From an uncultured Porphyromonadaceae bacterium (GTDB lineage: Bacteria; Bacteroidota; Bacteroidia; Bacteroidales; Muribaculaceae): DNA of 64,000 nt. The notes under the pieces were generated by a model. That model did not search any database. It was not told where the DNA came from and was given only the letters and a program-made list of their open reading frames with translations. The stretch lies in the NCBI GenBank assembly GCA_947176915.1, contig CAMWSM010000001.1, forward strand, positions 79,880 through 143,879, written 5' to 3'. Both the position numbers and the translations under genes were made by a program. Numbering within the stretch: the stretch's first letter is position 1; the number at the start of each line of letters is the position of its first letter. Of the stretch, positions 1 to 64,000 are shown one piece after another.

Positions 1-287
1 ACTCCCTAAATTCTATTCCGCAACATTGTGATTGCTAACTCCAATTGAGCCGAAATTGGTAATTTTCCGGCGTGAAAGAGAGAGAGAAGATTGAATGACA
101 CAACGACTGCTATTAATATTTCTCATATCTTTTTAATTTTATGGGAATTAGAAATAGTTTGCGTAATTTTTACAAAATTTATTTGTGTCAATAAAACAAT
201 TTTAACTCTTTTTGCGTTATTTCAACACAAACAAATTGTGTCGATTTCACGAAAACAAAATTATCTAACACTTAAAACTAAACGTTC

Positions 288-875
288 ATGGCAGCTTCAA
301 TCTACACATCACCGGAAACATTCTTCACTGAGTTTCGCGCAATCTTCATTGAAAAGATGGCGTGCAAGTATTCCTCAATTTCCCGGGAGGATATTGAAGA
401 TCTCTATCAGGATTCATTCCTCATCCTTGTGGAGAACTATAGCGCAGGGAAAGTAAATCCTGAGACAGGAAAGGGGAACGTCAGAACAAATTGGTGGAAC
501 TATCTTCTGTCAGTAGGGACTCGTCAGATGTCGAAGCGCCTGAAAAGACTTTCCGACACCTCCTCCCTGGAAAGCAATGCCAATATTGAGAACATGGATG
601 GCTTTATGTTCCAGACCGGCGCATATATCTCTGCCGATGAGGAGAGTGAAGCAGCATTGAGAGAGAGAAGGATAATCTTTATTGAAAGTGAGCTTTCAAT
701 GCTTTCTGAAAATGTAGCCGGAATTATCACCGACAAGTATATTCTGGGACTTCCTGACACGGAAATAGCCCGCAGAAGAGATTACGCCAATGCCTCCACC
801 ATCAAGGCAAAGCGTTCACAAATTATTAAGAGAATAAAAGATAAGAAACAAAAGATTGCAAGGGCAGTGGCATAA
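288..875 (+). CDS. ECF-like sigma-70 family RNA polymerase sigma factor
   Basis: A 195-residue protein with the two-part layout of a small sigma-70 factor. Residues 25-50 (SREDIEDLYQDSFLILVEN) resemble region 2, which contacts core polymerase and the -10 region. The C-terminal 55 residues (LPDTEIARRRDYANASTIKAKR) resemble the region 4 helix-turn-helix. The length fits an ECF factor. The linker contains WWNYLLSVGTRQMSKRLKRL, as in the divergent sigma factors common in Bacteroidales. No anti-sigma gene is adjacent; the next gene encodes a membrane-anchored protein about 100 bases downstream that could be co-transcribed. The family call rests on motif reading and the regulon is unknown. The longer ORF starting at 91 overlaps it in another frame and is a shadow. 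Confidence 0.75.
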   Translation: MAASIYTSPETFFTEFRAIFIEKMACKYSSISREDIEDLYQDSFLILVENYSAGKVNPETGKGNVRTNWWNYLLSVGTRQMSKRLKRLSDTSSLESNANIENMDGFMFQTGAYISADEESEAALRERRIIFIESELSMLSENVAGIITDKYILGLPDTEIARRRDYANASTIKAKRSQIIKRIKDKKQKIARAVA

Positions 876-979
876 TTTTGCCACTCCCTTACAATCATGC
901 AGTCTCTTTTACGTTTTAATTATACACTGAATTATCTCAAATTCAACTTGGGAGCTCTCCCTTCACCTATTATTCTATT

Positions 980-1708
980 ATGGATCAATATAGCATGGAA
1001 ATAATCTTCATCATATTTGTAATAATTGTCTCACTCATTGCCGGTGTCCTCTGCGCGGCATTCTATCGTCATCTCCACAGGAAATTCTCCAATATCAAGC
1101 AGCTGCTCACAGAGGAGGAGGACCGGAAAGTGGAGGAAAGAGCCCAACTTCTTGCCAAAGAATATATTGAAAAGAGAGCCCGGCAGGCCTCCCTACAACC
1201 CGGGGCTACCGTTCCGAAAGATGATTTTGACGTCAATCAGCCTCGGGAGAATCATATACCCTATTTGAGTTCCATCCTTAAGGATATAGGATGCAATATT
1301 GAGGTAGACAATGAAGGAAACACATCTTTCAAATATCAGGGAGAGGAATTTTTCGTGGAATATAACGGTATATACCTGCGTATCTGGGATCCCTCCTGGG
1401 CACGCATAGAGACTGACAATCCCAATTTCCGGGATGTCCTTAAGGCAGTCAACGAAGCCAACTACGGCTTCGGTCCTACTGTCGTTTTCACTCTTCCCGA
1501 CACCTCAGGCTCCGTAGCACTCCATAGCCGTTACGATATCTATTTTCCGGCTTTTATGAAAAATGACCCCGGTTTCCTAAAGATGTCGCTTAATCTCTTC
1601 TTCGACACTAAACATAATTTAGCCGGCCATCTCCGCGAGATAAATGACAAAGGAATCAATCTGCCTAATCCTGCGCTTCTCAATCCCCTCATCCCCTCAA
1701 GCAACTAA
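980..1708 (+). CDS. Membrane-anchored hypothetical protein with coiled coil
   Basis: Unrecognised protein of 242 residues. Residues 8-30 form one hydrophobic segment (IIFIIFVIIVSLIAGVLCAAF), which I read as a membrane anchor. A charged stretch of about 45 residues rich in E, K and R follows (LLTEEEDRKVEERAQLLAKE), likely coiled coil. The C-terminal 150 residues look like a mixed alpha/beta soluble domain (FKYQGEEFFVEYNGIYLRIWD), loosely reminiscent of YbjN-type folds, but I would not assign that. It follows the sigma factor in the same orientation and is closed by the hairpin terminator at 1877, so the two may form one transcript. An anti-sigma role is possible but has no sequence support. 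Confidence 0.7.
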   Translation: MDQYSMEIIFIIFVIIVSLIAGVLCAAFYRHLHRKFSNIKQLLTEEEDRKVEERAQLLAKEYIEKRARQASLQPGATVPKDDFDVNQPRENHIPYLSSILKDIGCNIEVDNEGNTSFKYQGEEFFVEYNGIYLRIWDPSWARIETDNPNFRDVLKAVNEANYGFGPTVVFTLPDTSGSVALHSRYDIYFPAFMKNDPGFLKMSLNLFFDTKHNLAGHLREINDKGINLPNPALLNPLIPSSN

Positions 1709-1723
1709 ACGATTCCCCTCCTC

Positions 1724-1841
1724 GGAGGTGGGGCAACACCATACCGGGAGGAGGGGCAGTCCCCTGCCCCGACATGCGCGACTGAACCAAAGCAAAAAAC
1801 TCTTTAAATCATTTCATCGCGCACCAGAGACACTCCCGAGG
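1724..1841 (+). repeat. REP-like intergenic repeat, copy 1
   Basis: About 118 bp, nearly the same as 3729-3846 in the same orientation. Shared blocks include GGGGCAACACC, ACCGGGAGGAGGGGCAGTCC and CGACTGAACCAAAGCA. It contains the hairpin GGGGCAG-TCC-CTGCCCC and a weaker outer pairing. The two copies lie either side of the AAA/PD-(D/E)XK gene. I see no reading frame in it. Confidence 0.8.
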
Positions 1842-1876
1842 AGCAAATAAAACAGCTCCTGCCATATTATTACAGA

Positions 1877-1908
1877 AAATCTTGCGAATGAATCCGCAAG
1901 ATTTTTTT
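1877..1908 (+). terminator. Rho-independent terminator
   Basis: Hairpin AAATCTTGCG / CGCAAGATTT with a short loop followed by a run of seven T, downstream of the 980-1708 gene. The orientation fits termination of the sigma factor region. Confidence 0.8.
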
Positions 1909-1967
1909 GTAATACCCCAGTCGGCTTTGTTCGGATGGTTACAATCGTTTGGAGGAGCTGTGATGTG

Positions 1968-3563
1968 TTAGGGCATTCGGCGAATGCTCCGGGGCACTAC
2001 GAGAATTTTCCACGACTCGATGCAGCGGGTTTTTGAAGAAAAAGATGCTCCAATCAGAATCAGCTTCCGAGAGTCCAGCTGATATTTTCTCCCATAATTA
2101 CGCTCCTGTATCTGACGAAGGGCTTCTTCCGCCGGGTGGTCATATTTAAGCTCGATTATATACACATAGTTTTCTGTTTTAATCTCAATATCTATCCGCC
2201 CTTCGGATGTGTGTGATTCAGTAGCTGTATTCAAGCCAATCATATCCATCAGAAGAAAGAAAGCATTATGGAAATTATTCTCATTATCCATACGCATGGC
2301 GTAATCAATGCCGGCAAAATATGATTGCAGACCCTTCATCCCTTTTTCCGGCTCTCCAAAAATGAAATTACGGGCAATTTCTTTTACAAGGATATTCCCT
2401 TCCACAGGTTTAGTGGTTACGTAATAAGGTATCAATACGTTAAACAGACCAAACTTAACCTCGTTGTTAGGGAGACCAAGGCGATAGCTTTTTATACGTC
2501 TGTCATAATCTTTGATGGTCAGATAACCTGTTTGAAACAGAAGAGCCGTTGGATTTGGATTAAGAAGATCGAGTCCTTTCAAATCGGATTCTCCACAATA
2601 TGAATCAAGTGTATCTTCAAGATTGACATCAATACGTCGTAAAGTTTCGGCTATGAGTGTAGGTAAGCCGGTATCATTCCAATAATACTCGATTTTTCCT
2701 TTGTACAAACAACTCAGCAAGGACCAAGGATTGTAAACATGAGAACCATTCTCCGTAAACCTATACCCATCATAGTTTTCTTTTAATTCTCGCTCTGTCT
2801 GTTCAACAGGAATCCCCAATTTATCTGCAAGTTTTTCTATGCCGGGAGATAATATTGTGTTAATTTCTTTGACTGTTACTCCACAAATATCAGCAAAGGC
2901 ATCATCAAAAGTTATGTCGTTGAGATTATTGAGGTCAGAGAATATGGAGAGTTTGCTGAAGCGGCTCACCCCCGTCAGGAACACTAAACGAAGATGCTCT
3001 GAAGAGCTTTTGAAATTTGAATAGAGGGAGGCAAGCTTAGCACGATATTGCTCAAATTCTTCTTCCCGGCTGATATTTCTCACCAACGGTTTGTCATATT
3101 CATCCACCAACACCACCACACGCTTACCCGTCTTTCGATGTGCCTGCTCAATTATATGTCGAAATCGGGTCGAGATTTCTTTAGTAAAAGGAATGATGTC
3201 ATACTTTGTTTCCCACTCTCTGAAATATGCCTCCAGAATAGCCTCCAAGCTATCAGGATCTGTGTAATTGCCTAAATTGAGATCAAGTCTGAGCACAGGA
3301 TAGCGCTCCCAATTCCAGTTGGTGGAAGCAACGGCAAGTCCTTTGAAAAGCTCCCTTTCCCCCTCAAAGAAGTATTGGAGAGTAGAAAGGAAGAGTGATT
3401 TTCCGAAACGCCGTGGACGAGCGAGAAAGTAATATTTCCCCCCCTCTTCAAGGATTGTATTGATGAAAGAGGTTTTGTCGATATAGACATATCCACCCTT
3501 GACAAGAGTTCTGAAATCTTGTTCCCCGATAGCATATTTCATCTTATTCGTCATACTCTCCAT
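1968..3563 (-). CDS. AAA-ATPase_like / PD-(D/E)XK (PDDEXK_9) family protein
   Basis: An ATPase-nuclease-fold protein of the family abundant in Bacteroidetes as AAA-ATPase_like plus PDDEXK_9. The start has IGEQDFRTLVKGGYVYIDKT, then a Walker A-like RPRRFGKS near residue 50 and an acidic Walker B-like VVVLVDEYDKP near residue 150. The C-terminal 100 residues carry a PD-(D/E)XK-like signature (GRIDIEIKT ... IIELKYD). I start at ATG 3563; the ORF track begins 15 codons earlier at a GTG, and that extension (ARIGCRRKIRNNNK) looks non-coding. An AAGGA-like sequence precedes the ATG. The gene is a single unit flanked by directly repeated REP-like elements. The cellular role of the family is not established; nucleic-acid or defence functions are often proposed. 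Confidence 0.85.
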   Translation of the reverse strand: MESMTNKMKYAIGEQDFRTLVKGGYVYIDKTSFINTILEEGGKYYFLARPRRFGKSLFLSTLQYFFEGERELFKGLAVASTNWNWERYPVLRLDLNLGNYTDPDSLEAILEAYFREWETKYDIIPFTKEISTRFRHIIEQAHRKTGKRVVVLVDEYDKPLVRNISREEEFEQYRAKLASLYSNFKSSSEHLRLVFLTGVSRFSKLSIFSDLNNLNDITFDDAFADICGVTVKEINTILSPGIEKLADKLGIPVEQTERELKENYDGYRFTENGSHVYNPWSLLSCLYKGKIEYYWNDTGLPTLIAETLRRIDVNLEDTLDSYCGESDLKGLDLLNPNPTALLFQTGYLTIKDYDRRIKSYRLGLPNNEVKFGLFNVLIPYYVTTKPVEGNILVKEIARNFIFGEPEKGMKGLQSYFAGIDYAMRMDNENNFHNAFFLLMDMIGLNTATESHTSEGRIDIEIKTENYVYIIELKYDHPAEEALRQIQERNYGRKYQLDSRKLILIGASFSSKTRCIESWKILVVPRSIRRMP

Positions 3564-3728
3564 TTTATTATTATTCCTTATCTTCCGGCGGCATCCAATC
3601 CTTGCCACGACAGGTTGCCCATAATGTCAATAGTGACTTGAATAAAGCATTCGTGAATCACATATCTTTCATGGAATTGGCTTTATTCTGCTAAATTAAT
3701 AAAAATAATTTGATAATCCAAATTCCCG

Positions 3729-3846
3729 CGAGGAGGGGCAACACCTTACCGGGAGGAGGGGCAGTCCCCTGCCCCGACCGTGGCGACTGAACCAAAGCAT
3801 ATAACCTTTTTAATTCATTTTGTCGCGAACCAGAGTCGCCCCCTGG
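3729..3846 (+). repeat. REP-like intergenic repeat, copy 2
   Basis: Direct repeat of 1724-1841. It is more structured than copy 1: GGGGCAG/CTGCCCC, then GGCGACT/AGTCGCC some 45 bases apart, followed at 3844-3861 by GGGTCAG-AGGA-CTGACCC. The 1968-3563 gene sits between the two copies. The rest of the 3609-3985 gap is AT-rich and ends in the fimbrial terminator. Confidence 0.8.
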
Positions 3847-3930
3847 GTCAGAGGACTGACCCCTCTCCCAGTGACGGATTCAAGAGATGACTCCAATCTC
3901 AGTTTAATATCTCAGAATATATTCTATAAA

Positions 3931-3967
3931 AATGTCGGCTACAATTTATTTCGTTGTAGCCGACATA
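3931..3967 (-). terminator. Terminator of the fimbrial operon
   Basis: A perfect 13-bp stem, ATGTCGGCTACAA pairing with TTGTAGCCGACAT around an AT-rich loop. On the minus strand it is followed by TTTTTA, directly after the last fimbrial gene. Confidence 0.85.
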
Positions 3968-3985
3968 ATTATTTATTAAACCCTA

Positions 3986-6900
3986 TTACCAAGTTGCAGT
4001 AACTTCATAACAGTTATCCGTGGCATTGTAATTATTTTTCACATCATTGAAGGTAATGGTCTTATCACCACCTTGCCCGGTATCATTATTCAAGATATAA
4101 TGAATACTTGTATGATTATTCACAATTGTAATGTCACACTGTCTCATTCCATTTCCGGCATCCACACCTTCAGAGCCATGCCAGTTACCTACATATTTAT
4201 ATTCAGGAGTTTGATTAAAGATATAAATATATTTAGCTGTGGATGAAGACCATTTGAAGCGGATCTTATCGCCGTTTTCGAATTCGGTCTTCTCTTTCTT
4301 GCTGACGGTGAGTGTCTGGGTGGTGGAATTATAGGTAAACTTATAGGTTCCCTTTGTAATGGAGAAGTTTTTATCGCCTTGACCGGTTGAGCCGCCACAG
4401 AGGAATGGAGTGTCAAGAACAATCGTACCTGATGCTCCTGCATATCCGTAAGCATCTACTTCAACGCCATCACTCAATTTCTGAATTACAAATTCACCGT
4501 CATAATTTACAGTTACGGTAGCAGTCCAAGTATCAGAGCTTTCCTTATTAAGAGCCTTCTTTGAACCGGCCTCATCCCAGGCATTCGTAAAGATATTGCC
4601 ATGAATCTGATAGGTTATCTCAGGATCTTTATAACCCTGAGCCTCAGCGTTCGTAAGAGATATTTTGGAAACATCCGTTCTGTTGACATTCCAATAATAA
4701 CTGAGTGTTCCACTGTTGACTCCGGTTTTTGCGCAAGAAGTAATATTTCCATTACCGGCTGCATTCAATACGGAGATTCCCGGATTCGGAGCGTCATCCC
4801 CTGAAGCCTTCCAACCGTTCAATGCACCCGGAGAGAGTTCTGTAGTTATTTTTGCTCCTCCTGTTCCATCTTTAGATATGGAGTAGATCTGACCGTTTTC
4901 ACCTTTAAAGTTGAAAATCAAGTAGAGATCTTCAGCACTTGTTTTGCCTAAGTATCTATAATTGATATAATCGCTGTAGGCAGTATTATAGTTGGCTATA
5001 GGAGTGCCGGGCCAGGTTGCCACAGGTACGCGCTCATCGGCTGCATTCAGAGTGTAAGCAAACACGTGGGTAGCCCCTTTTACGAAGAATTTGGCTTCCT
5101 GAGTATCTTTCTCTTCTGTATGCTTGCTGACACATCTTAGACTCAATGCAAATCCCTTGTTATCGCCGTAATCCACGCGTGCATTTGAAATCTGAGTAGC
5201 CTCACCATAAATTACGAAATCCTTCAACCAGCGACCACGTTCATCTTTCTCGAAACCGGTAGCGGTGGTCTGCGACCAATAGTAGCCCACACAGTTATCA
5301 CCCGCCTTAGTTGTATTATCAAAATACATTGATTTCGAGAAATAGACGTTCAGATCCGTACCATCTGATTTCTTGGAGTCGGAAGCATAATAGGCAGTTA
5401 TATAAGAACCCATGTTCGTGGTAACGAACTTAGAGGATTTTCTTATAGCATCCCAGTCAGTAGAATAAGGCACTTGGTAACCGGGAGGACAAAGATTAGC
5501 ATAAAGGTTAGGCTCAGTTCCATTCTGTTTTGCAGCATAGAAATACGCTCCGCGCCCGGCTGTTGTGCCATGTTGTGCGTTTCCATTTACCTGCTCTATA
5601 TAAAGCTCAGCAGAATGAGCACCAATGTTACGGTCAAGCCAACGGTTATTGCCGATTTTCACTACACCGTAGTATGTAAACTGTTTTGAGTTATCATACG
5701 TCCCTGCGACAGCATGGGAATAATCATCCTTATGGAAGAAACCGGTATGATAGATTGCGATCGGCATCTCTTTCCAGTCATTAGTTCCGGAGGGAGCAAC
5801 CTCTACCATCAATGTACCCACACCATAGAGATCACCGGCTTCCTTCTTCATTGAAAGCTCAATCTTCGGACCCTCCTGATTTGCCGTAGTAGTTACAATG
5901 CCATCGTCATCCGCAGAGAGAATATTGATCTGAGCGTTATTGCGAATTACCGGATCGCTATCGTCAGAAATACTGAATCTCCATTTGTAGGTATTATCAT
6001 TCGGATTAACAAACGTAACTGTATATTTATATGTCCAAGGATTATTAGTATTCTCACCATACATCACCGGGAAATGGAAGCCTTCGTCGCGTGCATCGCC
6101 ATTATTGGCTTCAGCCTCAACACCCCAAACATTATTTTCCAAAAATCTAAAATAATCCGCTTGTCTCCAATCCGACTTTTGAGTGGTACCATTCTCATAT
6201 ACTTCCAGAACAGCAGATTTCACAACATCCTCGGCATTAAAATCTCTTTTCCATACTACAGGCACCACACGCGATAGATTTCTCCATCTCACAGTGATAT
6301 TGGCAGTTTGAGAGCCGACTTCTGACGTACGTGAGAATTTAGCTTCTACCCTGTAGAGCTTGCCGGGAGTAGAGCCTGTTGCGAGATTCTCCCCGGTCTC
6401 ATCAACTTTTGAAATGGCACCGATAGTCAACCAAGATTTGCTTGATATGAAATTATCAGCCTTGAGATCAATATCATCATATTGACCATCCTTATTACTT
6501 ACTCGCACATAGAAATATTCTGAGGCGGTGGCATTGCCCGTTACATTTCCTGTGTGAGTCAAGGAATGGCTCACACCAAGAGAATTCTTTCCGTCAGTGA
6601 CGATATTGTAGACACGCGGGGAACGATCAACGATATTCCATTCAAGGGCTCCTCCTGATTTGGGAGTAGGATTAGCGGCAGCCTCCTCAGTAGTGGTATA
6701 ACCTTTCCCCTTGACATCTTCAATCACAAACTGATAGTAATGGTTCGGATTCAGATTCAGGAGGTTTTCTTGCTCGAAGTCCAGACGGTAGTAATAATCT
6801 GTACCGTCAAATTCATTATTCTTCACAATCACGTATGCTCCCGACTTGTTCGTAGTAGGATGAACGAATACAGGATCAGTGGTGGTGAAAGACGCAGGAA

Positions 6901-7603
6901 TTGTTACTCTTGTCGGAGTATTACCTAAAATAAAGTTGGAATTGTCAGTATCGGCTCCTGAGAAAATACTTCCCTCATTAGCTGAACCCAACACAACGAA
7001 AGGAAGCGCCTCGTCAAGTTTAATCATACCGTCAGCATCGGTAACAAGATTGCCGTCGTTGTCTTTCATACCTTTATTGACACTCACTTTTGCAGCACTT
7101 CTGTATAAAGCTACGGAGTTAAAAGCGAGAATATCGTTAAGGGATGCGCTGCCGCTCATCACAAGATAATCCGTATCTCCGTCAGTCACTTTAGTGAGGT
7201 TGGTGGTAAGAGGTTTTATATCATCTTTTGATGAAAGATTTTTCTTTCCTTCAAAGTATGCCACATCGTATGCTTCGGGAGCATTAGCAAGCATAAGGAA
7301 GGAGAGATTTTTATCCTTGCGAAGCTTAGCATCAATAGTCACATCGCAACTTGTCTTGGTGGGATCAAGGGATTCCACTTGCTGAAGTTTTCCGGCTCCG
7401 TCAAAAATAAGTAGAGTCAATGTATGCACGGTATTTTCATCGGTTGCACGAGTCTGAATGCCCTGCATTTCCGGTACGGAGTAGCGGAATTCGAGCTGAC
7501 CGTCAGATGGCATTTCCGCAAATTGCCCATCGAACATGTCGTCGCTACAGGAAGTAGCGAGCAACATAAGTCCGGCGGTCATATATGATAATATCTTTTT
7601 CAT
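3986..7603 (-). CDS. Large fimbrillin-family lipoprotein, probable fimbrial tip adhesin
   Basis: A 1205-residue secreted lipoprotein: signal peptide with lipobox LLATSC, then a fimbrillin-type strand region and a QTRA site near residue 50, like the other pilins here. VHTLTLLIFDGAGKL resembles DUF4906/Mfa-type N domains. Roughly residues 635-825 resemble the fibrobacter succinogenes major paralogous (FISUMP) domain (NRWLDRNIGA ... NLCPPGYQVPYSTDW ... LSLRCVSK). Residues 840-940 (ATHVFAYTLNAADERVPVATWPG) look like a starch-binding-like beta-sandwich, with further beta domains to the C-terminus. It is the last and largest gene of the operon, where tip proteins usually sit. I start at ATG 7603 (MKKILSYM), nine codons inside the ORF, where the signal peptide begins. 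The ligand is unknown. Confidence 0.85.
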   Translation of the reverse strand: MKKILSYMTAGLMLLATSCSDDMFDGQFAEMPSDGQLEFRYSVPEMQGIQTRATDENTVHTLTLLIFDGAGKLQQVESLDPTKTSCDVTIDAKLRKDKNLSFLMLANAPEAYDVAYFEGKKNLSSKDDIKPLTTNLTKVTDGDTDYLVMSGSASLNDILAFNSVALYRSAAKVSVNKGMKDNDGNLVTDADGMIKLDEALPFVVLGSANEGSIFSGADTDNSNFILGNTPTRVTIPASFTTTDPVFVHPTTNKSGAYVIVKNNEFDGTDYYYRLDFEQENLLNLNPNHYYQFVIEDVKGKGYTTTEEAAANPTPKSGGALEWNIVDRSPRVYNIVTDGKNSLGVSHSLTHTGNVTGNATASEYFYVRVSNKDGQYDDIDLKADNFISSKSWLTIGAISKVDETGENLATGSTPGKLYRVEAKFSRTSEVGSQTANITVRWRNLSRVVPVVWKRDFNAEDVVKSAVLEVYENGTTQKSDWRQADYFRFLENNVWGVEAEANNGDARDEGFHFPVMYGENTNNPWTYKYTVTFVNPNDNTYKWRFSISDDSDPVIRNNAQINILSADDDGIVTTTANQEGPKIELSMKKEAGDLYGVGTLMVEVAPSGTNDWKEMPIAIYHTGFFHKDDYSHAVAGTYDNSKQFTYYGVVKIGNNRWLDRNIGAHSAELYIEQVNGNAQHGTTAGRGAYFYAAKQNGTEPNLYANLCPPGYQVPYSTDWDAIRKSSKFVTTNMGSYITAYYASDSKKSDGTDLNVYFSKSMYFDNTTKAGDNCVGYYWSQTTATGFEKDERGRWLKDFVIYGEATQISNARVDYGDNKGFALSLRCVSKHTEEKDTQEAKFFVKGATHVFAYTLNAADERVPVATWPGTPIANYNTAYSDYINYRYLGKTSAEDLYLIFNFKGENGQIYSISKDGTGGAKITTELSPGALNGWKASGDDAPNPGISVLNAAGNGNITSCAKTGVNSGTLSYYWNVNRTDVSKISLTNAEAQGYKDPEITYQIHGNIFTNAWDEAGSKKALNKESSDTWTATVTVNYDGEFVIQKLSDGVEVDAYGYAGASGTIVLDTPFLCGGSTGQGDKNFSITKGTYKFTYNSTTQTLTVSKKEKTEFENGDKIRFKWSSSTAKYIYIFNQTPEYKYVGNWHGSEGVDAGNGMRQCDITIVNNHTSIHYILNNDTGQGGDKTITFNDVKNNYNATDNCYEVTATW

Positions 7604-7661
7604 GATGATTTTTAACTTTTGAATTACCATTTAAGCATTTCAAATTCTTAAGTTAATCCTA

Positions 7662-10373
7662 TTAATGAATGCTAATATAAGCTTCTGCTTCCTCCTTGGT
7701 CTGGAACCATTGACTCCCCTCTCCATAATTCTTACCATATTGATCTCCTTCCCAATGGTACCCTTGTATATAATACCATCCTTCTTTCGTGGGAAAGTCA
7801 AAAAGACGAATACCGGCATCTTTGGGGAATTGGTCACCACCTCCATGATCTTTCGACCATATAATCAAGGTTCTACCTGGGGTGGCTGCTCCAGTCAATT
7901 CAATTTTTGCCCACCCGTCACCTTCTTTCTCCATAACAAGACCGGGCCAACCTCTTCTGGGATCTGTCCGACAAAGATCGCATACACATCTGGTTCTATC
8001 CTCACGGTATTCCTTGAAGAAGTCCATATCTGTATTATATCGATTTTGGGAATTCGAATTTTCTGACCAGTCTCCCTTGAATCTGATAAAATGTTTTCCC
8101 CCTCTATCTTGACGATGCCAACCATGATCATTAGTTAACTTACCTTTATTATTGTTAGCATCAATTTCATTTTTGTAATCAGAAAGGGATTTTGCATTCA
8201 AATCCCAATCCCAACCACGGAATGCAACTTTTCCAGTAAATGAATATTCAAGAGCAGCGACATCTGCTTCGTAAACATTTGTATCATCTGAGGCACTATT
8301 TATCCCAGATACCGGCCAGTTTGCCAATTTAATTCCATCCCACTCTCCTTGGAATGTTGATGGAATTTCCAAGCATTGATAAATGTAACAGTGAGGAGCC
8401 TCTGTTAAAAAATTATCTTTTGCCTTGACATGGATTATATATGAATCACGGCTTGGCACTACATCAACCTGATAAAGAGATGTAATTGCCTCTCCACCCG
8501 CGTTCGCAACCTTAAAGTTGAGTTTATACTGTTTTGCAACTTCCCAGATAGGATAGCCATTGTTAAGACCTTCATAGCGCAAACGGAATTTGCGTCCCCC
8601 TTCATTAGGAGTGATTTTATACTCATCCGTTACTGCGGCTCCATTTGTCAGGCATTTCACAGTTGACCAATTTTTACTAACAGGATCCTGGATCTCTACC
8701 CATAAGTGATTAGCTTCGGCATTGGAATTATTGGGCCAGTTATCCATTTCTATCCAGAAGCTGTCTACGTTAGTCTCAATCTCAAATTCTGTCGCAGTTT
8801 CAGGGTTATTGTAACTTCCTGATGCCACCAATTCGCTGATATTGATAGCCATACGGTCAGGAGTGATATTGAGGAAGCGATGAAGGTCAAGATCTTTGAT
8901 GTCGATTCTCTTTGTGATGATGCCTCCACCGGTCTTCACCTCAAACCATCTATAGTTGTCAACATCAGCCATGATTGCAGGATAGTTTTCTGCGGGAATC
9001 TCCGGATTCACATTGATATATACTGAATCAGGATGAGTGTCTGTATCAAACTCAAACAATTTCTTCCCACCAAAGTCAGGGCTTACAAATTCTACAATAC
9101 CGTTGGTATTATAGTAGACAGAATAAGTCTTGCCAGCCTCAACTTTGTCAATCGCTGTAGGATTGATATGGAGGAAGAGGTTCTGCATCAGGGAATAGAG
9201 CAGCTGAGTGCGGTTCCAGTCGGTCTCTACGGTTGGCTGATTGATAGCGATTGTTTCCAAACCGGTAACTCTTGCGGCAATGTCATAGAACTTGCCGGCT
9301 TTAAGAGCCTTCACAGAGGAGCCGTTGGGAACGAGAGGAATAGTATAGCTCACTTTCCCTTTTCCATCTATATCTCCTGTAAAGTTCAATGTAGTCGGTT
9401 TAGTCTCCACAGTATTCGCAGGGAGATAAACCACACCCTGCCATGCGCGTTTTGAACCAGCCTGAGTTGTCGTTACAGTAAGATTGGTGTTTTTCTGCTC
9501 ATCGGAGGGATAAGTAGTAGGGTTAGCGGGATATTCCACCTTGTTGAGGGCAATAGTGCTCAGAGAGAATGTTCCGGAAGGATTGCGGGAGTCTATGCTT
9601 ACAGTCTGTGAACCGTCGCATACACCTGTAACACTTGCCGAGTTTAGATTAAGAGCACTTGTGCCGAATACGTCATGTGAAAAACCAGCATCACCATTAT
9701 CAAAGAGAAGCGTGTATCTTACTTTTGAACAAAGAAACTTCAGATTTCCTGTAATAAGCGCGTTTCCACCGGGCTCTACAGTCAGACCCCGTCCTATCAC
9801 CGCACTCACACCCGGAGCCTTAACACTAACTTCACTGTTGAGGCATGCCATGGGAAGACCATTCTGCTTAACATTGGAATGGTTGAGAAGATATGCGGTC
9901 TCTCCATTACGGAAATTCAGGACAGTCTGTATGAGATCACTCTCTTTAGCAGGAGTCTGCCAGGCAGTACCGGTTGTATATGCGCCAAGGTTGGCAACGA
10001 GATACAACTTGTATATGGCTCCTCCGTCAGCACCCTGAAACCACTCGGTGATATTATATGTCTTATGCCCTGTCTCATTTTTAAACTTAACAGGGGAAAG
10101 ATTCTCAAGTATGTTGTCGCTTTTGAAGAAATTGCCATCATTATCAAAGGCTATGAGCCAAAGGTCGGTCAATTTTCCTTCTGTCTGGACAGTTTCGAAA
10201 GGATCGCCACCCTCCAGAGCGCGTGTAGGCACATCCCCGCCAAGCGGATCAGGGATCGTGATGTAAATTCCTTGGGGAAGTTCCGAAGTGGAGTTATACT
10301 CTACCTCGTCGGAACATCCTGCGAGTCCGGCTACAGCCAATGCTGCAACAACAAATTTAGTTATCTGTTTCAT
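7662..10373 (-). CDS. Fimbrillin-family lipoprotein (DUF4906-like), tip or accessory subunit
   Basis: A 903-residue lipoprotein with signal peptide and lipobox LAGC, followed by VPTRALEGG, a likely Arg-protease maturation site. GKLTDLWLIAFDNDGNFF near residue 70 matches the start of DUF4906/Mfa-like N domains. The middle is repeated beta-rich domains. Roughly residues 815-890 (GRTLIIWSKDHGGGDQFPKDAG ... LFDFPTKEGWYY) resemble starch-binding-like modules seen in Bacteroidetes surface proteins. It lies 58 bases upstream of the terminal tip gene and about 20 bases downstream of the accessory pilin, so the genes are co-transcribed. Shorter plus-strand ORFs across it are antisense shadows. Exact position in the pilus is inferred from gene order. 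Confidence 0.85.
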   Translation of the reverse strand: MKQITKFVVAALAVAGLAGCSDEVEYNSTSELPQGIYITIPDPLGGDVPTRALEGGDPFETVQTEGKLTDLWLIAFDNDGNFFKSDNILENLSPVKFKNETGHKTYNITEWFQGADGGAIYKLYLVANLGAYTTGTAWQTPAKESDLIQTVLNFRNGETAYLLNHSNVKQNGLPMACLNSEVSVKAPGVSAVIGRGLTVEPGGNALITGNLKFLCSKVRYTLLFDNGDAGFSHDVFGTSALNLNSASVTGVCDGSQTVSIDSRNPSGTFSLSTIALNKVEYPANPTTYPSDEQKNTNLTVTTTQAGSKRAWQGVVYLPANTVETKPTTLNFTGDIDGKGKVSYTIPLVPNGSSVKALKAGKFYDIAARVTGLETIAINQPTVETDWNRTQLLYSLMQNLFLHINPTAIDKVEAGKTYSVYYNTNGIVEFVSPDFGGKKLFEFDTDTHPDSVYINVNPEIPAENYPAIMADVDNYRWFEVKTGGGIITKRIDIKDLDLHRFLNITPDRMAINISELVASGSYNNPETATEFEIETNVDSFWIEMDNWPNNSNAEANHLWVEIQDPVSKNWSTVKCLTNGAAVTDEYKITPNEGGRKFRLRYEGLNNGYPIWEVAKQYKLNFKVANAGGEAITSLYQVDVVPSRDSYIIHVKAKDNFLTEAPHCYIYQCLEIPSTFQGEWDGIKLANWPVSGINSASDDTNVYEADVAALEYSFTGKVAFRGWDWDLNAKSLSDYKNEIDANNNKGKLTNDHGWHRQDRGGKHFIRFKGDWSENSNSQNRYNTDMDFFKEYREDRTRCVCDLCRTDPRRGWPGLVMEKEGDGWAKIELTGAATPGRTLIIWSKDHGGGDQFPKDAGIRLFDFPTKEGWYYIQGYHWEGDQYGKNYGEGSQWFQTKEEAEAYISIH

Positions 10374-10393
10374 ATTGGTCAGGTTGCGATTTT

Positions 10394-11551
10394 TCAGATT
10401 TCTGGTCTTATTGCTTCATAATCCCACCCTTCGAGACGTACGCTGACTTCAAGTCCCATGTCTCTCGGAGCGCTGAGGTTATAGATATACACTCTGTTGC
10501 GCATAACTCCTTGCCATGCCCCGTTGTCCTTTGTCATAAGTTGCTCAGGGGTAAGTGAACCGTCGGGATAACCCATATCGTATGGAGCTATGCTGAGTGT
10601 TGTCGTTGACGGATTACCATTCTTGTCTGTGAGAGTGGCAGCCACTACGGAAATTATCTGTCTTGCCGGATCATCACCTTTCGTACCTTCAAAAGACTGC
10701 TCGAAAGTATAGAAAATGAAAGCCGGTATTTCAGCTCCATTCTCATCTTTCACTGTTCCGTTAGGTGCGTCAAGAGTCTGGTCAATTATTTTCATACCGT
10801 CAGGAACTGCAGGGGGCACTATACCTCCGGCAATCCACGCCGTATGCTCGGGCGAGAGATAGCCTCGGTCGGGGGTCTTGAGAGTAACAGAACCGATTAC
10901 CCCCTCCGGGTCGCCTATCACCACTTTTGCCATAGCTCTTTCGGGCTGAATATCAGGAAGTCGGAAAGAAGTTACACCTGTATAGACATTCGGGTTATAA
11001 TCCTTCATGTAGGCAGCCGTGATATTACAGAGTCCCGCCATTGGAATGTGATGCTTCGCATTGGAAGCAGGATCAGGCCAAACGTTTTTGTTAGCTGCGG
11101 TGCCGGGCCAAGTGAGCAAACGGAAATCGTTATTATCAAGATCATTCATAGCGAAACTGTCGTTTCCTGTCATCCCATTAGGAACGGAATAGAATGCCAT
11201 GGCAAAACCATCCTTGCATGTTGATTTCGGCAGACGGGCAGATACGGTATGACCCCAATTTGCCTCATAATACACGGCGTTGACTTCATCGTTGAGTGTT
11301 CCGCCGGTATAGAGGAAATGTTTGAGCTTTCCGGTTGAGGAATATGCGCCGAAATGAATCCGGCTTGCTTCGAAGGCATATTCATCCACATTTTTCACTT
11401 GAGCGTCAGAGCCTTCAGCCCTTGTAGGAAGCACCGACAGCTGGATGTTAAAACTACCCTCTTCCGCATTCGGCTCAGAAGCATTGTCAGAACTGCAGGA
11501 GGCAGCCAGAACGCAGAGAGGCATTGTCAGATATAAATAGAGTTTTTTCAT
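10394..11551 (-). CDS. Fimbrillin-family accessory lipoprotein
   Basis: A 385-residue lipoprotein with signal peptide and lipobox VLAASC, followed by an acidic linker and LPTRAEGSD, the same TR-A maturation motif as the major pilin. The rest is beta-rich (FEASRIHFGAYSSTGKLKHFLYTGG) and ends in ISAPRD-like strands with LEGWDYEAI near the C-terminus, matching the closing strand seen in fimbrillins. It lies between the Mfa2-like anchor and the two large tip-type genes with gaps of 13 and 20 bases. By analogy with mfa and fim loci of Porphyromonas, it is probably an accessory subunit at or near the tip. I cannot say which named accessory protein it matches. Confidence 0.8.
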   Translation of the reverse strand: MKKLYLYLTMPLCVLAASCSSDNASEPNAEEGSFNIQLSVLPTRAEGSDAQVKNVDEYAFEASRIHFGAYSSTGKLKHFLYTGGTLNDEVNAVYYEANWGHTVSARLPKSTCKDGFAMAFYSVPNGMTGNDSFAMNDLDNNDFRLLTWPGTAANKNVWPDPASNAKHHIPMAGLCNITAAYMKDYNPNVYTGVTSFRLPDIQPERAMAKVVIGDPEGVIGSVTLKTPDRGYLSPEHTAWIAGGIVPPAVPDGMKIIDQTLDAPNGTVKDENGAEIPAFIFYTFEQSFEGTKGDDPARQIISVVAATLTDKNGNPSTTTLSIAPYDMGYPDGSLTPEQLMTKDNGAWQGVMRNRVYIYNLSAPRDMGLEVSVRLEGWDYEAIRPEI

Positions 11552-11564
11552 TTTGCAAGGTCAG

Positions 11565-12611
11565 TTATTTCCATTCAACTTCATAGTTCATTACCGCCCA
11601 TCCTGCCACATAAATTGACAGATTCATGAAATAAGTATCAATGTCCATCGTGATGTCGACAGTAAAACGGTCCATACGGTCGAGATATTCCTGAAGATCC
11701 ATATCAGGATGGGTATAGTTCTTGGCTGCGACGATAAGGTCTATCAATTTGGCATTAAGAATCTCGGTTCCGTCCTCTTTTGATATCACAATAAGACGCG
11801 CCTCTGAATTTTCCATTATACGGGCAAGATGCACCTCTGTCTTAGCGCCATTTGTCGTCTCATCCTTATATCCGCCCTGGCCATCAGGGAGTGCATATTC
11901 TCCCGGCTCCGCTTCCTGGTTGAGATAGTGGATTGTTTCATCGCCAGACACTTCATTTTCGGATGACATTACACCATTGTTGTCAGTCACCTTAACGATA
12001 AATTCCTTTGAGCCAATAGTGAAGTTATCAGTACGCCTTAGAGTTACATCCAGCACATTTGTATTCTTCATCAGCTCACAAGTGTATTCCTCAGGATTCT
12101 CATACTCGGAATAGTTAACTACTTTTGTTCCGTGGAAAAGTCCCGGAAATTTCTTATCATTATAGAGATTGCCCTCTTCATCAATGTCGACCGTAAGACG
12201 GCAGGTGATGTCGCCCGACGAACCGAAAGCTCTTGAGCCGTCAAGTTTGAACGGAGACTCTGTGGTCAGACCTCCCCACACCACGAGGTGATAGTCTTTA
12301 AGGCGTTCCAGGCCCAGACCCTTCAGGGAGATAGTGTAGTCGTTGTTCTGGAGAGTTGCCTTATCAACCGGGGGCACGAAAGAGATGAGACGTCCCTCCG
12401 TATCGAAGGCATAAACCTCAGCTTCCTCCACCTGATTGACAAGCTCGGTTCTCGACATATTGTATTGATAAGAAAGACGCACACGATAGTCCGGATTACA
12501 AGCCGGGAGTTCGTCATGCATGAATGAGTTGCAGGAACCGAGTGCCACAATCGCTATTGCGGCGGCACTTATTTGCAATCCTCTTTGTAATTTAAATCTC
12601 GAAAGGTTCAT
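11565..12611 (-). CDS. FimB/Mfa2-family fimbrial anchor lipoprotein
   Basis: A 348-residue lipoprotein (lipobox ALGSC). The mature start (PACNPDYRVRLSYQYNM) is typical of the Mfa2/FimB family, the short fimbrial subunit that anchors the shaft to the outer membrane and limits its length. YAFDTEGRLISF and LVVWGGLT are also family-like. Unlike the other four fimbrillins it has no TR-A motif after the lipobox, as expected for an anchor that keeps its lipid. The protein ends VAGWAVMNYEVEWK, the same closing strand as the major pilin. The ORF track starts at a TTG (12620); I prefer ATG 12611 (MNLSRF). It follows the major pilin by about 100 bases. Confidence 0.85.
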   Translation of the reverse strand: MNLSRFKLQRGLQISAAAIAIVALGSCNSFMHDELPACNPDYRVRLSYQYNMSRTELVNQVEEAEVYAFDTEGRLISFVPPVDKATLQNNDYTISLKGLGLERLKDYHLVVWGGLTTESPFKLDGSRAFGSSGDITCRLTVDIDEEGNLYNDKKFPGLFHGTKVVNYSEYENPEEYTCELMKNTNVLDVTLRRTDNFTIGSKEFIVKVTDNNGVMSSENEVSGDETIHYLNQEAEPGEYALPDGQGGYKDETTNGAKTEVHLARIMENSEARLIVISKEDGTEILNAKLIDLIVAAKNYTHPDMDLQEYLDRMDRFTVDITMDIDTYFMNLSIYVAGWAVMNYEVEWK

Positions 12612-12708
12612 ATTTTTCAAGGTCAGTTATTTTTTAGTTGCCGGAAGGTGTTTCACGACCTTCCGACATTAAAGACTTCAATCCGGAAATCTTCAGAACG
12701 GTTTCAAA

Positions 12709-14256
12709 TTACTGCCATTCAGCATTATAATTCATTATAGCCCAATCCTTGACGTCAACAGCTATGTGGAGATAGTAGTTCTCATCCTTAGGATCGTTCG
12801 GCTCGAGAGGAATGATCTCGATATCATCGCCCGGGATGCCGATACCCATACCGTTGATAGTCTTGATGGTTACATTATACAGTGTATTACGTACGATAGC
12901 GGGATATTCCACACCATTAATGACAGCGCGAGGAATAGCTCTTGAATAATAACCGAATCCTCCGTTATACTTCATACACTTGGGAAGATAAGTCTTGCCC
13001 TTGATTCTCATCCAGCCTGTCCATGTAAGATGGCTGTCTGCATTCTCACGATCCTCTTCAAGCACATCGCCCGTTACGCCACCCATAGCAGCGATAGCGT
13101 CAGCCTCAGTCTTGTAAACTTTGAATTTATCACCGATAGCAACAAGCCAGAAAGAGCCGTCGGCAGCTGCAAGATTATTTCCGGCTGTATCTGTAAGTTT
13201 ATAACGACCTGCAACTACAACACTGGTTGTATATACAGCCTCATCATCTATATTATCAAAGGGATAGAATACAGGATTAGCTGAATATTGATAGCCGGCA
13301 TTTACAGTAACTTTAGTGGCATCCTCAGCATCTTTTGTGATCATATTCTTGAGTATAGGATACACAACATTACCTGCAGTCTCTCCTACCCAATTTGAAC
13401 GACGGTTTGCGTATTCATTAACTTTTACAGTCCATTTTGTACGAATATCCTCCGGTATATCAGTATATTTGGTAGGGATTCTCTTAACAGTGAATCGGTG
13501 TGTGTTCTCTGCTGTGAGGAATGCGAGTTCGGGAGTGAAGGTTACAACTGCGTCAACCTGATTTTCTCTCTCACCCTCCTGAGGATTTATTGAGCCATCC
13601 TCAGCAAGCTCCAACCCATTTGATACTGCCACTTTAGCAGCTACCGGCTCAACCGGGATGATAACAGCAGCATCTCCCTGCGCTGCGGTTGCAGCTTCCT
13701 TAGTGGTGTGGAGCATCTTCTCCCTGTTGATCTCAACGAGATAAACGGGAGTAGGATCCTGACCCTCCTTCTCCTGATAATATTTGGTGCTACTCATTAT
13801 CATGACATTCTTTCCGCTCTTCTTGACTGTATTAGACTGAAGATCTCTGAAAGCCTGCTCATTAGCGCCTGAGAAGGTCCAACTATCATCTGCATTTACC
13901 ACACAGGATACATACTTGGGAGCTGAAGAGAGCTTAAGCACCGCGCACTTGCTTGCGGGATGACCGGGCTCACTCACCCATTCCAGGTCAGCAGTTTCAG
14001 CATTACCCTGCTGGCCGCCAATGTATCTTGTAGCGATTCTTCTGCCCTGCTGGTTATAAAATACAAAGGCTGCGTTTTCGATCTGCAATTCCGGATCAGT
14101 TGTAGCACGGGTCTGAAGTGTGTTGAAAGCCACTTTCATGTAGTAGCCCTCTCCGTTTTCAGGTTCTTCACCTTGAACCACGTCCGGAGCTTCACTTGAA
14201 CAGCTTCCCAATAAGGAAAGACCGGCTACAAATGGAAGATAATAGAATTTTTTCAT
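12709..14256 (-). CDS. Mfa1-family major fimbrial subunit (pilin)
   Basis: A 515-residue lipoprotein precursor with lipobox LLGSC, an acidic spacer and LQTRATTDPELQ, where type V pilins are cut after Arg so that strand exchange can begin. AAFVFYNQQGRRIATRYIGG resembles the N domain of fimbrillins (P_gingi_FimA), and the end, VKDWAIMNYNAEWQ, matches the Mfa1 C-terminal signature. It is the first fimbrillin gene after the DUF3575 and OmpA-like genes and directly precedes the Mfa2-like anchor, the usual order. The protein forms the shaft of surface fimbriae used in adhesion and biofilm formation in related bacteria. Host ligand and receptor are unknown. Confidence 0.88.
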   Translation of the reverse strand: MKKFYYLPFVAGLSLLGSCSSEAPDVVQGEEPENGEGYYMKVAFNTLQTRATTDPELQIENAAFVFYNQQGRRIATRYIGGQQGNAETADLEWVSEPGHPASKCAVLKLSSAPKYVSCVVNADDSWTFSGANEQAFRDLQSNTVKKSGKNVMIMSSTKYYQEKEGQDPTPVYLVEINREKMLHTTKEAATAAQGDAAVIIPVEPVAAKVAVSNGLELAEDGSINPQEGERENQVDAVVTFTPELAFLTAENTHRFTVKRIPTKYTDIPEDIRTKWTVKVNEYANRRSNWVGETAGNVVYPILKNMITKDAEDATKVTVNAGYQYSANPVFYPFDNIDDEAVYTTSVVVAGRYKLTDTAGNNLAAADGSFWLVAIGDKFKVYKTEADAIAAMGGVTGDVLEEDRENADSHLTWTGWMRIKGKTYLPKCMKYNGGFGYYSRAIPRAVINGVEYPAIVRNTLYNVTIKTINGMGIGIPGDDIEIIPLEPNDPKDENYYLHIAVDVKDWAIMNYNAEWQ

Positions 14257-14298
14257 GATTAGTGAAAAATTAGATTAGAATTTTTATTTTATTGTTAT

Positions 14299-15753
14299 TT
14301 ATTCTTCGTTTTGTTGTGCGAGTTTGCGTTTGCGTGCGAGGACTTCGAGGTTGAAGTCGGCTGAAGCGACGCCAAGTGCTTTTGCTTCCTCGAAGAGGCG
14401 CTGTGCCTCGTCGAAGCTTCCGCGTTTCATGGCGAGAATGCCTCGTGCCTGCTTTGCCTCGCCGCTGTCGCCGGCTTTGCGGAGATAGTTGTCAGCCTTA
14501 TCGAGTTGGTCGGCGTTGAGGGCAACGAGTCCGGCATTGAGGTTGGCAACAGGATCATCAGGATATGTGCTCACAGCAATCGCCATCGCCTCGTTAAATT
14601 CGTCGGAACCAGGCTCGTAGCTCTGAGCGACAAGGAACATCTCCTGAAGAGAGGCGTTCTTCGGATTCTTTCTCATCACCTCGATGGTCTCTTCAAGAGT
14701 GAGAGGACGAACCACATATTTCACAGTATAGTCGGTGTGGCGCAATGCGGGATACATCTCCTTGAGCATGATTGCGTAGCTCTTCGGGAAACGCTGACGC
14801 AGAGCCAAATCCTTAGCGTCGGGATCCATGTTGGAGTCAATCACCTCAAGAATGGCAGTCTTGTCGGCAATGTCAGAATTCTCCACAAGGCGGCGAAGAC
14901 CAACCCAGTCTTCCGGAGTGGCGGATGAGGTGAAGATTCTGTCGGGAAGTGTGTAGAGAGACTTGACATAGTTCTTTAGGGATTCCGCACGTCCTTCGGC
15001 GAGACGCTTGTTGGCGTCATACTTACCTTCAGGAGAGGCATAACCGTGAATGTTGATTTCCGTGATCGAAACGAGGGGATCGTTCTTCACGAGGTCAATT
15101 GTTCCGGTAATTTTTGCAAGCTCCTTGCGGTTCTGGCGATAGTCGGGGAGAATGTTTGTCTTATTGACCATGAAGTCGACGAAAGCACTACCCTCTTCCG
15201 CACGAGCCTTTGTAGCCTCTACATTCGGCTGGAGATAGGTAATCTCCGCCATCGGCGCCGGGCGGTTGTCGAAAGGAACGCCCACCATGAGGGATGCCTG
15301 GTCCTGAAGGTCGCCGCATCCGCAGAGGTCTTCCTTAATTGTCAGATAAGAGAGATCCATCCAGGATTGATAAGGGAGAGTTGACGTGCCGCTCCATACG
15401 AGGTTTCCCCCTTTTCCAGCCTGAAGCACCTGTGCAGCACCGGGGACTCTCTGTTTCTTTTCCCTATCATATTTAATCTGGGCATTTCTTCCGTTGACAA
15501 CAACGGGGTCGAAAGCTATAGAGTCGCCCTCACCCACCAACACGGGAGTGAAGATTATTCGCTGGTTTGAGCCGAGCTTCATGGATGAGAGGTCGAACTG
15601 ATAGCCCACCTCCATATTTCCGGCACGCTTTTTAAGGGTAACGTCAATGACCTTTATAGCATCGAGCATATCCCCCTTTTCCATCTTCGCAGCTCCGGCA
15701 ACTCCCGGCAGCAATAGAGAAGACGCGATAATAAATGACGGTATTAGTCTCAT
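14299..15753 (-). CDS. DUF3868 / OmpA-like protein of the fimbrial locus
   Basis: A 484-residue exported protein (signal peptide MRLIPSFIIASSLLLPGVAGA). The first 150 residues match the DUF3868 type seen beside Bacteroidetes fimbrial loci. Residues 215-330 contain an OmpA-like peptidoglycan-binding pattern (INIHGYASPEGKYDANKRLAEGRAESLKNYV). The last 100 residues look like TPR helices (NLNAGLVALNADQLDKADNYL). It may link the pilus base to the cell wall, but this is inference. It sits 30 bases after the DUF3575 gene and just before the major pilin, so it is part of the fimbrial transcript. Confidence 0.85.
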   Translation of the reverse strand: MRLIPSFIIASSLLLPGVAGAAKMEKGDMLDAIKVIDVTLKKRAGNMEVGYQFDLSSMKLGSNQRIIFTPVLVGEGDSIAFDPVVVNGRNAQIKYDREKKQRVPGAAQVLQAGKGGNLVWSGTSTLPYQSWMDLSYLTIKEDLCGCGDLQDQASLMVGVPFDNRPAPMAEITYLQPNVEATKARAEEGSAFVDFMVNKTNILPDYRQNRKELAKITGTIDLVKNDPLVSITEINIHGYASPEGKYDANKRLAEGRAESLKNYVKSLYTLPDRIFTSSATPEDWVGLRRLVENSDIADKTAILEVIDSNMDPDAKDLALRQRFPKSYAIMLKEMYPALRHTDYTVKYVVRPLTLEETIEVMRKNPKNASLQEMFLVAQSYEPGSDEFNEAMAIAVSTYPDDPVANLNAGLVALNADQLDKADNYLRKAGDSGEAKQARGILAMKRGSFDEAQRLFEEAKALGVASADFNLEVLARKRKLAQQNEE

Positions 15754-15783
15754 TTTCTTTTATTTTACTGTTTAGGAGTTTTT

Positions 15784-16431
15784 TCAGAATACGTACATAA
15801 ATGAGAGATTGGCATGTGTAGGACCAACATAATGAAGCTTACGCTCATCAATCGTGCGGGCGCAACGACCATAAAGAGTAAGTTTTGAGTAAGCGTAACC
15901 CACACCGAGAGATGCCTCGAGGTTCCAATGCTTATTGAGCATCCACTGGTAGCCACAGGTCAAGCCGCCGCCGCCAAACCAACCCTCAACGTGGCGATCA
16001 TGGTTTACGACGCCTGCAAGGTCGGGCCACCCCTTCACCAATGAAGCCTCGTCGTCTTCAGCCACGGGGATAGTGGTGGAAGATATGATGAGCGGTTTGA
16101 GAGGGAAGTTAACGTTCTTGGCGTTATACTGTCCACCAAGGGCATGTATACCCAGAAACCATCCGGAGAATTTTTCACAGAACCAATAACGGAACTCAGG
16201 CATGGCGATCCATGACTTGAAATGTTTCTCGTCTTTGAAATTCCAAGGATTCACCGCCCCGGTCAGGCTGATGGTGGTGTGATGGGAAGTGCCAAACTCA
16301 AGTCCGAGGTTTGGATTTGTTACTGCCCATCCGAGCAAGTTTGTCTTGATGCCTACGTTCTGCGCGAGGGCACGCGGCGCGAAAAGCGCTGCCAATGCGA
16401 AAAGAATTGCAATTAATGTTGGTCTTTTCAT
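15784..16431 (-). CDS. DUF3575 outer-membrane beta-barrel-like protein
   Basis: First gene of the fimbrial operon. The product has 215 residues with a signal peptide (MKRPTLIAILFALAALFAPRA), then beta-strand repeats and GIKTNLLGWAVTNPNLGLEFG, typical of DUF3575. Aromatic-ended strands (PEFRYWFCEKFSGWFLGIHAL) suggest an outer-membrane barrel. The ORF track begins at 16479, but the signal peptide starts at ATG 16431, which lies about 150 bases downstream of a good promoter. DUF3575 genes commonly precede the OmpA-like and pilin genes in Bacteroidetes fimbrial loci; their function is not established. Confidence 0.85.
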   Translation of the reverse strand: MKRPTLIAILFALAALFAPRALAQNVGIKTNLLGWAVTNPNLGLEFGTSHHTTISLTGAVNPWNFKDEKHFKSWIAMPEFRYWFCEKFSGWFLGIHALGGQYNAKNVNFPLKPLIISSTTIPVAEDDEASLVKGWPDLAGVVNHDRHVEGWFGGGGLTCGYQWMLNKHWNLEASLGVGYAYSKLTLYGRCARTIDERKLHYVGPTHANLSFMYVF

Positions 16432-16587
16432 GATGTTAATAATATATGGTCCGGACTGAGTTAGTCCGCGGGCTAACAAAATTATTTTTTATATGGATTA
16501 GATTCGGGTAAGAATCTTATTATTGGTTAAGCTGCGTAATTAAGCGTTCCATCACCCATTCCTATTTAGAAAAGGGTATTTCCGCTG

Positions 16588-16618
16588 CAAAGCTACAACT
16601 TATTTTTTAAATTGCAAA
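16588..16618 (-). promoter_or_regulatory. Promoter of the fimbrial operon
   Basis: On the minus strand a -33 TTTG (16615-16618) and a -7 TAGCTTTG (16588-16595) are separated by exactly 19 bases, the Bacteroidetes consensus. It leaves a leader of about 150 bases before the DUF3575 gene. Confidence 0.75.
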
Positions 16619-16666
16619 CACTTTGCACTAAATTTTTCAATATTTTTTCAATCAGGTAAGATTTTA

Positions 16667-16674
16667 TAACTTTG
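16667..16674 (+). promoter_or_regulatory. -7 element of the purT promoter
   Basis: TAACTTTG matches the Bacteroidetes -7 TAnnTTTG. The -33 region is T-rich but has no exact TTTG. It is divergent from the fimbrial promoter, about 75 bases away. Confidence 0.55.
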
Positions 16675-16736
16675 CAGAGAAAATGTTTCAACTTTCCCAA
16701 GCTCAGTCTCCATTTTTTCAACTCTCAATTCCTGAG

Positions 16737-16797
16737 CTTAGTTTTCAATTTTCTATTCTAATTTTTCAATTTTCAACTTTCAATTTTCAATTCTATA
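16737..16797 (+). repeat. Degenerate heptad tandem array (TTTTCAA type)
   Basis: A run of TTTTCAA / CTTTCAA units with a 7-base period fills the leader of purT. The ORF track translates it as an artificial N-terminal extension rich in FQFS. The same unit recurs at 21517-21560. Confidence 0.7.
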
Positions 16798-16802
16798 TAA
16801 GT

Positions 16803-17984
16803 ATGGCAAAAATTGGCAGCGTATTGACCACCCGGGGAAAAAAAGCGCTCCTGCTCGGAAGCGGTGAACTCGGCAAGGAGGTGGCTCTCGAACTTCAGCG
16901 ACTCGGAGTGGAGGTCGTGGCTTGTGATAAATATTCTAATGCTCCCGCCATGCAGGTGGCTCACCGTTCTCACGTGTTCAACATGCTTGATCCGGCAGAA
17001 CTCCGCAGGGTTGTGGAAATGGAGCAGCCCGATCACATAATTCCGGAGATTGAGGCTATTGCCACTCCCGCTCTTCTTGAGCTCGAAAAGGAGGGCTTCA
17101 ACGTTACTCCGACGGCTCGTGCCGCATGGCTGACGATGAACAGGGAGGGTATCCGCCGTCTTGCCGCCGAAGAATTGCAACTTCCTACCTCCCCTTATCG
17201 CTTCGCCTCCACCAAAGAGGAGTTTGACAAGGCAGTGGAGGAGATAGGGATTCCTTGTGTAGTGAAGCCAATCATGAGTTCGTCGGGCCACGGACAATCT
17301 ACGATCAAATCTTCGGAAGATATAGAAAAGGCATGGAAAGAGGCTCAGGAGGGAGGACGCGCCGGAGCCGGAAGGGTTATCGTAGAGGGTTTTGTAGATT
17401 TCGACTATGAAATTACCCTACTTACTGTAAGAAGCATATCAGGCACTACCTTCTGCGAACCGGTAGGACACATACAAGTGAACGGGGACTATCGTTATTC
17501 CTGGCAGCCTCAGCCAATGTCGCAGATAGCCATAGAGCAAGCGCGAGAAATCGCCAAGAAGATTACGGATGCCTTGGGGGGATATGGCATTTTCGGAGTT
17601 GAGCTGTTCATTAAAGGGGATAAGGTGATTTTCAGTGAGGTTTCTCCTCGTCCGCATGACACGGGGATGGTTACAATGATCTCTCAGGATTTATCGGAGT
17701 TTGCACTTCATGCGAGAGCGCTTTTGGGACTTCCGGTGCCTGCGATAGAATTTTACGGTCCTTCGGCTTCACGGGCAATAGTGGTGGAGGGAGACACAAA
17801 TTGCGTGGAGTTTGACAACCTGGAGGAGGTGCTTAAGGAGCCGGGCACTCAGATAAGACTTTTCGGCAAACCGGAAGTGCATGGACATCGCCGTATGGGT
17901 GTGATCCTGGCAAAGGATAAGAGCGTGGAAGCGGCAAGGGAGAAAGCTGAGAGAGCGTTCTCGAAATTGAAAATAAGTATCTAA
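16803..17984 (+). CDS. purT: Formate-dependent phosphoribosylglycinamide formyltransferase
   Basis: ATP-grasp enzyme of purine synthesis that makes formyl-GAR from GAR, formate and ATP without folate. The 393 residues start [21 protein letters not shown], followed by the PurT N-domain [14 protein letters not shown] and the ATP-grasp core. [14 protein letters not shown] near residue 155 is the glycine-rich ATP-binding loop, and [15 protein letters not shown] is typical of PurT. The length equals the usual PurT size. I start at ATG 16803; the 40-codon upstream extension is translated repeat DNA lying downstream of the promoter. It is a single gene, separated from the exporter genes by another repeat array. 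High confidence. Confidence 0.93.
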
Positions 17985-17985
17985 G

Positions 17986-18036
17986 GGATGTTAAGGTGTT
18001 AAGGGGGAAGGGTTAAGGGTTAAGGATTAAGGGGAT
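17986..18036 (+). repeat. Degenerate TTAAGG tandem array
   Basis: Repeated GTTAAGG, GGTTAAG and GATTAAG units fill the short gap between purT and the exporter genes. Confidence 0.7.
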
Positions 18037-18042
18037 GAACTT

Positions 18043-18315
18043 ATGGGGCGGATGCAACGTTTTATTAGCAAACAAATGCTGGTAGATATGATTGCATCCG
18101 TTATTGTTTGGGCGGTGGTCGCCGCCTTACTTCTGATTGTTTTTGTGGCACGTATAGTGGCTGAGCATCATCGCTCCCTCCCTCCTGTCCATGCTGCCAA
18201 ACATCATAGACATTCCAAATTCATAGAGTTAGGCAAAGAGCGCGAGGAGTTTTTTGCCACCGGAGATTCTGATTTAATTCCCGGCGACGATTATGACATC
18301 TACTATAATTCCTGA
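18043..18315 (+). CDS. Small single-pass membrane protein upstream of exporter
   Basis: Unrecognised protein of 90 residues. One hydrophobic segment at residues 15-38 (MIASVIVWAVVAALLLIVFV) is followed by a His/Lys-rich stretch (HAAKHHRHSKF) and an acidic tail. Its last 23 bases overlap the start of the ThrE-like gene in another frame, which supports translational coupling. It may be a small exporter partner, or a chance ORF with a convincing membrane segment. The start lies immediately after a TTAAGG repeat array. Confidence 0.5.
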   Translation: MGRMQRFISKQMLVDMIASVIVWAVVAALLLIVFVARIVAEHHRSLPPVHAAKHHRHSKFIELGKEREEFFATGDSDLIPGDDYDIYYNS

Positions 18316-19132
18316 ACCCTTTGAGTCGGTGTATCTTTCCGATGATCCTCTGACTCCAGTTGATGTAAACTGTTGCTCGAAGGAGGTGTGCCTCTTTCTG
18401 ACAGAATATGCCGAAAGGCTGTTAGGAGCCGGAGCCACGTGCATGCGCATAGAGAAAAATATCGAACGGATGGCGGCTACCTTCGGCAAGAAGGTAGAAC
18501 TCACCATCATGCCCCGCCACGTACACATGACCGTATGGCATCCGGGGGCTGATGATATCTACACTTATATCTCTACTGTCAAGCCGGCTCCTATCTCCTA
18601 TTCACTCAACACGCGCCTGAGCCAGCTGAGCTGGAATGTAGCCGACGATAATCTTTCGCTCCGGGAGACAGAGCGACGTTTCAGAAAGATCGTCTCTTCC
18701 GATTATGAGAACCCCTGGATGACACTTCTGTTGGCTTCGCTTGCCAACGCCTGCTTCTGCGGCATTTTCGGAGGGGACTGGATGGCTATGCTTATCGTGT
18801 TTATTGCTACGGCAACGGGGTTTAACCTTAAGCAGGTGCTTATGTCGAAACATGTGGACGGACGCGCCGTATTTTTTATCTGCGCTTTTGTCTCGGCAGT
18901 GATAGGCTCCACAGGCTATATCTTCCCTATAAGCAGCACCCCGGCGATTGCCGTAGGGACGAGTGTGCTTTATCTTGTGCCGGGCATTCCCTTTCTCAAT
19001 TCATTCAATGACTTGCTGTATAAGCATTACATCTGCGCGTTCTGCAGGTTTCTGGATGCCTTGGTGCTTACGGGTTGCCTTTCGTTAGGGCTTATCCTTG
19101 CCATGAAAATAATGAACGTTACCCTCTTTTAG
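18293..19132 (+). CDS. Threonine/serine exporter ThrE-family, N-terminal half
   Basis: A 279-residue protein with the soluble N domain and membrane region of the ThrE_N family (PF06738 type). GAGATCMRIEKNIERMAATFG and KVELTIMPRHVHMTVW form the cytoplasmic part. About five hydrophobic segments follow (WMTLLLASLANACFCGIFGG ... VPGIPFLNSFNDLLYKHY). In many bacteria ThrE is split into this part and a ThrE_2 partner; the second half is encoded at 19310. The pair should export threonine, serine or a related small metabolite, with the substrate inferred from family only. It overlaps the preceding small membrane gene. Confidence 0.85.
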   Translation: MTSTIIPEPFESVYLSDDPLTPVDVNCCSKEVCLFLTEYAERLLGAGATCMRIEKNIERMAATFGKKVELTIMPRHVHMTVWHPGADDIYTYISTVKPAPISYSLNTRLSQLSWNVADDNLSLRETERRFRKIVSSDYENPWMTLLLASLANACFCGIFGGDWMAMLIVFIATATGFNLKQVLMSKHVDGRAVFFICAFVSAVIGSTGYIFPISSTPAIAVGTSVLYLVPGIPFLNSFNDLLYKHYICAFCRFLDALVLTGCLSLGLILAMKIMNVTLF

Positions 19133-19300
19133 AAAAATAAGATGGTAAGATCAGAAAATAAGATGGTAAGGAAATAAGGGGGTAAGAAAACTCTCACCAT
19201 CTTATTTCCTTATTTTATTAACTCCCTATTTACTTAATTTCTTATTCTCTTAACCTCTTATTCCCTTAACTTCTTATTCTCTTAACTTCTTATTCCCTTA
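19133..19300 (+). repeat. Inverted degenerate array (AATAAGATGG / CCATCTTATT and CTTATTCC units)
   Basis: AATAAGATGGTAAG units are followed by their reverse complement (CTCACCATCTTATTT) and then CTTATTC-CCTTAAC repeats up to the ThrE_2 start codon. It can form a large hairpin. It fills the gap between the two exporter halves. Confidence 0.7.
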
Positions 19301-19309
19301 TTTGCTTTT

Positions 19310-19795
19310 ATGTTAGTATTTGATTTATTGAAAGATGCGTTGTTTGCTGCCGTTGCGGCAATCGGGTTCGGAGCTATCAGCAGGATTCCCCGGAGAGCAT
19401 ACTTATGGTGCGGATTGATTGCGGCGATAGGTCATTCGCTGCGATTTCTACTGATGGGAGAGGCGTTAGGTTCGATGAATATAATAGTGGCTACGGCAAT
19501 CGCGGCATTTGTGATAGGCTCGTTATCGGTGTTTGTCTCCCCTTTCGCGCGCACTCCGGCGGAAGCATATCTCTTTCCCTCGCTATTGCCTATGATTCCC
19601 GGGATTTTTGCCTATAAGTCTTTCGGCGGGGCGGTGATGTGCATTTTGGGGAAGGATCCGGATATGTTTGATTTCTATTTCCGGCAGTTTACTCAAAATG
19701 GCTTTATCTGCATTTCCATTCTTATGGCGATGGTGATTTGCGCTACAATTCCGATCTTTATTTTTCGCTCAAGAGCTTTCAGGGCGACGAGGTGA
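19310..19795 (+). CDS. Threonine/serine exporter, ThrE_2-type half
   Basis: A 161-residue integral membrane protein with about five hydrophobic segments, beginning LLKDALFAAVAAIGFGAIS and containing FVSPFARTPAEAYLFPSLLPMIPG and PGIFAYKSFGG, typical of the ThrE_2 (PF12821) partner. It matches the 18293 gene as the second half of a split exporter. The two are separated by a 177-base gap filled with inverted repeats, unusual for partner genes. I see no separate promoter, so they are probably one transcript. Confidence 0.85.
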   Translation: MLVFDLLKDALFAAVAAIGFGAISRIPRRAYLWCGLIAAIGHSLRFLLMGEALGSMNIIVATAIAAFVIGSLSVFVSPFARTPAEAYLFPSLLPMIPGIFAYKSFGGAVMCILGKDPDMFDFYFRQFTQNGFICISILMAMVICATIPIFIFRSRAFRATR

Positions 19796-19805
19796 GAGGG
19801 ATTCA

Positions 19806-19950
19806 GAATTTTTCGGAGCTTTCGGAGCTTTCGGAGGAATCGGAATTATCGGAGTTCTCAGAATTATCGGAGTTATCTGAGTTATCTGAGAATTCCGATA
19901 ACTCCGATAATTCCGAGAAAGTTAAGAGAAAGTTAAGAGGAAGTTAAGAG
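19806..19950 (+). repeat. Inverted degenerate 9-bp array (ATCGGAGTT units)
   Basis: Nine-base units (ATCGGAATT, ATCGGAGTT, ATCTGAGTT) are followed by their reverse complement (CCGATAACT, CCGATAATT) and GTTAAGAG repeats. The ORF translating it as SELSELSE is an artefact. Confidence 0.7.
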
Positions 19951-19962
19951 GAAGTTAGAGAA

Positions 19963-20519
19963 TTATTTTGAGTGGTTGGAGCGGTATTCGCGGCGCGCCC
20001 TGCTCATGGCTTCACGAATGCCTCCTGACTCAAGGAATCTGCGTTGCTGCGATTCCAATAGTTTGTCAAGAAGATATTGGGTCTGCCTGATCAAGGTGAT
20101 TGCAAGATTGCAGAATTCCTCTGCGGGAGTCTGCAAACTAATTCCCTATATTCTGACTCAAAACGGGGAGAACAAAGATAGGTTCTCAATTTATCAAGCC
20201 GTGGATGCCCCTTCTCCCAACGTGATAATTGCTTGAACCGGAGATAATCAATGTAATCTTCTTCCAGTTCACTTAATGAAGCCCGAGCCACATTGGTGAG
20301 TTTTATCTCTGTCTCTTTCGAAGTAGGCGCAGCAGCACTCCCCTCTACAATATTTTGTTTACATGAGCGAGCTGCCTGCTGCATCTGATCGGTTGTGCGT
20401 GAACCACGTGAAATAAAACGGTCTACAAACACCTCTGTGATTACAGAAACTATCGTGGCAAGTCTGTAGACTTTGAGGGAACGAACATCTCCGTTGTGGA
20501 TAATAAATTTCTCATTCAT
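19963..20519 (-). pseudogene. Frameshifted four-helix-bundle (S23-like suffix) protein
   Basis: The first frame (20519 down to 20091) gives a four-helix-bundle protein (DQMQQAARSCKQNIVEGSAA) of the 23S rRNA-intervening-sequence-protein type, then runs off as RELVCRLPQRNSAILQSP. Another frame continues from about 20140 as QTPAEEFCNLAITLIRQTQYLL, then LESQQRRFLESGGIREAMSR, ending at the stop at 19963. This is the normal C-terminus of four-helix-bundle-suffix proteins. The total length (557 bases) is not a multiple of three, so one frameshift near 20130-20150 splits the gene. A good promoter (20549-20579) remains. Either the gene is recently broken or one base is a sequencing error; programmed frameshifting is less likely because no slippery run is visible. 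Confidence 0.75.
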
Positions 20520-20548
20520 AAAAAAAACGAGCTGAATGGGTTATGAGG

Positions 20549-20579
20549 CAAAGTTATATATTTTCGGGATTCATTCAAA
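20549..20579 (-). promoter_or_regulatory. Promoter of the four-helix-bundle gene
   Basis: Minus-strand -33 TTTG (20576-20579) and -7 TAACTTTG (20549-20556) with exactly 19 bases between them. Confidence 0.7.
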
Positions 20580-20596
20580 ATGGAGATCGTATATAA

Positions 20597-20618
20597 AAAC
20601 ATGTTTTAAAACATGTTT
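20597..20618. promoter_or_regulatory. Perfect 22-bp palindrome, candidate operator of the Ter operon
   Basis: AAACATGTTTT followed immediately by its exact reverse complement. It lies in the divergent gap between the four-helix-bundle promoter and the TerD operon -7 element, about 40-60 bases upstream of the presumed Ter start. The position suits an activator or dual regulator site; no regulator gene is adjacent. Confidence 0.6.
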
Positions 20619-20643
20619 GGAGGATATATCAAACTATTTTGTT

Positions 20644-20651
20644 TAAATTTG
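20644..20651 (+). promoter_or_regulatory. -7 element of the Ter operon promoter
   Basis: TAAATTTG fits TAnnTTTG. The nearest TTTG upstream (20616-20619) is 24 bases away and overlaps the palindrome, a wide spacing that could require an activator. Leader of about 100 bases to the first terD. Confidence 0.55.
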
Positions 20652-20758
20652 TGGTAAAGAAAGCATTTACCTTTCTCTTTTTTTATTATTATATAACAGT
20701 AGGATTTCAGATCTTCCCTACCGACTTTCTTCTTATAACTCTAATATCATAATAGATT

Positions 20759-21373
20759 ATGGCTATAAATCTCGTAAAAGGACAACGTGTTGAAATAGGA
20801 CTCTCCCGCCTAATAGTAGAAATGGGATGGAAAGTAAATCCCGATGCAGACCCACCCTACGATCTTGACGCTTCCACTTTCCTGCTTCGTAAGAATAATG
20901 AGATCGGCGTGGAGGAGGATTTCGTTTTTTATGGATCACCTAACACCAAAGAGACACCCGATGGGAGCAGACCCATGTCGAAAGACGGGAGCGTGTTAGG
21001 GGCAGTGGACGACAGAGGAGATGACGATGATAACACAGGCATCGGCGAGGAATCAATTGAAGTGGATCTCTCCAAGACAGATCCGCTGATTGATCAGATT
21101 CTTTTCACGGCAAGCATCTACTGGGAAAAGGGTTCCAAGAGTGAGAGATATAATTTCGGACAGGTCAGGAATGCCTATATCCTCATTAAGGATGCGGTGA
21201 GCGGTGAAGAGATCTGCCGCTATGATCTCGACGAGGATTTCTCCACAGCCAAAGGGGTGGAGTTCGGACGGCTTTACAGAAGGAACGGCGCATGGAAATT
21301 TGAAGCCGTGGGCATCCCCTATACTGACGGGCTGGAACCTATCGTGCGCAAATATGCGTCGCGATTTATGTAA
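20759..21373 (+). CDS. TerD-family protein 1
   Basis: First of three TerD-family proteins (204 residues). It starts MAINLVKGQRVEIGLSRLIVEMGW and contains YDLDASTFLL, IEVDLSKTDPLIDQILF, FGQVRNAYI and the conserved tail GRLYRRNGAWKFEAVG. The Asp-rich loops (DLDAS, DDRGDDDDNTG) match the calcium-binding sites known in TerD. The acidic insert around residues 80-100 is longer than in the other copies. TerD proteins are cytoplasmic, bind Ca2+ and belong to tellurite-resistance-type stress modules that have also been linked to phage and oxidative stress. Head gene of the operon behind a palindrome and its own promoter. Confidence 0.9.
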   Translation: MAINLVKGQRVEIGLSRLIVEMGWKVNPDADPPYDLDASTFLLRKNNEIGVEEDFVFYGSPNTKETPDGSRPMSKDGSVLGAVDDRGDDDDNTGIGEESIEVDLSKTDPLIDQILFTASIYWEKGSKSERYNFGQVRNAYILIKDAVSGEEICRYDLDEDFSTAKGVEFGRLYRRNGAWKFEAVGIPYTDGLEPIVRKYASRFM

Positions 21374-21453
21374 AGTTGCGGAAAATCCGCCACTGCCTGT
21401 CATCCTTTTTTCTGCAAAGTTGCGAAAGTGCATCCGAAACTCTTTTGAAAGGC

Positions 21454-21461
21454 TAACTTTG
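21454..21461 (+). promoter_or_regulatory. Internal -7 element before the second terD
   Basis: TAACTTTG fits the -7 consensus, between terD 1 and 2. No clear -33. It could give an extra transcript for the rest of the operon. Confidence 0.45.
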
Positions 21462-21516
21462 CATCATCAAAATCGACAAACACCTCTCCCGAGAGGTAAA
21501 CGCTTTTGATCTTAAA

Positions 21517-21560
21517 TCCTCAACTTTCAATTTTCAACTTTAAATTTTCAATTTTCAAAG
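21517..21560 (+). repeat. Degenerate heptad array (TTTTCAA type)
   Basis: Seven-base units CTTTCAA, TTTTCAA and CTTTAAA immediately before the second terD, the same unit as in the purT leader. Confidence 0.65.
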
Positions 21561-21562
21561 AT

Positions 21563-22117
21563 ATGGCTATAAATCTCGAAAAAGGACAGCGTGTGGCTGT
21601 CGAACTTCCCAAGTTCACGATCGGACTTGGATGGGACGTGAACAGTTCTTCTACGGGCACTGACTTCGACCTTGACGCCTCTGCCTTCATCATGGGAGAG
21701 AACGGCAAGATTCTTGCAGACGAGTTCTTCGTTTTCTACAATAACCTGAAATCGCCTGACGGAGCCGTAGAGCATACCGGGGATAACCGCACAGGGGAAG
21801 GTGAAGGGGATGACGAAAGCATCCGCATCGATCTTTCAAAGATAGATCCTCGGGCTACTCAGATAACCTTCGTTGTAACAATTCATGAGGCAGATTCCCG
21901 CCGTCAGAATTTCGGTCAGGTAAGAAATGCTTTCATCCGCATCTACGACAGCGCTACGGGAGAGGAGATCATGCGCTATGATCTTGATGAGGATTTCTCA
22001 GTGGAGACAGCAGTGGAGTTCGGAAGGCTCTATAAGAGAAACGGACAGTGGAAGTTTGAGGCGATCGGCACCGGTCAGAAAGCGGGGTTGGCGCAATATT
22101 TGGAGAAGTATAATTGA
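21563..22117 (+). CDS. TerD-family protein 2
   Basis: A 184-residue TerD-family protein (MAINLEKGQRVAVELPKFTIGLGW ... DFDLDASAFIMGENGKI ... IRIDLSKIDPRATQITFVV ... FGQVRNAFIRIYD ... GRLYKRNGQWKFEAIG). All conserved calcium-loop acidic residues appear present. The length matches typical TerD or TerE. The ORF track begins 19 codons upstream inside a TTTTCAA repeat; the true start is ATG 21563, whose first residues match the start of the first and third copies. It is the most typical TerD of the three. Confidence 0.92.
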   Translation: MAINLEKGQRVAVELPKFTIGLGWDVNSSSTGTDFDLDASAFIMGENGKILADEFFVFYNNLKSPDGAVEHTGDNRTGEGEGDDESIRIDLSKIDPRATQITFVVTIHEADSRRQNFGQVRNAFIRIYDSATGEEIMRYDLDEDFSVETAVEFGRLYKRNGQWKFEAIGTGQKAGLAQYLEKYN

Positions 22118-22277
22118 GGCGTTAGGCATTAGGCATTAGGCGTTAGGTGTTAGGCGTTAGGCATTAGGGACGAGGCGCGAGATGCTGACTCATACCATTA
22201 AAAATCAAATTTTACGGCTTTGGACCTTGCCTCGGACCTCAGACCTCGAGCCTAATGCCTAAAGCCTAAAGCCTAAA
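22117..22277 (+). repeat. Inverted heptad arrays (GCGTTAG / CTAATGC type)
   Basis: Seven or more GCGTTAG, GCATTAG and GTGTTAG heptads, an approximately 65-base middle, then the inverse CCTAATG, CCTAAAG and CCTAAAG heptads. Together they can form a large hairpin between the second and third terD genes. The same unit occurs at 62496-62690. Confidence 0.75.
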
Positions 22278-22306
22278 AAATTTTTTAAATTTCAATTTTA
22301 ATTATT

Positions 22307-22972
22307 ATGGCTATCAGACTTGAAAAAGGACAGAAGATAAATCTTGAGAAAAATAATGGCTCCAAACTCACTGAATTTTGCGTGGGCTGCAACTGGGGCG
22401 CAATAGTAACATCAGGGGGATTCCTCGGACTGGGTAAAAAGACTCAGGATGTTGACCTCGATTTGAGCTGCCTGATGATCGACGCTAACGGGAATATATG
22501 CGATCATATCTATTCACCCCTTTACCGTACAGATTTCCTCGGGCGATATGGAATGCCTCCCGGCAAAGTAGACTCCCTTGACGGAGCGATGCACCACAGC
22601 GGTGATGACCTCCAGGGGGATCAGGGGGGCGACGATGGTCTTGACAATGAAATCATCACTGTCAACCTGAATCGTGTGAGTCCGAACGTGAATCAGATTT
22701 TCTTCTTCCTGAACAACTGTGGCAAAGAGGATTTCTCCCAGATACCCTACGCTTCCATCAGAATGTATGAGGGGACTCCGTCAAGAGTAAAAGAGGTGTT
22801 CGCTTCCTACGATGTGGCAGCAGAGCCAAGGTATCGCGGGGCTACGGCACTTATAATGGGCAAGCTTTACCGCCGCAACGGGGAATGGAAATTCTCAGCC
22901 ATCGGCGATGCCTATCCCGACAAAAATATCTGTGAGACTATCCAACGGATAGCAACAAATTACGCAAAATAA
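22307..22972 (+). CDS. TerD-family protein 3 (TerZ-like)
   Basis: A 221-residue divergent TerD-family protein. The start MAIRLEKGQKINLEKNNGSKLTEFCVGCNWG and the tail GKLYRRNGEWKFSAIGDAY mark the family. It has a Gly-rich insertion (TSGGFLGLGKKTQDVDLDLSCLMIDANGN) and the loop DLQGDQGGDDGLDNE. Its greater length and the FCVGCNWG opening resemble TerZ-type members. It ends 5 bases before the first vWA gene, indicating co-transcription. Role by family: calcium-binding scaffold or sensor in a Ter stress module. Confidence 0.88.
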   Translation: MAIRLEKGQKINLEKNNGSKLTEFCVGCNWGAIVTSGGFLGLGKKTQDVDLDLSCLMIDANGNICDHIYSPLYRTDFLGRYGMPPGKVDSLDGAMHHSGDDLQGDQGGDDGLDNEIITVNLNRVSPNVNQIFFFLNNCGKEDFSQIPYASIRMYEGTPSRVKEVFASYDVAAEPRYRGATALIMGKLYRRNGEWKFSAIGDAYPDKNICETIQRIATNYAK

Positions 22973-22977
22973 AAATT

Positions 22978-23616
22978 ATGAGAAAACTACCGGTTTACAT
23001 TCTTCTCGACACCTCCGGCTCAATGTATGGTGAGCCTATCGAGGCAGTAAAGAACGGACTGCAGGTGCTCACAAGCACTCTGACCTCCGATCCATACGCT
23101 CTTGAAACCGCCTATCTGAGTGTCATCACTTTTGACAGCACAGCCAAACAGGCTGTGCCCCTCACGGAGATAGCCGCTTTCCAACCACCGCAGCTTAAGG
23201 CTTCAGGATGCACCGCTCTTGGGGAGGCGCTTCAACTCGTGGCTCAATGTGCTGACCAGGAAGTGATCAAAACCACTCCTGAAAAGAAAGGAGACTGGAA
23301 GCCGCTCGTCTTCATCATGACAGACGGAGAGCCTACGGATGATATCCGCAAAGGTCTTGAGGATTTCAAGAGCAGGAAGTGGGGAATGGTAGTGGCTTGC
23401 GCAGCGGGAGCAGGAGCCAACACCAATACGCTGAAGCAGATCACTGAGAACGTGGTGTCGCTCGACACAGCCGACAGCGCCACAATCCGCCAATTCTTCA
23501 AATGGGTGTCAGCTTCCGTTCAGGCTAACAGTGTGAAGGTTGATGAAGGGAAAGGGGAAATCAACTCCATAGGAGAGCTTCCGCCTCCGCCGCCTGAGGT
23601 AAATATCGTGATTTAA
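22978..23616 (+). CDS. TerY-like von Willebrand A domain protein 1
   Basis: A 212-residue vWA protein. The metal-ion-dependent adhesion site begins DTSGS (LLDTSGSMYGEPIEAVKNGL), with further MIDAS positions in SGCTALGEAL and IMTDGEPTDD. This is the cytoplasmic TerY type of Ter operons. The tail is PPPPPEVNIV, a proline-rich end shared with the 23786 gene. TerY proteins are predicted to bind metal and act with the phosphatase and kinase encoded downstream (the TerY-P triad described for Ter systems). It follows the third terD by 5 bases and is followed by a small palindromic element. Confidence 0.9.
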   Translation: MRKLPVYILLDTSGSMYGEPIEAVKNGLQVLTSTLTSDPYALETAYLSVITFDSTAKQAVPLTEIAAFQPPQLKASGCTALGEALQLVAQCADQEVIKTTPEKKGDWKPLVFIMTDGEPTDDIRKGLEDFKSRKWGMVVACAAGAGANTNTLKQITENVVSLDTADSATIRQFFKWVSASVQANSVKVDEGKGEINSIGELPPPPPEVNIVI

Positions 23617-23630
23617 TTTATCGGAATTTA

Positions 23631-23727
23631 GAAAGAGGATATATTGAAGTTAGCTTTTTAGGGCGCAGCGGGATTGCGGAGCAATCCCCTCCCAGGCATT
23701 ACTCTTAATTTTGATATATCCTCTTTC
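23631..23727. repeat. MITE-like palindromic element
   Basis: Perfect 14-bp terminal inverted repeats GAAAGAGGATATAT / ATATATCCTCTTTC bracket a core hairpin (GGGATTGC-GGA-GCAATCCC plus CCTCCCAGGCATTAC). The core is shared with 43559-43737. It sits between two vWA genes. Confidence 0.7.
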
Positions 23728-23729
23728 TT

Positions 23730-23765
23730 CCTCTTATTTCCTTATTTTCTTATTTCCTTATTTTA
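23730..23765 (+). repeat. Degenerate CTTATTTC array
   Basis: CTTATTTC and CTTATTTT units of about 8 bases in the leader of the second TerY-like gene. Confidence 0.5.
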
Positions 23766-23785
23766 TAATTCTCTATCCTTCTAAG

Positions 23786-24421
23786 ATGCGTATTCTTCCC
23801 GTATATCTTCTTATCGACACTTCCGGCTCCATGCATGGCGAGCCGATAGAATCCGTCAAGGTTGGCTTGGAGGCGCTTGTCAGCAGCCTGCGTCAAGAGC
23901 CGGCTGCCTTGGAATCGGTTGCTCTCAGCATCATCACTTTCGATAAGGATGTGAAGCAAATTCTCCCCCTCACTCCGCTTGACGAACTCCAGCTTCCGGA
24001 AATCACTACTCCTGAAAGCGGACCCACTCACACCGGACTTGCCTTGCAACTGTTGTGCGAAAGAGTTGACAAGGAGGTGAAAAAGGGCACTGCCGAGACA
24101 AAAGGGGATTGGAAACCACTGCTCTTTATAATGACCGATGGAAAGCCCTCCGACAGCAAACTATATAAGGATATGATCGAGGAGGTAAAGAAACGTCATT
24201 TCGGAAATATAGTGGCGTGTGCAGCCGGACCGTCAGCCAAAGCGGAGGAATTGCTGAAACTTACGGATAAGGTGGTGTCGTTAGACACGCTTGACAGCAC
24301 AGCCTTCAAGAAATTCTTCAAATGGGTTTCCGACTCTATCAATATCGGCAGTCAGAGTGTAGGCGCCACAGACGACATCGCCCTACCACCTCCACCCCCG
24401 GAAGTGAACCTCATCCTCTAA
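23786..24421 (+). CDS. TerY-like von Willebrand A domain protein 2
   Basis: A 211-residue paralogue of the preceding vWA gene (MRILPVYLLIDTSGSMHGEPIESVKVGLE; IMTDGKPSDSKL; tail PPPPPEVNLI). MIDAS motif DTSGS and the TDG element are intact. I start at ATG 23786; the 25-codon upstream part of the ORF is translated repeat DNA. The two adjacent copies share their whole layout, suggesting tandem duplication, with a MITE-like element between them. It is likely a partner of the downstream kinase and phosphatase, inferred from the known Ter triad. Confidence 0.9.
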   Translation: MRILPVYLLIDTSGSMHGEPIESVKVGLEALVSSLRQEPAALESVALSIITFDKDVKQILPLTPLDELQLPEITTPESGPTHTGLALQLLCERVDKEVKKGTAETKGDWKPLLFIMTDGKPSDSKLYKDMIEEVKKRHFGNIVACAAGPSAKAEELLKLTDKVVSLDTLDSTAFKKFFKWVSDSINIGSQSVGATDDIALPPPPPEVNLIL

Positions 24422-24457
24422 AACCTAAAGCCTAAAGACTAACGTCTAAAACCTAAA
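24422..24457 (+). repeat. Degenerate CCTAAAG heptad array
   Basis: CCTAAAG, ACTAACG and CCTAAAT heptads fill the gap to the AIM24 gene. Confidence 0.6.
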
Positions 24458-24459
24458 TT

Positions 24460-25071
24460 ATGAATGTAAAACTAAAAGGAGCTTACGTAAAACATCTGGA
24501 GGTGGAGCTTTTCCCCGGAGAGGAGTTTTATGCTGAAAAGGGTTCGCTGATATACATTGAAGAGGGAATCGACATGACGAGTGAGTTTTCCGGAAATTCA
24601 CTCGGACAGATCATCGGCTCCAAGCTATCGGGAGAGAATCTCCTTATCGTGCATTACCGCAATTTCACATCGCAGCCGCGCCGCCTCGTGCTCGGGTCGC
24701 GAGGGGGAATGATTCATTTCAAACTCACCAACTCGGAAATTATCTGCAATCGCGGAGCATACGTGGCATCAAGCAAGAAAGTGGATCTCTCGATGAAACT
24801 TTCCCTTTCCGGATTTATAGGTGGGATAGGAGGAATGTTGCAAAGAGTGAGCGGAGATGCGACTGTATTTCTTGAGACCATAGGAGATCCTATTATCGTA
24901 GAGTTAGGACCGGGACAAGGCATTCAGATTGACGAACAGCATTTCCTTGCCCTGGAAGGAATACCTGAAAACAGGATCACACCTCAGTTTTCCACCCGCA
25001 ACCTCTTCGGAGGGGAGGGACTGAGGATGCTCAGCGTGCGCGGACCCGGCAAAGTCTACCTCAACCCCTAA
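24460..25071 (+). CDS. AIM24 / TIGR00266 family protein
   Basis: A 203-residue protein of the AIM24 family (double-psi-like beta-helix; TIGR00266 in bacteria). Visible traits are the start MNVKLKGAYVKHLEVELFPGEEFYAEKGSL, the glycine-rich LSGFIGGIGGMLQRVSGD, and ELGPGQGIQIDEQHFLALEG. The function in bacteria is unknown; homologues commonly occur with TerD and vWA genes. Here it lies between the second and third vWA genes of the Ter operon, which supports a role in the same module. The gap upstream is a CCTAAAG repeat and the gap downstream a TTAACCC repeat. Confidence 0.88.
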   Translation: MNVKLKGAYVKHLEVELFPGEEFYAEKGSLIYIEEGIDMTSEFSGNSLGQIIGSKLSGENLLIVHYRNFTSQPRRLVLGSRGGMIHFKLTNSEIICNRGAYVASSKKVDLSMKLSLSGFIGGIGGMLQRVSGDATVFLETIGDPIIVELGPGQGIQIDEQHFLALEGIPENRITPQFSTRNLFGGEGLRMLSVRGPGKVYLNP

Positions 25072-25127
25072 CATCTTAACCCTTAATTCTTAACCCTTAA
25101 CCCTTAACCCCCTTAACCCCCTTAACA
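25071..25127 (+). repeat. Degenerate CTTAACC heptad array
   Basis: CTTAACC, CTTAATT and CCCTTAA units up to the start codon of the third vWA gene. Confidence 0.7.
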
Positions 25128-25128
25128 A

Positions 25129-26175
25129 ATGAGACGACTTCCTATATATTTCCTTATAGACATTTCGGAATCAATGGTGGGTGTGCCCATAGAGCAGGTG
25201 CAGGAGGGGATGCGCAACATCATACAGAATCTGCGCACCGATCCATACGCTCTTGAAACCGTCTTTGTCAGCATCATAGCATTTGCCGGGAAAGCGGTTA
25301 CCCTCTCCCCTCTCACCGAGCTTTACAAATTCTATCCTCCCGTCTTCCCTATCGGAGGGGGCACGTCGTTAGGCTCAGGGCTGGAAGCGCTGATGAACGA
25401 CATCGACAAGTCTGTGCAGAAAACCACTATGGAAAAGAAGGGAGATTGGAAACCGATTGTATTCCTTTTCACAGACGGCAACCCCACGGACGACTATTCC
25501 GCCGCTTTCAGGAGATGGAACAATCATTACAGGAGACATGCGAATCTCGTGGCAGTCTCCTTAGGAGATAATGTAAACACACTGACTCTTGCGCAAATAA
25601 CTGAAAACATTCTCCTGCTTAAGGACACGGACCCCAAATCTTTCTCCGAGTTTTTCAAATGGGTGTCGGATTCAATAAAAGCCTCCAGCATGTCAGTAAC
25701 AGACTATGGAAGCGATGAACTTCGTCTACCCTCCACAACAGGGATTAATCTTGAAAAAGTAAATCCGGCGCAACATTCCAATCCGGATGAGAATTTTGTA
25801 GTGCTTCACGGTCGGTGTCAGACCACCCACGGGGATTATCTGGTGAAATATGCACGGAAAGATAACTTGTTTAATGAAAACTTTGCCTCCTATTACAGAG
25901 GGCCGGGCTTCCGCCTGGTAGGGGCTTATCCGGTGAACGGCGCTAAATATCAGCAACTTTCCTCCGGAGAGGAGGCCTCGGTCAACACGTCATCCCTTAC
26001 CGGCGTGCCCGCGTGTCCCTGCTGCGGCAATCAGCTCGGGGTGGTCGTTTGTGAATGCGGGAAAATATTCTGTGTGGGAGAGAATGGGGATCACGCCTGT
26101 CCGTGGTGCGGACTGGAGGGCACTTTAGGGGACATCGGACCCGGAGGGCTGGACATAACCAGAGGTTTGGGATAA
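25129..26175 (+). CDS. vWA plus TerY-C zinc-ribbon protein
   Basis: A 348-residue protein with an N-terminal vWA domain (MIDAS IDISESMVG, a DxSxS variant, and FTDGNPTDDYS) and a C-terminal zinc-ribbon-like part resembling TerY-C (CPCCGNQLGVVVCECGKIFC ... CPWCGLEG). The cysteines form three CxxC-like knuckles, enough for one or two zinc ions. Residues 240-300 are a separate segment (DENFVVLHGRCQTTHGDYLV). The architecture matches the TerY-C partner known with the Ter kinase and phosphatase. It follows the AIM24 gene and precedes the PP2C gene by about 30 bases. Confidence 0.88.
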   Translation: MRRLPIYFLIDISESMVGVPIEQVQEGMRNIIQNLRTDPYALETVFVSIIAFAGKAVTLSPLTELYKFYPPVFPIGGGTSLGSGLEALMNDIDKSVQKTTMEKKGDWKPIVFLFTDGNPTDDYSAAFRRWNNHYRRHANLVAVSLGDNVNTLTLAQITENILLLKDTDPKSFSEFFKWVSDSIKASSMSVTDYGSDELRLPSTTGINLEKVNPAQHSNPDENFVVLHGRCQTTHGDYLVKYARKDNLFNENFASYYRGPGFRLVGAYPVNGAKYQQLSSGEEASVNTSSLTGVPACPCCGNQLGVVVCECGKIFCVGENGDHACPWCGLEGTLGDIGPGGLDITRGLG

Positions 26176-26207
26176 CACACTGTCATCACTGTCAATGAAA
26201 CATAATT

Positions 26208-27650
26208 ATGAATAGAGAACAACGCCTTGTAGCCCGCAGAAATGCCGCTGACTCCCGGATAAAAGATTTTTTGGATGCCTTTGAAGAAGCAGCCGACCGC
26301 CTTTCAATTCCATGTTCGGAAAGGAGGAGATTTCTGGGATGGACAATTGAAAACCTTTGGAACAAACATATTGAAGAACGTATGAACCGACGTCTCGTAA
26401 TAGAAAATGAAATTAATAATCTCGGATTACGCATTCCTAACGGGACTGTACGTAAAGCCTATACAGCCTCATTCGCTTTGCCGGCGGATAAGGTGAAGGA
26501 TGTAGCTATAGATGGGCTTGAGGAAACGGGTCTTACGCTCAGTCAGCCGGCGGAAGGGGAATATCTTATTTCAGGCACACCTCAGAAACATGGCGATTTC
26601 ACCCTTACAGTCTCCTACTCGACAGTGGAGGGTGAGCCGCGTTCGAGTTTCAAGCTTCCCGTGGCTTTTAATCCTGATCCACGCTCGATATGGCGCGACC
26701 TTAGAAGCCGGCTTCATAAGGATGGGGTGAAACCGGATTGGGCTACGGAATATATTATGGTGAAGGAGGATGCAGAGGGGGCGCCACGTAAAGATGTGAT
26801 CGCTGCCAGCATCCAGGGACGCAGCCATGCGCATGAGGAGCGTCCCCGGGATGATTATTTTGCAGCCCGTCATTATGAGGATTCCGACTGGTATGTAGTG
26901 GCTGTGGCTGACGGCGCCGGCTCTGCCCCGCTCTCCTGGAAAGGTTCTGAAATTGCTTGCGACACGATCATTGAACATTGTCGGGAAAATCTTGACGGGA
27001 ATAAAGTTTTTGAAGAGGCAATTGCCGCCTTTCATGCCGATCCCAATACGGAATTGCGCTCTGTGCTGACGGCACAAGTTTCCAACATTATCTACAAAGG
27101 GGCTGTAAAGGCACACGAAGCAATCAATGCGGAAGCGGCAGCCCAAGGGGAGAAGCCACGCGACTACGCGACCACCCTGATGTTTGCGATCTGCAAGCAT
27201 TTCTCGTTCGGATGGTTCATCGCCTCATTCTGGGTAGGGGACGGAGCAATGTGCATTTATGACGAAAAAGGGGGAAGCGCAAAGCTTTTGGGGACGCCCG
27301 ACGAAGGGGAATTTTCAGGTCAGACACGATTCATCACCATGCGTGAGATTTTCCATGACAAGGATTTGGTAGCCAAAAGGATGAGGATGACTATCGTGCC
27401 CGATTTCACTGCCCTTTTCCTTATGACCGACGGAGTTTCGGACCCTCTGTTTGAAACTGACAATAATCTTAATGACTTCAATAAATGGAAGGAATTTTAT
27501 TCCCTCCTTAAGGAGGGTTTTCCGGAGGATGGCATCCCGGGGGTCAATCTTACGGATGATAATCCGGAGGCTGCGGGAGAACTGCTTGAATGGCTTAAGT
27601 TCTGGCGACCGGGGAATCATGATGACAGAACGATGGTGGTGGTGAAGTAA
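26208..27650 (+). CDS. PP2C-family protein phosphatase with N-terminal beta-sandwich domain
   Basis: A 480-residue protein. Residues 1-75 are helical. About residues 85-160 look like a putative Ig-like/cadherin-like sandwich (EGEYLISGTPQKHGDFTLTV). About residues 205-480 are a PP2C catalytic domain with metal-binding acidic motifs AVADGAGSA, GDGAMCIYDE, FLMTDGVSD and NHDDRTMVVV. It should remove phosphate from Ser/Thr targets, probably opposing the adjacent kinase. No signal peptide is visible, so an Ig-fold domain on a cytoplasmic phosphatase is unusual; it may bind the TerY proteins. It follows the vWA/zinc-ribbon gene and precedes the kinase gene across a TTAAGGG repeat. Confidence 0.88.
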   Translation: MNREQRLVARRNAADSRIKDFLDAFEEAADRLSIPCSERRRFLGWTIENLWNKHIEERMNRRLVIENEINNLGLRIPNGTVRKAYTASFALPADKVKDVAIDGLEETGLTLSQPAEGEYLISGTPQKHGDFTLTVSYSTVEGEPRSSFKLPVAFNPDPRSIWRDLRSRLHKDGVKPDWATEYIMVKEDAEGAPRKDVIAASIQGRSHAHEERPRDDYFAARHYEDSDWYVVAVADGAGSAPLSWKGSEIACDTIIEHCRENLDGNKVFEEAIAAFHADPNTELRSVLTAQVSNIIYKGAVKAHEAINAEAAAQGEKPRDYATTLMFAICKHFSFGWFIASFWVGDGAMCIYDEKGGSAKLLGTPDEGEFSGQTRFITMREIFHDKDLVAKRMRMTIVPDFTALFLMTDGVSDPLFETDNNLNDFNKWKEFYSLLKEGFPEDGIPGVNLTDDNPEAAGELLEWLKFWRPGNHDDRTMVVVK

Positions 27651-27651
27651 G

Positions 27652-27722
27652 GGGTTAAGATGTTAAGAATTAAGGGTTAAGGGTTAAGGGTTAAGGTGTT
27701 AAGATGTTAAGGGTTAAGGGGA
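27652..27722 (+). repeat. Degenerate TTAAGGG heptad array
   Basis: TTAAGGG, TTAAGAT and TTAAGGT units with a period of about 7. It is the telomere-like block before the kinase gene. Confidence 0.75.
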
Positions 27723-27754
27723 AGGGGGGAGGTAAATTTAATAAGAAGAGTGTG

Positions 27755-29236
27755 ATGGCAAAGACTATAAAATTGAAAGCCCTTGATGGCTCACCGGTGG
27801 AATTTGTGGATGAGGTGATTGGCAGCGGCGCGATGAAGGATGTGTATTTCAGCCCTGACAAAAGCTATGTCGTGGGCTTTTTCCGTCAGCCTCAGGATGC
27901 AAATGCCAAAGACCGGCTTCAAAATATCGTAGGAAGATACCGAGAGAGAATTTTCAATCAGGTGGGCGGAGATTATTGGGAAAATCTTTTCTGCTGGCCT
28001 ACCAAGCTTGTGGAATGGAACGGGAAGTTGGGAGTGGTCTGTCCCGCTTATCAGAAACATTTCTTCTTTCAGGAGGGAAATTTCAAAGGGAAGGAGAAGG
28101 AGGGGAAATGGTTCGCCTCGGCTAAATTACGCAATAAATTCCTTACTCCCAAGCAGAAGGGCACTTTCCTCTCCAACATCCATCTGTGTCTGCAGATTGC
28201 ACGCGCTGTGCGCCGTCTTCATGCAGCCGGGCTTGCGCATTCCGATCTCTCTTATAAAAATGTACTCGTAGACCCTGAATCGGGGCGTGCGTCGATCATT
28301 GACTGCGATGGACTGGTTGTGCCGGGGAAATATCCTCCCGACGTTGTGGGAACCCCTGACTTCATTGCGCCTGAGGTGCTTCAGACCCGTTCCCTGAAGA
28401 AAGATGATCCCAATAAGAAACTGCCGAGCATACTGACCGACCGTCATGCCTTGGCGGTGCTGATCTACATGTATCTTCTCAACCGTCATCCGTTGCGCGG
28501 GGGAAAGGTGAACGATCTCGACCCCACCAAAGATGAGGAGCTGTCAATGGGAGAAAATGCTCTTTTCGTGGAACACCCCACCGACAGGAGCAACCGCCCT
28601 AAAACCGACAATATGGCACCTTCCGAACTTCCGCAGGGTGATGTTGAGAAACGTCCGTACACACTCTGCGGACCCTATCTGTCGGAACTTTTCCGCCGGG
28701 CATTCATAGACGGCTTGCATGATCCTTCCAAGCGTCCTACAGCCGACGAATGGGAAATTGCTCTCGTAAAGACCACCGATCTGATACAACCGTGCCAAAA
28801 TCCTCAATGTGAAGGTAAATGGTTTGTTTTCGACAATACCACCAAGTCTAAGTGTCCTTTCTGCGGCACGGAATATCACGGGCAACTTCCGGTGCTTAAC
28901 CTTTACTACTCCCCCTCTAAAGGGAAATTTCTTCCTGACAATTACCGTCTGATGGTCTACGACAAACAGTCGCTCTATATGTGGCACGTCAACCGCCTCA
29001 TCACTCCCAACGAGCGCATCAAACCGGAGGATAAGAAGCCCGTGGGCGACTTCCATTTCCATAACGGAAAATGGATCCTCATCAACCGCCGGCTTCCTGA
29101 CTTATGGGAGATAACGGACAGCGGGAAACGACATGTGAACCCCGGGGAGTATGTGGAACTGACCGAGGGGAAGAAGATCCTGCTCTCTTCGGAAGAGGGG
29201 GGAAGGCTGATAGTAACTCAATTGGTGAAAAATTAA
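27755..29236 (+). CDS. Ser/Thr-type protein kinase of the Ter module, with zinc ribbon
   Basis: A 493-residue kinase. The glycine-rich loop is IGSGAMKDVYF near residue 22. The usual beta-3 Lys position reads YVVGFFR, with no Lys. The catalytic loop HSDLSYKNVL is present (His, Asp and Asn as expected), as are the DFG-equivalent IIDCDGL and the APE-equivalent FIAPEVL. A zinc-ribbon-like CQNPQCEGK ... CPFCGTE follows near residue 370 and a beta-rich tail after that. The Lys in the glycine loop (AMKDVY) could replace the missing one, as known for WNK kinases, but this is inference. The start is ATG 27755; the first 17 ORF codons are repeat DNA. With TerY, TerD and PP2C it completes the phosphorylation triad described for Ter systems. 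Confidence 0.87.
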   Translation: MAKTIKLKALDGSPVEFVDEVIGSGAMKDVYFSPDKSYVVGFFRQPQDANAKDRLQNIVGRYRERIFNQVGGDYWENLFCWPTKLVEWNGKLGVVCPAYQKHFFFQEGNFKGKEKEGKWFASAKLRNKFLTPKQKGTFLSNIHLCLQIARAVRRLHAAGLAHSDLSYKNVLVDPESGRASIIDCDGLVVPGKYPPDVVGTPDFIAPEVLQTRSLKKDDPNKKLPSILTDRHALAVLIYMYLLNRHPLRGGKVNDLDPTKDEELSMGENALFVEHPTDRSNRPKTDNMAPSELPQGDVEKRPYTLCGPYLSELFRRAFIDGLHDPSKRPTADEWEIALVKTTDLIQPCQNPQCEGKWFVFDNTTKSKCPFCGTEYHGQLPVLNLYYSPSKGKFLPDNYRLMVYDKQSLYMWHVNRLITPNERIKPEDKKPVGDFHFHNGKWILINRRLPDLWEITDSGKRHVNPGEYVELTEGKKILLSSEEGGRLIVTQLVKN

Positions 29237-29254
29237 CAATATCATATATTGGCA

Positions 29255-30652
29255 ATGGCTACAAAGAGAGAGAAAATTGCAGTGGCACGCATATTTGCCG
29301 ACCTTATCAAGGCAGACCGTATCGTGGATATCGGCGAAATGGAATATTGGGAGGAGATTTGCTCAAAATATGGCATAAACAGAGAGATTCATCTGGAAGC
29401 AAAACATCTCTCCTTTTCCGATGCGCTGACTGTAATCTGCAATTCGGACGACCATTCCCTTAAACCTGAACTGCTTGCCGACTGCAGGAGAATGACTGTA
29501 TCGGACGGTTTCTGCGCCCATTCGGAAGCTTTGATAATAAGCGCCATAACCTTTCTACTGGATAAAGAAAATAATGTAGCTACGGAAGTTTACTCCATTC
29601 CACGTTCCAACTTCAACATCGATATGGCAACGATGGTGTATGTTGAATCAGACTACGACAAGGAGACAAATGAGGCTATCATATCGAATTACAGAGCCAT
29701 ATTCAGGGAACTTCAGATCGCCGGCTTCCATTTCATCTATCTTCCCCAGATAATAGGCCATTACAAGGAGACAGAACCGACAAGATTTAAGCAGATTCTT
29801 TCCTTTTTAGCTCCTGATCTCAGCGAGGAGAACATCAATGCTGCATACAGTTCTCTGGTGAATATGACAACCGACAGGTTTTGTGAGGATATTCTTTGCA
29901 ACAAATGCGGAATTGATAATCTCCGCCACACCTATCCGGCGTTGCTGCTGAAGTTCGGGAACAGTTATGTAGGAGATGTGGAATATGCCAACTACCTTAA
30001 AATCGAGGTCGGAAACGACATTCTCACCTTTGTGCAGCATTTTGTAGACAACTTCTGCAAGATGCTGAGCAGCGACCTTTTCATAGTGAAATCATCAGAG
30101 GAGAGGGATAACCAATTCCACTTCTTCGGATTCTATAAGCAACTTCTCGAGATATTTATTGTAAGGAAAAATATCAGAAGCAAAGTGGAGATAAATCTCC
30201 ACGACCAACAGATCCGCTTTCCCGGCATAGACAGATGGCTCAATGAGGTGAACAGGCGCGAACGCGCCCTCTACACGCTGCTGCTCTGCCAGGGGAAAGA
30301 GGGACTGAACTTTAAAAAGCCTATCCCCTCCCAACTCGACAGATATGAACGCAGGATGAAAAAATATCAGAAGCGGTTTGAGGTGATCTATCAGATGATG
30401 GGGGGAGAAAGAACGGCTCCCGATCTGTCAAAAACCAATAACCGCTCCCCTATGCTTACTCATCTAAATGGATGTCTTAAGAAACTTCCGGGCCTTTATA
30501 ATCCACAGGATTATGTCATTTCCCAAGGGGAAAAGGGTCATTATTTCGTGCATCTCCCCTCCGATTATGTCCAGATCACCCCTATGCTCAGCGACCTTCC
30601 GGAACCCCTTCTTGACTCCGAACTTTACAAAAGGGTGATGAGCATCAAATAA
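29255..30652 (+). CDS. TerB-like domain fused to an uncharacterised C-terminal region
   Basis: A 465-residue protein, last gene of the Ter operon. Residues 5-130 resemble a TerB-like helical domain (VARIFADLIKADRIVDIGEMEYWEEICSKYGI ... DCRRMTVSDGFCAHSEALII), with paired acidic sites. The rest (130-465) is unrecognised: a mixed region with EINLHDQQIRFPGIDRWLNE and helical segments, plus Cys in LCNKCGIDN. The ORF track begins at a TTG two codons upstream; ATG 29255 (MATKREK) is the better start. It follows the kinase gene by 18 bases and is co-directional. It could be an effector or sensor of the Ter module, but nothing in the sequence shows the activity. Confidence 0.75.
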   Translation: MATKREKIAVARIFADLIKADRIVDIGEMEYWEEICSKYGINREIHLEAKHLSFSDALTVICNSDDHSLKPELLADCRRMTVSDGFCAHSEALIISAITFLLDKENNVATEVYSIPRSNFNIDMATMVYVESDYDKETNEAIISNYRAIFRELQIAGFHFIYLPQIIGHYKETEPTRFKQILSFLAPDLSEENINAAYSSLVNMTTDRFCEDILCNKCGIDNLRHTYPALLLKFGNSYVGDVEYANYLKIEVGNDILTFVQHFVDNFCKMLSSDLFIVKSSEERDNQFHFFGFYKQLLEIFIVRKNIRSKVEINLHDQQIRFPGIDRWLNEVNRRERALYTLLLCQGKEGLNFKKPIPSQLDRYERRMKKYQKRFEVIYQMMGGERTAPDLSKTNNRSPMLTHLNGCLKKLPGLYNPQDYVISQGEKGHYFVHLPSDYVQITPMLSDLPEPLLDSELYKRVMSIK

Positions 30653-30670
30653 CCGCAAGATTGCGGAATA

Positions 30671-30701
30671 TTGCAGATATAATTGAAGTTTGCTAACTTT
30701 G
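30671..30701 (+). promoter_or_regulatory. Promoter of the Ca2+ ATPase gene
   Basis: -7 TAACTTTG at 30694-30701 and a -33-like TTGC at 30671 with 19 bases between. It makes the pump a separate transcription unit from the Ter operon, about 70 bases before its start codon. A small hairpin CCGCAA-GA-TTGCGG (30653-30666) lies just upstream. Confidence 0.65.
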
Positions 30702-30770
30702 CCGAACAATAGAGAGGAGGAATGGAGCTCTCTCCCATAACAAGGACTATATAACTAAACAGATAAATAA

Positions 30771-33431
30771 ATGGCAGAACAAAAACATTTCACCGGTCTT
30801 ACGGATGCCGAAGTGCTGCAAAGTCGCGAGCAGCATGGAGTCAACATACTGACTCCGGCAGAGAAAGACCCACTATGGAAGCGGTTTTTAGAGAAATTCA
30901 GCGACCCGCTGATCATTATTCTTCTTATTGCCGGCGCTCTCTCCATCGGCATTTCATGTTATGAATACTGGGGTCTGGGTCATGGAGCCGGAGTCTTCTT
31001 CGAGCCTATCGGAATATTCATCGCCATACTTCTTGCCACGGGTCTGGCTTTTATCTTCGAACTTAAGGCTGATAAGGAATTTGCTCTCCTTAATCAGGTG
31101 AATGATGACGAGCCGGTGCAGGTGATCCGTAACGGCAACGTAACTCAGGTGCCCCGCAAGGATATTGTCGTGGGTGATATCGTAATCCTCAACACAGGCG
31201 AGGAAGTGCCGGCTGACGGAGAACTCCTGGAGGCTGTCTCACTGAATATCGACGAATCCACCCTCACGGGCGAGCCGATGTGTCATAAGACCACCGACCC
31301 CGAGCAGTTCAACCCGGAGGATACATTCCCCTCCAACCATGCCATGCGCGGAACAAAGGTGATGGAAGGACACGGAACAATGAAGGTGTTCGCCGTGGGA
31401 GATCAGACGGAGAACGGAAAGGTGTTTGAAGCTGCACAGATCGACGACAGCGTCAAGACCCCCCTTAATGAGCAACTTGACGGACTCGGAGACCTCATCA
31501 CAAAGATTTCATACGCTTTCGCGGCACTCATCGTGGTGGGGCGTATAATAATGTTCTTCTTCAATTATCCCTTTGAATGGGTCAGCTTCATCGCTTATCT
31601 CCTTCAGACGCTGATGATTGCCGTTACGTTGGTGGTTGTGGCAGTGCCGGAAGGTCTTCCGATGGCTGTTACCCTCTCGCTTGCCTACTCCATGCGCCGT
31701 ATGCTCAAGACCAACAATCTTGTGCGCAAGATGCATGCCTGCGAGACTATGGGAGCCACTACGGTTATCTGCACTGACAAGACAGGCACGCTCACGCAGA
31801 ATCAGATGCAGATCTATAAAACTAACTTCTTCGGCAATCCTTCCGACGTGGTGCTATATGAGGGAATCGCCGTGAACTCTACGGCTCAGCTTGATCTTTC
31901 AGGTGAAAAGCCTCAGGTGCTCGGAAATCCCACTGAGGGTGCGCTTATTCTCTGGCTGAAGGAGCGCGGAGTGGATTATGCGAAGCTTCGCGAAACTGCG
32001 CAACGGGTTGAAGAACTCCCCTTCACTACAGAGAGAAAATATATGGCTACTGTAGTGAAATCCTCAACCGGAAAAAAGATACTTTACGTAAAGGGCGCTC
32101 CCGAGATTGTATTCGGGATGTGCAAGGACACTGCCGGAGTAACCAAGCAGGAGATTGACGCTCAGCTTCTCGAATATCAGAACATGGCTATGCGCACCTT
32201 GGGCTTCGCATATCAGGAGATTGAGGATGGAGATGCCACAATCAGAGATAATAAGGTAGCCGCCGAGAAACTCACATTCCTCGGAATTGTCGCTATCTCC
32301 GATCCTGTCCGCGCTGATGTGCCTGCAGCGGTAAGAGAGGTTATGGATGCAGGCATTAAAGTCAAGATTGTAACAGGCGACACTCCCGGCACAGCCAAGG
32401 AGATCGGACGTCAGGTAGGACTCTGGAATGATTCCTTCGACGGCGACGAGAATATAATCACGGGAGTTGAATTTGCAGCGCTTTCAGATGATGAGCTCCG
32501 CAAGCGCGTGGGCAATATCAAGATTATTGCCCGTGCCCGCCCGATGGATAAGAAGCGTCTCGTGGAGTCTCTTCAAGCCAATAATGAAGTCGTGGCTGTA
32601 ACCGGCGACGGCACCAATGATGCCCCTGCCCTAAAAGCCGCTCATGTCGGTCTGTCGATGGGCGACGGCACTTCCGTGGCTAAGGAGGCTTCCGACATCA
32701 CTATTGTTGACAATTCCTTCTCTTCAATCGGACGCGCAGTGATGTGGGGCCGTTCCCTTTTCCAGAATATCCAGCGTTTCATCCTTTTCCAGATGACTGT
32801 CAACGTGGCAGCCTGCTTCATAGTACTTGCAGGAGCTTTCATGGGTACGGAGTCACCACTTACCGTAACACAGATGCTTTGGGTGAACCTCATAATGGAC
32901 ACATTCGCGGCTATGGCTCTTGCTTCGCTGCCTCCGTCGGAGAGCGTTATGAAAGACAAACCGCGCAGCCGCGAGGCATTCATCATCAACCGCCCGATGT
33001 GGCAGTCGATTGTAGGGGTAGGCGGAATCTTCTTCCTGCTTCTTCTCGGCATCCTCTATATCTTCGAGCATTACAGCGTGGAATCAATGACTCAGCTTTT
33101 CACGTTTGCGGAGCAGACAGTGAAAGAGGGACAGCCGGCATTGACGGCTTACGAGCTTTCAATGTTCTTCACCATCTTCGTATTCCTTCAGTTCTGGAAC
33201 ATGTTTAATGCGCGTGCATTCGAGACAGGGAAGTCAGCCTTCCATTTCAAGGGAGCGAGCGGTTTTGTGATGATAGCACTTATAATCGTCATCGGTCAGA
33301 TCTTTATCGTCTCTGTGGGCGGAGAGTTCTTCAACGTTACTCCCCTGCGCATTCTTGACTGGGTGATCATCATCGGCTCGACATCACTCGTGCTTTGGAT
33401 CGGTGAGTTTATCCGGCTTTTCAAGAAATAA
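30771..33431 (+). CDS. PMCA-type calcium-translocating P-type ATPase
   Basis: An 886-residue P2-type ATPase that should pump Ca2+ out of the cytoplasm using ATP. Motifs are intact: TGEP in the actuator domain, the phosphorylation motif ICTDKTGTLTQNQM, KGAPEIV, and the hinge TGDGTNDAPALKAAHVG. PEGLPMAVTLSLAYSMRRML in M4 is typical of Ca2+ pumps. About 8-10 membrane segments are visible. It starts MAEQKHFTGLTDAEVLQSREQHGVN. It stands just downstream of the Ter operon behind its own promoter, a suggestive link because TerD proteins bind Ca2+; a functional tie is inference. Confidence 0.93.
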   Translation: MAEQKHFTGLTDAEVLQSREQHGVNILTPAEKDPLWKRFLEKFSDPLIIILLIAGALSIGISCYEYWGLGHGAGVFFEPIGIFIAILLATGLAFIFELKADKEFALLNQVNDDEPVQVIRNGNVTQVPRKDIVVGDIVILNTGEEVPADGELLEAVSLNIDESTLTGEPMCHKTTDPEQFNPEDTFPSNHAMRGTKVMEGHGTMKVFAVGDQTENGKVFEAAQIDDSVKTPLNEQLDGLGDLITKISYAFAALIVVGRIIMFFFNYPFEWVSFIAYLLQTLMIAVTLVVVAVPEGLPMAVTLSLAYSMRRMLKTNNLVRKMHACETMGATTVICTDKTGTLTQNQMQIYKTNFFGNPSDVVLYEGIAVNSTAQLDLSGEKPQVLGNPTEGALILWLKERGVDYAKLRETAQRVEELPFTTERKYMATVVKSSTGKKILYVKGAPEIVFGMCKDTAGVTKQEIDAQLLEYQNMAMRTLGFAYQEIEDGDATIRDNKVAAEKLTFLGIVAISDPVRADVPAAVREVMDAGIKVKIVTGDTPGTAKEIGRQVGLWNDSFDGDENIITGVEFAALSDDELRKRVGNIKIIARARPMDKKRLVESLQANNEVVAVTGDGTNDAPALKAAHVGLSMGDGTSVAKEASDITIVDNSFSSIGRAVMWGRSLFQNIQRFILFQMTVNVAACFIVLAGAFMGTESPLTVTQMLWVNLIMDTFAAMALASLPPSESVMKDKPRSREAFIINRPMWQSIVGVGGIFFLLLLGILYIFEHYSVESMTQLFTFAEQTVKEGQPALTAYELSMFFTIFVFLQFWNMFNARAFETGKSAFHFKGASGFVMIALIIVIGQIFIVSVGGEFFNVTPLRILDWVIIIGSTSLVLWIGEFIRLFKK

Positions 33432-33452
33432 TCCGATATATCAGCTATACAG

Positions 33453-33486
33453 AGACAGACGGCGTGGACCTCCACGCCGTCTGTCT
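33453..33486. terminator. Strong bidirectional hairpin terminator
   Basis: A perfect 16-bp stem (AGACAGACGGCGTGGA with its reverse complement, loop CC) between convergent genes. No long T-run, so possibly only a barrier, but the position between two stops fits termination in both directions. Confidence 0.7.
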
Positions 33487-33496
33487 TACATGATAT

Positions 33497-34585
33497 TTAC
33501 TTAATAACGAATATGACATCGGAGAGAGCTTTATAAGCTTTCTTTTTATATTCAAAATGAATTTCTTTAAGATTGTGATGTGAGAAATTTTTAATAAAAT
33601 CATTAATTTTTGGTTCAATTAATGAAAACGCTCGTTTCAGTTTCCAGGATTGGTCAAAATTTATAGAATCTGCTAAAATGAGATATATTCTATTTTCTGC
33701 TCCAAAGCGCATTTCTCCTTGATTTTCATATAACCATCTGATTAATTCGTAAGGATTGCTTTGCGATTCCTCAATAATTTTACGTCGCACACTATCTAAC
33801 TCATCGATAATGGCAGTATTATTTATTTCTTTTAGTTTTTCGGTTAAGATATATGCTTGTTGATTAGGGGAGATACTGGTGGATTTAATTCCTATTTCTT
33901 TACATCTTGTTTTAAGCCATGATAAAGAACCCTTCCCTAATATAGATTTAACCTTTTGTTCCATAAACTGATTAGGGAAAAATGTTACTTTTAGATCAAA
34001 AGGATAATTTTGTATAAAAAAGTCAACACTCTTAATTTCCCCTACAGCAGAGATTACGTCAGGGTTACGTTTGAACAAAGATTCTATAATGAAAGAAGTC
34101 CAATTATTATACCAGCTATTTTGCACATAATCCCATGCATTTGCCCCAATTTCAGGTTGTTTACTTTGCAATTCATTATAATTGCTTATTACTTTTACAT
34201 ACCGACTTATGAAATATTTGTCAAGAGAATTGTTTTGATCGCCTCCCCATGAATAATATTTAATCTTATATAAGTCTTCTTTCAATTGCTCTACATCCAC
34301 TCCCATTTGCGCGTACCACTCATGATTCATACACTGTAGGAAGGCATCAAGCATAGACATAGCATCCGGACGTTTTTTTAAAATATCATATAACTCAACA
34401 TTCCGTGCAGAAACTTTAGTGGTCTTGAGGATTATATTATTTTCTTCAATAAACTGTTGCAATTGCTTTCCCCGACAAATAGCGCGCACTTTTAGCCACA
34501 ATAGACCATAAAAATTTTCATTAAAAGCATTCAAATCTTGATTTCGGAAAGCATAATCCCATTTTTCAAATTCAGTCATAATCAT
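33497..34585 (-). CDS. Candidate type II restriction endonuclease
   Basis: An unrecognised 362-residue protein paired with a DNA methyltransferase, so probably its cognate nuclease. Around residues 185-205 lies VKSVDFFIQNYPFDLKVTFF-like sequence in which D, then DLK about 10 residues on, fits a PD-(D/E)XK active site. The rest is mostly helical, without a known name. The start ATG (34585) lies one base after the methyltransferase stop; a second ATG follows at 34579. Codon use is very AT-rich compared with neighbours, as in a transferred module. Alternative: an accessory subunit of the modification system. Confidence 0.65.
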   Translation of the reverse strand: MIMTEFEKWDYAFRNQDLNAFNENFYGLLWLKVRAICRGKQLQQFIEENNIILKTTKVSARNVELYDILKKRPDAMSMLDAFLQCMNHEWYAQMGVDVEQLKEDLYKIKYYSWGGDQNNSLDKYFISRYVKVISNYNELQSKQPEIGANAWDYVQNSWYNNWTSFIIESLFKRNPDVISAVGEIKSVDFFIQNYPFDLKVTFFPNQFMEQKVKSILGKGSLSWLKTRCKEIGIKSTSISPNQQAYILTEKLKEINNTAIIDELDSVRRKIIEESQSNPYELIRWLYENQGEMRFGAENRIYLILADSINFDQSWKLKRAFSLIEPKINDFIKNFSHHNLKEIHFEYKKKAYKALSDVIFVIK

Positions 34586-34586
34586 A

Positions 34587-35666
34587 TTATGGTTTACAAA
34601 TTATTAAAATTTCACTACTGCCGGCTACACTTCCTTTTCCACCTCTACCGAATTGATAAATTTTTCGTTTCACATCGACATTTCTATAGGGGCTTATTAA
34701 TTCAACGAGTGTATCTATAGATGGATAACTCCTATCATTATAACTGATTAACCAGTAAGGGATATTTTCAGAAAGTTTAAATAAACGTTTAAAACTATCG
34801 ATGATTTCCCTTTTTGTCTCAAAACCACTATCTTTCTTGGGGCTATATCTTTTAGTTCCATTTACAAATTCTTTATCTTTCCAATAATTTGTATATGTTT
34901 CTAACAGATGATAGAAGCCTTGGTAATCCGCATGACTATCACAATAGGGAGGATCAAAATATGCCACATCTGCATCGGATATAGAAGGAAGCAAGTCAAG
35001 GATGTTCTCATTGTATGCTATACAGTCGGTTCCATTATCAAATACGGCATTATTATACTCAATAACCAAATCTAAAAAAATATCTTTGATCGGTCGGATA
35101 AGGCTACGGTTACGTTTCACTCTTTCCGGATTAGATGCATACACTAAAGCCTGGGTATGGGCGAAATGCCCCATTGTAACTTTACGTGTCATGGCTCTAT
35201 TAATAACGGAGAATGCTAAAGCTCTTTTATATTCATTTTCAAGAATATCAACATTGCTCCTAAAAGCGTCTAAAAATTTGGTCTCCTCCCTGACAAAAAA
35301 TAAATCGGTGAAAAGACGTTCCATCAAATTAAATTTTTCAGGATCAGAGTTAGGAGAGAAAAGAATATCAATATCGTCCGGAGTCAGAATTTCATTCTTA
35401 TTTTCAATCAACGCTTTCCCGATTTTGCTATTGAAGGATAAAAAATCATTAGAAATAACAGCTTTCCCCATCTTCTTGCATAAGAATCCAATTGATTGTG
35501 AACCGCTGAAGGCATCTAAGATCACATTTGAATCTTCAGGGATATGTTGGGCAATCCATTCACTATGAATATATTTAGCTCCCAAATATTGTGGTTTTGG
35601 AAACTGTATATCCATAAATTTGTAATCTTCAAATAACGATGGTTGAAGTGCAATATTATTCCTCAT
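34587..35666 (-). CDS. D12-class N6-adenine DNA methyltransferase
   Basis: A 359-residue methyltransferase. The SAM-binding motif I reads ILDAFSGSQSIGFLCKKMG; the catalytic motif IV is DPPY (VAYFDPPYCDSHADYQGF). This order and AFSGSQ fit the D12/beta class modifying adenine to N6-methyladenine. Recognition sequence unknown. It is transcribed first, the candidate nuclease second, the normal safe order. The -7 element ends only 5 bases before this ATG, so either the mRNA is nearly leaderless or Met18 (35615, MDIQFPKPQYLGAKY), where family-like sequence begins, is the true start. Confidence 0.85.
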   Translation of the reverse strand: MRNNIALQPSLFEDYKFMDIQFPKPQYLGAKYIHSEWIAQHIPEDSNVILDAFSGSQSIGFLCKKMGKAVISNDFLSFNSKIGKALIENKNEILTPDDIDILFSPNSDPEKFNLMERLFTDLFFVREETKFLDAFRSNVDILENEYKRALAFSVINRAMTRKVTMGHFAHTQALVYASNPERVKRNRSLIRPIKDIFLDLVIEYNNAVFDNGTDCIAYNENILDLLPSISDADVAYFDPPYCDSHADYQGFYHLLETYTNYWKDKEFVNGTKRYSPKKDSGFETKREIIDSFKRLFKLSENIPYWLISYNDRSYPSIDTLVELISPYRNVDVKRKIYQFGRGGKGSVAGSSEILIICKP

Positions 35667-35670
35667 ACAA

Positions 35671-35702
35671 CAAAGTTAACCATAATAGATGAGATAAACA
35701 AA
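35671..35702 (-). promoter_or_regulatory. Promoter of the restriction-modification operon
   Basis: -7 TAACTTTG (35671-35678) and -33 TTTG (35699-35702) on the minus strand, 20 bases apart. It is very close to the annotated methyltransferase start. Confidence 0.65.
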
Positions 35703-35772
35703 TGGGGAACCCATTCTAATGAAAATTGATTAATCTCTCAGTGTTTTTAATGTTTTGGTTTTATGCGCTTCT

Positions 35773-37113
35773 TCAGTCAGAAGAGGCGATCTTGAGGATT
35801 TCAGGCAGCCAGCCTGCCATGGGGATAGGGAGATGAATTACTTGAGTGGACTCATCTTTTGAACTGATAGAGAATCCCTGGGCAGAAAGAATTATTGCGG
35901 TAGAAGGTTTATATTTGCCTATATAGACTGAAAGACTCTTAGAAGAGGTATTGACTGATGACTTGACTTCAATCGGGATGATCTCAAGATCATTCTGAAT
36001 TATATAATCTACCTCTGCCGTACCATTTGACACCCAGTAGCGAGGCATCTGCTCTATTGCCGGCAATAGGTTTTCCAATACGGTATTCTCCGTCAAAGCC
36101 CCTTTGAATTCAACGAAACTTGCACTCTCAGATGTAAATATCGAAGGGGGAATATTTGCAAGTTCTCTCAATAAGCCCACATCAAGCAAATAAATCTTGA
36201 AAGCGCCTAAGTCGTCGAATGCACTCAAAGGCAGCCCCGGTTTTGAAAGACAATAGACTTGATAAATAAGTCCTGCCTCCTTTAACCAAGTCAAGGCATC
36301 TTCATATTCTCTTGCCCTGGCTCCGTTTTTCACTACTTTATAAACAAATTTTCTGTTTTCCTTAGAAAGTTGGGATGGAAGGGATTGCCATACGGCAGCA
36401 ATCTTCGGGAATATAGTTTGCGGCGCATGTTTAGAGAAATCAAAATAATAAGAGGTGAGAATCTCACGTTGTTCAGCGATTACCCTTTCCAGTCCCGAAT
36501 GCTCTATCGAACTTACCACCGCCCGGGGCATTCCACCACATACCTGATACTGCCGATATGCCTCCCACATTTTGCTTTCTATGATTGCCGGCAAACCACA
36601 TATTTCTGATAAATTATTGATATAATCATAGACTTCAGTCTTTACAGCCCGTAAATATTCGCGAAAAGATATAGGATACATTCGGATGAAATCAACTTTT
36701 CCCACAGGAAACCCCTTATGTCTATGGATAGCTACACCCAGTAAAGATCCTGCTGCCATTATATGATAGTCGGGAGCTTCCTCATAGAAGTATTTGAGAC
36801 TATTCAAGGCTTCGGGACATTCTTGAATTTCATCAAATATAATCAGAGTTTCTTTTGGAATAATCGGGGCAGAAGAATATAATCTGAGAATCTCAAGAAG
36901 TCTTTCAGGCTCTTTGGTACGTGTAAACTCAGACTTTAATTCTTCATTAGAGTCAAAGTTAAAATAGACATAAGAAGAATAATATTTCTGACCAAATTTT
37001 TTCATGACCCAAGTCTTGCCGATTTGTCTCGCTCCTTGAATCAATAATGGACGCCTATAATCTGAATTTTTCCATTCCAGCAATTTTGTAAATATATCTC
37101 TTTCAATTTCCAT
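35773..37113 (-). CDS. AAA_14 / DUF4143 family ATPase 1
   Basis: A 446-residue protein: Walker A LIQGARQIGKTWVMKKFG, Walker B LIIFDEIQECPEAL, then the DUF4143 region with a PD-(D/E)XK-like AEVDYIIQNDLEIIPIEVKSS near residue 385. These single-gene ATPases are common in Bacteroidetes and Archaea; cellular function is not settled, with roles in DNA or defence proposed. I use ATG 37113 (MEIERDIF); a second ATG four codons upstream is possible. A -7-like TAATTTTG (37139-37146) precedes it, and two AATGTG-type palindromes of 32-bp period lie just upstream. A related gene is at 38533. Confidence 0.85.
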   Translation of the reverse strand: MEIERDIFTKLLEWKNSDYRRPLLIQGARQIGKTWVMKKFGQKYYSSYVYFNFDSNEELKSEFTRTKEPERLLEILRLYSSAPIIPKETLIIFDEIQECPEALNSLKYFYEEAPDYHIMAAGSLLGVAIHRHKGFPVGKVDFIRMYPISFREYLRAVKTEVYDYINNLSEICGLPAIIESKMWEAYRQYQVCGGMPRAVVSSIEHSGLERVIAEQREILTSYYFDFSKHAPQTIFPKIAAVWQSLPSQLSKENRKFVYKVVKNGARAREYEDALTWLKEAGLIYQVYCLSKPGLPLSAFDDLGAFKIYLLDVGLLRELANIPPSIFTSESASFVEFKGALTENTVLENLLPAIEQMPRYWVSNGTAEVDYIIQNDLEIIPIEVKSSVNTSSKSLSVYIGKYKPSTAIILSAQGFSISSKDESTQVIHLPIPMAGWLPEILKIASSD

Positions 37114-37180
37114 AAGGTAAACCATTCTGTTAAGACTCCAAAATTAAGCATTATTTTCCTTACATGAAAGCGCAGGTTAG

Positions 37181-37240
37181 AAAAATGTGGAAATTTTCAC
37201 ATTTTTCCATATAGAAATGTGTGGATTTTCACATTTTTCC
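37181..37240 (-). promoter_or_regulatory. Paired palindromes upstream of AAA_14/DUF4143 gene 1
   Basis: Two near-palindromic copies around GTGGAAATTTTCAC and GTGTGGATTTTCAC, with a direct-repeat period of 32 bases. They lie upstream of the likely promoter of the 35773-37113 gene. They resemble regulator-binding sites; the protein that binds is not known. Confidence 0.6.
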
Positions 37241-37484
37241 AACTTACTCTATTACTATCATGCAAAACCGGAGTTCCATTATATCCTTGAACGTACTTGT
37301 CCTTATTCATAACATTTTGATTGAGACTGCAAAGGTAATTTCAACTCGTGTGCTCCAAAATCGCTTATAACAAACTGAATTACAAAATTTCCAAAAAATT
37401 TTTATGATTTATTAGAGGACACTAATGATTTTTTATTAATTTTGCAACACAATCGGAACTCTATAATCCGAATGTAAAATATCT

Positions 37485-37640
37485 AGCCTAATCGTCGTCG
37501 AACTACCACCTTGATTTATGATAAGGCTAATCACAATATTTTCCCAATGGGCGAAGTATATCTACGCGCATAACGTAGAATCGTGCCCATGGGAAAATTG
37601 GCTGTGGTAGGCCACGACGACGTTGGGCTTCGGTTCTACG
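37485..37640 (+). ncRNA. Nested palindrome, candidate structured RNA
   Basis: Successive complementary arms: AGCCTAATCGTCGTCG with CGACGACGTTGGGCT; CTACCAC with GTGGTAG; ATTTTCCCAATGGGC with GCCCATGGGAAAAT; hairpin CTACG/CGTAG at the tip. ACGTAGAATCG can alternatively pair with CGGTTCTACGT at the 3' end, a switch-like option. No ORF crosses it. It resembles a structured RNA or an attC-like recombination site (the right end GTTGGGC fits GTTRRRY, but the left GCCTAAT does not fit RYYYAAC). The 37126-37703 gap otherwise holds only AT-rich DNA and the palindromes of the ATPase gene. Confidence 0.55.
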
Positions 37641-37703
37641 TTTTTCGTATAACTCGTTGCCATTTTACTAGATAATTTCTAAATTAACTCTACAACTTGT
37701 AAA

Positions 37704-38393
37704 ATGGAAACTGTTTTAGCAATCATTTCACTTTTATCACTTCTTGCTTTTATAGTAGGAATGGTAAAACCATCTTTTGTAAAATGTAAATCAAGAAGGA
37801 TTGTGGCGCTTATCTACCTTGGAATTTTCCTTGTAAGTGCTATTATTGGAGGTTCCCTAATAGAACCTTCCCCTTCCAATCAATCGGAGAACCTAACAGG
37901 GATTGAAAGCGATACCACAAAAAATGAGAGAACGAAAACCCAAAATTCCACCTTCATTTCGGAAACCGAAGACGACTCCAATACTAAAGAAAAAAAGGAA
38001 ATCAACAAAATTCCTGATTTATTAGCAGGCAGTGAGTTCAAAGTAAAACATGGAGATGGGGAAATAGAATTCAACTTAGAGGATATTAAGATTAACCGTA
38101 TACCCAATGACGGAAGAAATCTGGTAATCACTGTGAAGATAAAGAACAAATCCAATAGCAAATTTTTCATAAGTGATTCGGGATGGAAACTCTTAGATTC
38201 AGAGAATGTAGAGGTAGAAGAATCCGGTATATATGAACCAGTTTTCAGTGACTTTGCGCCCGGCACATTCTTCTTCACCATAGTTGAGCCGAATGTAGGA
38301 AAAAAGGAAATAGTGGGATATTCAATTAAAAATGAACCCTACTATCTAACCATAGACGGAAAAATTGTAGGAAGAATTAATAACACCAAATAA
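37704..38393 (+). CDS. Hypothetical membrane protein with C-terminal Ig-like domain
   Basis: A 229-residue protein: two hydrophobic segments at about residues 3-22 and 32-53 (LLSLLAFIVGMVKPSF; IVALIYLGIFLVSAIIGGSL), a low-complexity Ser/Thr/Lys/Glu linker, then an approximately 110-residue beta-rich end (RNLVITVKIKNKSNSKFFISDSGW) resembling DUF4352-like immunoglobulin folds in many small bacterial membrane proteins. The linker probably places the C-terminal domain outside the inner membrane. Function unknown. It lies between the nested palindrome and the second ATPase gene in the AT-rich island. Confidence 0.65.
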   Translation: METVLAIISLLSLLAFIVGMVKPSFVKCKSRRIVALIYLGIFLVSAIIGGSLIEPSPSNQSENLTGIESDTTKNERTKTQNSTFISETEDDSNTKEKKEINKIPDLLAGSEFKVKHGDGEIEFNLEDIKINRIPNDGRNLVITVKIKNKSNSKFFISDSGWKLLDSENVEVEESGIYEPVFSDFAPGTFFFTIVEPNVGKKEIVGYSIKNEPYYLTIDGKIVGRINNTK

Positions 38394-38443
38394 TATATCC
38401 CCCTTATAGTCAGCAGGGATTGTTTCCTACATCAATTTAATAT

Positions 38444-38515
38444 AAAAAGTGTCCTAAAATTTAGGACACTTTTTATATTTTTGTCCTAAAATTTAGGACA
38501 CTTTTATTATCTTTG
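38444..38515 (+). promoter_or_regulatory. Paired palindromes and -7 element of AAA_14/DUF4143 gene 2
   Basis: Two perfect palindromes, GTCCTAAAATTTAGGAC, start at 38451 and 38483, again 32 bases apart. The second lies just before the -7 TATCTTTG (38508-38515), so a binding protein would block initiation: operator-like. A TTTG at 38480-38483 could be the -33. The transcript would start about 15 bases before the ATG. Confidence 0.7.
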
Positions 38516-38532
38516 CAAAAAATTATAATTGG

Positions 38533-39849
38533 ATGGATAAAAAATACATCAAAAGCCAAATTGCAATGCGTCAGGCGGAATTTCCCACCGACCTTATCCC
38601 ACGTGAAACCCCGTTGCCAATTGGTTTGGGAAAAATCATCACCATACCGGGAGTAAGAAGATGCGGGAAATCATCTAAAATGGAGATTGTGGCAAACACC
38701 CTTCTAAATCAGGGGATAGACAGAAGGAAATTGCTGTGGGTAGGATTTGACGACGAACGCCTTGTGAAGAGCAGTTCGGAAGAACTCCATACTATCATAG
38801 AGGCGTATCAGGAAATGTACCCGGAAATAGAGATGCGGGAAGTGATTATGTTTTTTGATGAAATTCAGTTGATAGAGGGTTGGGAATATTTCATAATGCG
38901 ACTATATAAACACTATTCCAGGAATATTTATATTAGCGGGAGCAACGCAAGCATGCTTAGCACTGAACTTAAATCTGCATTAAGGGGATGGCCACTTGAA
39001 GAACGTACGATGCCCTTGTCTTTTTCAGAATATTGCCGATTTATGGAAATCGACACCAAAAGTTGGCTTGAAAAAGACTTGGTCAGGGTGCGGAATGCTT
39101 TCTATCATTATAACGACTACGGTGGTTTTCCTGAAGTCGCCTTGATTGAAAATCCTCTATTAGTAAACAAGATACTGCAAGGATACTTTGACACGATGCT
39201 TTTAAAGGATTTAGCAGAACATTACTCTATATCCAATCTGGAAGTGTTAAGATACTTTATTAAAAGGATTATGGCAAATCTTACAAAACCTACCTCAATA
39301 CGTTCAATTCATAACGATATAAAGTCACGCAATCTTAAAGTGAGTAAAGACAATCTTTATGAATGGGCGGCGCATGCCTGTGATATATTCCTTTTTGTCG
39401 GAATTTCCAATTATAGCAGATCTCTTCAGAAGACTGAATCTTCCCTTCCCAAATACTATTGCATAGACAATGGTTTGCTTAGCGCTGTTCTCCTTCCTCA
39501 AAGTGATGACTATGGAAAAAAATTAGAAAATACAATTTTTCTGCAACTATACCGTAATACCGGACCTCTCACAAAGATATTCTATTATCAGGGAAAGGGC
39601 GAATGTGATTTTGTTGTGCAGCAGTCAACTAAAATCAGTCAACTCATCCAAGTGACTTGGAGCATAGCCGATGAAAACACCCGAAAACGAGAAATTGCAG
39701 GATTAATTGAGGCATCCCAAAAGACGGGATGCAACGATTTATTGATAATAACATCGGAAGAAGAGGAAACAATTGTCCTTCCAGATGCCGGCATTATCAA
39801 AGTGATGCCGGCATGGAAATGGTTGCTGCACGAGTCTGAAGGAAAGTGA
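38533..39849 (+). CDS. AAA_14 / DUF4143 family ATPase 2
   Basis: A 438-residue protein with Walker A ITIPGVRRCGKSSKME, Walker B VIMFFDEIQLIEGW, a central region (YFIMRLYKHYSRNIYISGSNASM) and a DUF4143-like C-terminus (GECDFVVQQSTKISQLIQVTW). Related in layout to the 35773-37113 gene but clearly divergent. Same class of poorly understood single-gene ATPase-nuclease-fold proteins. Preceded at about 15 bases by a promoter with two perfect 17-bp palindromes of 32-bp period. Both copies lie in the AT-rich island next to the RM genes. Confidence 0.85.
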   Translation: MDKKYIKSQIAMRQAEFPTDLIPRETPLPIGLGKIITIPGVRRCGKSSKMEIVANTLLNQGIDRRKLLWVGFDDERLVKSSSEELHTIIEAYQEMYPEIEMREVIMFFDEIQLIEGWEYFIMRLYKHYSRNIYISGSNASMLSTELKSALRGWPLEERTMPLSFSEYCRFMEIDTKSWLEKDLVRVRNAFYHYNDYGGFPEVALIENPLLVNKILQGYFDTMLLKDLAEHYSISNLEVLRYFIKRIMANLTKPTSIRSIHNDIKSRNLKVSKDNLYEWAAHACDIFLFVGISNYSRSLQKTESSLPKYYCIDNGLLSAVLLPQSDDYGKKLENTIFLQLYRNTGPLTKIFYYQGKGECDFVVQQSTKISQLIQVTWSIADENTRKREIAGLIEASQKTGCNDLLIITSEEEETIVLPDAGIIKVMPAWKWLLHESEGK

Positions 39850-39886
39850 AATTATTAAACCATTAGGTTAAAAACGAGCCTATAAT

Positions 39887-39917
39887 TTCGTAATTTAAGA
39901 CAAATTGCCTACCTTTG
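39887..39917 (+). promoter_or_regulatory. Promoter of the transketolase gene
   Basis: -7 TACCTTTG (39910-39917) and a -33-like TTCG at 39887 with 19 bases between. The predicted start near 39921 lies after the ORF-track start and supports ATG 40007. Confidence 0.65.
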
Positions 39918-40006
39918 CGGTGTATTTCTTCAATCGGACGGTCATCACAGCCGGCAATGAGGTGGAAATACGCCTCTTTTTTGATACTAATCAACTATAT
40001 CATAGA

Positions 40007-42019
40007 ATGAAAAAGGAAATTCTGAACCGCGCAGCCGACAATATTCGTATTCTCTCTGCCGCGATGGTTGAAAGGGCAAAATCAGGTCATCCCGGCGGTG
40101 CTATGGGTGGTGCTGACTTTTTAAATGTCCTTTTCAGCGAATACCTGATTTTCGATCCCTCCGATCCCACATGGAATGCAAGAGACCGTTTCTATCTCGA
40201 TCCGGGCCACATGGCGCCTATGCTTTACGCCAATCTCGCATTCTTCGGCAAGTATTCTATCGACGAACTCATGAATCTTCGTCAATGGGGTTCCCCTACT
40301 ACGGGACATCCTGAATTTGACATTGCCCGCGGAATTGAGAACACATCCGGTCCTCTGGGACAAGGGCACACATTTGCCGTCGGAGCTGCAATCGCTGCCA
40401 AATTCCTTCACACACGCACAGGAAATCCCGGTTTCGGAAAAGAGACCATATATGCATATATTTCAGACGGCGGAGTGCAAGAGGAAATTTCACAAGGAGC
40501 GGGTCGTATCGCAGGACACCTCGGACTCGATAACCTCATCATGTTCTATGATGCCAACGACATTCAGCTTTCTACCGAGACCTCCGAAGTAACATCCGAA
40601 GACACGGCTATGAAATATCGCGCCTGGGGCTGGAGAGTGATCGAAATCAACGGCAACGACGTTGATGAGATACGCGAAGCCCTTGATGCGGCAAAACTTG
40701 AAAATGAAAAACCGACTCTCATAATCGGCAAATGCATAATGGGCAAAGGGGCACGCAAGGCGGACAATACATCTTACGAACGCTCCTGCAAGACCCACGG
40801 CGCTCCTCTCGGCGAGGAAGCCACAAGAAACACTATCATCAATCTCGGGGGAGATCCTGAGAATCCATTCCTGATCTTCGATGAGACTAAGGAACTTTAT
40901 GCCAACCGCACTAAGGAACTGGAAGAATTGGTTGCAGTGCGTCGTGAAGAGGAGAAGAAATGGGCTGACGAAAATCCGGATATGGCTGCTGACGTGGCTG
41001 AATGGTTTGAAAACAAAGCTCCTAAAATCGACTGGAGCATGGTTGAGCAGAAACCAAATCAAGCCACACGCGTAGCTTCAGGAAATGTGCTTGCCGAGCT
41101 TGCGAAACAGGTGCCCAACATGATTGTGTCATCAGCAGACCTTTGCGATTCCGACAAGACAGGAGCCTTCCTCAAGCAATCCTCAGTATTCAAAAATGGA
41201 GATTTCTCCGGAGCATTCCTTCAGGCAGGAGTTGCAGAGCTGACCATGGCCTGCTGCTGCATAGGCATGGCGCTTCACGGCGGAGTGATCACGGCATGCG
41301 CAACTTTCTTCGTATTCTCCGACTATATGAAGCCTGCCATACGTATGGCTGCTCTCATGGAACTTCCCGTCAAGTTTATCTGGACTCACGATGCTTTCCG
41401 TGTCGGCGAAGACGGTCCGACCCACGAGCCGGTTGAACAAGAGGCTCAGATCCGCCTGATGGAGAAACTCAAGAATCATCATGGCAGAAATTCTGTGCTT
41501 GTAATCCGCCCTGCTGATGTGGAGGAAACCACTATCGCATGGAAAATCGCCATGGAGAACATCTATACTCCTACCGCTCTCATCCTCTCCCGCCAGAATG
41601 TGAACAATCTTCCGGAAGGAACGCCTTACGAACTTACGGAGAAAGGTGGATATACTGTGGCGGAAAGCGATGAAGATCCGGACATTATCCTTGTGGCAAA
41701 CGGTTCGGAGGTTTCTACACTTGTCGACGGTGCCAAACTGCTCCGTGCCGAGGGTCTGAAAGTAAGAGTTGTGTCGATACCTTCCGAAGGTCTGTTCCGC
41801 GCTCAGCCTATCAGCTATCAGCACGCTGTCCTTCCGGCAGGCATCAAGAAATTCGGACTTACAGCCGGCTTGCCACACAACCTTATCGGTCTTGTCGGCA
41901 CACATGGCAAAATCTGGGGTCTTGAAAGTTTCGGTTTCTCGGCTCCTTACAAAGTGCTTGACGAAAAATTAGGTTTCTGCGCTGAAAACGTCTACAATCA
42001 GGTGAAGAGCATGTTCTAA
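40007..42019 (+). CDS. tkt: Transketolase
   Basis: A thiamine-diphosphate enzyme of the pentose phosphate pathway. The 670 residues begin MKKEILNRAADNIRILSAAMVERAKSGHPGGAMGGADFL with the TPP-binding GHPGGAMGG, DGGVQEEISQGAGR and the conserved TGxTHEP-like EDGPTHEPVEQEAQIRLME; length matches the family (about 660-670). I start at ATG 40007: the ORF track begins at 39905, upstream of a promoter at 39887-39917, so the first 34 codons would be untranscribed. The thi operon is a few kb downstream. A strong hairpin terminator follows. Confidence 0.95.
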   Translation: MKKEILNRAADNIRILSAAMVERAKSGHPGGAMGGADFLNVLFSEYLIFDPSDPTWNARDRFYLDPGHMAPMLYANLAFFGKYSIDELMNLRQWGSPTTGHPEFDIARGIENTSGPLGQGHTFAVGAAIAAKFLHTRTGNPGFGKETIYAYISDGGVQEEISQGAGRIAGHLGLDNLIMFYDANDIQLSTETSEVTSEDTAMKYRAWGWRVIEINGNDVDEIREALDAAKLENEKPTLIIGKCIMGKGARKADNTSYERSCKTHGAPLGEEATRNTIINLGGDPENPFLIFDETKELYANRTKELEELVAVRREEEKKWADENPDMAADVAEWFENKAPKIDWSMVEQKPNQATRVASGNVLAELAKQVPNMIVSSADLCDSDKTGAFLKQSSVFKNGDFSGAFLQAGVAELTMACCCIGMALHGGVITACATFFVFSDYMKPAIRMAALMELPVKFIWTHDAFRVGEDGPTHEPVEQEAQIRLMEKLKNHHGRNSVLVIRPADVEETTIAWKIAMENIYTPTALILSRQNVNNLPEGTPYELTEKGGYTVAESDEDPDIILVANGSEVSTLVDGAKLLRAEGLKVRVVSIPSEGLFRAQPISYQHAVLPAGIKKFGLTAGLPHNLIGLVGTHGKIWGLESFGFSAPYKVLDEKLGFCAENVYNQVKSMF

Positions 42020-42034
42020 TTCCTTATATGCTTC

Positions 42035-42070
42035 AAAAAGGGGAGGCCGAAGTTCGGCTTCCCCTTTTTT
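42035..42070 (+). terminator. Terminator of transketolase
   Basis: AAAAAGGGGAGGCCGAA with its near-perfect inverse GCTTCCCCTTTTTT, ending in a T-run. Confidence 0.85.
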
Positions 42071-42140
42071 GTCAAAAAAATATTGCTGGTTTATTGAAAA
42101 AATATTAATTTCGCCAAATAAACCCTTATATTTTTTTATC

Positions 42141-43526
42141 ATGAAACAATTATTAATCTCAGCCCTCCTTCTTTCTATGGCGTCAGCCGGATTCGCAGTG
42201 AATCCCAAGGGGGGAATCGATGATGCCATGCTCGGGCGTCTGCGCTCTTCCTATAAGAACGACGCTAACGATAAGGCAATTTCCAATGCTTTGAAATCAA
42301 ATGACATCAATGCCCTCGCAGCTAATGTAGAGGCCCAAAACGGTCTTGACGAGAATTTCACCTACCGCGTAAAAAGCAAAGGAATCACCAATCAGAAATC
42401 TTCAGGCAGATGCTGGCTTTTCACCGGTCTCAACGTGCTCCGTTCCCAGATTATGGATCAGCATGATATGCCTCAGATTGAATTTTCACAAAGCTATAAC
42501 TTCTTCTTCGATCAGCTGGAAAAATCCAACCTCTTCCTGCAGGCTATGATCGATACAGCTAAACTTCCGGAGGATAATGAGACCGTGCAGTGGCTTTTCG
42601 CCCATCCGATTCAGGATGGAGGACAATTCACCGGAATAGCCGACAACCTGTCGAAATATGGTATTGTGCCGAAGAGCGTGATGGGGGAAACTTTTTCAAG
42701 CTCAGCCACTACGAATCTTCGCAAAATCCTTTCCCGCCGTCTTCGTGAGGATGGTCTCCGTCTTCGTGAAATGGCTGCCAAGGGAGCGAAGGAATCTGCT
42801 CTTATGGCAGAAAAAGAGAAAATGCTTCAAGGCGTCTACCGTATTCTCACCCTCACTCTGGGCGTGCCTCCAACTGAATTTACATGGACTCAGAAAGACA
42901 GCAAAGGGAATATTGTCAGCACCAAGACCTACACTCCTCAGCAGTTCTACAAAGAGTTTGCCGGAAATGATCTCAAGAATGACTATGTGATGTTCATGAA
43001 CGACCCTTCACGTGAATATTACAAAGTCTATGAAATCGACTATGACCGCCACAATTATGACGGTTCCAACTGGAAATACATCAACCTTCCTATGGAAGAG
43101 ATCAAGAAGATGGCTATCGAAAGCCTCAAGAACGGCCAGATGATGTATTCATCCTGGGATTCAGGGAAATTCCTGAACCGTCAGAATGGCACAGCCTCTC
43201 TTGACAACTATGACTATGACTCTCTGTTCGGCACAACTTTCGGCATGAACAAGGCAGAGCGTATCCGCACAAAAGACAGTGCTTCCACTCATGCAATGAC
43301 TCTCTGCGCCGTTGATCTTGACGCCAACGGTCAGCCCGTGAAATGGATGGTCGAGAATAGCTGGGGGCCTGTAGGCGATTACAACGGACATGTTGTCATG
43401 ACCGATGATTGGATGAATGAATATCTTTTCCGTCTGGTTGTAAACAAGAAATTCGTACCCGCCGACATTCTTAAACTTCAGAATCAGAAGCCTATCCTGC
43501 TTCCGGCATGGGATCCTCTATTCTGA
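42141..43526 (+). CDS. Secreted C1-family peptidase (bleomycin hydrolase / aminopeptidase C type)
   Basis: A 461-residue papain-like peptidase. The active-site Cys lies in KSSGRCWLFTGLNV, the His in DSASTHAMTLCAVDL and the Asn in VENSWGPVGDY. LLFTxxxVLR-like surroundings match the C1B bleomycin hydrolase/PepC group. Unlike cytoplasmic PepC it has a clear signal peptide (MKQLLISALLLSMASAGFA), so it is probably periplasmic or extracellular. A weak -7-like TAATTTCG precedes it. The ORF track starts 24 codons upstream in sequence including the transketolase terminator. Confidence 0.92.
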   Translation: MKQLLISALLLSMASAGFAVNPKGGIDDAMLGRLRSSYKNDANDKAISNALKSNDINALAANVEAQNGLDENFTYRVKSKGITNQKSSGRCWLFTGLNVLRSQIMDQHDMPQIEFSQSYNFFFDQLEKSNLFLQAMIDTAKLPEDNETVQWLFAHPIQDGGQFTGIADNLSKYGIVPKSVMGETFSSSATTNLRKILSRRLREDGLRLREMAAKGAKESALMAEKEKMLQGVYRILTLTLGVPPTEFTWTQKDSKGNIVSTKTYTPQQFYKEFAGNDLKNDYVMFMNDPSREYYKVYEIDYDRHNYDGSNWKYINLPMEEIKKMAIESLKNGQMMYSSWDSGKFLNRQNGTASLDNYDYDSLFGTTFGMNKAERIRTKDSASTHAMTLCAVDLDANGQPVKWMVENSWGPVGDYNGHVVMTDDWMNEYLFRLVVNKKFVPADILKLQNQKPILLPAWDPLF

Positions 43527-43558
43527 TTCTTATTTATTTGACAAATATTAGAGCAAAA

Positions 43559-43737
43559 GGATGTATCAAAATTCAGATACATCCTTTTTTCGTAATGCCT
43601 GGGAGGGGATTGCTCCGCAATCCCACTATGCGATAAGAAGGAAACTTCTTTTACTCAACATATTTGATAACGAAGCGGGATTGCGGAGCAATCCCCTCCC
43701 AAGCATTACGAAACATCAAGTTTTTTTTGATACACCC
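43559..43737. repeat. MITE-like palindromic element
   Basis: Ends GGATGTATCAAAA and TTTTGATACACCC are near-inverse; inside, CGTAATGCCTGGGAGGGGAT and its near-complement form a 34-bp inverted repeat with about 58 bases between, sharing the GGGATTGC-GGA-GCAATCCC core with 23631-23727. No ORF inside. It lies between the C1 peptidase and the thi operon promoter. Confidence 0.75.
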
Positions 43738-43790
43738 TCATTTTCCGTAATTATTCCTGATATTCTTAACGCATATTGGTTATTTTTTAC

Positions 43791-43798
43791 TAACTTTG
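43791..43798 (+). promoter_or_regulatory. -7 element of the thiamine operon
   Basis: TAACTTTG about 10 bases before the TPP riboswitch start. No clear -33. Confidence 0.55.
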
Positions 43799-43808
43799 CC
43801 ACAAACAT

Positions 43809-43903
43809 CGCAAGAGGGGTGCCCCTGCCACAAAGACTGTGATACGGGCTGAGATTATACCCTGTGAACTTGATGCGGTTCGTACCGCCGAAAGGACTTG
43901 TTC
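43809..43903 (+). promoter_or_regulatory. TPP riboswitch (THI element)
   Basis: Matches the TPP riboswitch consensus: AGAGGGGTGCC, CTGAGAT...ACCCTGTGAACTTGATGCG and the closing ACCGCCGAAAGGACTT, about 95 bases in a leader of roughly 165 bases before thiS. It shuts off thiamine gene expression when thiamine diphosphate binds. With Bacteroidetes it may act on translation or transcription; no clear terminator hairpin is visible before thiS. Confidence 0.93.
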
Positions 43904-43968
43904 ATAGCCTTGAATTATGCAGGCTCCCTTTTTGGGATGGTTATTTATTACTCATAATCCAGGCATTC

Positions 43969-44169
43969 ATGAAAATTTTTATTAACCGTAAGGAAACCGA
44001 CACTGCAGGGATGAATGTTCTTGCAGATATTTTGTCGCATCATAATCTAAAGATTAACGAGATAGCCGTTGCTGTCAATAATAAAGTTGTCCCCCGCCCC
44101 CGCTGGACCGACACCTTGCTTAATGAAGGGGATAAGCTTACAATCATCACGGCGGTCTGCGGAGGATGA
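43969..44169 (+). CDS. thiS: Sulfur carrier protein ThiS
   Basis: A 66-residue ubiquitin-fold carrier (MKIFINRKETDTAGMNVLADIL ... DKLTIITAVCGG) with the mandatory Gly-Gly end that is adenylated by a ThiF and then carries sulfur for thiazole formation. The ORF track starts in the riboswitch leader; ATG 43969 gives normal ThiS length. The stop overlaps the start of the next gene (ATGA), so translation is coupled. Its activating enzyme is not adjacent; the nearest ThiF-like gene is at 50550. Confidence 0.92.
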   Translation: MKIFINRKETDTAGMNVLADILSHHNLKINEIAVAVNNKVVPRPRWTDTLLNEGDKLTIITAVCGG

Positions 44170-44744
44170 ATTTCTCAGTCATTGCAATTACGCTTCCTCA
44201 ACCGATCGCGAACGAGAGCGGGATTATTTCAGAATTACTTGCATCCGGATGCATCGACCGCGTGCATCTGCGAAAACCTGAAAGCACACCGGAAAATATG
44301 CAAAAGCTGATTGAGGATATTCCTTCCGACATGCATAGCCTGCTGAGTCTTCACGATTTCCATTACCTTGCCCCGATTTATGGATGCGGCGTACATCTCA
44401 ATTCCCGTAATCCTCAGCCACCGGAGAATTACTGCGGCATTATGAGCTGTTCTTGTCATTCTGTCAGAGAATTGGAGCTTCAAAAGGAAGTAAGCTACAA
44501 ATTCCTTAGCCCCATATATCCCAGCATCTCCAAACCGGGCTACCATCCGGAGTCTCCTATTGCTTCCTTGAAAAGGCAAATTGCTGACAACACCATCGCT
44601 TTGGGGGGAGTTACTCCGGATAAATTCAGAGAGCTATCGGAATTAGGATTCTCAGGAGGAGCTATGTTGGGATATATCTGGAAAGCAATTTCAGAAAACA
44701 GATTATATCAATTGATTAAAGAGATAAAATGCTACAATTCATAA
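44166..44744 (+). CDS. ThiE/TenI-family thiamine phosphate synthase-like protein
   Basis: A 192-residue TIM-barrel protein, weakly like ThiE or TenI. Segments DRVHLRKPESTPENMQKLI, LHDFHYLAPIYGCGVHLN, SCSCHSVRELELQ and ALGGVTPDKFRELSELGFSG trace the ThiE strands, but several phosphate- and pyrimidine-binding residues of ThiE look changed. It lies in the thiS-thiE interval, overlapping both by 4 and 16 bases. Bacteroidetes thi operons often have two ThiE-like genes; this one may be a thiazole tautomerase (TenI-like) or a paralogue. Less certain than its neighbour. Confidence 0.75.
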   Translation: MNFSVIAITLPQPIANESGIISELLASGCIDRVHLRKPESTPENMQKLIEDIPSDMHSLLSLHDFHYLAPIYGCGVHLNSRNPQPPENYCGIMSCSCHSVRELELQKEVSYKFLSPIYPSISKPGYHPESPIASLKRQIADNTIALGGVTPDKFRELSELGFSGGAMLGYIWKAISENRLYQLIKEIKCYNS

Positions 44745-45352
44745 CCCATACCTCCGACTCGGAAGATTACGTCGGTGGAGCCCATGCTGCTCTTCAAGGG
44801 GGATGCCGATGGATTCAGCTGCGCATGAAAGATGCCGATGATGCTGAATTTATTTCCGCAGGAGAAAGATTGGCAGCTCTTTGCTCGTCAGCTAATGCTA
44901 CCTTTATCCTTGATGATCGCGTGCATCTTGTCAAACATCTGAAAGCCGATGGCGTCCACCTTGGCAAAAATGATATGCCTATTCCGGAGGCAAGAAAGAT
45001 ATTAGGCGACGGCTACATTATAGGCGCTACGGCAAACACCATTGAGGACGCACTTGATGCAGTAGAGAAGGGAGCTGACTATATAGGGATGGGACCCTTC
45101 CGATTCACCTCCACTAAGAGAAAACTGAGTCCGATGCTCGGCATAGAGGGATTGAAGAATATAATGAAGGAATTACGGCGGTTTTCTGATATTCCGGTAG
45201 TTGCAATAGGCGGCATCGAAGAGGAGGACATTCCCCTCGTAATGTCGTCAGGAGTAAGCGGAATCGCCCTATCGGGAGCGATCCTGAGATCACCCGATCC
45301 GGTTGCTGCCACCGCCTCTATATTGAAAACTCTTAATAATGAAAATAAATAA
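44729..45352 (+). CDS. thiE: Thiamine-phosphate synthase
   Basis: A 207-residue TIM barrel that joins HMP-PP and thiazole phosphate to thiamine phosphate. Visible: QGGCRWIQLRMKDADDAEF, TFILDDRVHLVKHLKADGVHLGKNDM, IGATANTIEDALDAVEKGADYIGMGPFRFT and VVAIGGIEEEDIP, the conserved ThiE sequence with intact active-site QLRMK and HLGKND motifs. The length is normal. It overlaps the previous gene by 16 bases and precedes thiG by 9 bases. Confidence 0.93.
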   Translation: MLQFITHTSDSEDYVGGAHAALQGGCRWIQLRMKDADDAEFISAGERLAALCSSANATFILDDRVHLVKHLKADGVHLGKNDMPIPEARKILGDGYIIGATANTIEDALDAVEKGADYIGMGPFRFTSTKRKLSPMLGIEGLKNIMKELRRFSDIPVVAIGGIEEEDIPLVMSSGVSGIALSGAILRSPDPVAATASILKTLNNENK

Positions 45353-45361
45353 CTGACTCTT

Positions 45362-46129
45362 ATGGATAAATTGATAATCGGAGAAAAGGAATTTGCTTCC
45401 CGTCTATTTGTGGGAACAGGTAAATTCCGCTCAAATGAGGAGATGGCGCGTGCCATTGAATCATCCGGCACGGAAATGGTAACGGTAGCTATGAAGCGTA
45501 TTGACATGACTAATCCTGCCGATTCTATGCTTTCATATATAAAGCAGCCTTGCATCCAGCTCCTTCCTAATACTTCAGGAGTGCGCGATGCTGAGGAAGC
45601 AGTTTTAGCAGCTCAGCTTGCACGAGAGGCTTTCTCCACCAATTTCATAAAACTTGAAATTCATCCTGACCCCAAATATCTACTTCCGGATCCTGTGGAA
45701 ACCCTGAAAGCTACTGAAGAGTTGGCAAAGATGGGTTTCATAGTGCTCCCTTACATTCAGGCGGATCCGGTGCTGTGCAAACGTCTCGAGGAGGTAGGGG
45801 CAGCCGCTGTCATGCCTTTAGCCGCACCTATAGGCACGAATAAAGGACTCGTAACCCGCGACCTCATTGAGATTATAATTGAGCAGAGCAATATTCCTGT
45901 CGTTGTCGATGCCGGACTGGGAGCACCATCCCATGCGGCGGAGGCTATGGAGATGGGGGCGGATGCCGTACTCGTCAACACCGCCATTGCCGTGGCTGCC
46001 GATCCTGTAATGATGGCGAAAGCCTTTAAGAAAGGTGTAGAGGCCGGCAGAGAGGCTTTTCTTGGTGGTCTGGGGGTTAGAAGGAATTATGCGGAGGCAA
46101 GCAGTCCGTTGACATCTTTTCTTGATTGA
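45362..46129 (+). CDS. thiG: Thiazole synthase
   Basis: A 255-residue enzyme that builds the thiazole ring from DXP, ThiS-thiocarboxylate and dehydroglycine (made by ThiH in this type). The start [28 protein letters not shown] and the conserved [67 protein letters not shown] are typical ThiG. The Lys forming the DXP Schiff base lies in the IKLEI region. Co-transcribed with thiE and thiH. Confidence 0.95.
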
Positions 46130-46138
46130 CCATAAACC

Positions 46139-47248
46139 ATGTTTTCAGAGGAACTTAAAAAATATGATTGGGAGGAGATCACCCGAAAAATAAACGGAAA
46201 GACCTCCGCCGACGTAGAATGTGCGCTGGGTAAAGAACTGCTGTCGATTGATGATTTCATGGCTTTGGTATCGCCGGCAGCTGCCCCGTATCTTGAAAAA
46301 ATGGCTCAACTGAGCAGATATTATACACAGATGAGATTCGGGAAAACAATATCAATGTATATCCCCCTGTATCTCACAAACTCATGCACAAATTCCTGCG
46401 TGTATTGCGGATTTAACCGGCATAATAAAATTCCACGCGTAATACTGACACCGGAACAGATTGAAGCGGAATGCAGAGCGATACGCCGTCTCGCGCCATT
46501 TGAAAATCTTCTTCTTGTTACGGGGGGAAATCCTCGGGCAGCCGGCACGGATTATCTGGAGAGGGCGCTGCAGATTTGCCGCCCCTATTTCAATAATCTT
46601 ACAATAGAAGTGATGCCTCTGCCGGAAGAGGATTACGGAAGGCTTACAAAATCGGGACTAAACGGCGTGGTGTGTTTCCAAGAGACCTATCATAGAGAAA
46701 AATATAAGGATTATCACCCTGCCGGGATGAAGTCAGATTTTGAATGGCGCGTCAACGGTTTTGACAGGATGGGGAAAGCCGGAGTCCATAAGATAGGCAT
46801 GGGGGTTCTGATAGGCCTTGAAGACTGGCGCACGGATGTAACCATGATGGCAATCCATCTCACTTATCTGCGGAAACATTATTGGAGAACACGTTATAGC
46901 GTTAATTTTCCACGTATGCGCCCTTCGGAGAGCGGATTTCAACCGAATGTGGTGATGACTGACCGTGAACTTGCGCAGCTTACATTCGCTTTCCGCCTCT
47001 TCGACCATGATGTGGATATCTCCGTGTCTACCCGTGAGACACCTGTTTTCCGTAATAACATTCTCTCTCTCGGCGCAACATCGATGAGTGCAGGTTCGAA
47101 AACGGAACCGGGTGGATATGAAACTTATCCGCAGGCACTGGAGCAATTTGCAGTAAGCGATGAGAGGACTCCTGCCCAAGTGGAAAGAGATATTCGTGCT
47201 TCCGGCTATGAAGTTGTGTGGAAAGACTGGGATAAAATATTCGACTAA
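46139..47248 (+). CDS. thiH: 2-iminoacetate synthase (radical SAM tyrosine lyase)
   Basis: A 369-residue radical-SAM enzyme that cleaves tyrosine to dehydroglycine for thiazole synthesis. TNSCTNSCVYCGFNRHN is the CxxxCxxC [4Fe-4S] site. It begins FSEELKKYDWEEITRKINGKT, as usual for ThiH. Use of ThiH rather than the glycine oxidase ThiO fits an anaerobe. The length is normal and the gene follows thiG by 9 bases. Confidence 0.94.
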   Translation: MFSEELKKYDWEEITRKINGKTSADVECALGKELLSIDDFMALVSPAAAPYLEKMAQLSRYYTQMRFGKTISMYIPLYLTNSCTNSCVYCGFNRHNKIPRVILTPEQIEAECRAIRRLAPFENLLLVTGGNPRAAGTDYLERALQICRPYFNNLTIEVMPLPEEDYGRLTKSGLNGVVCFQETYHREKYKDYHPAGMKSDFEWRVNGFDRMGKAGVHKIGMGVLIGLEDWRTDVTMMAIHLTYLRKHYWRTRYSVNFPRMRPSESGFQPNVVMTDRELAQLTFAFRLFDHDVDISVSTRETPVFRNNILSLGATSMSAGSKTEPGGYETYPQALEQFAVSDERTPAQVERDIRASGYEVVWKDWDKIFD

Positions 47249-47268
47249 GTAAACAAACTGATAATATT

Positions 47269-47922
47269 ATGAAGAAATGGAGTGAAGAAGCATGGGAAAG
47301 CAGCGAGGATATCTATCTGGCTATTCTCTCTCATCCTTTCATTAAAGAACTCACTGACGGCTCACTGCCTCGGGAGTGTTTTGACTACTATCTCAGGCAG
47401 GATAGTCTTTACCTGCGTCAATATTTCCGTGTGCTTGCCCACATAGCATCCCGGCTTACCAATATCGATTTTGCAGATACCTTTATCCATTTTGCCGCCG
47501 ACGGTGTAGCTGTGGAGAAAGCTCTCCACCAATCTTTTCTTAAAGATAACCCTCTTTCGGAAGAGGATATGTCGCCCGGCTGCACCCTCTATACCTCTGT
47601 GCTTCTCAGTCAGGTCCTCCGACCGGTGGAAGTTGAGGCAGCGGCGATCCTCCCCTGTTTCTGGATATATCAGAAAGTTGGCGATCATATTCTTGCCTCC
47701 TGCCGGAATATTGAAGACAATCCCTACAAGGAATGGATCAGGACTTATGCCGACCCTGCTTTCGCAGAGTCAACAAGAAGAGCCATAGGGATATGTGATG
47801 CGCTGGCCGAGAAAGCCGCTCCGGAGATTCGTATGGAAATGACCGGTATTTACCGTCAGTGTGCAAGAATGGAATGGATATTCTGGGACAGCGCATGGAA
47901 TCTTGAAAAATGGAAAATATGA
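47269..47922 (+). CDS. tenA: TenA family thiaminase II
   Basis: A 217-residue all-helical protein of the TenA type (SSEDIYLAILSHPFIKELTDGSLPRECFDYYLRQDSLYLRQYF ... EEDMSPGCTLYTSVLL ... AAILPCFWIYQKVGDHI). TenA salvages HMP from thiamine breakdown products by hydrolysing aminopyrimidine. The Cys region near the middle and the Glu/Tyr elements appear present. It lies between thiH and thiD with gaps of 20 and 3 bases and implies a salvage route for the pyrimidine. Confidence 0.9.
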   Translation: MKKWSEEAWESSEDIYLAILSHPFIKELTDGSLPRECFDYYLRQDSLYLRQYFRVLAHIASRLTNIDFADTFIHFAADGVAVEKALHQSFLKDNPLSEEDMSPGCTLYTSVLLSQVLRPVEVEAAAILPCFWIYQKVGDHILASCRNIEDNPYKEWIRTYADPAFAESTRRAIGICDALAEKAAPEIRMEMTGIYRQCARMEWIFWDSAWNLEKWKI

Positions 47923-47925
47923 ATT

Positions 47926-48750
47926 ATGGAAAAGAAAACATATAACCGGGTTTTAAGTATTGCGGGTAGTGATCCAAGCGGCGGAGCCGGAATACAGGCG
48001 GATATAAAGACCATCTCCGCATGCGGATGCTTTGCCACAACTGCCATCGTTGCGATAGTGGATGAGAACACCTTAGGAGTTTATGGCATCCATCCCGTGC
48101 CTATGGAGTTTGTAAAGGGACAGATACGTTCGGTTCTTGATGATATAGGCACGGATTCGATAAAAATAGGCATGCTTCATTCCGCAGAACTTATCCGTGC
48201 TGTTCGTTCGACTCTTGACCTCTACCCCGAGATAACCGATATTGTGCTCGATCCTGTGATGGTTGCCACTTCAGGAGATCCCCTTCTCGAACCGGATGCG
48301 GTGGAAAGCCTGAAAAATGTGCTCATTCCACGCGCCCGGGTGATAACCCCTAACATTCCGGAAGCCGAAATTCTCCTGGGCGAGAAAATTGAAAGTCAGG
48401 AGAACCTTCCCGAAATGGCACGCAAACTTTCCGAGAAATGCAGTGGAGTATCGGTGTTCCTGAAAGCCGGCCATCTTTCCGACAAGAAGCTTATTGATGT
48501 TTTCTACAATGCGGAAACTGACAAGGTTATGTTGTTGGAATCTCCACGAATCTATACTGTCAATACTCACGGCACCGGGTGTACACTCTCCTCAGCATTC
48601 GCCTCCTTCCTTGCCAAAGGACTGTCGCTGGATGAAGCAGCCATAGCTACGAAACGCTACATCTCCTCAGCCATCGAATCCGGAGCCGGCTATAAAATCG
48701 GGAAAGGACATGGACCTGTGGATCATTTCTTCAATTTCACAAAAAAATAG
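47926..48750 (+). CDS. thiD: Hydroxymethylpyrimidine/phosphomethylpyrimidine kinase
   Basis: A 274-residue ribokinase-fold kinase that phosphorylates HMP and HMP-P for ThiE. RVLSIAGSDPSGGAGIQADIKTISACGCF, VLDPVMVATSGDPLLE, TPNIPEAEILLGEKI and NTHGTGCTLSSAFASFLA are the ThiD signature with the conserved catalytic TGCTLS. Last gene of the operon. Together with TenA it lets the cell feed salvaged pyrimidine into ThiE even without thiC, which is not in this window. Confidence 0.95.
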   Translation: MEKKTYNRVLSIAGSDPSGGAGIQADIKTISACGCFATTAIVAIVDENTLGVYGIHPVPMEFVKGQIRSVLDDIGTDSIKIGMLHSAELIRAVRSTLDLYPEITDIVLDPVMVATSGDPLLEPDAVESLKNVLIPRARVITPNIPEAEILLGEKIESQENLPEMARKLSEKCSGVSVFLKAGHLSDKKLIDVFYNAETDKVMLLESPRIYTVNTHGTGCTLSSAFASFLAKGLSLDEAAIATKRYISSAIESGAGYKIGKGHGPVDHFFNFTKK

Positions 48751-48838
48751 AAGTTCCATGCAGTATTTTAAATTATCCGGAGTCATCATAATAAAAGAAG
48801 CGACTCAGAATTTAGATACAGAATTATGATGCACTTCT

Positions 48839-48869
48839 TTTGAAAAGTCAGTTAAATTCTCTACATTTG
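48839..48869 (+). promoter_or_regulatory. Promoter of the rSAM/lipoprotein operon
   Basis: -33 TTTG (48839-48842) and -7 TACATTTG (48862-48869) with exactly 19 bases between. About 23 bases to the lipoprotein start codon. Confidence 0.75.
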
Positions 48870-48892
48870 CAATTCATTCAAACTCATAGATT

Positions 48893-49357
48893 ATGAAATT
48901 CAGATTTTCCACATTTCTTACCACGGTTTTTTCCTCTTTTCTCGCCTTTCTCGGATTCAGCAGTTGCGATAACGATAATGGATCTGAGACTTCGATGATG
49001 TATGGAAGTCCCTACGGTGAGTTTAAATTCAGCGGTCTTGTAACTGATGAGGAGGGGAACCCTATCAAAGATGCCCGTGTTATTGTACGCACGCATAACG
49101 ACTATGAGGGCAATTTCTTTATGTTGGATTCAGACACAGTTGCAACGAATGCTTCGGGGGAATATAAAGGGGAAAGAGATACCTGGGCCCACGAGGCGAG
49201 AATTGTCTGCCAGGATCCTAAAGGGGATTTCCTTCCGGATTCCACTGTGGTTGCACTCGACTATAAGAAAGACCGTAATGAAGCATGGTATATGGGCACT
49301 GCCAATGTAACCACCAACTTCACTTTGAAAAAAGATCCCAAGGGGGAGGATAAATGA
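48893..49357 (+). CDS. Lipoprotein of the rSAM/lipoprotein system
   Basis: A 154-residue exported protein: signal peptide and lipobox (FLGFSSC), then a DN-rich spacer and one beta-sandwich-like carboxypeptidase-regulatory-type domain (FSGLVTDEEGNPIKDARVIVRT ... SGEYKGERDTWAHEARI), ending in a charged tail. This matches the small lipoprotein (TIGR04134 type) that accompanies a radical-SAM partner in Bacteroidetes. Its ATG-TGA junction overlaps the next gene by 4 bases, so they are translationally coupled. The lipoprotein is the presumed substrate or partner; modification chemistry is not known. Note the several Asp, Asn and Cys-containing stretches. Confidence 0.75.
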   Translation: MKFRFSTFLTTVFSSFLAFLGFSSCDNDNGSETSMMYGSPYGEFKFSGLVTDEEGNPIKDARVIVRTHNDYEGNFFMLDSDTVATNASGEYKGERDTWAHEARIVCQDPKGDFLPDSTVVALDYKKDRNEAWYMGTANVTTNFTLKKDPKGEDK

Positions 49358-50436
49358 AAAATAACCGTCATCTCACTCTCCGACGCCGTCTCGCCCTTGA
49401 ATCTTTCAGGCTGAAATGGAAAATAGCCGTGGAGAAACATGAGTTGCGCACTCTTTTCTGGGAATCCACACAACGCTGCAACGTGCATTGCCTTCACTGC
49501 GGAAGCGACTGCAAAGCATCGACAGATATACCTGACATGCCTGCGGAAGACTTCCTGAAAGTGGTTGACACAATTACTCCCCATGTTGATCCGCATAAAG
49601 TATTGATCATCATATCAGGGGGAGAACCATTAGTGAGGGGGGATCTTGAAAAGGTAGGTCGGGAACTTTATCGCAGGGAATATCCCTGGGGCATCGTTAC
49701 CAACGGCTTCGCGCTTACAGACAGCCGTCTTCAGTCATTGCGTCGTGCAGGATTGAGAAGCATCGCCGTGAGCATAGACGGACTTGCCGACACACATAAT
49801 TGGCTTAGAGGTCAGTCACTCAGCTTTGAGAAAGCCATGCATGCGATAGAACATATATCACTCTGTCCTGAGTTGGTATGGGACACAATAACCTGCGTTA
49901 ACAAACGCAACCTGACTCAACTTCCTCAGCTTAAAGAGGAACTTATTAAAAGAGGGGTTAAAAAATGGCGTCTCTTTACAATTTTTCCTATGGGGCGAGC
50001 CGCCGGACAGCCTGATTTGCAACTCAGCCACGAAGAATACCTCCATCTTATGGAATTTATAAAAGATGTAAGATCTGAAGGAAGGATAAAAGCATCCTAT
50101 TGTTGTGAAGGTTTCTTAGGGAACTATGAAGGCGAGGTGCGCGACTATTTCTATCACTGCACTGCCGGAGTGTCGACAGCATCAATTTTAATCGACGGAT
50201 CCATATCGGCATGTGGAAGCATTCGCTCCGATTTTCATCAGGGGAACATCTACGAAGATGATTTCATGACGGTCTGGAACAATGGCTTCAAACAATATCG
50301 TGACAGAACGTGGATGAAAAAAGATGAATGCGCCGATTGCAAGATGTGGCGCTATTGCGAAGGAAACGGCATGCACCTGCGCGACAACAACGGTTCTCTC
50401 CTCCGCTGCAACTACCATGAACTGACCCGCAAATAA
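49354..50436 (+). CDS. Radical SAM/SPASM enzyme of the rSAM/lipoprotein system
   Basis: A 360-residue radical-SAM protein with CxxxCxxC in WESTQRCNVHCLHCGSDC, the SAM-site motif ISGGEPLVRGDLEKV, and a SPASM-like C-terminal cluster region (CGSIRSDFHQGNIYEDDFMTVW ... CADCKMWRYCEGNGMHL ... RCNYHEL). It matches the TIGR04133-type enzyme paired with a small lipoprotein. SPASM enzymes commonly modify peptides or proteins. Coupled by a 4-base overlap with the lipoprotein gene. Substrate and reaction are unknown, so this is a good candidate for an undescribed protein-modifying system. Confidence 0.85.
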   Translation: MKNNRHLTLRRRLALESFRLKWKIAVEKHELRTLFWESTQRCNVHCLHCGSDCKASTDIPDMPAEDFLKVVDTITPHVDPHKVLIIISGGEPLVRGDLEKVGRELYRREYPWGIVTNGFALTDSRLQSLRRAGLRSIAVSIDGLADTHNWLRGQSLSFEKAMHAIEHISLCPELVWDTITCVNKRNLTQLPQLKEELIKRGVKKWRLFTIFPMGRAAGQPDLQLSHEEYLHLMEFIKDVRSEGRIKASYCCEGFLGNYEGEVRDYFYHCTAGVSTASILIDGSISACGSIRSDFHQGNIYEDDFMTVWNNGFKQYRDRTWMKKDECADCKMWRYCEGNGMHLRDNNGSLLRCNYHELTRK

Positions 50437-50549
50437 CCCTGGGAAATAGTCGTCGGAATTTTTGATGCTACCAGCGAATAATCTGCCTTCAATCCTGAGA
50501 ATGACAGGGAAAGAGGCAATAGAATTGACTCGGCAACGAGTTAATTCTC

Positions 50550-51254
50550 CTATGTGCTGAGGATATCGAATTGGAGATTGAGAAGATCAAACAGGAGAAG
50601 ACTATCTGATAACAACGGAGTCAAGCCTAATAATGATTTCAGAGCTTCCGCCACCTCGATGCTCGCTGCTACCGTGGCAGCAGGTCCGATAACGCCGGTC
50701 AAAGAGCAAGGCAAAATCCCCGAACCGGAAGCTACCGGAAATACGTCGGCATATCTCCGGCCCCCGCGCAGACAGGTCATAACCTGACCTGTAAAACCGG
50801 AGACACCCGCCAAAACACACCTGACACCCACCTCATTGCATACGCTGTCAATAAGCATCATGGAGGAGGCATTGTCGGTGGCTTCCACCACAAAATCACA
50901 CCCTGCAATTAGTTGCCTGACGTTATCTTTATTCAACATTTCTCCGATCACCTCTACCCTTACCTCCGGATTAAGCTCTCTGATTCTTTCTGCCAGTGTT
51001 GACGCTTTCGGTCTCCCCGTCTCATCTGTCTTAAAAAAGAGCTGCCGCTGAAGATTCGAGAGATCTATGGTGTCAAAATCCACAAGACGGAGATACCCCA
51101 CTCCCGAGGCTGCAAGCTGCATGGCAGCCATTGAGCCCAAAGCGCCACATCCGGCTACGAGCACAGTGGATTTATTGAGTAATTCCACCCCCTCTTTTCC
51201 TATCTCTTCAATGGAGATGAGTCGGGAGTATCTGATACGGTTATCTTCAGTCAT
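50550..51254 (-). CDS. HesA/MoeB/ThiF-family adenylyltransferase
   Basis: A 234-residue E1-like enzyme: VLVAGCGALGSMAAMQLAASGVGYLRLVDFDTIDLSNLQRQLFF is the nucleotide-binding site with the catalytic Arg, and EATDNASSMMLIDSVC is family-like. The C-terminal region reads TCLRGGRRYADVFP and LPCSLTGVIGP; the usual paired CxxC zinc cysteines are not visible. It is the only ThiF-like gene in the window and could activate ThiS encoded at 43969, which ends in Gly-Gly. It lies 28 bases after bioB and probably shares its transcript. Confidence 0.8.
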   Translation of the reverse strand: MTEDNRIRYSRLISIEEIGKEGVELLNKSTVLVAGCGALGSMAAMQLAASGVGYLRLVDFDTIDLSNLQRQLFFKTDETGRPKASTLAERIRELNPEVRVEVIGEMLNKDNVRQLIAGCDFVVEATDNASSMMLIDSVCNEVGVRCVLAGVSGFTGQVMTCLRGGRRYADVFPVASGSGILPCSLTGVIGPAATVAASIEVAEALKSLLGLTPLLSDSLLLFDLLNLQFDILST

Positions 51255-51282
51255 AAAACAGATAGACTATTTCCCGGGTCAA

Positions 51283-52260
51283 TCAGTGTGAACGCCCTAT
51301 ACTGCCAAACATTTCATAATCCGCTTCAATGCCGCTCCCAATCGTGGTCAGCATATCCCCTACGAGCGAACCGTTCATACCTCCGTTGAGAATCCGCTCG
51401 GTTGTGGCCCGAGACAATCGTGCTCGGCCGCCGGCAAAGCGCAACGTTACTTTAGGTGCGACAAGACGCATAAGAGCCACTGAACGGATTATCTCCTCCT
51501 CTTCAATAAGAGGTGTATTCTCGAGCGCCGTACCTTTGATAGGGCTCAGTATATTGACCGGTATAGAACATGCCCCTGCTTCACGAGCTTGCTCGGCAAG
51601 TTCGAGCCTCTGACGCATGGTCTCTCCCATGCCGATAATGCCGCCACAACAAACCTCCATCCCTACAGCGCGGGCATCCGCTATTGTGCGGAGTTTATCC
51701 TCTTGGGTGTGAGTTGAACACAATTCCGGAAAATAGCTTGCAGAAGTCTCGAGATTACAATGATAGCGACGCACACCGGCATCATAAAGCTGCTGCAACT
51801 GATCGCGACTAAGCAAACCCATTGATGCACACAAATACAGTCCGGTAGAGCTACCGACCTTCCGGTAGATCGAGCAGAAACGCTCCATATCTGAGGGAGC
51901 AACCTTCCTCCCGCTGGTTACAAGAGAAAAACGGTGCACACCCTTGGAATCATTGTCGCGAGCCATGGAAAGTGCCTCCTCCAAAGGGACAAAGTCATAT
52001 TCCTTTATTCCGGAAGAATGATGAGCCGACTGTGCACACCACTTGCAATCCTCCGAGCATCGTCCGGAACGTGCATTGATGATGGAACAAGTGTCGATAC
52101 GGTCGCCACACCATTTACGGCGTACCCGATCAGCAGCTTCGCAAAGAGTATCGGTATCACAAACTTCGGCAAGCAACATAGCATCATCCACCGAAGTCGG
52201 CTCCCCCTCCAAAGCGCAGGCCACAACCCGCGAAAGCAACTCATTTACATCTTTTTCCAT
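51283..52260 (-). CDS. bioB: Biotin synthase
   Basis: A 325-residue radical-SAM enzyme that inserts sulfur into dethiobiotin. The [4Fe-4S] motif is CSEDCKWCAQS within INARSGRCSEDCKWCAQSAHH; YHCNLETSASYFPELCSTHT and GGIIGMGETMRQRLELAEQ are BioB signatures, and the end VTLRFAGGRARLSRATTERI is conserved. Other bioA/D/F genes are not in the window. It is the first gene of a minus-strand unit with the ThiF-like gene. A -7 TACTTTTG (52385-52392) and TTTG (52413-52416) lie about 125 bases upstream. Confidence 0.93.
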   Translation of the reverse strand: MEKDVNELLSRVVACALEGEPTSVDDAMLLAEVCDTDTLCEAADRVRRKWCGDRIDTCSIINARSGRCSEDCKWCAQSAHHSSGIKEYDFVPLEEALSMARDNDSKGVHRFSLVTSGRKVAPSDMERFCSIYRKVGSSTGLYLCASMGLLSRDQLQQLYDAGVRRYHCNLETSASYFPELCSTHTQEDKLRTIADARAVGMEVCCGGIIGMGETMRQRLELAEQAREAGACSIPVNILSPIKGTALENTPLIEEEEIIRSVALMRLVAPKVTLRFAGGRARLSRATTERILNGGMNGSLVGDMLTTIGSGIEADYEMFGSIGRSH

Positions 52261-52384
52261 TTTAATCCATTAAATATTTTATTCCCTTAAAGAAGGGATT
52301 ATTAGTAAGTCATTGTTCCAATCCAATATCATTACCTATCCGCAGTTATTGTCTGACAAAAATCCCAAACGACTTTCCGCATCA

Positions 52385-52416
52385 CAAAAGTAACTTTTTA
52401 TCCATTCCCAAACAAA
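52385..52416 (-). promoter_or_regulatory. Promoter of bioB
   Basis: Minus-strand -7 TACTTTTG (52385-52392) and -33 TTTG (52413-52416), 20 bases apart. The leader before bioB is about 125 bases and could hold a regulator site, but I see no obvious one. Confidence 0.6.
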
Positions 52417-52449
52417 TAATTATCTAAAATTTATTGTATATTTCATAGA

Positions 52450-52491
52450 AAGAGGCTGCGCCGTAAACCTCATTACGACACAGCCTCTTTT
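52450..52491 (-). terminator. Terminator of gltB (repeated hairpin family)
   Basis: AAAGAGGCTG pairs with CAGCCTCTTT. In the minus orientation it matches the 58527-58570 hairpin at roughly 35 of 43 positions, including the loop AGGTTTA. It follows the gltB stop. Confidence 0.75.
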
Positions 52492-52540
52492 ATTGAAGAT
52501 TTATGTGCTAATGCTCTTTTATCGGAAGCGTCAGGGTTGA

Positions 52541-55500
52541 TTACTTCTTCAGGGCTATGCGTTTGTATTCGACGGGGGTTACCTTCAGGAACTGGGGCAG
52601 GTATTCCTCCCAGTTGTCGAGCATGCGCTTGGCGAGTTTGCTGCGGGTGTGGCGATAGTGCTCTTCGATGAGACCTTTGAGTTCCGCTATCTCGTCATCC
52701 TCCTTAAGAAGGGTCAGCTCAACCATATCCATGTTGATGTAGTAGTCAACGTTGCCCGTGCGGTTCCAGATATAGGCAATACCTCCGCTCATGCCGGCTG
52801 CGAAGTTGCGTCCTATCTTGCCGAGCACCACCACACGTCCGCCGGTCATATATTCACAGGCATGATCGCCTACACCTTCCACAACAACATTGACGCCGCT
52901 GTTTCTGACTGCAAAACGTTCGCCTACACGTCCGTTGACAAACATCTCTCCTGCTGTTGCTCCATAAAGGAGTGTGTTGCCGGCGATGGTGTTGCTCTCG
53001 GCATCAAATGTGGCGTCTCTCGGGGGCACCACTATTATACGGCCTCCGGAAAGTCCCTTGCCGACATAATCATTCGCATCCCCCTCAAGACGCAATGTCA
53101 CTCCTTTGCATAGGAAGGCACCGAAACTCTGACCTGCACTTCCGGAGAAGGTAAGATTTATACTGTTATCGGGCAGACCATTTCCTCCGAACCGTTTCGT
53201 AATGTAGCCCGAAAGCATAGAGCCTACCGACCGGTCGGTGTTCACGATCGGCATCCCCAATGAGATGCCCTGCTGCGAATCGATGGCATTGCTGATGAGC
53301 TGAAGCAGAGCGGCATCCTTTACATGGTCGAGTTTATGGTCCTGTTCAGATTCAAAATGGATCGCTGTCTCAGGATGTTCCGCTGCCATATAGAAGAGGC
53401 GTGAGAAGTCCACCTTATCAGCTTTAGTGCCGGGAACAGTCTCCACTTTACGTAAAAGATCGGCGCGTCCCACTATCTCGTCAAGACTCCTGTAACCCAT
53501 AGCGGCAAGACGCTCACGGATGTCGCGAGCCATGAAGCGGAAGTAATTCACGAGATATTCGTAACGCCCTACAAATTTCTTGCGGAGTTCGGGATTCTGA
53601 GTGGCTACACCTTTAGGACAGGTGTTGGTGTGGCACTTGCGGATCATGCAGCAGCCGAGCACAACGAGAGCGGCTGTGCCGAAACCGTATTCCTCAGCGC
53701 CAAGCATAGCGCTGACCATAACGTCGTGGGGGCTCTTCAACTGACCGTCGACCTGAAGGCGCACCTTGCCGCGGAGATTGTTCATCACCAACGTCTGCTG
53801 AATCTCGGCAAGACCGATCTCGGCAGGCACACCGGCATGCTTCATTGAGCTGGCGGGACTTGCTCCCGTGCCGCCATCGCAGCCGCTTATCAATATCTTA
53901 TCTGCCTTCGCTTTCGCAACTCCGGCTGCTATCGTGCCGACGCCGCTTTCCGAAACAAGCTTGACGCTGATCTGTGCCTCGGGATTTATATTCTTAAGAT
54001 CGAAGATAAGCTGCGCAAGGTCTTCGATGGAATAGATGTCGTGATGCGGCGGAGGTGAGATAAGCGTGATGCCGGGAAGAGAACGACGCGTCTTCGCGAT
54101 AACCTCGTCTACCTTGAATCCGGGGAGCTGTCCCCCCTCGCCCGGCTTCGCGCCCTGGGCTACCTTGATCTGGATCTCGTCGGCATTGACAAGATATTCA
54201 GCGTCAACACCGAATCTGCCGGAGGCAACCTGCTTCACGCTGCTGCGTGCCCACGTGCCATCCTCACGCACCTTATTGCGTTCGGGGTCCTCGCCACCCT
54301 CTCCGGTGTTGCTCATGCCCCCTATCTTGTTCATGGCTATGGCGAGCGCTTCGTGTGCCTCCTTGCTGATCGCGCCAAACGACATCGCCTCAGTGCAGAA
54401 TCTGCGCATAAGGCTCTCCTCGCTCTCCACCTCCTCTACAGGTATTGGTTCGCGATCGCTCTCTACAGTGATAAGGTCGCGCAGGAAGATTGGCTCCGGT
54501 TTATTCTCGACAAGATTGACATATTCCTTGAATTTGTCGTAATCGTTTTCCCACGTAGCTTTCTGAAGAGCCTTGACAACGGGGGGATTCCACGCATGGA
54601 GCTCGCCGGCTTTGCGGAAATTATAGTTGCCGAAATCCTGAAGCTTCGCATCCTCCTCTCCGAAGGCAAGATGATGGTTATGGAGAACATCCTGAGCCAC
54701 CTCATCAATTCCTATACCCTCAATGGGTGATGGCGCACCACCCATGTATCGGCTCAACAAGCGTGAGCTTACGCCCAATGCCTCGAAAAGGGCACAACCG
54801 CGATAGCTGCGGATTGTAGAGATGCCCATCTTCGACATTATCTTCAGTATTCCTTTATTGACTGCCTTTATATAATGCTTTTCGGCTCCCTCATAGTCAA
54901 GCTGGAGCTCCTTCTTATCAACGAGATCCTTGAGAATCGCGAAAGCCATGTAGGGATTCACGGCACTCGCGCCGTAACCCATAAGCAACGCAACGTGCAT
55001 CACCTCACAAACCTCTCCTGTCTCAACGATGATGGCGATCTGCGAGCGTTTACGTCTTGCCACAAGATGATGATGAACGGCTGAAAGAGCAAGCAAGGAG
55101 GGAATGGCAGCATACTTGGCATTCACATTCCTGTCGGACAATACCATGTAGTTGTACCCCTTGTCGACGGCATCATCCGCCTCTACGCAAAGGCGCTCGA
55201 TAGCCTCCTCCATTGCCTTGACTCCCCCCTCTGCCTCAAAGAGCATGGAGACGGTGAGAGTGTTGAAACCCTTGTATTGCAGATGGCGCAACTTGTCGAG
55301 TTCGCTGTCGCTCACGATGGGGGAAGGCATCATCACTACGTTGCAAAGCTCAGCCGACGGCTGAAGTATATTCTTGCGCACAGCCCCTACGTAACTTGTC
55401 AGCGACATCACCAACTCCTCGCGAATAGGGTCGATGGGGGGATTCGTCACCTGGGCAAACTGCTGACGGAAATAATTGAAAAATCTTTGCGGCATCTTGG

Positions 55501-57016
55501 AAAGAATTGCCGGAGGAGCGTCGTTGCCCATCGAGATGGTGGGTTCCTGCGAATTAAGAGCCATAGGCTTGATGATCTTCTCGATATCCTCCACGTCATA
55601 GCCAAACGCCACCATCTGGCGCTCACGATCCTCCACTTCGTGGCTAACCTTGCGGCCGCTCTTTATATCGCTCAACACGATTCGGTTCTGATCAATCCAA
55701 TCCTTATAGGGATGTTCGTTGGCAAGTTCATTCTTAATATCGCGGTCTACCAGAATCTTCCCCTCCTCGGTATCGACCATCAGGATCTTGCCAGGCTTCA
55801 GACGCGCCTTATGCTCTATGTCGGCAGGATCAAAATCCAGCACTCCGGTTTCAGAGGCGATGATCATCTCTCCGCTCTTGGTTACTACCACACGGGCAGG
55901 GCGCAGACCGTTTCTGTCAAGCATGCCTCCGGCGTATCTTCCGTCGGAGAAGATGATGGCAGCCGGACCGTCCCAGGGAGCCATAAAGATGGAATGATAT
56001 TCATAGAAGGCAAGCAGACGGCGAGAGAGAGGGTTCTGCTCGTTGCAGCTTTCCGGCACCATCATCGCCAGGGCATGGGGAAGGCTCATTCCGGAGCGCA
56101 CGAAAAATTCAAGCGCATTGTCAAACGAGGCACTGTCGCTCATGCCGGGCTGAATCACCTGCCCGATCTTCTCCATCTTTCCGAGGTTTTCCGGCTCTAC
56201 GATCGCCTCTCTTGTCGACATCCAGAAGCGGTTGCCGCGTATGGTGTTGATCTCACCGTTGTGTCCTATAAGGCGGAAAGGCTGGGCAAGACGCCATGTC
56301 GGGAAGGTATTGGTGGAGAAACGGGAGTGAACCAACGCTATCGCGCTCGTGAAATAAGGACTCTGAAGATCCTTGAAATATCCTCTGAGCTGCAGCGACG
56401 AGAGCATACCCTTATAGATCAAGGTGCGGGTGGAGAGACTGACGATATAGCATGATTCCTTATCTACTATATCCTCGCTTTCAAGCACCGCCTGCTCTAT
56501 TCTCTTACGTATTATATATAGAAGTCCTTCGAGACGCTCACGGTTGTCGCAGCCTACGATAAAGAGCTGGCGAATCACCGGCTCCGTCATCAACGCATCA
56601 TGGCCCAAGACGGAAGAATCAACCGGCACGTCTCGAGTGTGCATCAGGAATAGTCCCTGAGCCTTTATCTCCCGGTCTATAATTTCTTCAAAGCGTTTTC
56701 TGTCTTCCTCATTTTTAGGGAGGAAAACCATACCGACGCCATATCTCCCTTTCTCCGGCACCGGTATTCCATTCAACAATATATACTCATGGGGAATCTG
56801 AACCATAATTCCGGCTCCGTCGCCGGTCTTGTTGTCGGCACCCTCAGCTCCACGGTGAGCCATGTGCTCCAACACTTTAAGTCCTTGATCTACTATTGAA
56901 TGATGTTTGCTTCCGTCGATCTTCACTACAAGACCCACTCCGCAGCCGTCATGTTCATAGGAAGGGTTGTAGAGCCCCTCGGCGCTTGTCGGTTGAATTG
57001 TTGACGTTGATATCAT
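52541..57016 (-). CDS. gltB: Glutamate synthase large subunit
   Basis: A 1491-residue enzyme converting glutamine and 2-oxoglutarate to two glutamates. The N-terminal class-II amidotransferase domain has the nucleophile Cys in YEHDGCGVGLVVKID (the residues before it are a propeptide-like stretch). The FMN/2-oxoglutarate domain includes GEGGEDPERNKVREDG and GCDGGTGASPASSMKHAG. The 3Fe-4S cysteines lie in CCMIRKCHTNTCPKGVATQ. The C-terminal GXGXG-type beta-helix is visible (GVTLRLEGDANDYVGKGLSGG). Full length. The small subunit gltD is not next to it in this window. A large plus-strand ORF (55277-56455) is an antisense shadow. Confidence 0.96.
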   Translation of the reverse strand: MISTSTIQPTSAEGLYNPSYEHDGCGVGLVVKIDGSKHHSIVDQGLKVLEHMAHRGAEGADNKTGDGAGIMVQIPHEYILLNGIPVPEKGRYGVGMVFLPKNEEDRKRFEEIIDREIKAQGLFLMHTRDVPVDSSVLGHDALMTEPVIRQLFIVGCDNRERLEGLLYIIRKRIEQAVLESEDIVDKESCYIVSLSTRTLIYKGMLSSLQLRGYFKDLQSPYFTSAIALVHSRFSTNTFPTWRLAQPFRLIGHNGEINTIRGNRFWMSTREAIVEPENLGKMEKIGQVIQPGMSDSASFDNALEFFVRSGMSLPHALAMMVPESCNEQNPLSRRLLAFYEYHSIFMAPWDGPAAIIFSDGRYAGGMLDRNGLRPARVVVTKSGEMIIASETGVLDFDPADIEHKARLKPGKILMVDTEEGKILVDRDIKNELANEHPYKDWIDQNRIVLSDIKSGRKVSHEVEDRERQMVAFGYDVEDIEKIIKPMALNSQEPTISMGNDAPPAILSKMPQRFFNYFRQQFAQVTNPPIDPIREELVMSLTSYVGAVRKNILQPSAELCNVVMMPSPIVSDSELDKLRHLQYKGFNTLTVSMLFEAEGGVKAMEEAIERLCVEADDAVDKGYNYMVLSDRNVNAKYAAIPSLLALSAVHHHLVARRKRSQIAIIVETGEVCEVMHVALLMGYGASAVNPYMAFAILKDLVDKKELQLDYEGAEKHYIKAVNKGILKIMSKMGISTIRSYRGCALFEALGVSSRLLSRYMGGAPSPIEGIGIDEVAQDVLHNHHLAFGEEDAKLQDFGNYNFRKAGELHAWNPPVVKALQKATWENDYDKFKEYVNLVENKPEPIFLRDLITVESDREPIPVEEVESEESLMRRFCTEAMSFGAISKEAHEALAIAMNKIGGMSNTGEGGEDPERNKVREDGTWARSSVKQVASGRFGVDAEYLVNADEIQIKVAQGAKPGEGGQLPGFKVDEVIAKTRRSLPGITLISPPPHHDIYSIEDLAQLIFDLKNINPEAQISVKLVSESGVGTIAAGVAKAKADKILISGCDGGTGASPASSMKHAGVPAEIGLAEIQQTLVMNNLRGKVRLQVDGQLKSPHDVMVSAMLGAEEYGFGTAALVVLGCCMIRKCHTNTCPKGVATQNPELRKKFVGRYEYLVNYFRFMARDIRERLAAMGYRSLDEIVGRADLLRKVETVPGTKADKVDFSRLFYMAAEHPETAIHFESEQDHKLDHVKDAALLQLISNAIDSQQGISLGMPIVNTDRSVGSMLSGYITKRFGGNGLPDNSINLTFSGSAGQSFGAFLCKGVTLRLEGDANDYVGKGLSGGRIIVVPPRDATFDAESNTIAGNTLLYGATAGEMFVNGRVGERFAVRNSGVNVVVEGVGDHACEYMTGGRVVVLGKIGRNFAAGMSGGIAYIWNRTGNVDYYINMDMVELTLLKEDDEIAELKGLIEEHYRHTRSKLAKRMLDNWEEYLPQFLKVTPVEYKRIALKK

Positions 57017-57085
57017 AGACCTGATTTATTAAATTGTGAAGCGCCCGAATCTTCCGATTGGAGCCTTCTTTTGTCAAATATTTTG

Positions 57086-57116
57086 CAAAATTACACATTT
57101 TTTAAATATTTGCAAA
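57086..57116 (-). promoter_or_regulatory. Promoter of gltB
   Basis: -33 TTTG (57113-57116) and -7 TAATTTTG (57086-57093) on the minus strand with exactly 19 bases between. The rest of the 57017-57356 divergent gap shows no clear promoter for the OmpA gene. Confidence 0.75.
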
Positions 57117-57356
57117 CAGATTATCGGTTTACATCTCACTTTTAACATATCCCTCCCCCTTTGAAACCATATTGTATTTTTATTATTCCGCCTTAATCAC
57201 CCATTATTTTCAGAAAAATTTCCATTATTTAAACTTTCAGCGAACTTTTTATTCTCATTAAGTGTAGTAATAGTACGAATAGATGATCCACCTCGGATAA
57301 CCAATCTATTCCACATTTATTTCCATTATAGTGCAAAATCAAAACTTAAACAACTT

Positions 57357-58496
57357 ATGAAAAAGACTATTATTTCTGCCGCATTAGTATTAGGAGCTGT
57401 CTCCGCGGCATCTGCTCAGCAGGCTATAGCCACTCCTAAATTTGGTGATAATTGGTCGCTCGGCATCAATGGCGGTGTTACAACCCCGATGAATCATGGC
57501 GCTTTCTTCGGTGATATGCGTCCGGTAGTAGGTCTTAAACTTGACAAGAAGATAACTCCCGTGTTTAAAGTAGGTGCTGAGGGCAATTTCGCTATCAACA
57601 CATCAACAGTAAGAGGACCTCACAGCTACACAGCTTTTGATGATTCCTACGTTGGCGCTTACGGTGCTGTCAACCTCTTCAATCTCTTCGGAGGCTATCC
57701 AGGCGAGACCCGTCCGTTTGACATTGAGGCACAGGCCGGTGCAGGCTGGGGACACAGATTTGAAACTGCAACTCAAGACATCAACTATTTCGGCACAAAG
57801 GTTGGCTTGAATTTCAACTTCAATATTCAGGATAACGTCACTATCTCTGTAAGCCCCTCTATTCTTTGGAATATGACAGGCGAACCGGTTGATCAAAGCA
57901 CCGCCTCATATAACAAGAACCGTGCGAACTTCAACATCACCGCAGGCGTGGCTTACAACTTCGGTGGCAATGGATTCAAAGTGGTTGAGCCTTACAACCA
58001 GGCCCAGATTGACGAACTCAACGGTCAGCTTAACGAACTTCGCGGCGCTCTGAAGGAATCAGGTGCTGAGAACGGTGCTCTCCACAAGAAGATCAAGGGT
58101 CTTGAGTCTGAAATCCATAAACTTCAGAATCAGCCTGCCAAGGTGGTTAATACGGTTCAGATCAAGAACAATCTCGAATCTGTAAGATACGTGTTCTTCA
58201 AGATCGGTTCTTCTGCAATCGGTGCTGACCAGCAGCCAAACGTAGAAATGATCGCTGCATATCTCAACAATCATCCCAACAGCAAGGTTGTCATCAAGGG
58301 TTACGCTTCCAAGGATGGTCCGGAAGAGGTTAATATCCGTCTCGCCAACCAGCGTGCTCAGTCTGTTAAGGACGCTCTTATGAAACGCTACAAAATTCCG
58401 GCATCAAGAATCGTAGCTGAGGGTGAAGGCATCGGCAATATGTTTGAGGAGGAATCCTGGAACCGCGTTGCAATCTGCGTGCTTGAAGCTAAATAA
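57357..58496 (+). CDS. OmpA-family outer membrane protein
   Basis: A 379-residue protein: signal peptide MKKTIISAALVLGAVSAASAQ, an N-terminal beta-barrel (GDNWSLGINGGVTTPMNHGAFF ... FGGYPGETRPFDIEAQAGAGWG), a coiled-coil linker (QIDELNGQLNELRGALKESG ... LHKKIKGLESEIHKLQN) and a C-terminal OmpA peptidoglycan-binding domain (SKVVIKGYASKDGPEEVNIRLANQRAQSVKDAL). Full length. It probably ties the outer membrane to the peptidoglycan. A strong hairpin terminator follows. Confidence 0.92.
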   Translation: MKKTIISAALVLGAVSAASAQQAIATPKFGDNWSLGINGGVTTPMNHGAFFGDMRPVVGLKLDKKITPVFKVGAEGNFAINTSTVRGPHSYTAFDDSYVGAYGAVNLFNLFGGYPGETRPFDIEAQAGAGWGHRFETATQDINYFGTKVGLNFNFNIQDNVTISVSPSILWNMTGEPVDQSTASYNKNRANFNITAGVAYNFGGNGFKVVEPYNQAQIDELNGQLNELRGALKESGAENGALHKKIKGLESEIHKLQNQPAKVVNTVQIKNNLESVRYVFFKIGSSAIGADQQPNVEMIAAYLNNHPNSKVVIKGYASKDGPEEVNIRLANQRAQSVKDALMKRYKIPASRIVAEGEGIGNMFEEESWNRVAICVLEAK

Positions 58497-58526
58497 TGAT
58501 TATTGAAAAATCCTAAATTCTAATTT

Positions 58527-58570
58527 AAAGAGGCTGTGGCATAATTAGGTTTATGTCGCAGCCTCTCTAT
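58527..58570 (+). terminator. Terminator of the OmpA gene (repeated hairpin family)
   Basis: AAAGAGGCTG(TGGC) with GTCGCAGCCTCT around AATTAGGTTTA, followed by CTATTTTATTTT. Near-copy of the gltB hairpin. Confidence 0.85.
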
Positions 58571-58627
58571 TTTATTTTGCCGGGAGTTGGGACTCTACTG
58601 CCCTTCTCCCGGCAAAATCCATCATTT

Positions 58628-58948
58628 TTACAAGTATTTGCGCCATGCGTATTTTTTGCGGCGCGGAAGATAGGAGTAATTTCTCTCGTTGGCGTATGCC
58701 TCTCTCTCAAAGGAAATTGCATGATATGCCTTGAAACTGTCTCCCTTTTGAATCAGTCGCCATAACCATTCCACGACATACCACAGATAAAACAACAGAT
58801 AGCCCATCTCCTTCATCTGCGCCGTGTGAATCTCCTCGTGATTGAGCATCTCACGGTCAACGGGACCTTTCGCGAAAAGAACTCCGAACAGATTTATGGC
58901 ATAATATCTCTCTCCAAAAGGGAGGAGATGGTTATAAATTATCTTCAT
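58628..58948 (-). CDS. Small hypothetical protein with HEEIH motif
   Basis: A 106-residue protein: MKIIYNHLLPFGERYYAINLFGVLFAKGPVDREMLNHEEIHTAQMKEMGYLL and a Trp/Tyr-rich hydrophobic segment (YLWYVVEWLWRLIQKG), then KAYHAISFEREAYANERNYSYL. The NHEEIHTAQ motif is like a zinc-metalloprotease HExxH, where Glu would be catalytic, and could be functional or degenerate. The ORF track extends to 59491 across the pseudogene; a -7 TAATTTTG at 58976-58983 supports starting at 58948 (or 58960). Function unknown. Confidence 0.65.
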   Translation of the reverse strand: MKIIYNHLLPFGERYYAINLFGVLFAKGPVDREMLNHEEIHTAQMKEMGYLLFYLWYVVEWLWRLIQKGDSFKAYHAISFEREAYANERNYSYLPRRKKYAWRKYL

Positions 58949-58975
58949 ATTACAAATCATCTTATCGACTATCGG

Positions 58976-58983
58976 CAAAATTA
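58976..58983 (-). promoter_or_regulatory. -7 element before the HEEIH gene
   Basis: TAATTTTG on the minus strand about 28 bases before ATG 58948. It argues against the longer 287-aa ORF. Confidence 0.55.
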
Positions 58984-59039
58984 ATATTTTATCACCTCTC
59001 AACACCCCTTTTTCAAAATATTTTTTTAAATTTGCATCC

Positions 59040-60794
<1,755 letters not shown>

Positions 60795-60824
60795 ATTTCC
60801 TTATTCTCTTACACCTTATTTTTC

Positions 60825-62483
60825 TTATTTTCTCTCCATCTTGTATCTGTCCCCCGTTGTCTTGACAACCATCTCATACCATTCAGGGGAATAGCCGGGT
60901 GATTCAGGGCTTAAGGGCTTGCCGTATTTGTTTCTGGCAAACTCCCCGTTCTCATCAATCTTTTTCCTCTTGCCGTCCATATACTTGACAAGCAGGTAGC
61001 GGGCAAGTTCATTATAGGAGTCAGTGGCATCCTTTGCTATCGCCGCCCCCTCTTCATTGACAATCTTTTCAATGGCATCCATATCGCCGGCTTCATAGAG
61101 AGCGAGGAGTTCCTTATCCTTAGCGGCTATCGTATCGGCAAACTTATTCTCCAGTCCGGACTGCACCTTTCTTATATCGTCAATCATAAGGTCATACTTA
61201 TGATATGCCTGATTCGCCACCCAGTTGTTCACCCAGAAATTGGCTGTCGGAGAGAAATTATAGAGATCGCCGTTACCCTCCTGAAGCTCCACAGGCACCT
61301 CTGTCATTGAGCAATAGAAAGGCATGTAGACCGAGGTGTTGGCATCGTCTGTGCCAAACCAGAGGACACCCCCTACAGCATCGGGCATATCCCCACGGCT
61401 CTGGCTGACAAAATGCCATGCCGTCTGCTGGGTAGCGGTAGGCCGCTCCTGGAAATAAGTCTCTCCATCCACCTCATATCTGTTTGGCGCCCATCTCACG
61501 GGAGCCTTGTAGCTGCCGGCTCCAAGGTCTTTCGTCATGTCGAGTTCAGTTCCTTCGTAATGGTCGCGCATACGGTCCTGAACATCCTTCCGGCTGAGCT
61601 TTCGGTCGGGGATAATGTAAAGCGGCAAAGGTTCGTCGCTCTCCCCCTTCACCCATTTCAGCCATTGCGCGTCCTCTTCGGGAGTAGCGAAATTGCGATA
61701 GAAACTCCAGACACGCCCGTCGCATGAGCGGCGTTTTGCCACCTTATGGTCGCTGAAAGCATCTGCAAAGGAGAAATCCTCATCCTTACCTTTCCAATAA
61801 CCGTTTTTACGCGCCCACTTGAAAAGGTCTTTGCTATACATCACATTCTCCTTATCCTTATAGTTCACCTTCCTGATTCTCGGTTCGTTGGCATGGGCTG
61901 CAATAGCATTGTCGGGAATCCTGACGGCAATCCAGTTCGCTCCTCTCTCTCCGCTCCCTTTGCCAATCATCTCCATTATCCAAGCCTCGTTCTTATCTGC
62001 GATGGAGAAGGTCTCTCCCGTGCTTGCATATCCATATTTATCCACAAGCTCACCCATGAGTTTTATGGCGTCGCGGGCTGTCTTGGCACGTTCAAGTGTG
62101 ATATATATCAGGCTTCCGTAATCAAGGATTGAATTTCCTGTTGTATCCTCCAATTCAGGGTAGCCTCCCCATGTGGTCTCGCCGATCACCACCTGATGCT
62201 CGTTCATGTTTCCTACTACATTATAGGTTTCCTCTGCCTGCGGAATCTCACCGCGTGGAGTGTTATCTCCCCAGTCGATCACCTTCCTCATCTCCCCGGG
62301 AGCATGTCTGCCACGCTTGGAGTGTTGCAGAAAACCGAAACGTGTGTAAGAGTCGTCAGCGTATGAAACCATCACGGATCCGTCCGTACTTGCTTTCTTG
62401 CCGACGATAAAGTTAGTGCAGGCGATAGCATCCGCCGCGCATAAAGCTGCCATAGCAGCTCCAATAAAAATACCGTATTTCAT
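60825..62483 (-). CDS. C69-family dipeptidase (peptidase U34 type)
   Basis: A 552-residue N-terminal-nucleophile hydrolase. The signal peptide ends AADAIA and is followed by CTNFIVGKKASTDGSVMVSYADD, where Cys becomes the mature N-terminal nucleophile. Repeats of family sequence include YNVVGNMNEHQVVIGETTWGG, LERAKTARDAIKLMGELVDKYG and SIADKNEAWIMEMIGKG. Length and layout match secreted C69 peptidases of Bacteroidetes and lactobacilli. It likely cleaves dipeptides in the periplasm. The start codon is preceded by a heptad repeat block shared with the neighbour on the right. Confidence 0.92.
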   Translation of the reverse strand: MKYGIFIGAAMAALCAADAIACTNFIVGKKASTDGSVMVSYADDSYTRFGFLQHSKRGRHAPGEMRKVIDWGDNTPRGEIPQAEETYNVVGNMNEHQVVIGETTWGGYPELEDTTGNSILDYGSLIYITLERAKTARDAIKLMGELVDKYGYASTGETFSIADKNEAWIMEMIGKGSGERGANWIAVRIPDNAIAAHANEPRIRKVNYKDKENVMYSKDLFKWARKNGYWKGKDEDFSFADAFSDHKVAKRRSCDGRVWSFYRNFATPEEDAQWLKWVKGESDEPLPLYIIPDRKLSRKDVQDRMRDHYEGTELDMTKDLGAGSYKAPVRWAPNRYEVDGETYFQERPTATQQTAWHFVSQSRGDMPDAVGGVLWFGTDDANTSVYMPFYCSMTEVPVELQEGNGDLYNFSPTANFWVNNWVANQAYHKYDLMIDDIRKVQSGLENKFADTIAAKDKELLALYEAGDMDAIEKIVNEEGAAIAKDATDSYNELARYLLVKYMDGKRKKIDENGEFARNKYGKPLSPESPGYSPEWYEMVVKTTGDRYKMERK

Positions 62484-62495
62484 AATATTAAATTT

Positions 62496-62690
62496 TTGTT
62501 TTAGGCGTTAGGCATTAGGCTCGAGGCATTAGGCTCGAGGCTCAAGCCTCGAAACTGGGAGAAGGGGCAGTCCCTGCCCCGACCACGACGCATTCCCCTC
62601 GAATATAACCCCTCAAACCTAACCCCTCAAACCTAACACCTAATGCCTAACACCTAATGCCTAATGCCTAAATCCTAACCCCTAACCCCT
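62496..62690. repeat. Inverted heptad arrays (GCATTAG / CCTAATG type) with REP-like core
   Basis: TTAGGCG, TTAGGCA and TTAGGCTCGAGGC units, an internal GAAGGGGCAG-TCC-CTGCCCC hairpin (62556-62590) like the REP elements near 1.7 and 3.8 kb, then CCTAACA, CCTAATG and CCTAACC units. It runs into the neuA-like stop codon at 62668 and contributes its last residues. Confidence 0.75.
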
Positions 62691-63375
62691 CAACTCTCCA
62701 TTTAAGATACTCAAAATCCTCCGGTTCATCAAGATCAAAGCAAATGTGAGGCATCTCGTAAATCAGGGAACGTGGCGTTACGGCTCGCGGATTCTCACAG
62801 TCGAGGGCTTCGCGACGGTAGACATAAACCGAACCGTTCATATCGTACACCTTCGGCGCAGCCTGCCGGCTCTTGTAGACACCATCGCATACCACGCCGT
62901 AAAACCCGTTCTTCTTCTCTTCAACCATCGCGAAATAGGGATTTCTACCACAAGGGCTGACAGAGAAGATGGTCAGTGCGTCCGGACATTCCTCTATTCT
63001 TTTCACCATCTCAAGAATATCCTCCTCGGTGCGGAGAGGGGAAGTTATGTCGAGATCAAGCACGTAATCATATCTTTTCCCGTACTTCTTCTCAGCATAC
63101 AGCATTACATCGCGTATCGCCTCCGGCTTCCCGCACGTATCATTAGCCAGATAGTCAGGGCGAACATAATCGGTCGTCAGACCCCACTCAGCCGCCACAC
63201 GCCTTATCTCCTCCGAATCCGTAGAGAGTTCCACGTCAGCTCCAAGTTTAGGAGCCACCTCCAGTGCCTTCTCAATAGTATAGGCGATCAACGGTTTCCC
63301 GCCGATCTCCTTAATATTCTTGCCGGGAATCCCTTTCGAGCCTCCCCGACCGCATACAGTAATCAATAAATTCAT
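62668..63375 (-). CDS. NeuA-like CMP-sugar cytidylyltransferase
   Basis: A 235-residue enzyme: ITVCGRGGSKGIPGKNIKEIGGKPLIAYTIEKAL is the P-loop-like CTP site of acylneuraminate cytidylyltransferases, and RYDYVLDLDITSPLRTEEDI, DMNGSVYVYRREAL and FDLDEPEDFEYLKW are typical of the family. It should attach CMP to a nonulosonic acid (sialic, legionaminic or KDO-like) for surface glycans. No nonulosonic-acid biosynthesis or glycosyltransferase gene is next to it. Its last residues (GLGVRI) come from the repeat block, so the C-terminus is slightly extended. A -7 TATCTTTG (63398-63405) precedes it. Confidence 0.88.
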   Translation of the reverse strand: MNLLITVCGRGGSKGIPGKNIKEIGGKPLIAYTIEKALEVAPKLGADVELSTDSEEIRRVAAEWGLTTDYVRPDYLANDTCGKPEAIRDVMLYAEKKYGKRYDYVLDLDITSPLRTEEDILEMVKRIEECPDALTIFSVSPCGRNPYFAMVEEKKNGFYGVVCDGVYKSRQAAPKVYDMNGSVYVYRREALDCENPRAVTPRSLIYEMPHICFDLDEPEDFEYLKWRVEGLGVRI

Positions 63376-63525
63376 AAGAATTATTTTTTATACACCGCAA
63401 AGATAATTCATAAAATTCAATTAAAAAAATACTGCCTACCACCATCAAATGTCAATTATTTACTAACATGAATATCCCGATGCACAATTATTTTATTTCT
63501 ATTTTCAACTTTCAAATTTTTTAAA

Positions 63526-63533
63526 TAACTTTG
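63526..63533 (+). promoter_or_regulatory. -7 element of the HU gene
   Basis: TAACTTTG about 40 bases before the HU start codon. The -33 region has TTTC. Confidence 0.6.
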
Positions 63534-63571
63534 CATCTTGAATTCCAAAAACTAAAAAACTCTTATTAAAA

Positions 63572-63856
63572 ATGACAAAAGCAGAAATAGCAAATGAGAT
63601 TGCAAAAACTACCGGCCTTGAGAAATCCGCTGTAGTGACTGTTATCGAAAATTTCATGACAGTAGTGAAAGATTCTCTCGCTCACGGTGAAAACGTTTAC
63701 CTCCGTGGATTCGGTTCTTTCATCATCAAAAAGCGCGCTGAAAAGACAGCACGCAACATCTCCAAGAACACATCCCTCATTATTCCCGAACACAATATCC
63801 CGGCGTTCAAACCTGCTGATGTGTTCAAAGAGGAAGTAGCTAAAGCAACAAAGTAA
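63572..63856 (+). CDS. HU-family DNA-binding protein
   Basis: A 94-residue HU/IHF protein: TKAEIANEIAKTTGLEKSAVVTVIENFMTVVKDSL, LRGFGSFIIKKRAEKTARNI and FKPADVF end region. The arm with KxRAEKTARN and the NP-loop variant SLIIPEH lie where HU binds and bends DNA. A full-length nucleoid protein, single gene with promoter and a strong terminator. Confidence 0.94.
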   Translation: MTKAEIANEIAKTTGLEKSAVVTVIENFMTVVKDSLAHGENVYLRGFGSFIIKKRAEKTARNISKNTSLIIPEHNIPAFKPADVFKEEVAKATK

Positions 63857-63930
63857 GTTTCCTCCGCAATTAGGATTTCTACTGCTCCAAGGAGCGCAAA
63901 ACGAGACTTATTCTCGTAAAAAATCAAACC

Positions 63931-63976
63931 AAAAAAAAGTTAAGTATCTCTTTGCAAGAGATACTTAACTTTTTTA
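63931..63976 (+). terminator. Terminator of the HU gene
   Basis: AAAAAAGTTAAGTATCTCTT with AAGAGATACTTAACTTTTTT around TGC; a perfect stem with T-run. Confidence 0.9.
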
Positions 63977-64000
63977 TTCCCCTTTTTATCAGGAAATTAT

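Follow-up and report, generated by a model that had tools for sequence, protein, structure and literature searches.

A TerD/TerY-P phospho-signalling locus in a Bacteroidales genome with a candidate transcriptional output linked to a Ca2+ pump

The TerY-P triad reportedly goes back to Anantharaman, Iyer and Aravind (in 2012), who are said to have suggested a metal-sensing phospho-switch. In PknH-EmbR of Mycobacterium, a Ser/Thr kinase, an FHA fold and an OmpR-type winged helix are likewise said to work together. The Jug huge phages of gut Bacteroidales carry three terD genes and a Ca2+-translocating P-type ATPase; the passages considered treat the two apart, and the terms kinase, vWA and TerY occur nowhere in the paper (PMC12363816). 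In this study, we have analysed a Ter gene cluster in a 64,000-nucleotide stretch of a Bacteroidales genome (the window, meaning the whole stretch analysed). With a little more confidence than doubt, we read this locus as a phospho-signalling circuit of the Ter type, with transcription of a Ca2+-pump regulon as its output, via the product of its tenth gene (gene 10).

A preliminary description of this DNA had proposed ten co-directional genes, and our ORF check of the window agrees: all ten ORFs are present at 20759-30652, all on the + strand, with intergenic gaps of 5 to 189 bp. For genes 2, 5, 9 and 10, translation probably begins inside the called ORF (at 21563, 23786, 27755 and 29255). Pfam also bears out the three TerD, two TerY-like vWA, AIM24, vWA/zinc-ribbon (TerY), PP2C and Ser/Thr kinase genes that had been named. 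The picture of an operon complete with ten genes holds as far as the ten are concerned; it leaves out an eleventh, encoding a Ca2+ P-ATPase, which continues the unit on the + strand 118 bp after gene 10. The features are as follows.

20597..20618, no strand: perfect 22-bp palindrome AAACATGTTTTAAAACATGTTT upstream of terD1, with its 18-bp core at 20599
20644: promoter box TAAATTTG, between the 22-bp palindrome and terD1
20759..21373, + strand: terD1 (gene 1), Pfam TerD E 1.3e-47
21413..21424, no strand: operator TGCAAAGTTGCG before terD2; the box TAACTTTG starts 41 bp downstream (21454)
21563..22117, + strand: terD2 (gene 2), Pfam TerD 8.2e-75; Klebsiella TerD (2kxt) E 4.2e-61
22307..22972, + strand: terD3 (gene 3), Pfam TerD 4.8e-31
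22978..23616, + strand: vWA1 (gene 4), stand-alone TerY-like vWA; Pfam vWA alone
23786..24421, + strand: vWA2 (gene 5), stand-alone TerY-like vWA; Pfam vWA alone
24460..25071, + strand: AIM24-family protein (gene 6), Pfam AIM24 9.1e-37
25129..26175, + strand: TerY (gene 7), vWA with TerY_C metal-binding domain; Pfam TerY_C 7.5e-40, VWA 2.2e-13
26208..27650, + strand: PP2C-type phosphatase (gene 8), Pfam PP2C_2 7.4e-40 over residues 204-435
27755..29236, + strand: Ser/Thr kinase (gene 9) with a predicted four-cysteine zinc ribbon and a modelled C-terminal FHA-like fold; Pfam Pkinase 1.3e-11
29255..30652, + strand: gene 10, modelled (AF2) as a TerB-like domain, an alpha/beta middle and an OmpR/PhoB-like winged helix
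30654..30665, no strand: operator CGCAAGATTGCG between gene 10 and the Ca2+-ATPase gene; the box TAACTTTG starts 40 bp downstream (30694)
30771..33431, + strand: PMCA-type Ca2+ P-ATPase (eleventh gene), Pfam domain set

The locus contains a TerY_C-bearing vWA protein, a PP2C beside a Ser/Thr kinase and a zinc ribbon after the kinase domain, and the TerY-P type kinase/phosphatase/vWA triad with TerD proteins seen in the preliminary description is upheld by Pfam and by the comparison of loci. In vWA1, the MIDAS positions D11, S13, S15, T79 and D116 are invariant in ten sequences, and the four cysteines of the predicted zinc ribbon, C-terminal to the kinase domain, are invariant in 12. The phosphatase has about 200 extra residues N-terminal to its PP2C domain; the Ig-like part once attributed to it was not confirmed, as Pfam gave no match. 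As modelled, the kinase ends in an FHA-like beta-sandwich: all 50 structural matches listed for its C-terminus are FHA chains or FHA-containing entries (best Z 9.3, from models of which the best has a mean pLDDT of 76.4 and the other four 37.5 to 62.0), the best Foldseek E value is 2.0e-3, and Pfam finds no FHA match in the kinase. The EmbR structures 2ff4 and 2fez are among the structural matches of gene 10 and of the kinase C-terminus.

Gene 10 is the part of the locus that could connect this core to transcription. In its AF2 model (mean pLDDT 85.4), residues 1-105 align with PG1108 (2h5n) at Z 12.3 over 104 residues, just below the level of about 13 at which the tool advises caution for helical bundles, and the profile of the gene-10 family matches the same protein by sequence (E 2.6e-6). 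Pfam TerB is weakly matched by four of ten family members (best 6.7e-4), whereas Pfam gives no match for the gene 10 of the window itself. The TerB-like fusion of the preliminary description is thus supported indirectly, through the family profile, the structure and the relatives, and lacks a Pfam match of its own. Residues 308-442 are modelled as a winged helix of the OmpR/PhoB type, aligning with BaeR at Z 9.5 (rmsd 2.7 over 100 residues) and with SaeR, AdeR, GlnR, CadC and ToxR at Z 6.0-7.8; Foldseek by itself gave no significant E value for gene 10. Pfam detects no receiver domain in gene 10 or nine relatives, and on that measure it is not an OmpR/PhoB response regulator. Because it is modelled as a TerB-like domain joined to a winged helix of this type, gene 10 is a candidate transcription factor.

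The order of the genes is not due to chance, since the PP2C gene directly precedes the kinase gene in 74 of the 78 loci with a called kinase (81 loci were examined). The gene order is kept in related Bacteroidales, a point that the preliminary description had proposed to check, but a rigid order of ten genes is not supported: each of AIM24, TerY and gene 10 can be missing or relocated. They lie on the same strand within 10 genes of the kinase in 30/78, 54/78 and 23/78 loci, respectively, counts in which some loci are cut by contig ends. Named loci with the kinase operon include those of Bacteroides caecigallinarum, Phocaeicola paurosaccharolyticus and Dysgonomonas.

The DNA between these genes offers a second connection. 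An operator palindrome, YGMAANNTTKCR, is found 39-42 or 83-86 bp ahead of a TAnnTTTG promoter box, and this operator-box pair precedes terD2, AIM24, TerY, the Ca2+-ATPase gene and a small membrane gene, unlinked copies included. The geometry is fixed: of the 51 unique sites that precede system genes, 25 have the start of the box at 39-42 bp and 23 have it at 83-86 bp. Of 31 unique intergenic strict sites, 28 lie no more than 400 bp upstream of a system gene, in a zone that makes up 24% of intergenic bases, and the other three precede the small gene ahead of the pump. Genome-wide, the composite of operator and box occurs at 41 places in 21 kinase-positive and at 12 in 21 kinase-negative congeners; its reversed control occurs at none in 46 genomes. 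The unlinked genes under the composite are AIM24, TerY, terD2, the Ca2+-ATPase, the small membrane gene and a PIF1 helicase. Among the 53 distinct composite sequences labelled, 28 precede a system gene and that of L323 is a 29th; there are 57 composite places in all, some of which lie outside the loci compared (e.g. G201:C8:74849 and G308:C203:4604). The motif was first spotted by eye before these operons and its enrichment at operon starts is therefore partly circular; the independent tests of the operator are the unlinked genes, the other families and the offset of the box. In the window the operators have the relaxed form only, and their three matches in 64 kb are not significant by number (1.88 expected). 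The terD2 operator is one of three composite sites in the entire 3.0-Mb genome. Outside the genus, most operons have no strict motif before them, and of the 13 kinase-positive genomes with an unlinked pump, five (G311, G313, G315, G325 and G333) have no site with at most one mismatch before it. A pump regulon under a shared operator is well supported.

The motif also stands before an arginyl-tRNA synthetase gene (G303, G310) and genes for a TPR protein, an AraC-type regulator, an AAA ATPase, an FKBP, an ADP-ribosylglycohydrolase and a glycosyltransferase; these are unexplained or due to chance. The 22-bp palindrome before terD1 was considered as a general operator and rejected, as 2.55 Mb of compared loci contained one further convincing copy, which has two mismatches and occupies the corresponding position in L101, a close relative. 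A search for direct repeats before the operons found nothing.

The pump itself matches the solved plasma-membrane Ca2+-ATPases (E 3.6e-135 and weaker), carries the P-type ATPase Pfam set with a DKTGT phosphorylation motif invariant in ten sequences, and is the sole match of its kind at E <= 1e-100 in the genome of the window. It lies within six genes downstream of the kinase locus, on the same strand, in 45 of the 62 evaluable loci among the 81 (33/50 for loci with at least 6 kb downstream). Its presence in 54 of 61 congeners means that it does not depend on the Ter system. We rejected a mere insertion hot spot as the source of the linkage, since the neighbours of the pump differ among congeners without the operon; L158 and L027 have three neighbours in common, so loss or gain beside the pump does happen. 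Some unlinked pumps have housekeeping genes of the uvrB/tpi side next to them.

Gene 10 is co-inherited with the kinase. Both are present in 20 of the 61 congeneric genomes, each occurs alone in one and neither in 39 (Fisher p 7e-14, a value overstated because the genomes are related and the test ignores kinship). Among the 20 genomes with both, 11 have the two genes side by side or almost so, three have them separated on one contig and six have them on different contigs. Beyond the genus, a 295-genome sample of the order yielded near-full-length gene-10 homologues in four genomes other than our own (G021, G135, G201 and G232); none of these four has the kinase, and in all four the homologue lies 150-221 bp from a Ca2+-ATPase gene. 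Operator-like palindromes lie between homologue and pump in L066, L067, L068 and L176. These data suggest that the output of the Ter gene set is a gene-control protein using one DNA switch common to the Ca2+ pump, and gene 10 with the shared operator is now a concrete candidate for the output that the preliminary description had left open.

In the circuit that we propose, the TerD and MIDAS vWA proteins, with TerY, would sense or scaffold the divalent-metal state, the signal probably being Ca2+ or envelope stress. The kinase, which has the putative zinc ribbon and the FHA-like tail, would act with the PP2C to set the phosphorylation of gene 10 or of a partner. Gene 10 may then bind the palindrome TGMAA-NN-TTKCA, about 40 and about 84 bp ahead of the TAnnTTTG box, to activate terD2 onwards, the Ca2+-ATPase, AIM24, TerY and the small membrane protein, and, in some species, the PIF1 helicase. 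It could also be that the shared operator is real and bound by another regulator, gene 10 being a cytoplasmic TerB-type partner required by a kinase that targets the TerD/vWA complex or, directly, the Ca2+-ATPase. We regard this as rather unlikely. It gains from two MAGs (G332 and G340, 83% and 79% complete) that are negative for kinase and gene 10, yet keep a strict operator before the pump, which also counts against our own reading, from an unlinked gene 10 that has no strict site before it in our strict-site listing, and from the operator being a palindrome, whereas OmpR-type factors usually bind direct repeats; it must, however, contend with the modelled winged helix of gene 10, with its co-inheritance with the kinase, and with its place beside the pump, operator-like palindromes between them, in families free of the kinase.

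It is less probable still, and in our opinion unlikely, that the locus is a stand-alone or accessory TerY-P anti-phage system, with the Ca2+-ATPase and operator as surrounding stress housekeeping. A TerY-P system protects Pseudomonas against phage, according to the available part of PMC10889362, and TerY-P is located in CoCoNuT restriction systems, according to that of PMC11090510. The kinase is patchily distributed (21 of 61 congeners), and relatives carry a PIF1 helicase (5/78 loci) or WD40 and TPR-caspase genes (one locus, L021) inside the operon. Against these points, Pfam finds no nuclease or known effector in the operon of the window, the regulon consists of the pump and membrane-type proteins rather than known killers, and the kinase turned up in a single partial contig when viral contigs were scanned. 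A known defence system was also rejected on the PADLOC result, in which the TerY-P model had no match and only general kinase models did. Tellurite or toxic-metal resistance is very improbable: the TerD family is present and TelA or TerC occurs in the loci of relatives, but the regulon centres on a Ca2+ pump, and tellurite resistance as the main role was rejected because Pfam finds neither TerC nor TelA among the eleven genes.

A long-standing question is the role of Ter proteins in cells never exposed to tellurium, and the locus gives a testable Bacteroidales answer in a transcription-factor candidate, a DNA site with exact promoter spacing and a Ca2+ pump as target. The circuit would also offer a reason why terD genes and a Ca2+ pump should both be present in gut jumbo phages. 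More specifically, and doubtfully, TerD, vWA, kinase and phosphatase may form a Ca2+-stress circuit that steers a TerB/winged-helix activator at a two-operator promoter, and the huge gut phages with terD and a Ca2+ pump may tap or blunt it in their hosts. Three scans of IMG/VR yielded a single partial contig with vWA, TerY, PP2C and kinase (L150), two contigs with the pump (L175 and L176) and no vWA1 relatives; in INPHARED, 31 records matched the pump distantly, at 49% identity at best. L176 resembles the border between a prophage and its host, and its pump has a gene-10 homologue next to it. The links from gene 10 to operator, Ca2+ pump and jumbo phage are not made in the literature searched, a scope that excludes the founding 2012 TerY-P study.

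In conclusion, the locus resembles the TerY-P triad in having a TerY-like vWA, a PP2C and a Ser/Thr kinase with a C-terminal zinc ribbon in one operon; it differs by adding three TerD, two vWA, AIM24, a TerB/winged-helix protein and a Ca2+ pump, by the modelled FHA-like fold of its kinase, by the shared operator and by the absence of restriction genes from the operon. With the canonical ter operon (TerZABCDEF) it shares TerD paralogues and a TerB-like domain; unlike there, TerC does not accompany TerD among the eleven genes. In L053-L057, which come from outside the order, the gene directly after the kinase encodes TerC (cluster c16, 5/5 loci; Pfam on one); in Bacteroidales this slot is taken by the Ca2+ pump or by genes that lead up to the pump. 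Compared with PknH-EmbR, kinase, FHA fold and winged helix recur, here with the FHA-like fold on the kinase and the winged helix fused to TerB. The Type II/III-A CoCoNuT TerY-P has the same triad, with vWA genes duplicated there too, and, in the available part of PMC11090510, differs by its McrBC-like or nuclease genes, which are missing here. The core, a TerY-P triad with TerD proteins, is of a known kind; the output of the locus looks new.

The preliminary description placed ten genes of a Ter kinase operon at 20597-30652, and all ten are indeed there, on a single strand and separated by short gaps. Pfam recognizes three TerD, two vWA, AIM24, vWA with TerY_C, PP2C and kinase proteins, and returns no match for the tenth gene (gene 10, 29255-30652). 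The operon continues, 118 bp further on, into a Ca2+ P-ATPase (the pump, 30771-33431); among solved structures it is related to plasma-membrane, secretory-pathway, SERCA and Listeria Ca2+ pumps. Judging from alignments, catalytic and metal sites look conserved: all of ten sequences keep the vWA1 MIDAS positions, and all of 12 keep the kinase motifs H-S-D-L-S...N and D-x-D-G, although an invariant arginine (R44) appears to occupy the place of the strand-3 lysine usual in kinases. TerD2 matches, across nearly its full length, the TerD of Klebsiella, which binds Ca2+. Among proteins of solved structure, Rad53 matches the sequence of the kinase domain best (E 3.3e-8). A separate model of the last 149 kinase residues (mean pLDDT 76.4, the single usable one of five) matches FHA folds in 50 of the 50 matches listed, which points to an FHA-like C-terminus.

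The window also holds many degenerate arrays of 7-bp units (TTTTCAA, GTTAAGG, AGGCGTT, CCTTAAC and so on), mostly intergenic and several of them between genes of the operon, where changes in length could alter expression. Directly after the pump lie a D12-class adenine methyltransferase and an adjoining 362-aa protein without a Pfam match, arranged like a restriction-modification pair.

Other features of the window
16742-16792, degenerate 7-bp array
17990-18033, degenerate 7-bp array
21520-21558, degenerate 7-bp array
22117-22168, degenerate 7-bp array
22249-22277, degenerate 7-bp array
24418-24457, degenerate 7-bp array
25059-25110, degenerate 7-bp array
27652-27720, degenerate 7-bp array
33497-35666, minus strand, methyltransferase and 362-aa protein
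62501-62690, degenerate 7-bp array

The named relatives that match best place the host in Muribaculaceae. Counting the window's own genome, a sample of 295 genomes of the order has TerY_C in 6, and one of 395 genomes of the phylum has the kinase profile (E <= 1e-30) in 11; within the host's genus the kinase profile is found in 21 of 61 genomes. A scan of GTDB species genomes gave at least 547 relatives, the best 80 of which, with the window, make up the 81 loci counted here. In the 78 where a kinase was called, PP2C directly precedes it in 74, and its neighbours include vWA2 (64), vWA1 (55), TerY (54), TerD2 (52), TerD3 (51), the pump (45), AIM24 (30) and gene 10 (23), in counts from loci often cut by contig ends and from scripted ORF calling that misses some genes. 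From these neighbour counts we therefore take the triad plus TerD as the core of the system, TerY_C itself seeming optional. The pump lies at most six genes downstream on the same strand in 33 of the 50 loci of this set with at least 6 kb of downstream DNA, or in 45 of 62 when shorter contigs showing it are added. In five loci from outside the order (L053-L057), the gene directly after the kinase belongs every time to one cluster, c16, which is TerC by Pfam (one member searched). Since the pump is common (54 of 61 genomes of the genus) and the neighbours of unlinked pumps differ, it belongs to the system through recruitment of a widespread pump. In one species, a kinase operon that lacks TerY (L021, 14662-18793) runs on into WD40 and TPR-caspase (Peptidase_C14) proteins, a possible killing output.

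The system genes share an operator. A palindrome, TGMAAYRTTKCA, was first suggested by eye in upstream regions; 28 of its 31 unique intergenic copies in 73 genus loci (1.3 Mb, window included) lie no more than 400 bp ahead of a system gene, a zone holding 24% of intergenic bases (p 1e-14), an enrichment at operon starts that is partly circular because the motif was picked from the same operons. The other three precede a small membrane gene lying before the pump, and the reversed pattern gives two intergenic copies in the same loci, neither in those places. Of 62 regions upstream of operons, 12 contain a pair of palindromes 42-46 bp apart, each with at most two mismatches, versus 1 of 310 shuffles. 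The relaxed form, YGMAANNTTKCR, has 51 unique sites before system genes; the Bacteroidales-type promoter box (consensus TAnnTTTG) starts 39-42 bp from the operator start in 25 of them and 83-86 bp from it in 23. Such fixed operator-promoter spacing is typical of an activator. The window carries the relaxed form only, at a number (three in 64 kb) not above chance, and for its sites position and spacing are what count. Its third copy, TGCAAGATTGCA, at 20101-20112, lies at the end of a minus-strand ORF (20091-20519) with no promoter role seen there; the same palindrome occurs in another locus (L101, at 238). The strict motif is absent before most operons outside the genus; in L067 and L068, palindromes between the gene 10 homologue and the pump are related, not identical (one or two mismatches).

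Operator sites also stand before copies of the pump, AIM24, TerY and terD2 that are unlinked from the operon. A site with at most one mismatch stands before the unlinked pump in 8 of 13 kinase-positive versus 4 of 32 kinase-negative genomes (p 0.0017); several kinase-positive genomes have no recognizable site before the pump, and G332 and G340 are kinase-negative, yet have one. In a search of whole genomes, composites of operator and box occupy 41 places in 21 kinase-positive versus 12 in 21 kinase-negative genomes of the genus, and four in four genomes of other families; the reversed composite gave none in all 46. Among the downstream genes that this search returned unprompted are those of a small membrane protein, which elsewhere is the pump's immediate upstream neighbour, and of a PIF1 helicase that shares 65% identity with the one inside other operons. 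The window's 3.0-Mb genome has three composites:

21413, before terD2
30654, before the pump
other contig, no long gene behind

PIF1-like helicases with a UvrD-type C-terminus lie inside some operons, and in G321 one stands behind the same operator elsewhere in the genome:

L018, 8213-10132
L022, 10407-12281
L030, 11445-13328
L328, 707-2626

In two species (L311 and L325, from G303 and G310) a composite lies shortly before the arginyl-tRNA synthetase start, possibly marking a true regulon member, possibly a coincidence. An operator pair 44 bp apart is also found ahead of a 600-aa TPR protein (L218, 2002-2057, G326).

Its predicted structure makes gene 10 a candidate transcription factor. In an AlphaFold2 model (21 sequences, mean pLDDT 85.4), VIA-align superposes residues 1-105, the TerB-like part, with 2h5n (Z 12.3), while residues 308-442 align with winged helices of the OmpR type, best BaeR (Z 9.5), then SaeR, AdeR, GlnR, CadC, ToxR and EmbR; Foldseek alone gave the model no significant match, and Pfam found no receiver domain. 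Gene 10 and the kinase occur together in 20 of the 61 genomes of the genus, each alone in one, and neither in 39. Of the 20 genomes with both, 11 have them side by side or almost so, three have them apart on one contig and six on different contigs. In the order sample of 295, four genomes besides the window's have near-full-length homologues, whose full-length alignment covers the C-terminal region; the pump lies 150-221 bp from the homologue in all four, and the kinase is absent from them by a profile that detects it elsewhere. Another locus (L176) has phage-type genes followed by a host-like region with a gene 10 homologue divergent from the pump, and resembles the edge of a prophage that was classed as viral.

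In the mechanism we propose, TerD and the vWA/TerY proteins would read metal or envelope state as the putative signal, and the kinase and PP2C would write it as phosphorylation of a presumed target. Gene 10, as the putative operator-binding protein, would convert the phosphorylation state into transcription at two stacked operators. The pump, AIM24 and membrane proteins would then restore balance. The parts of this model that were observed are the shared operator, the co-inheritance of gene 10 with the kinase and the gene 10-pump adjacency.

Published work already describes TerY-P triads, their zinc-ribbon kinase, an association with restriction systems and the antiphage activity of a relative (PMC11090510, PMC10889362, PMC4978471, PMC7159879). 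Searches of a library without most subscription papers, judged by their listings, turned up no paper connecting TerY-P systems with either a Ca2+ pump or an operator. Jug phages that carry both terD genes and Ca2+ pumps have also been reported (PMC12363816), with a kinase, vWA and TerY going unmentioned.
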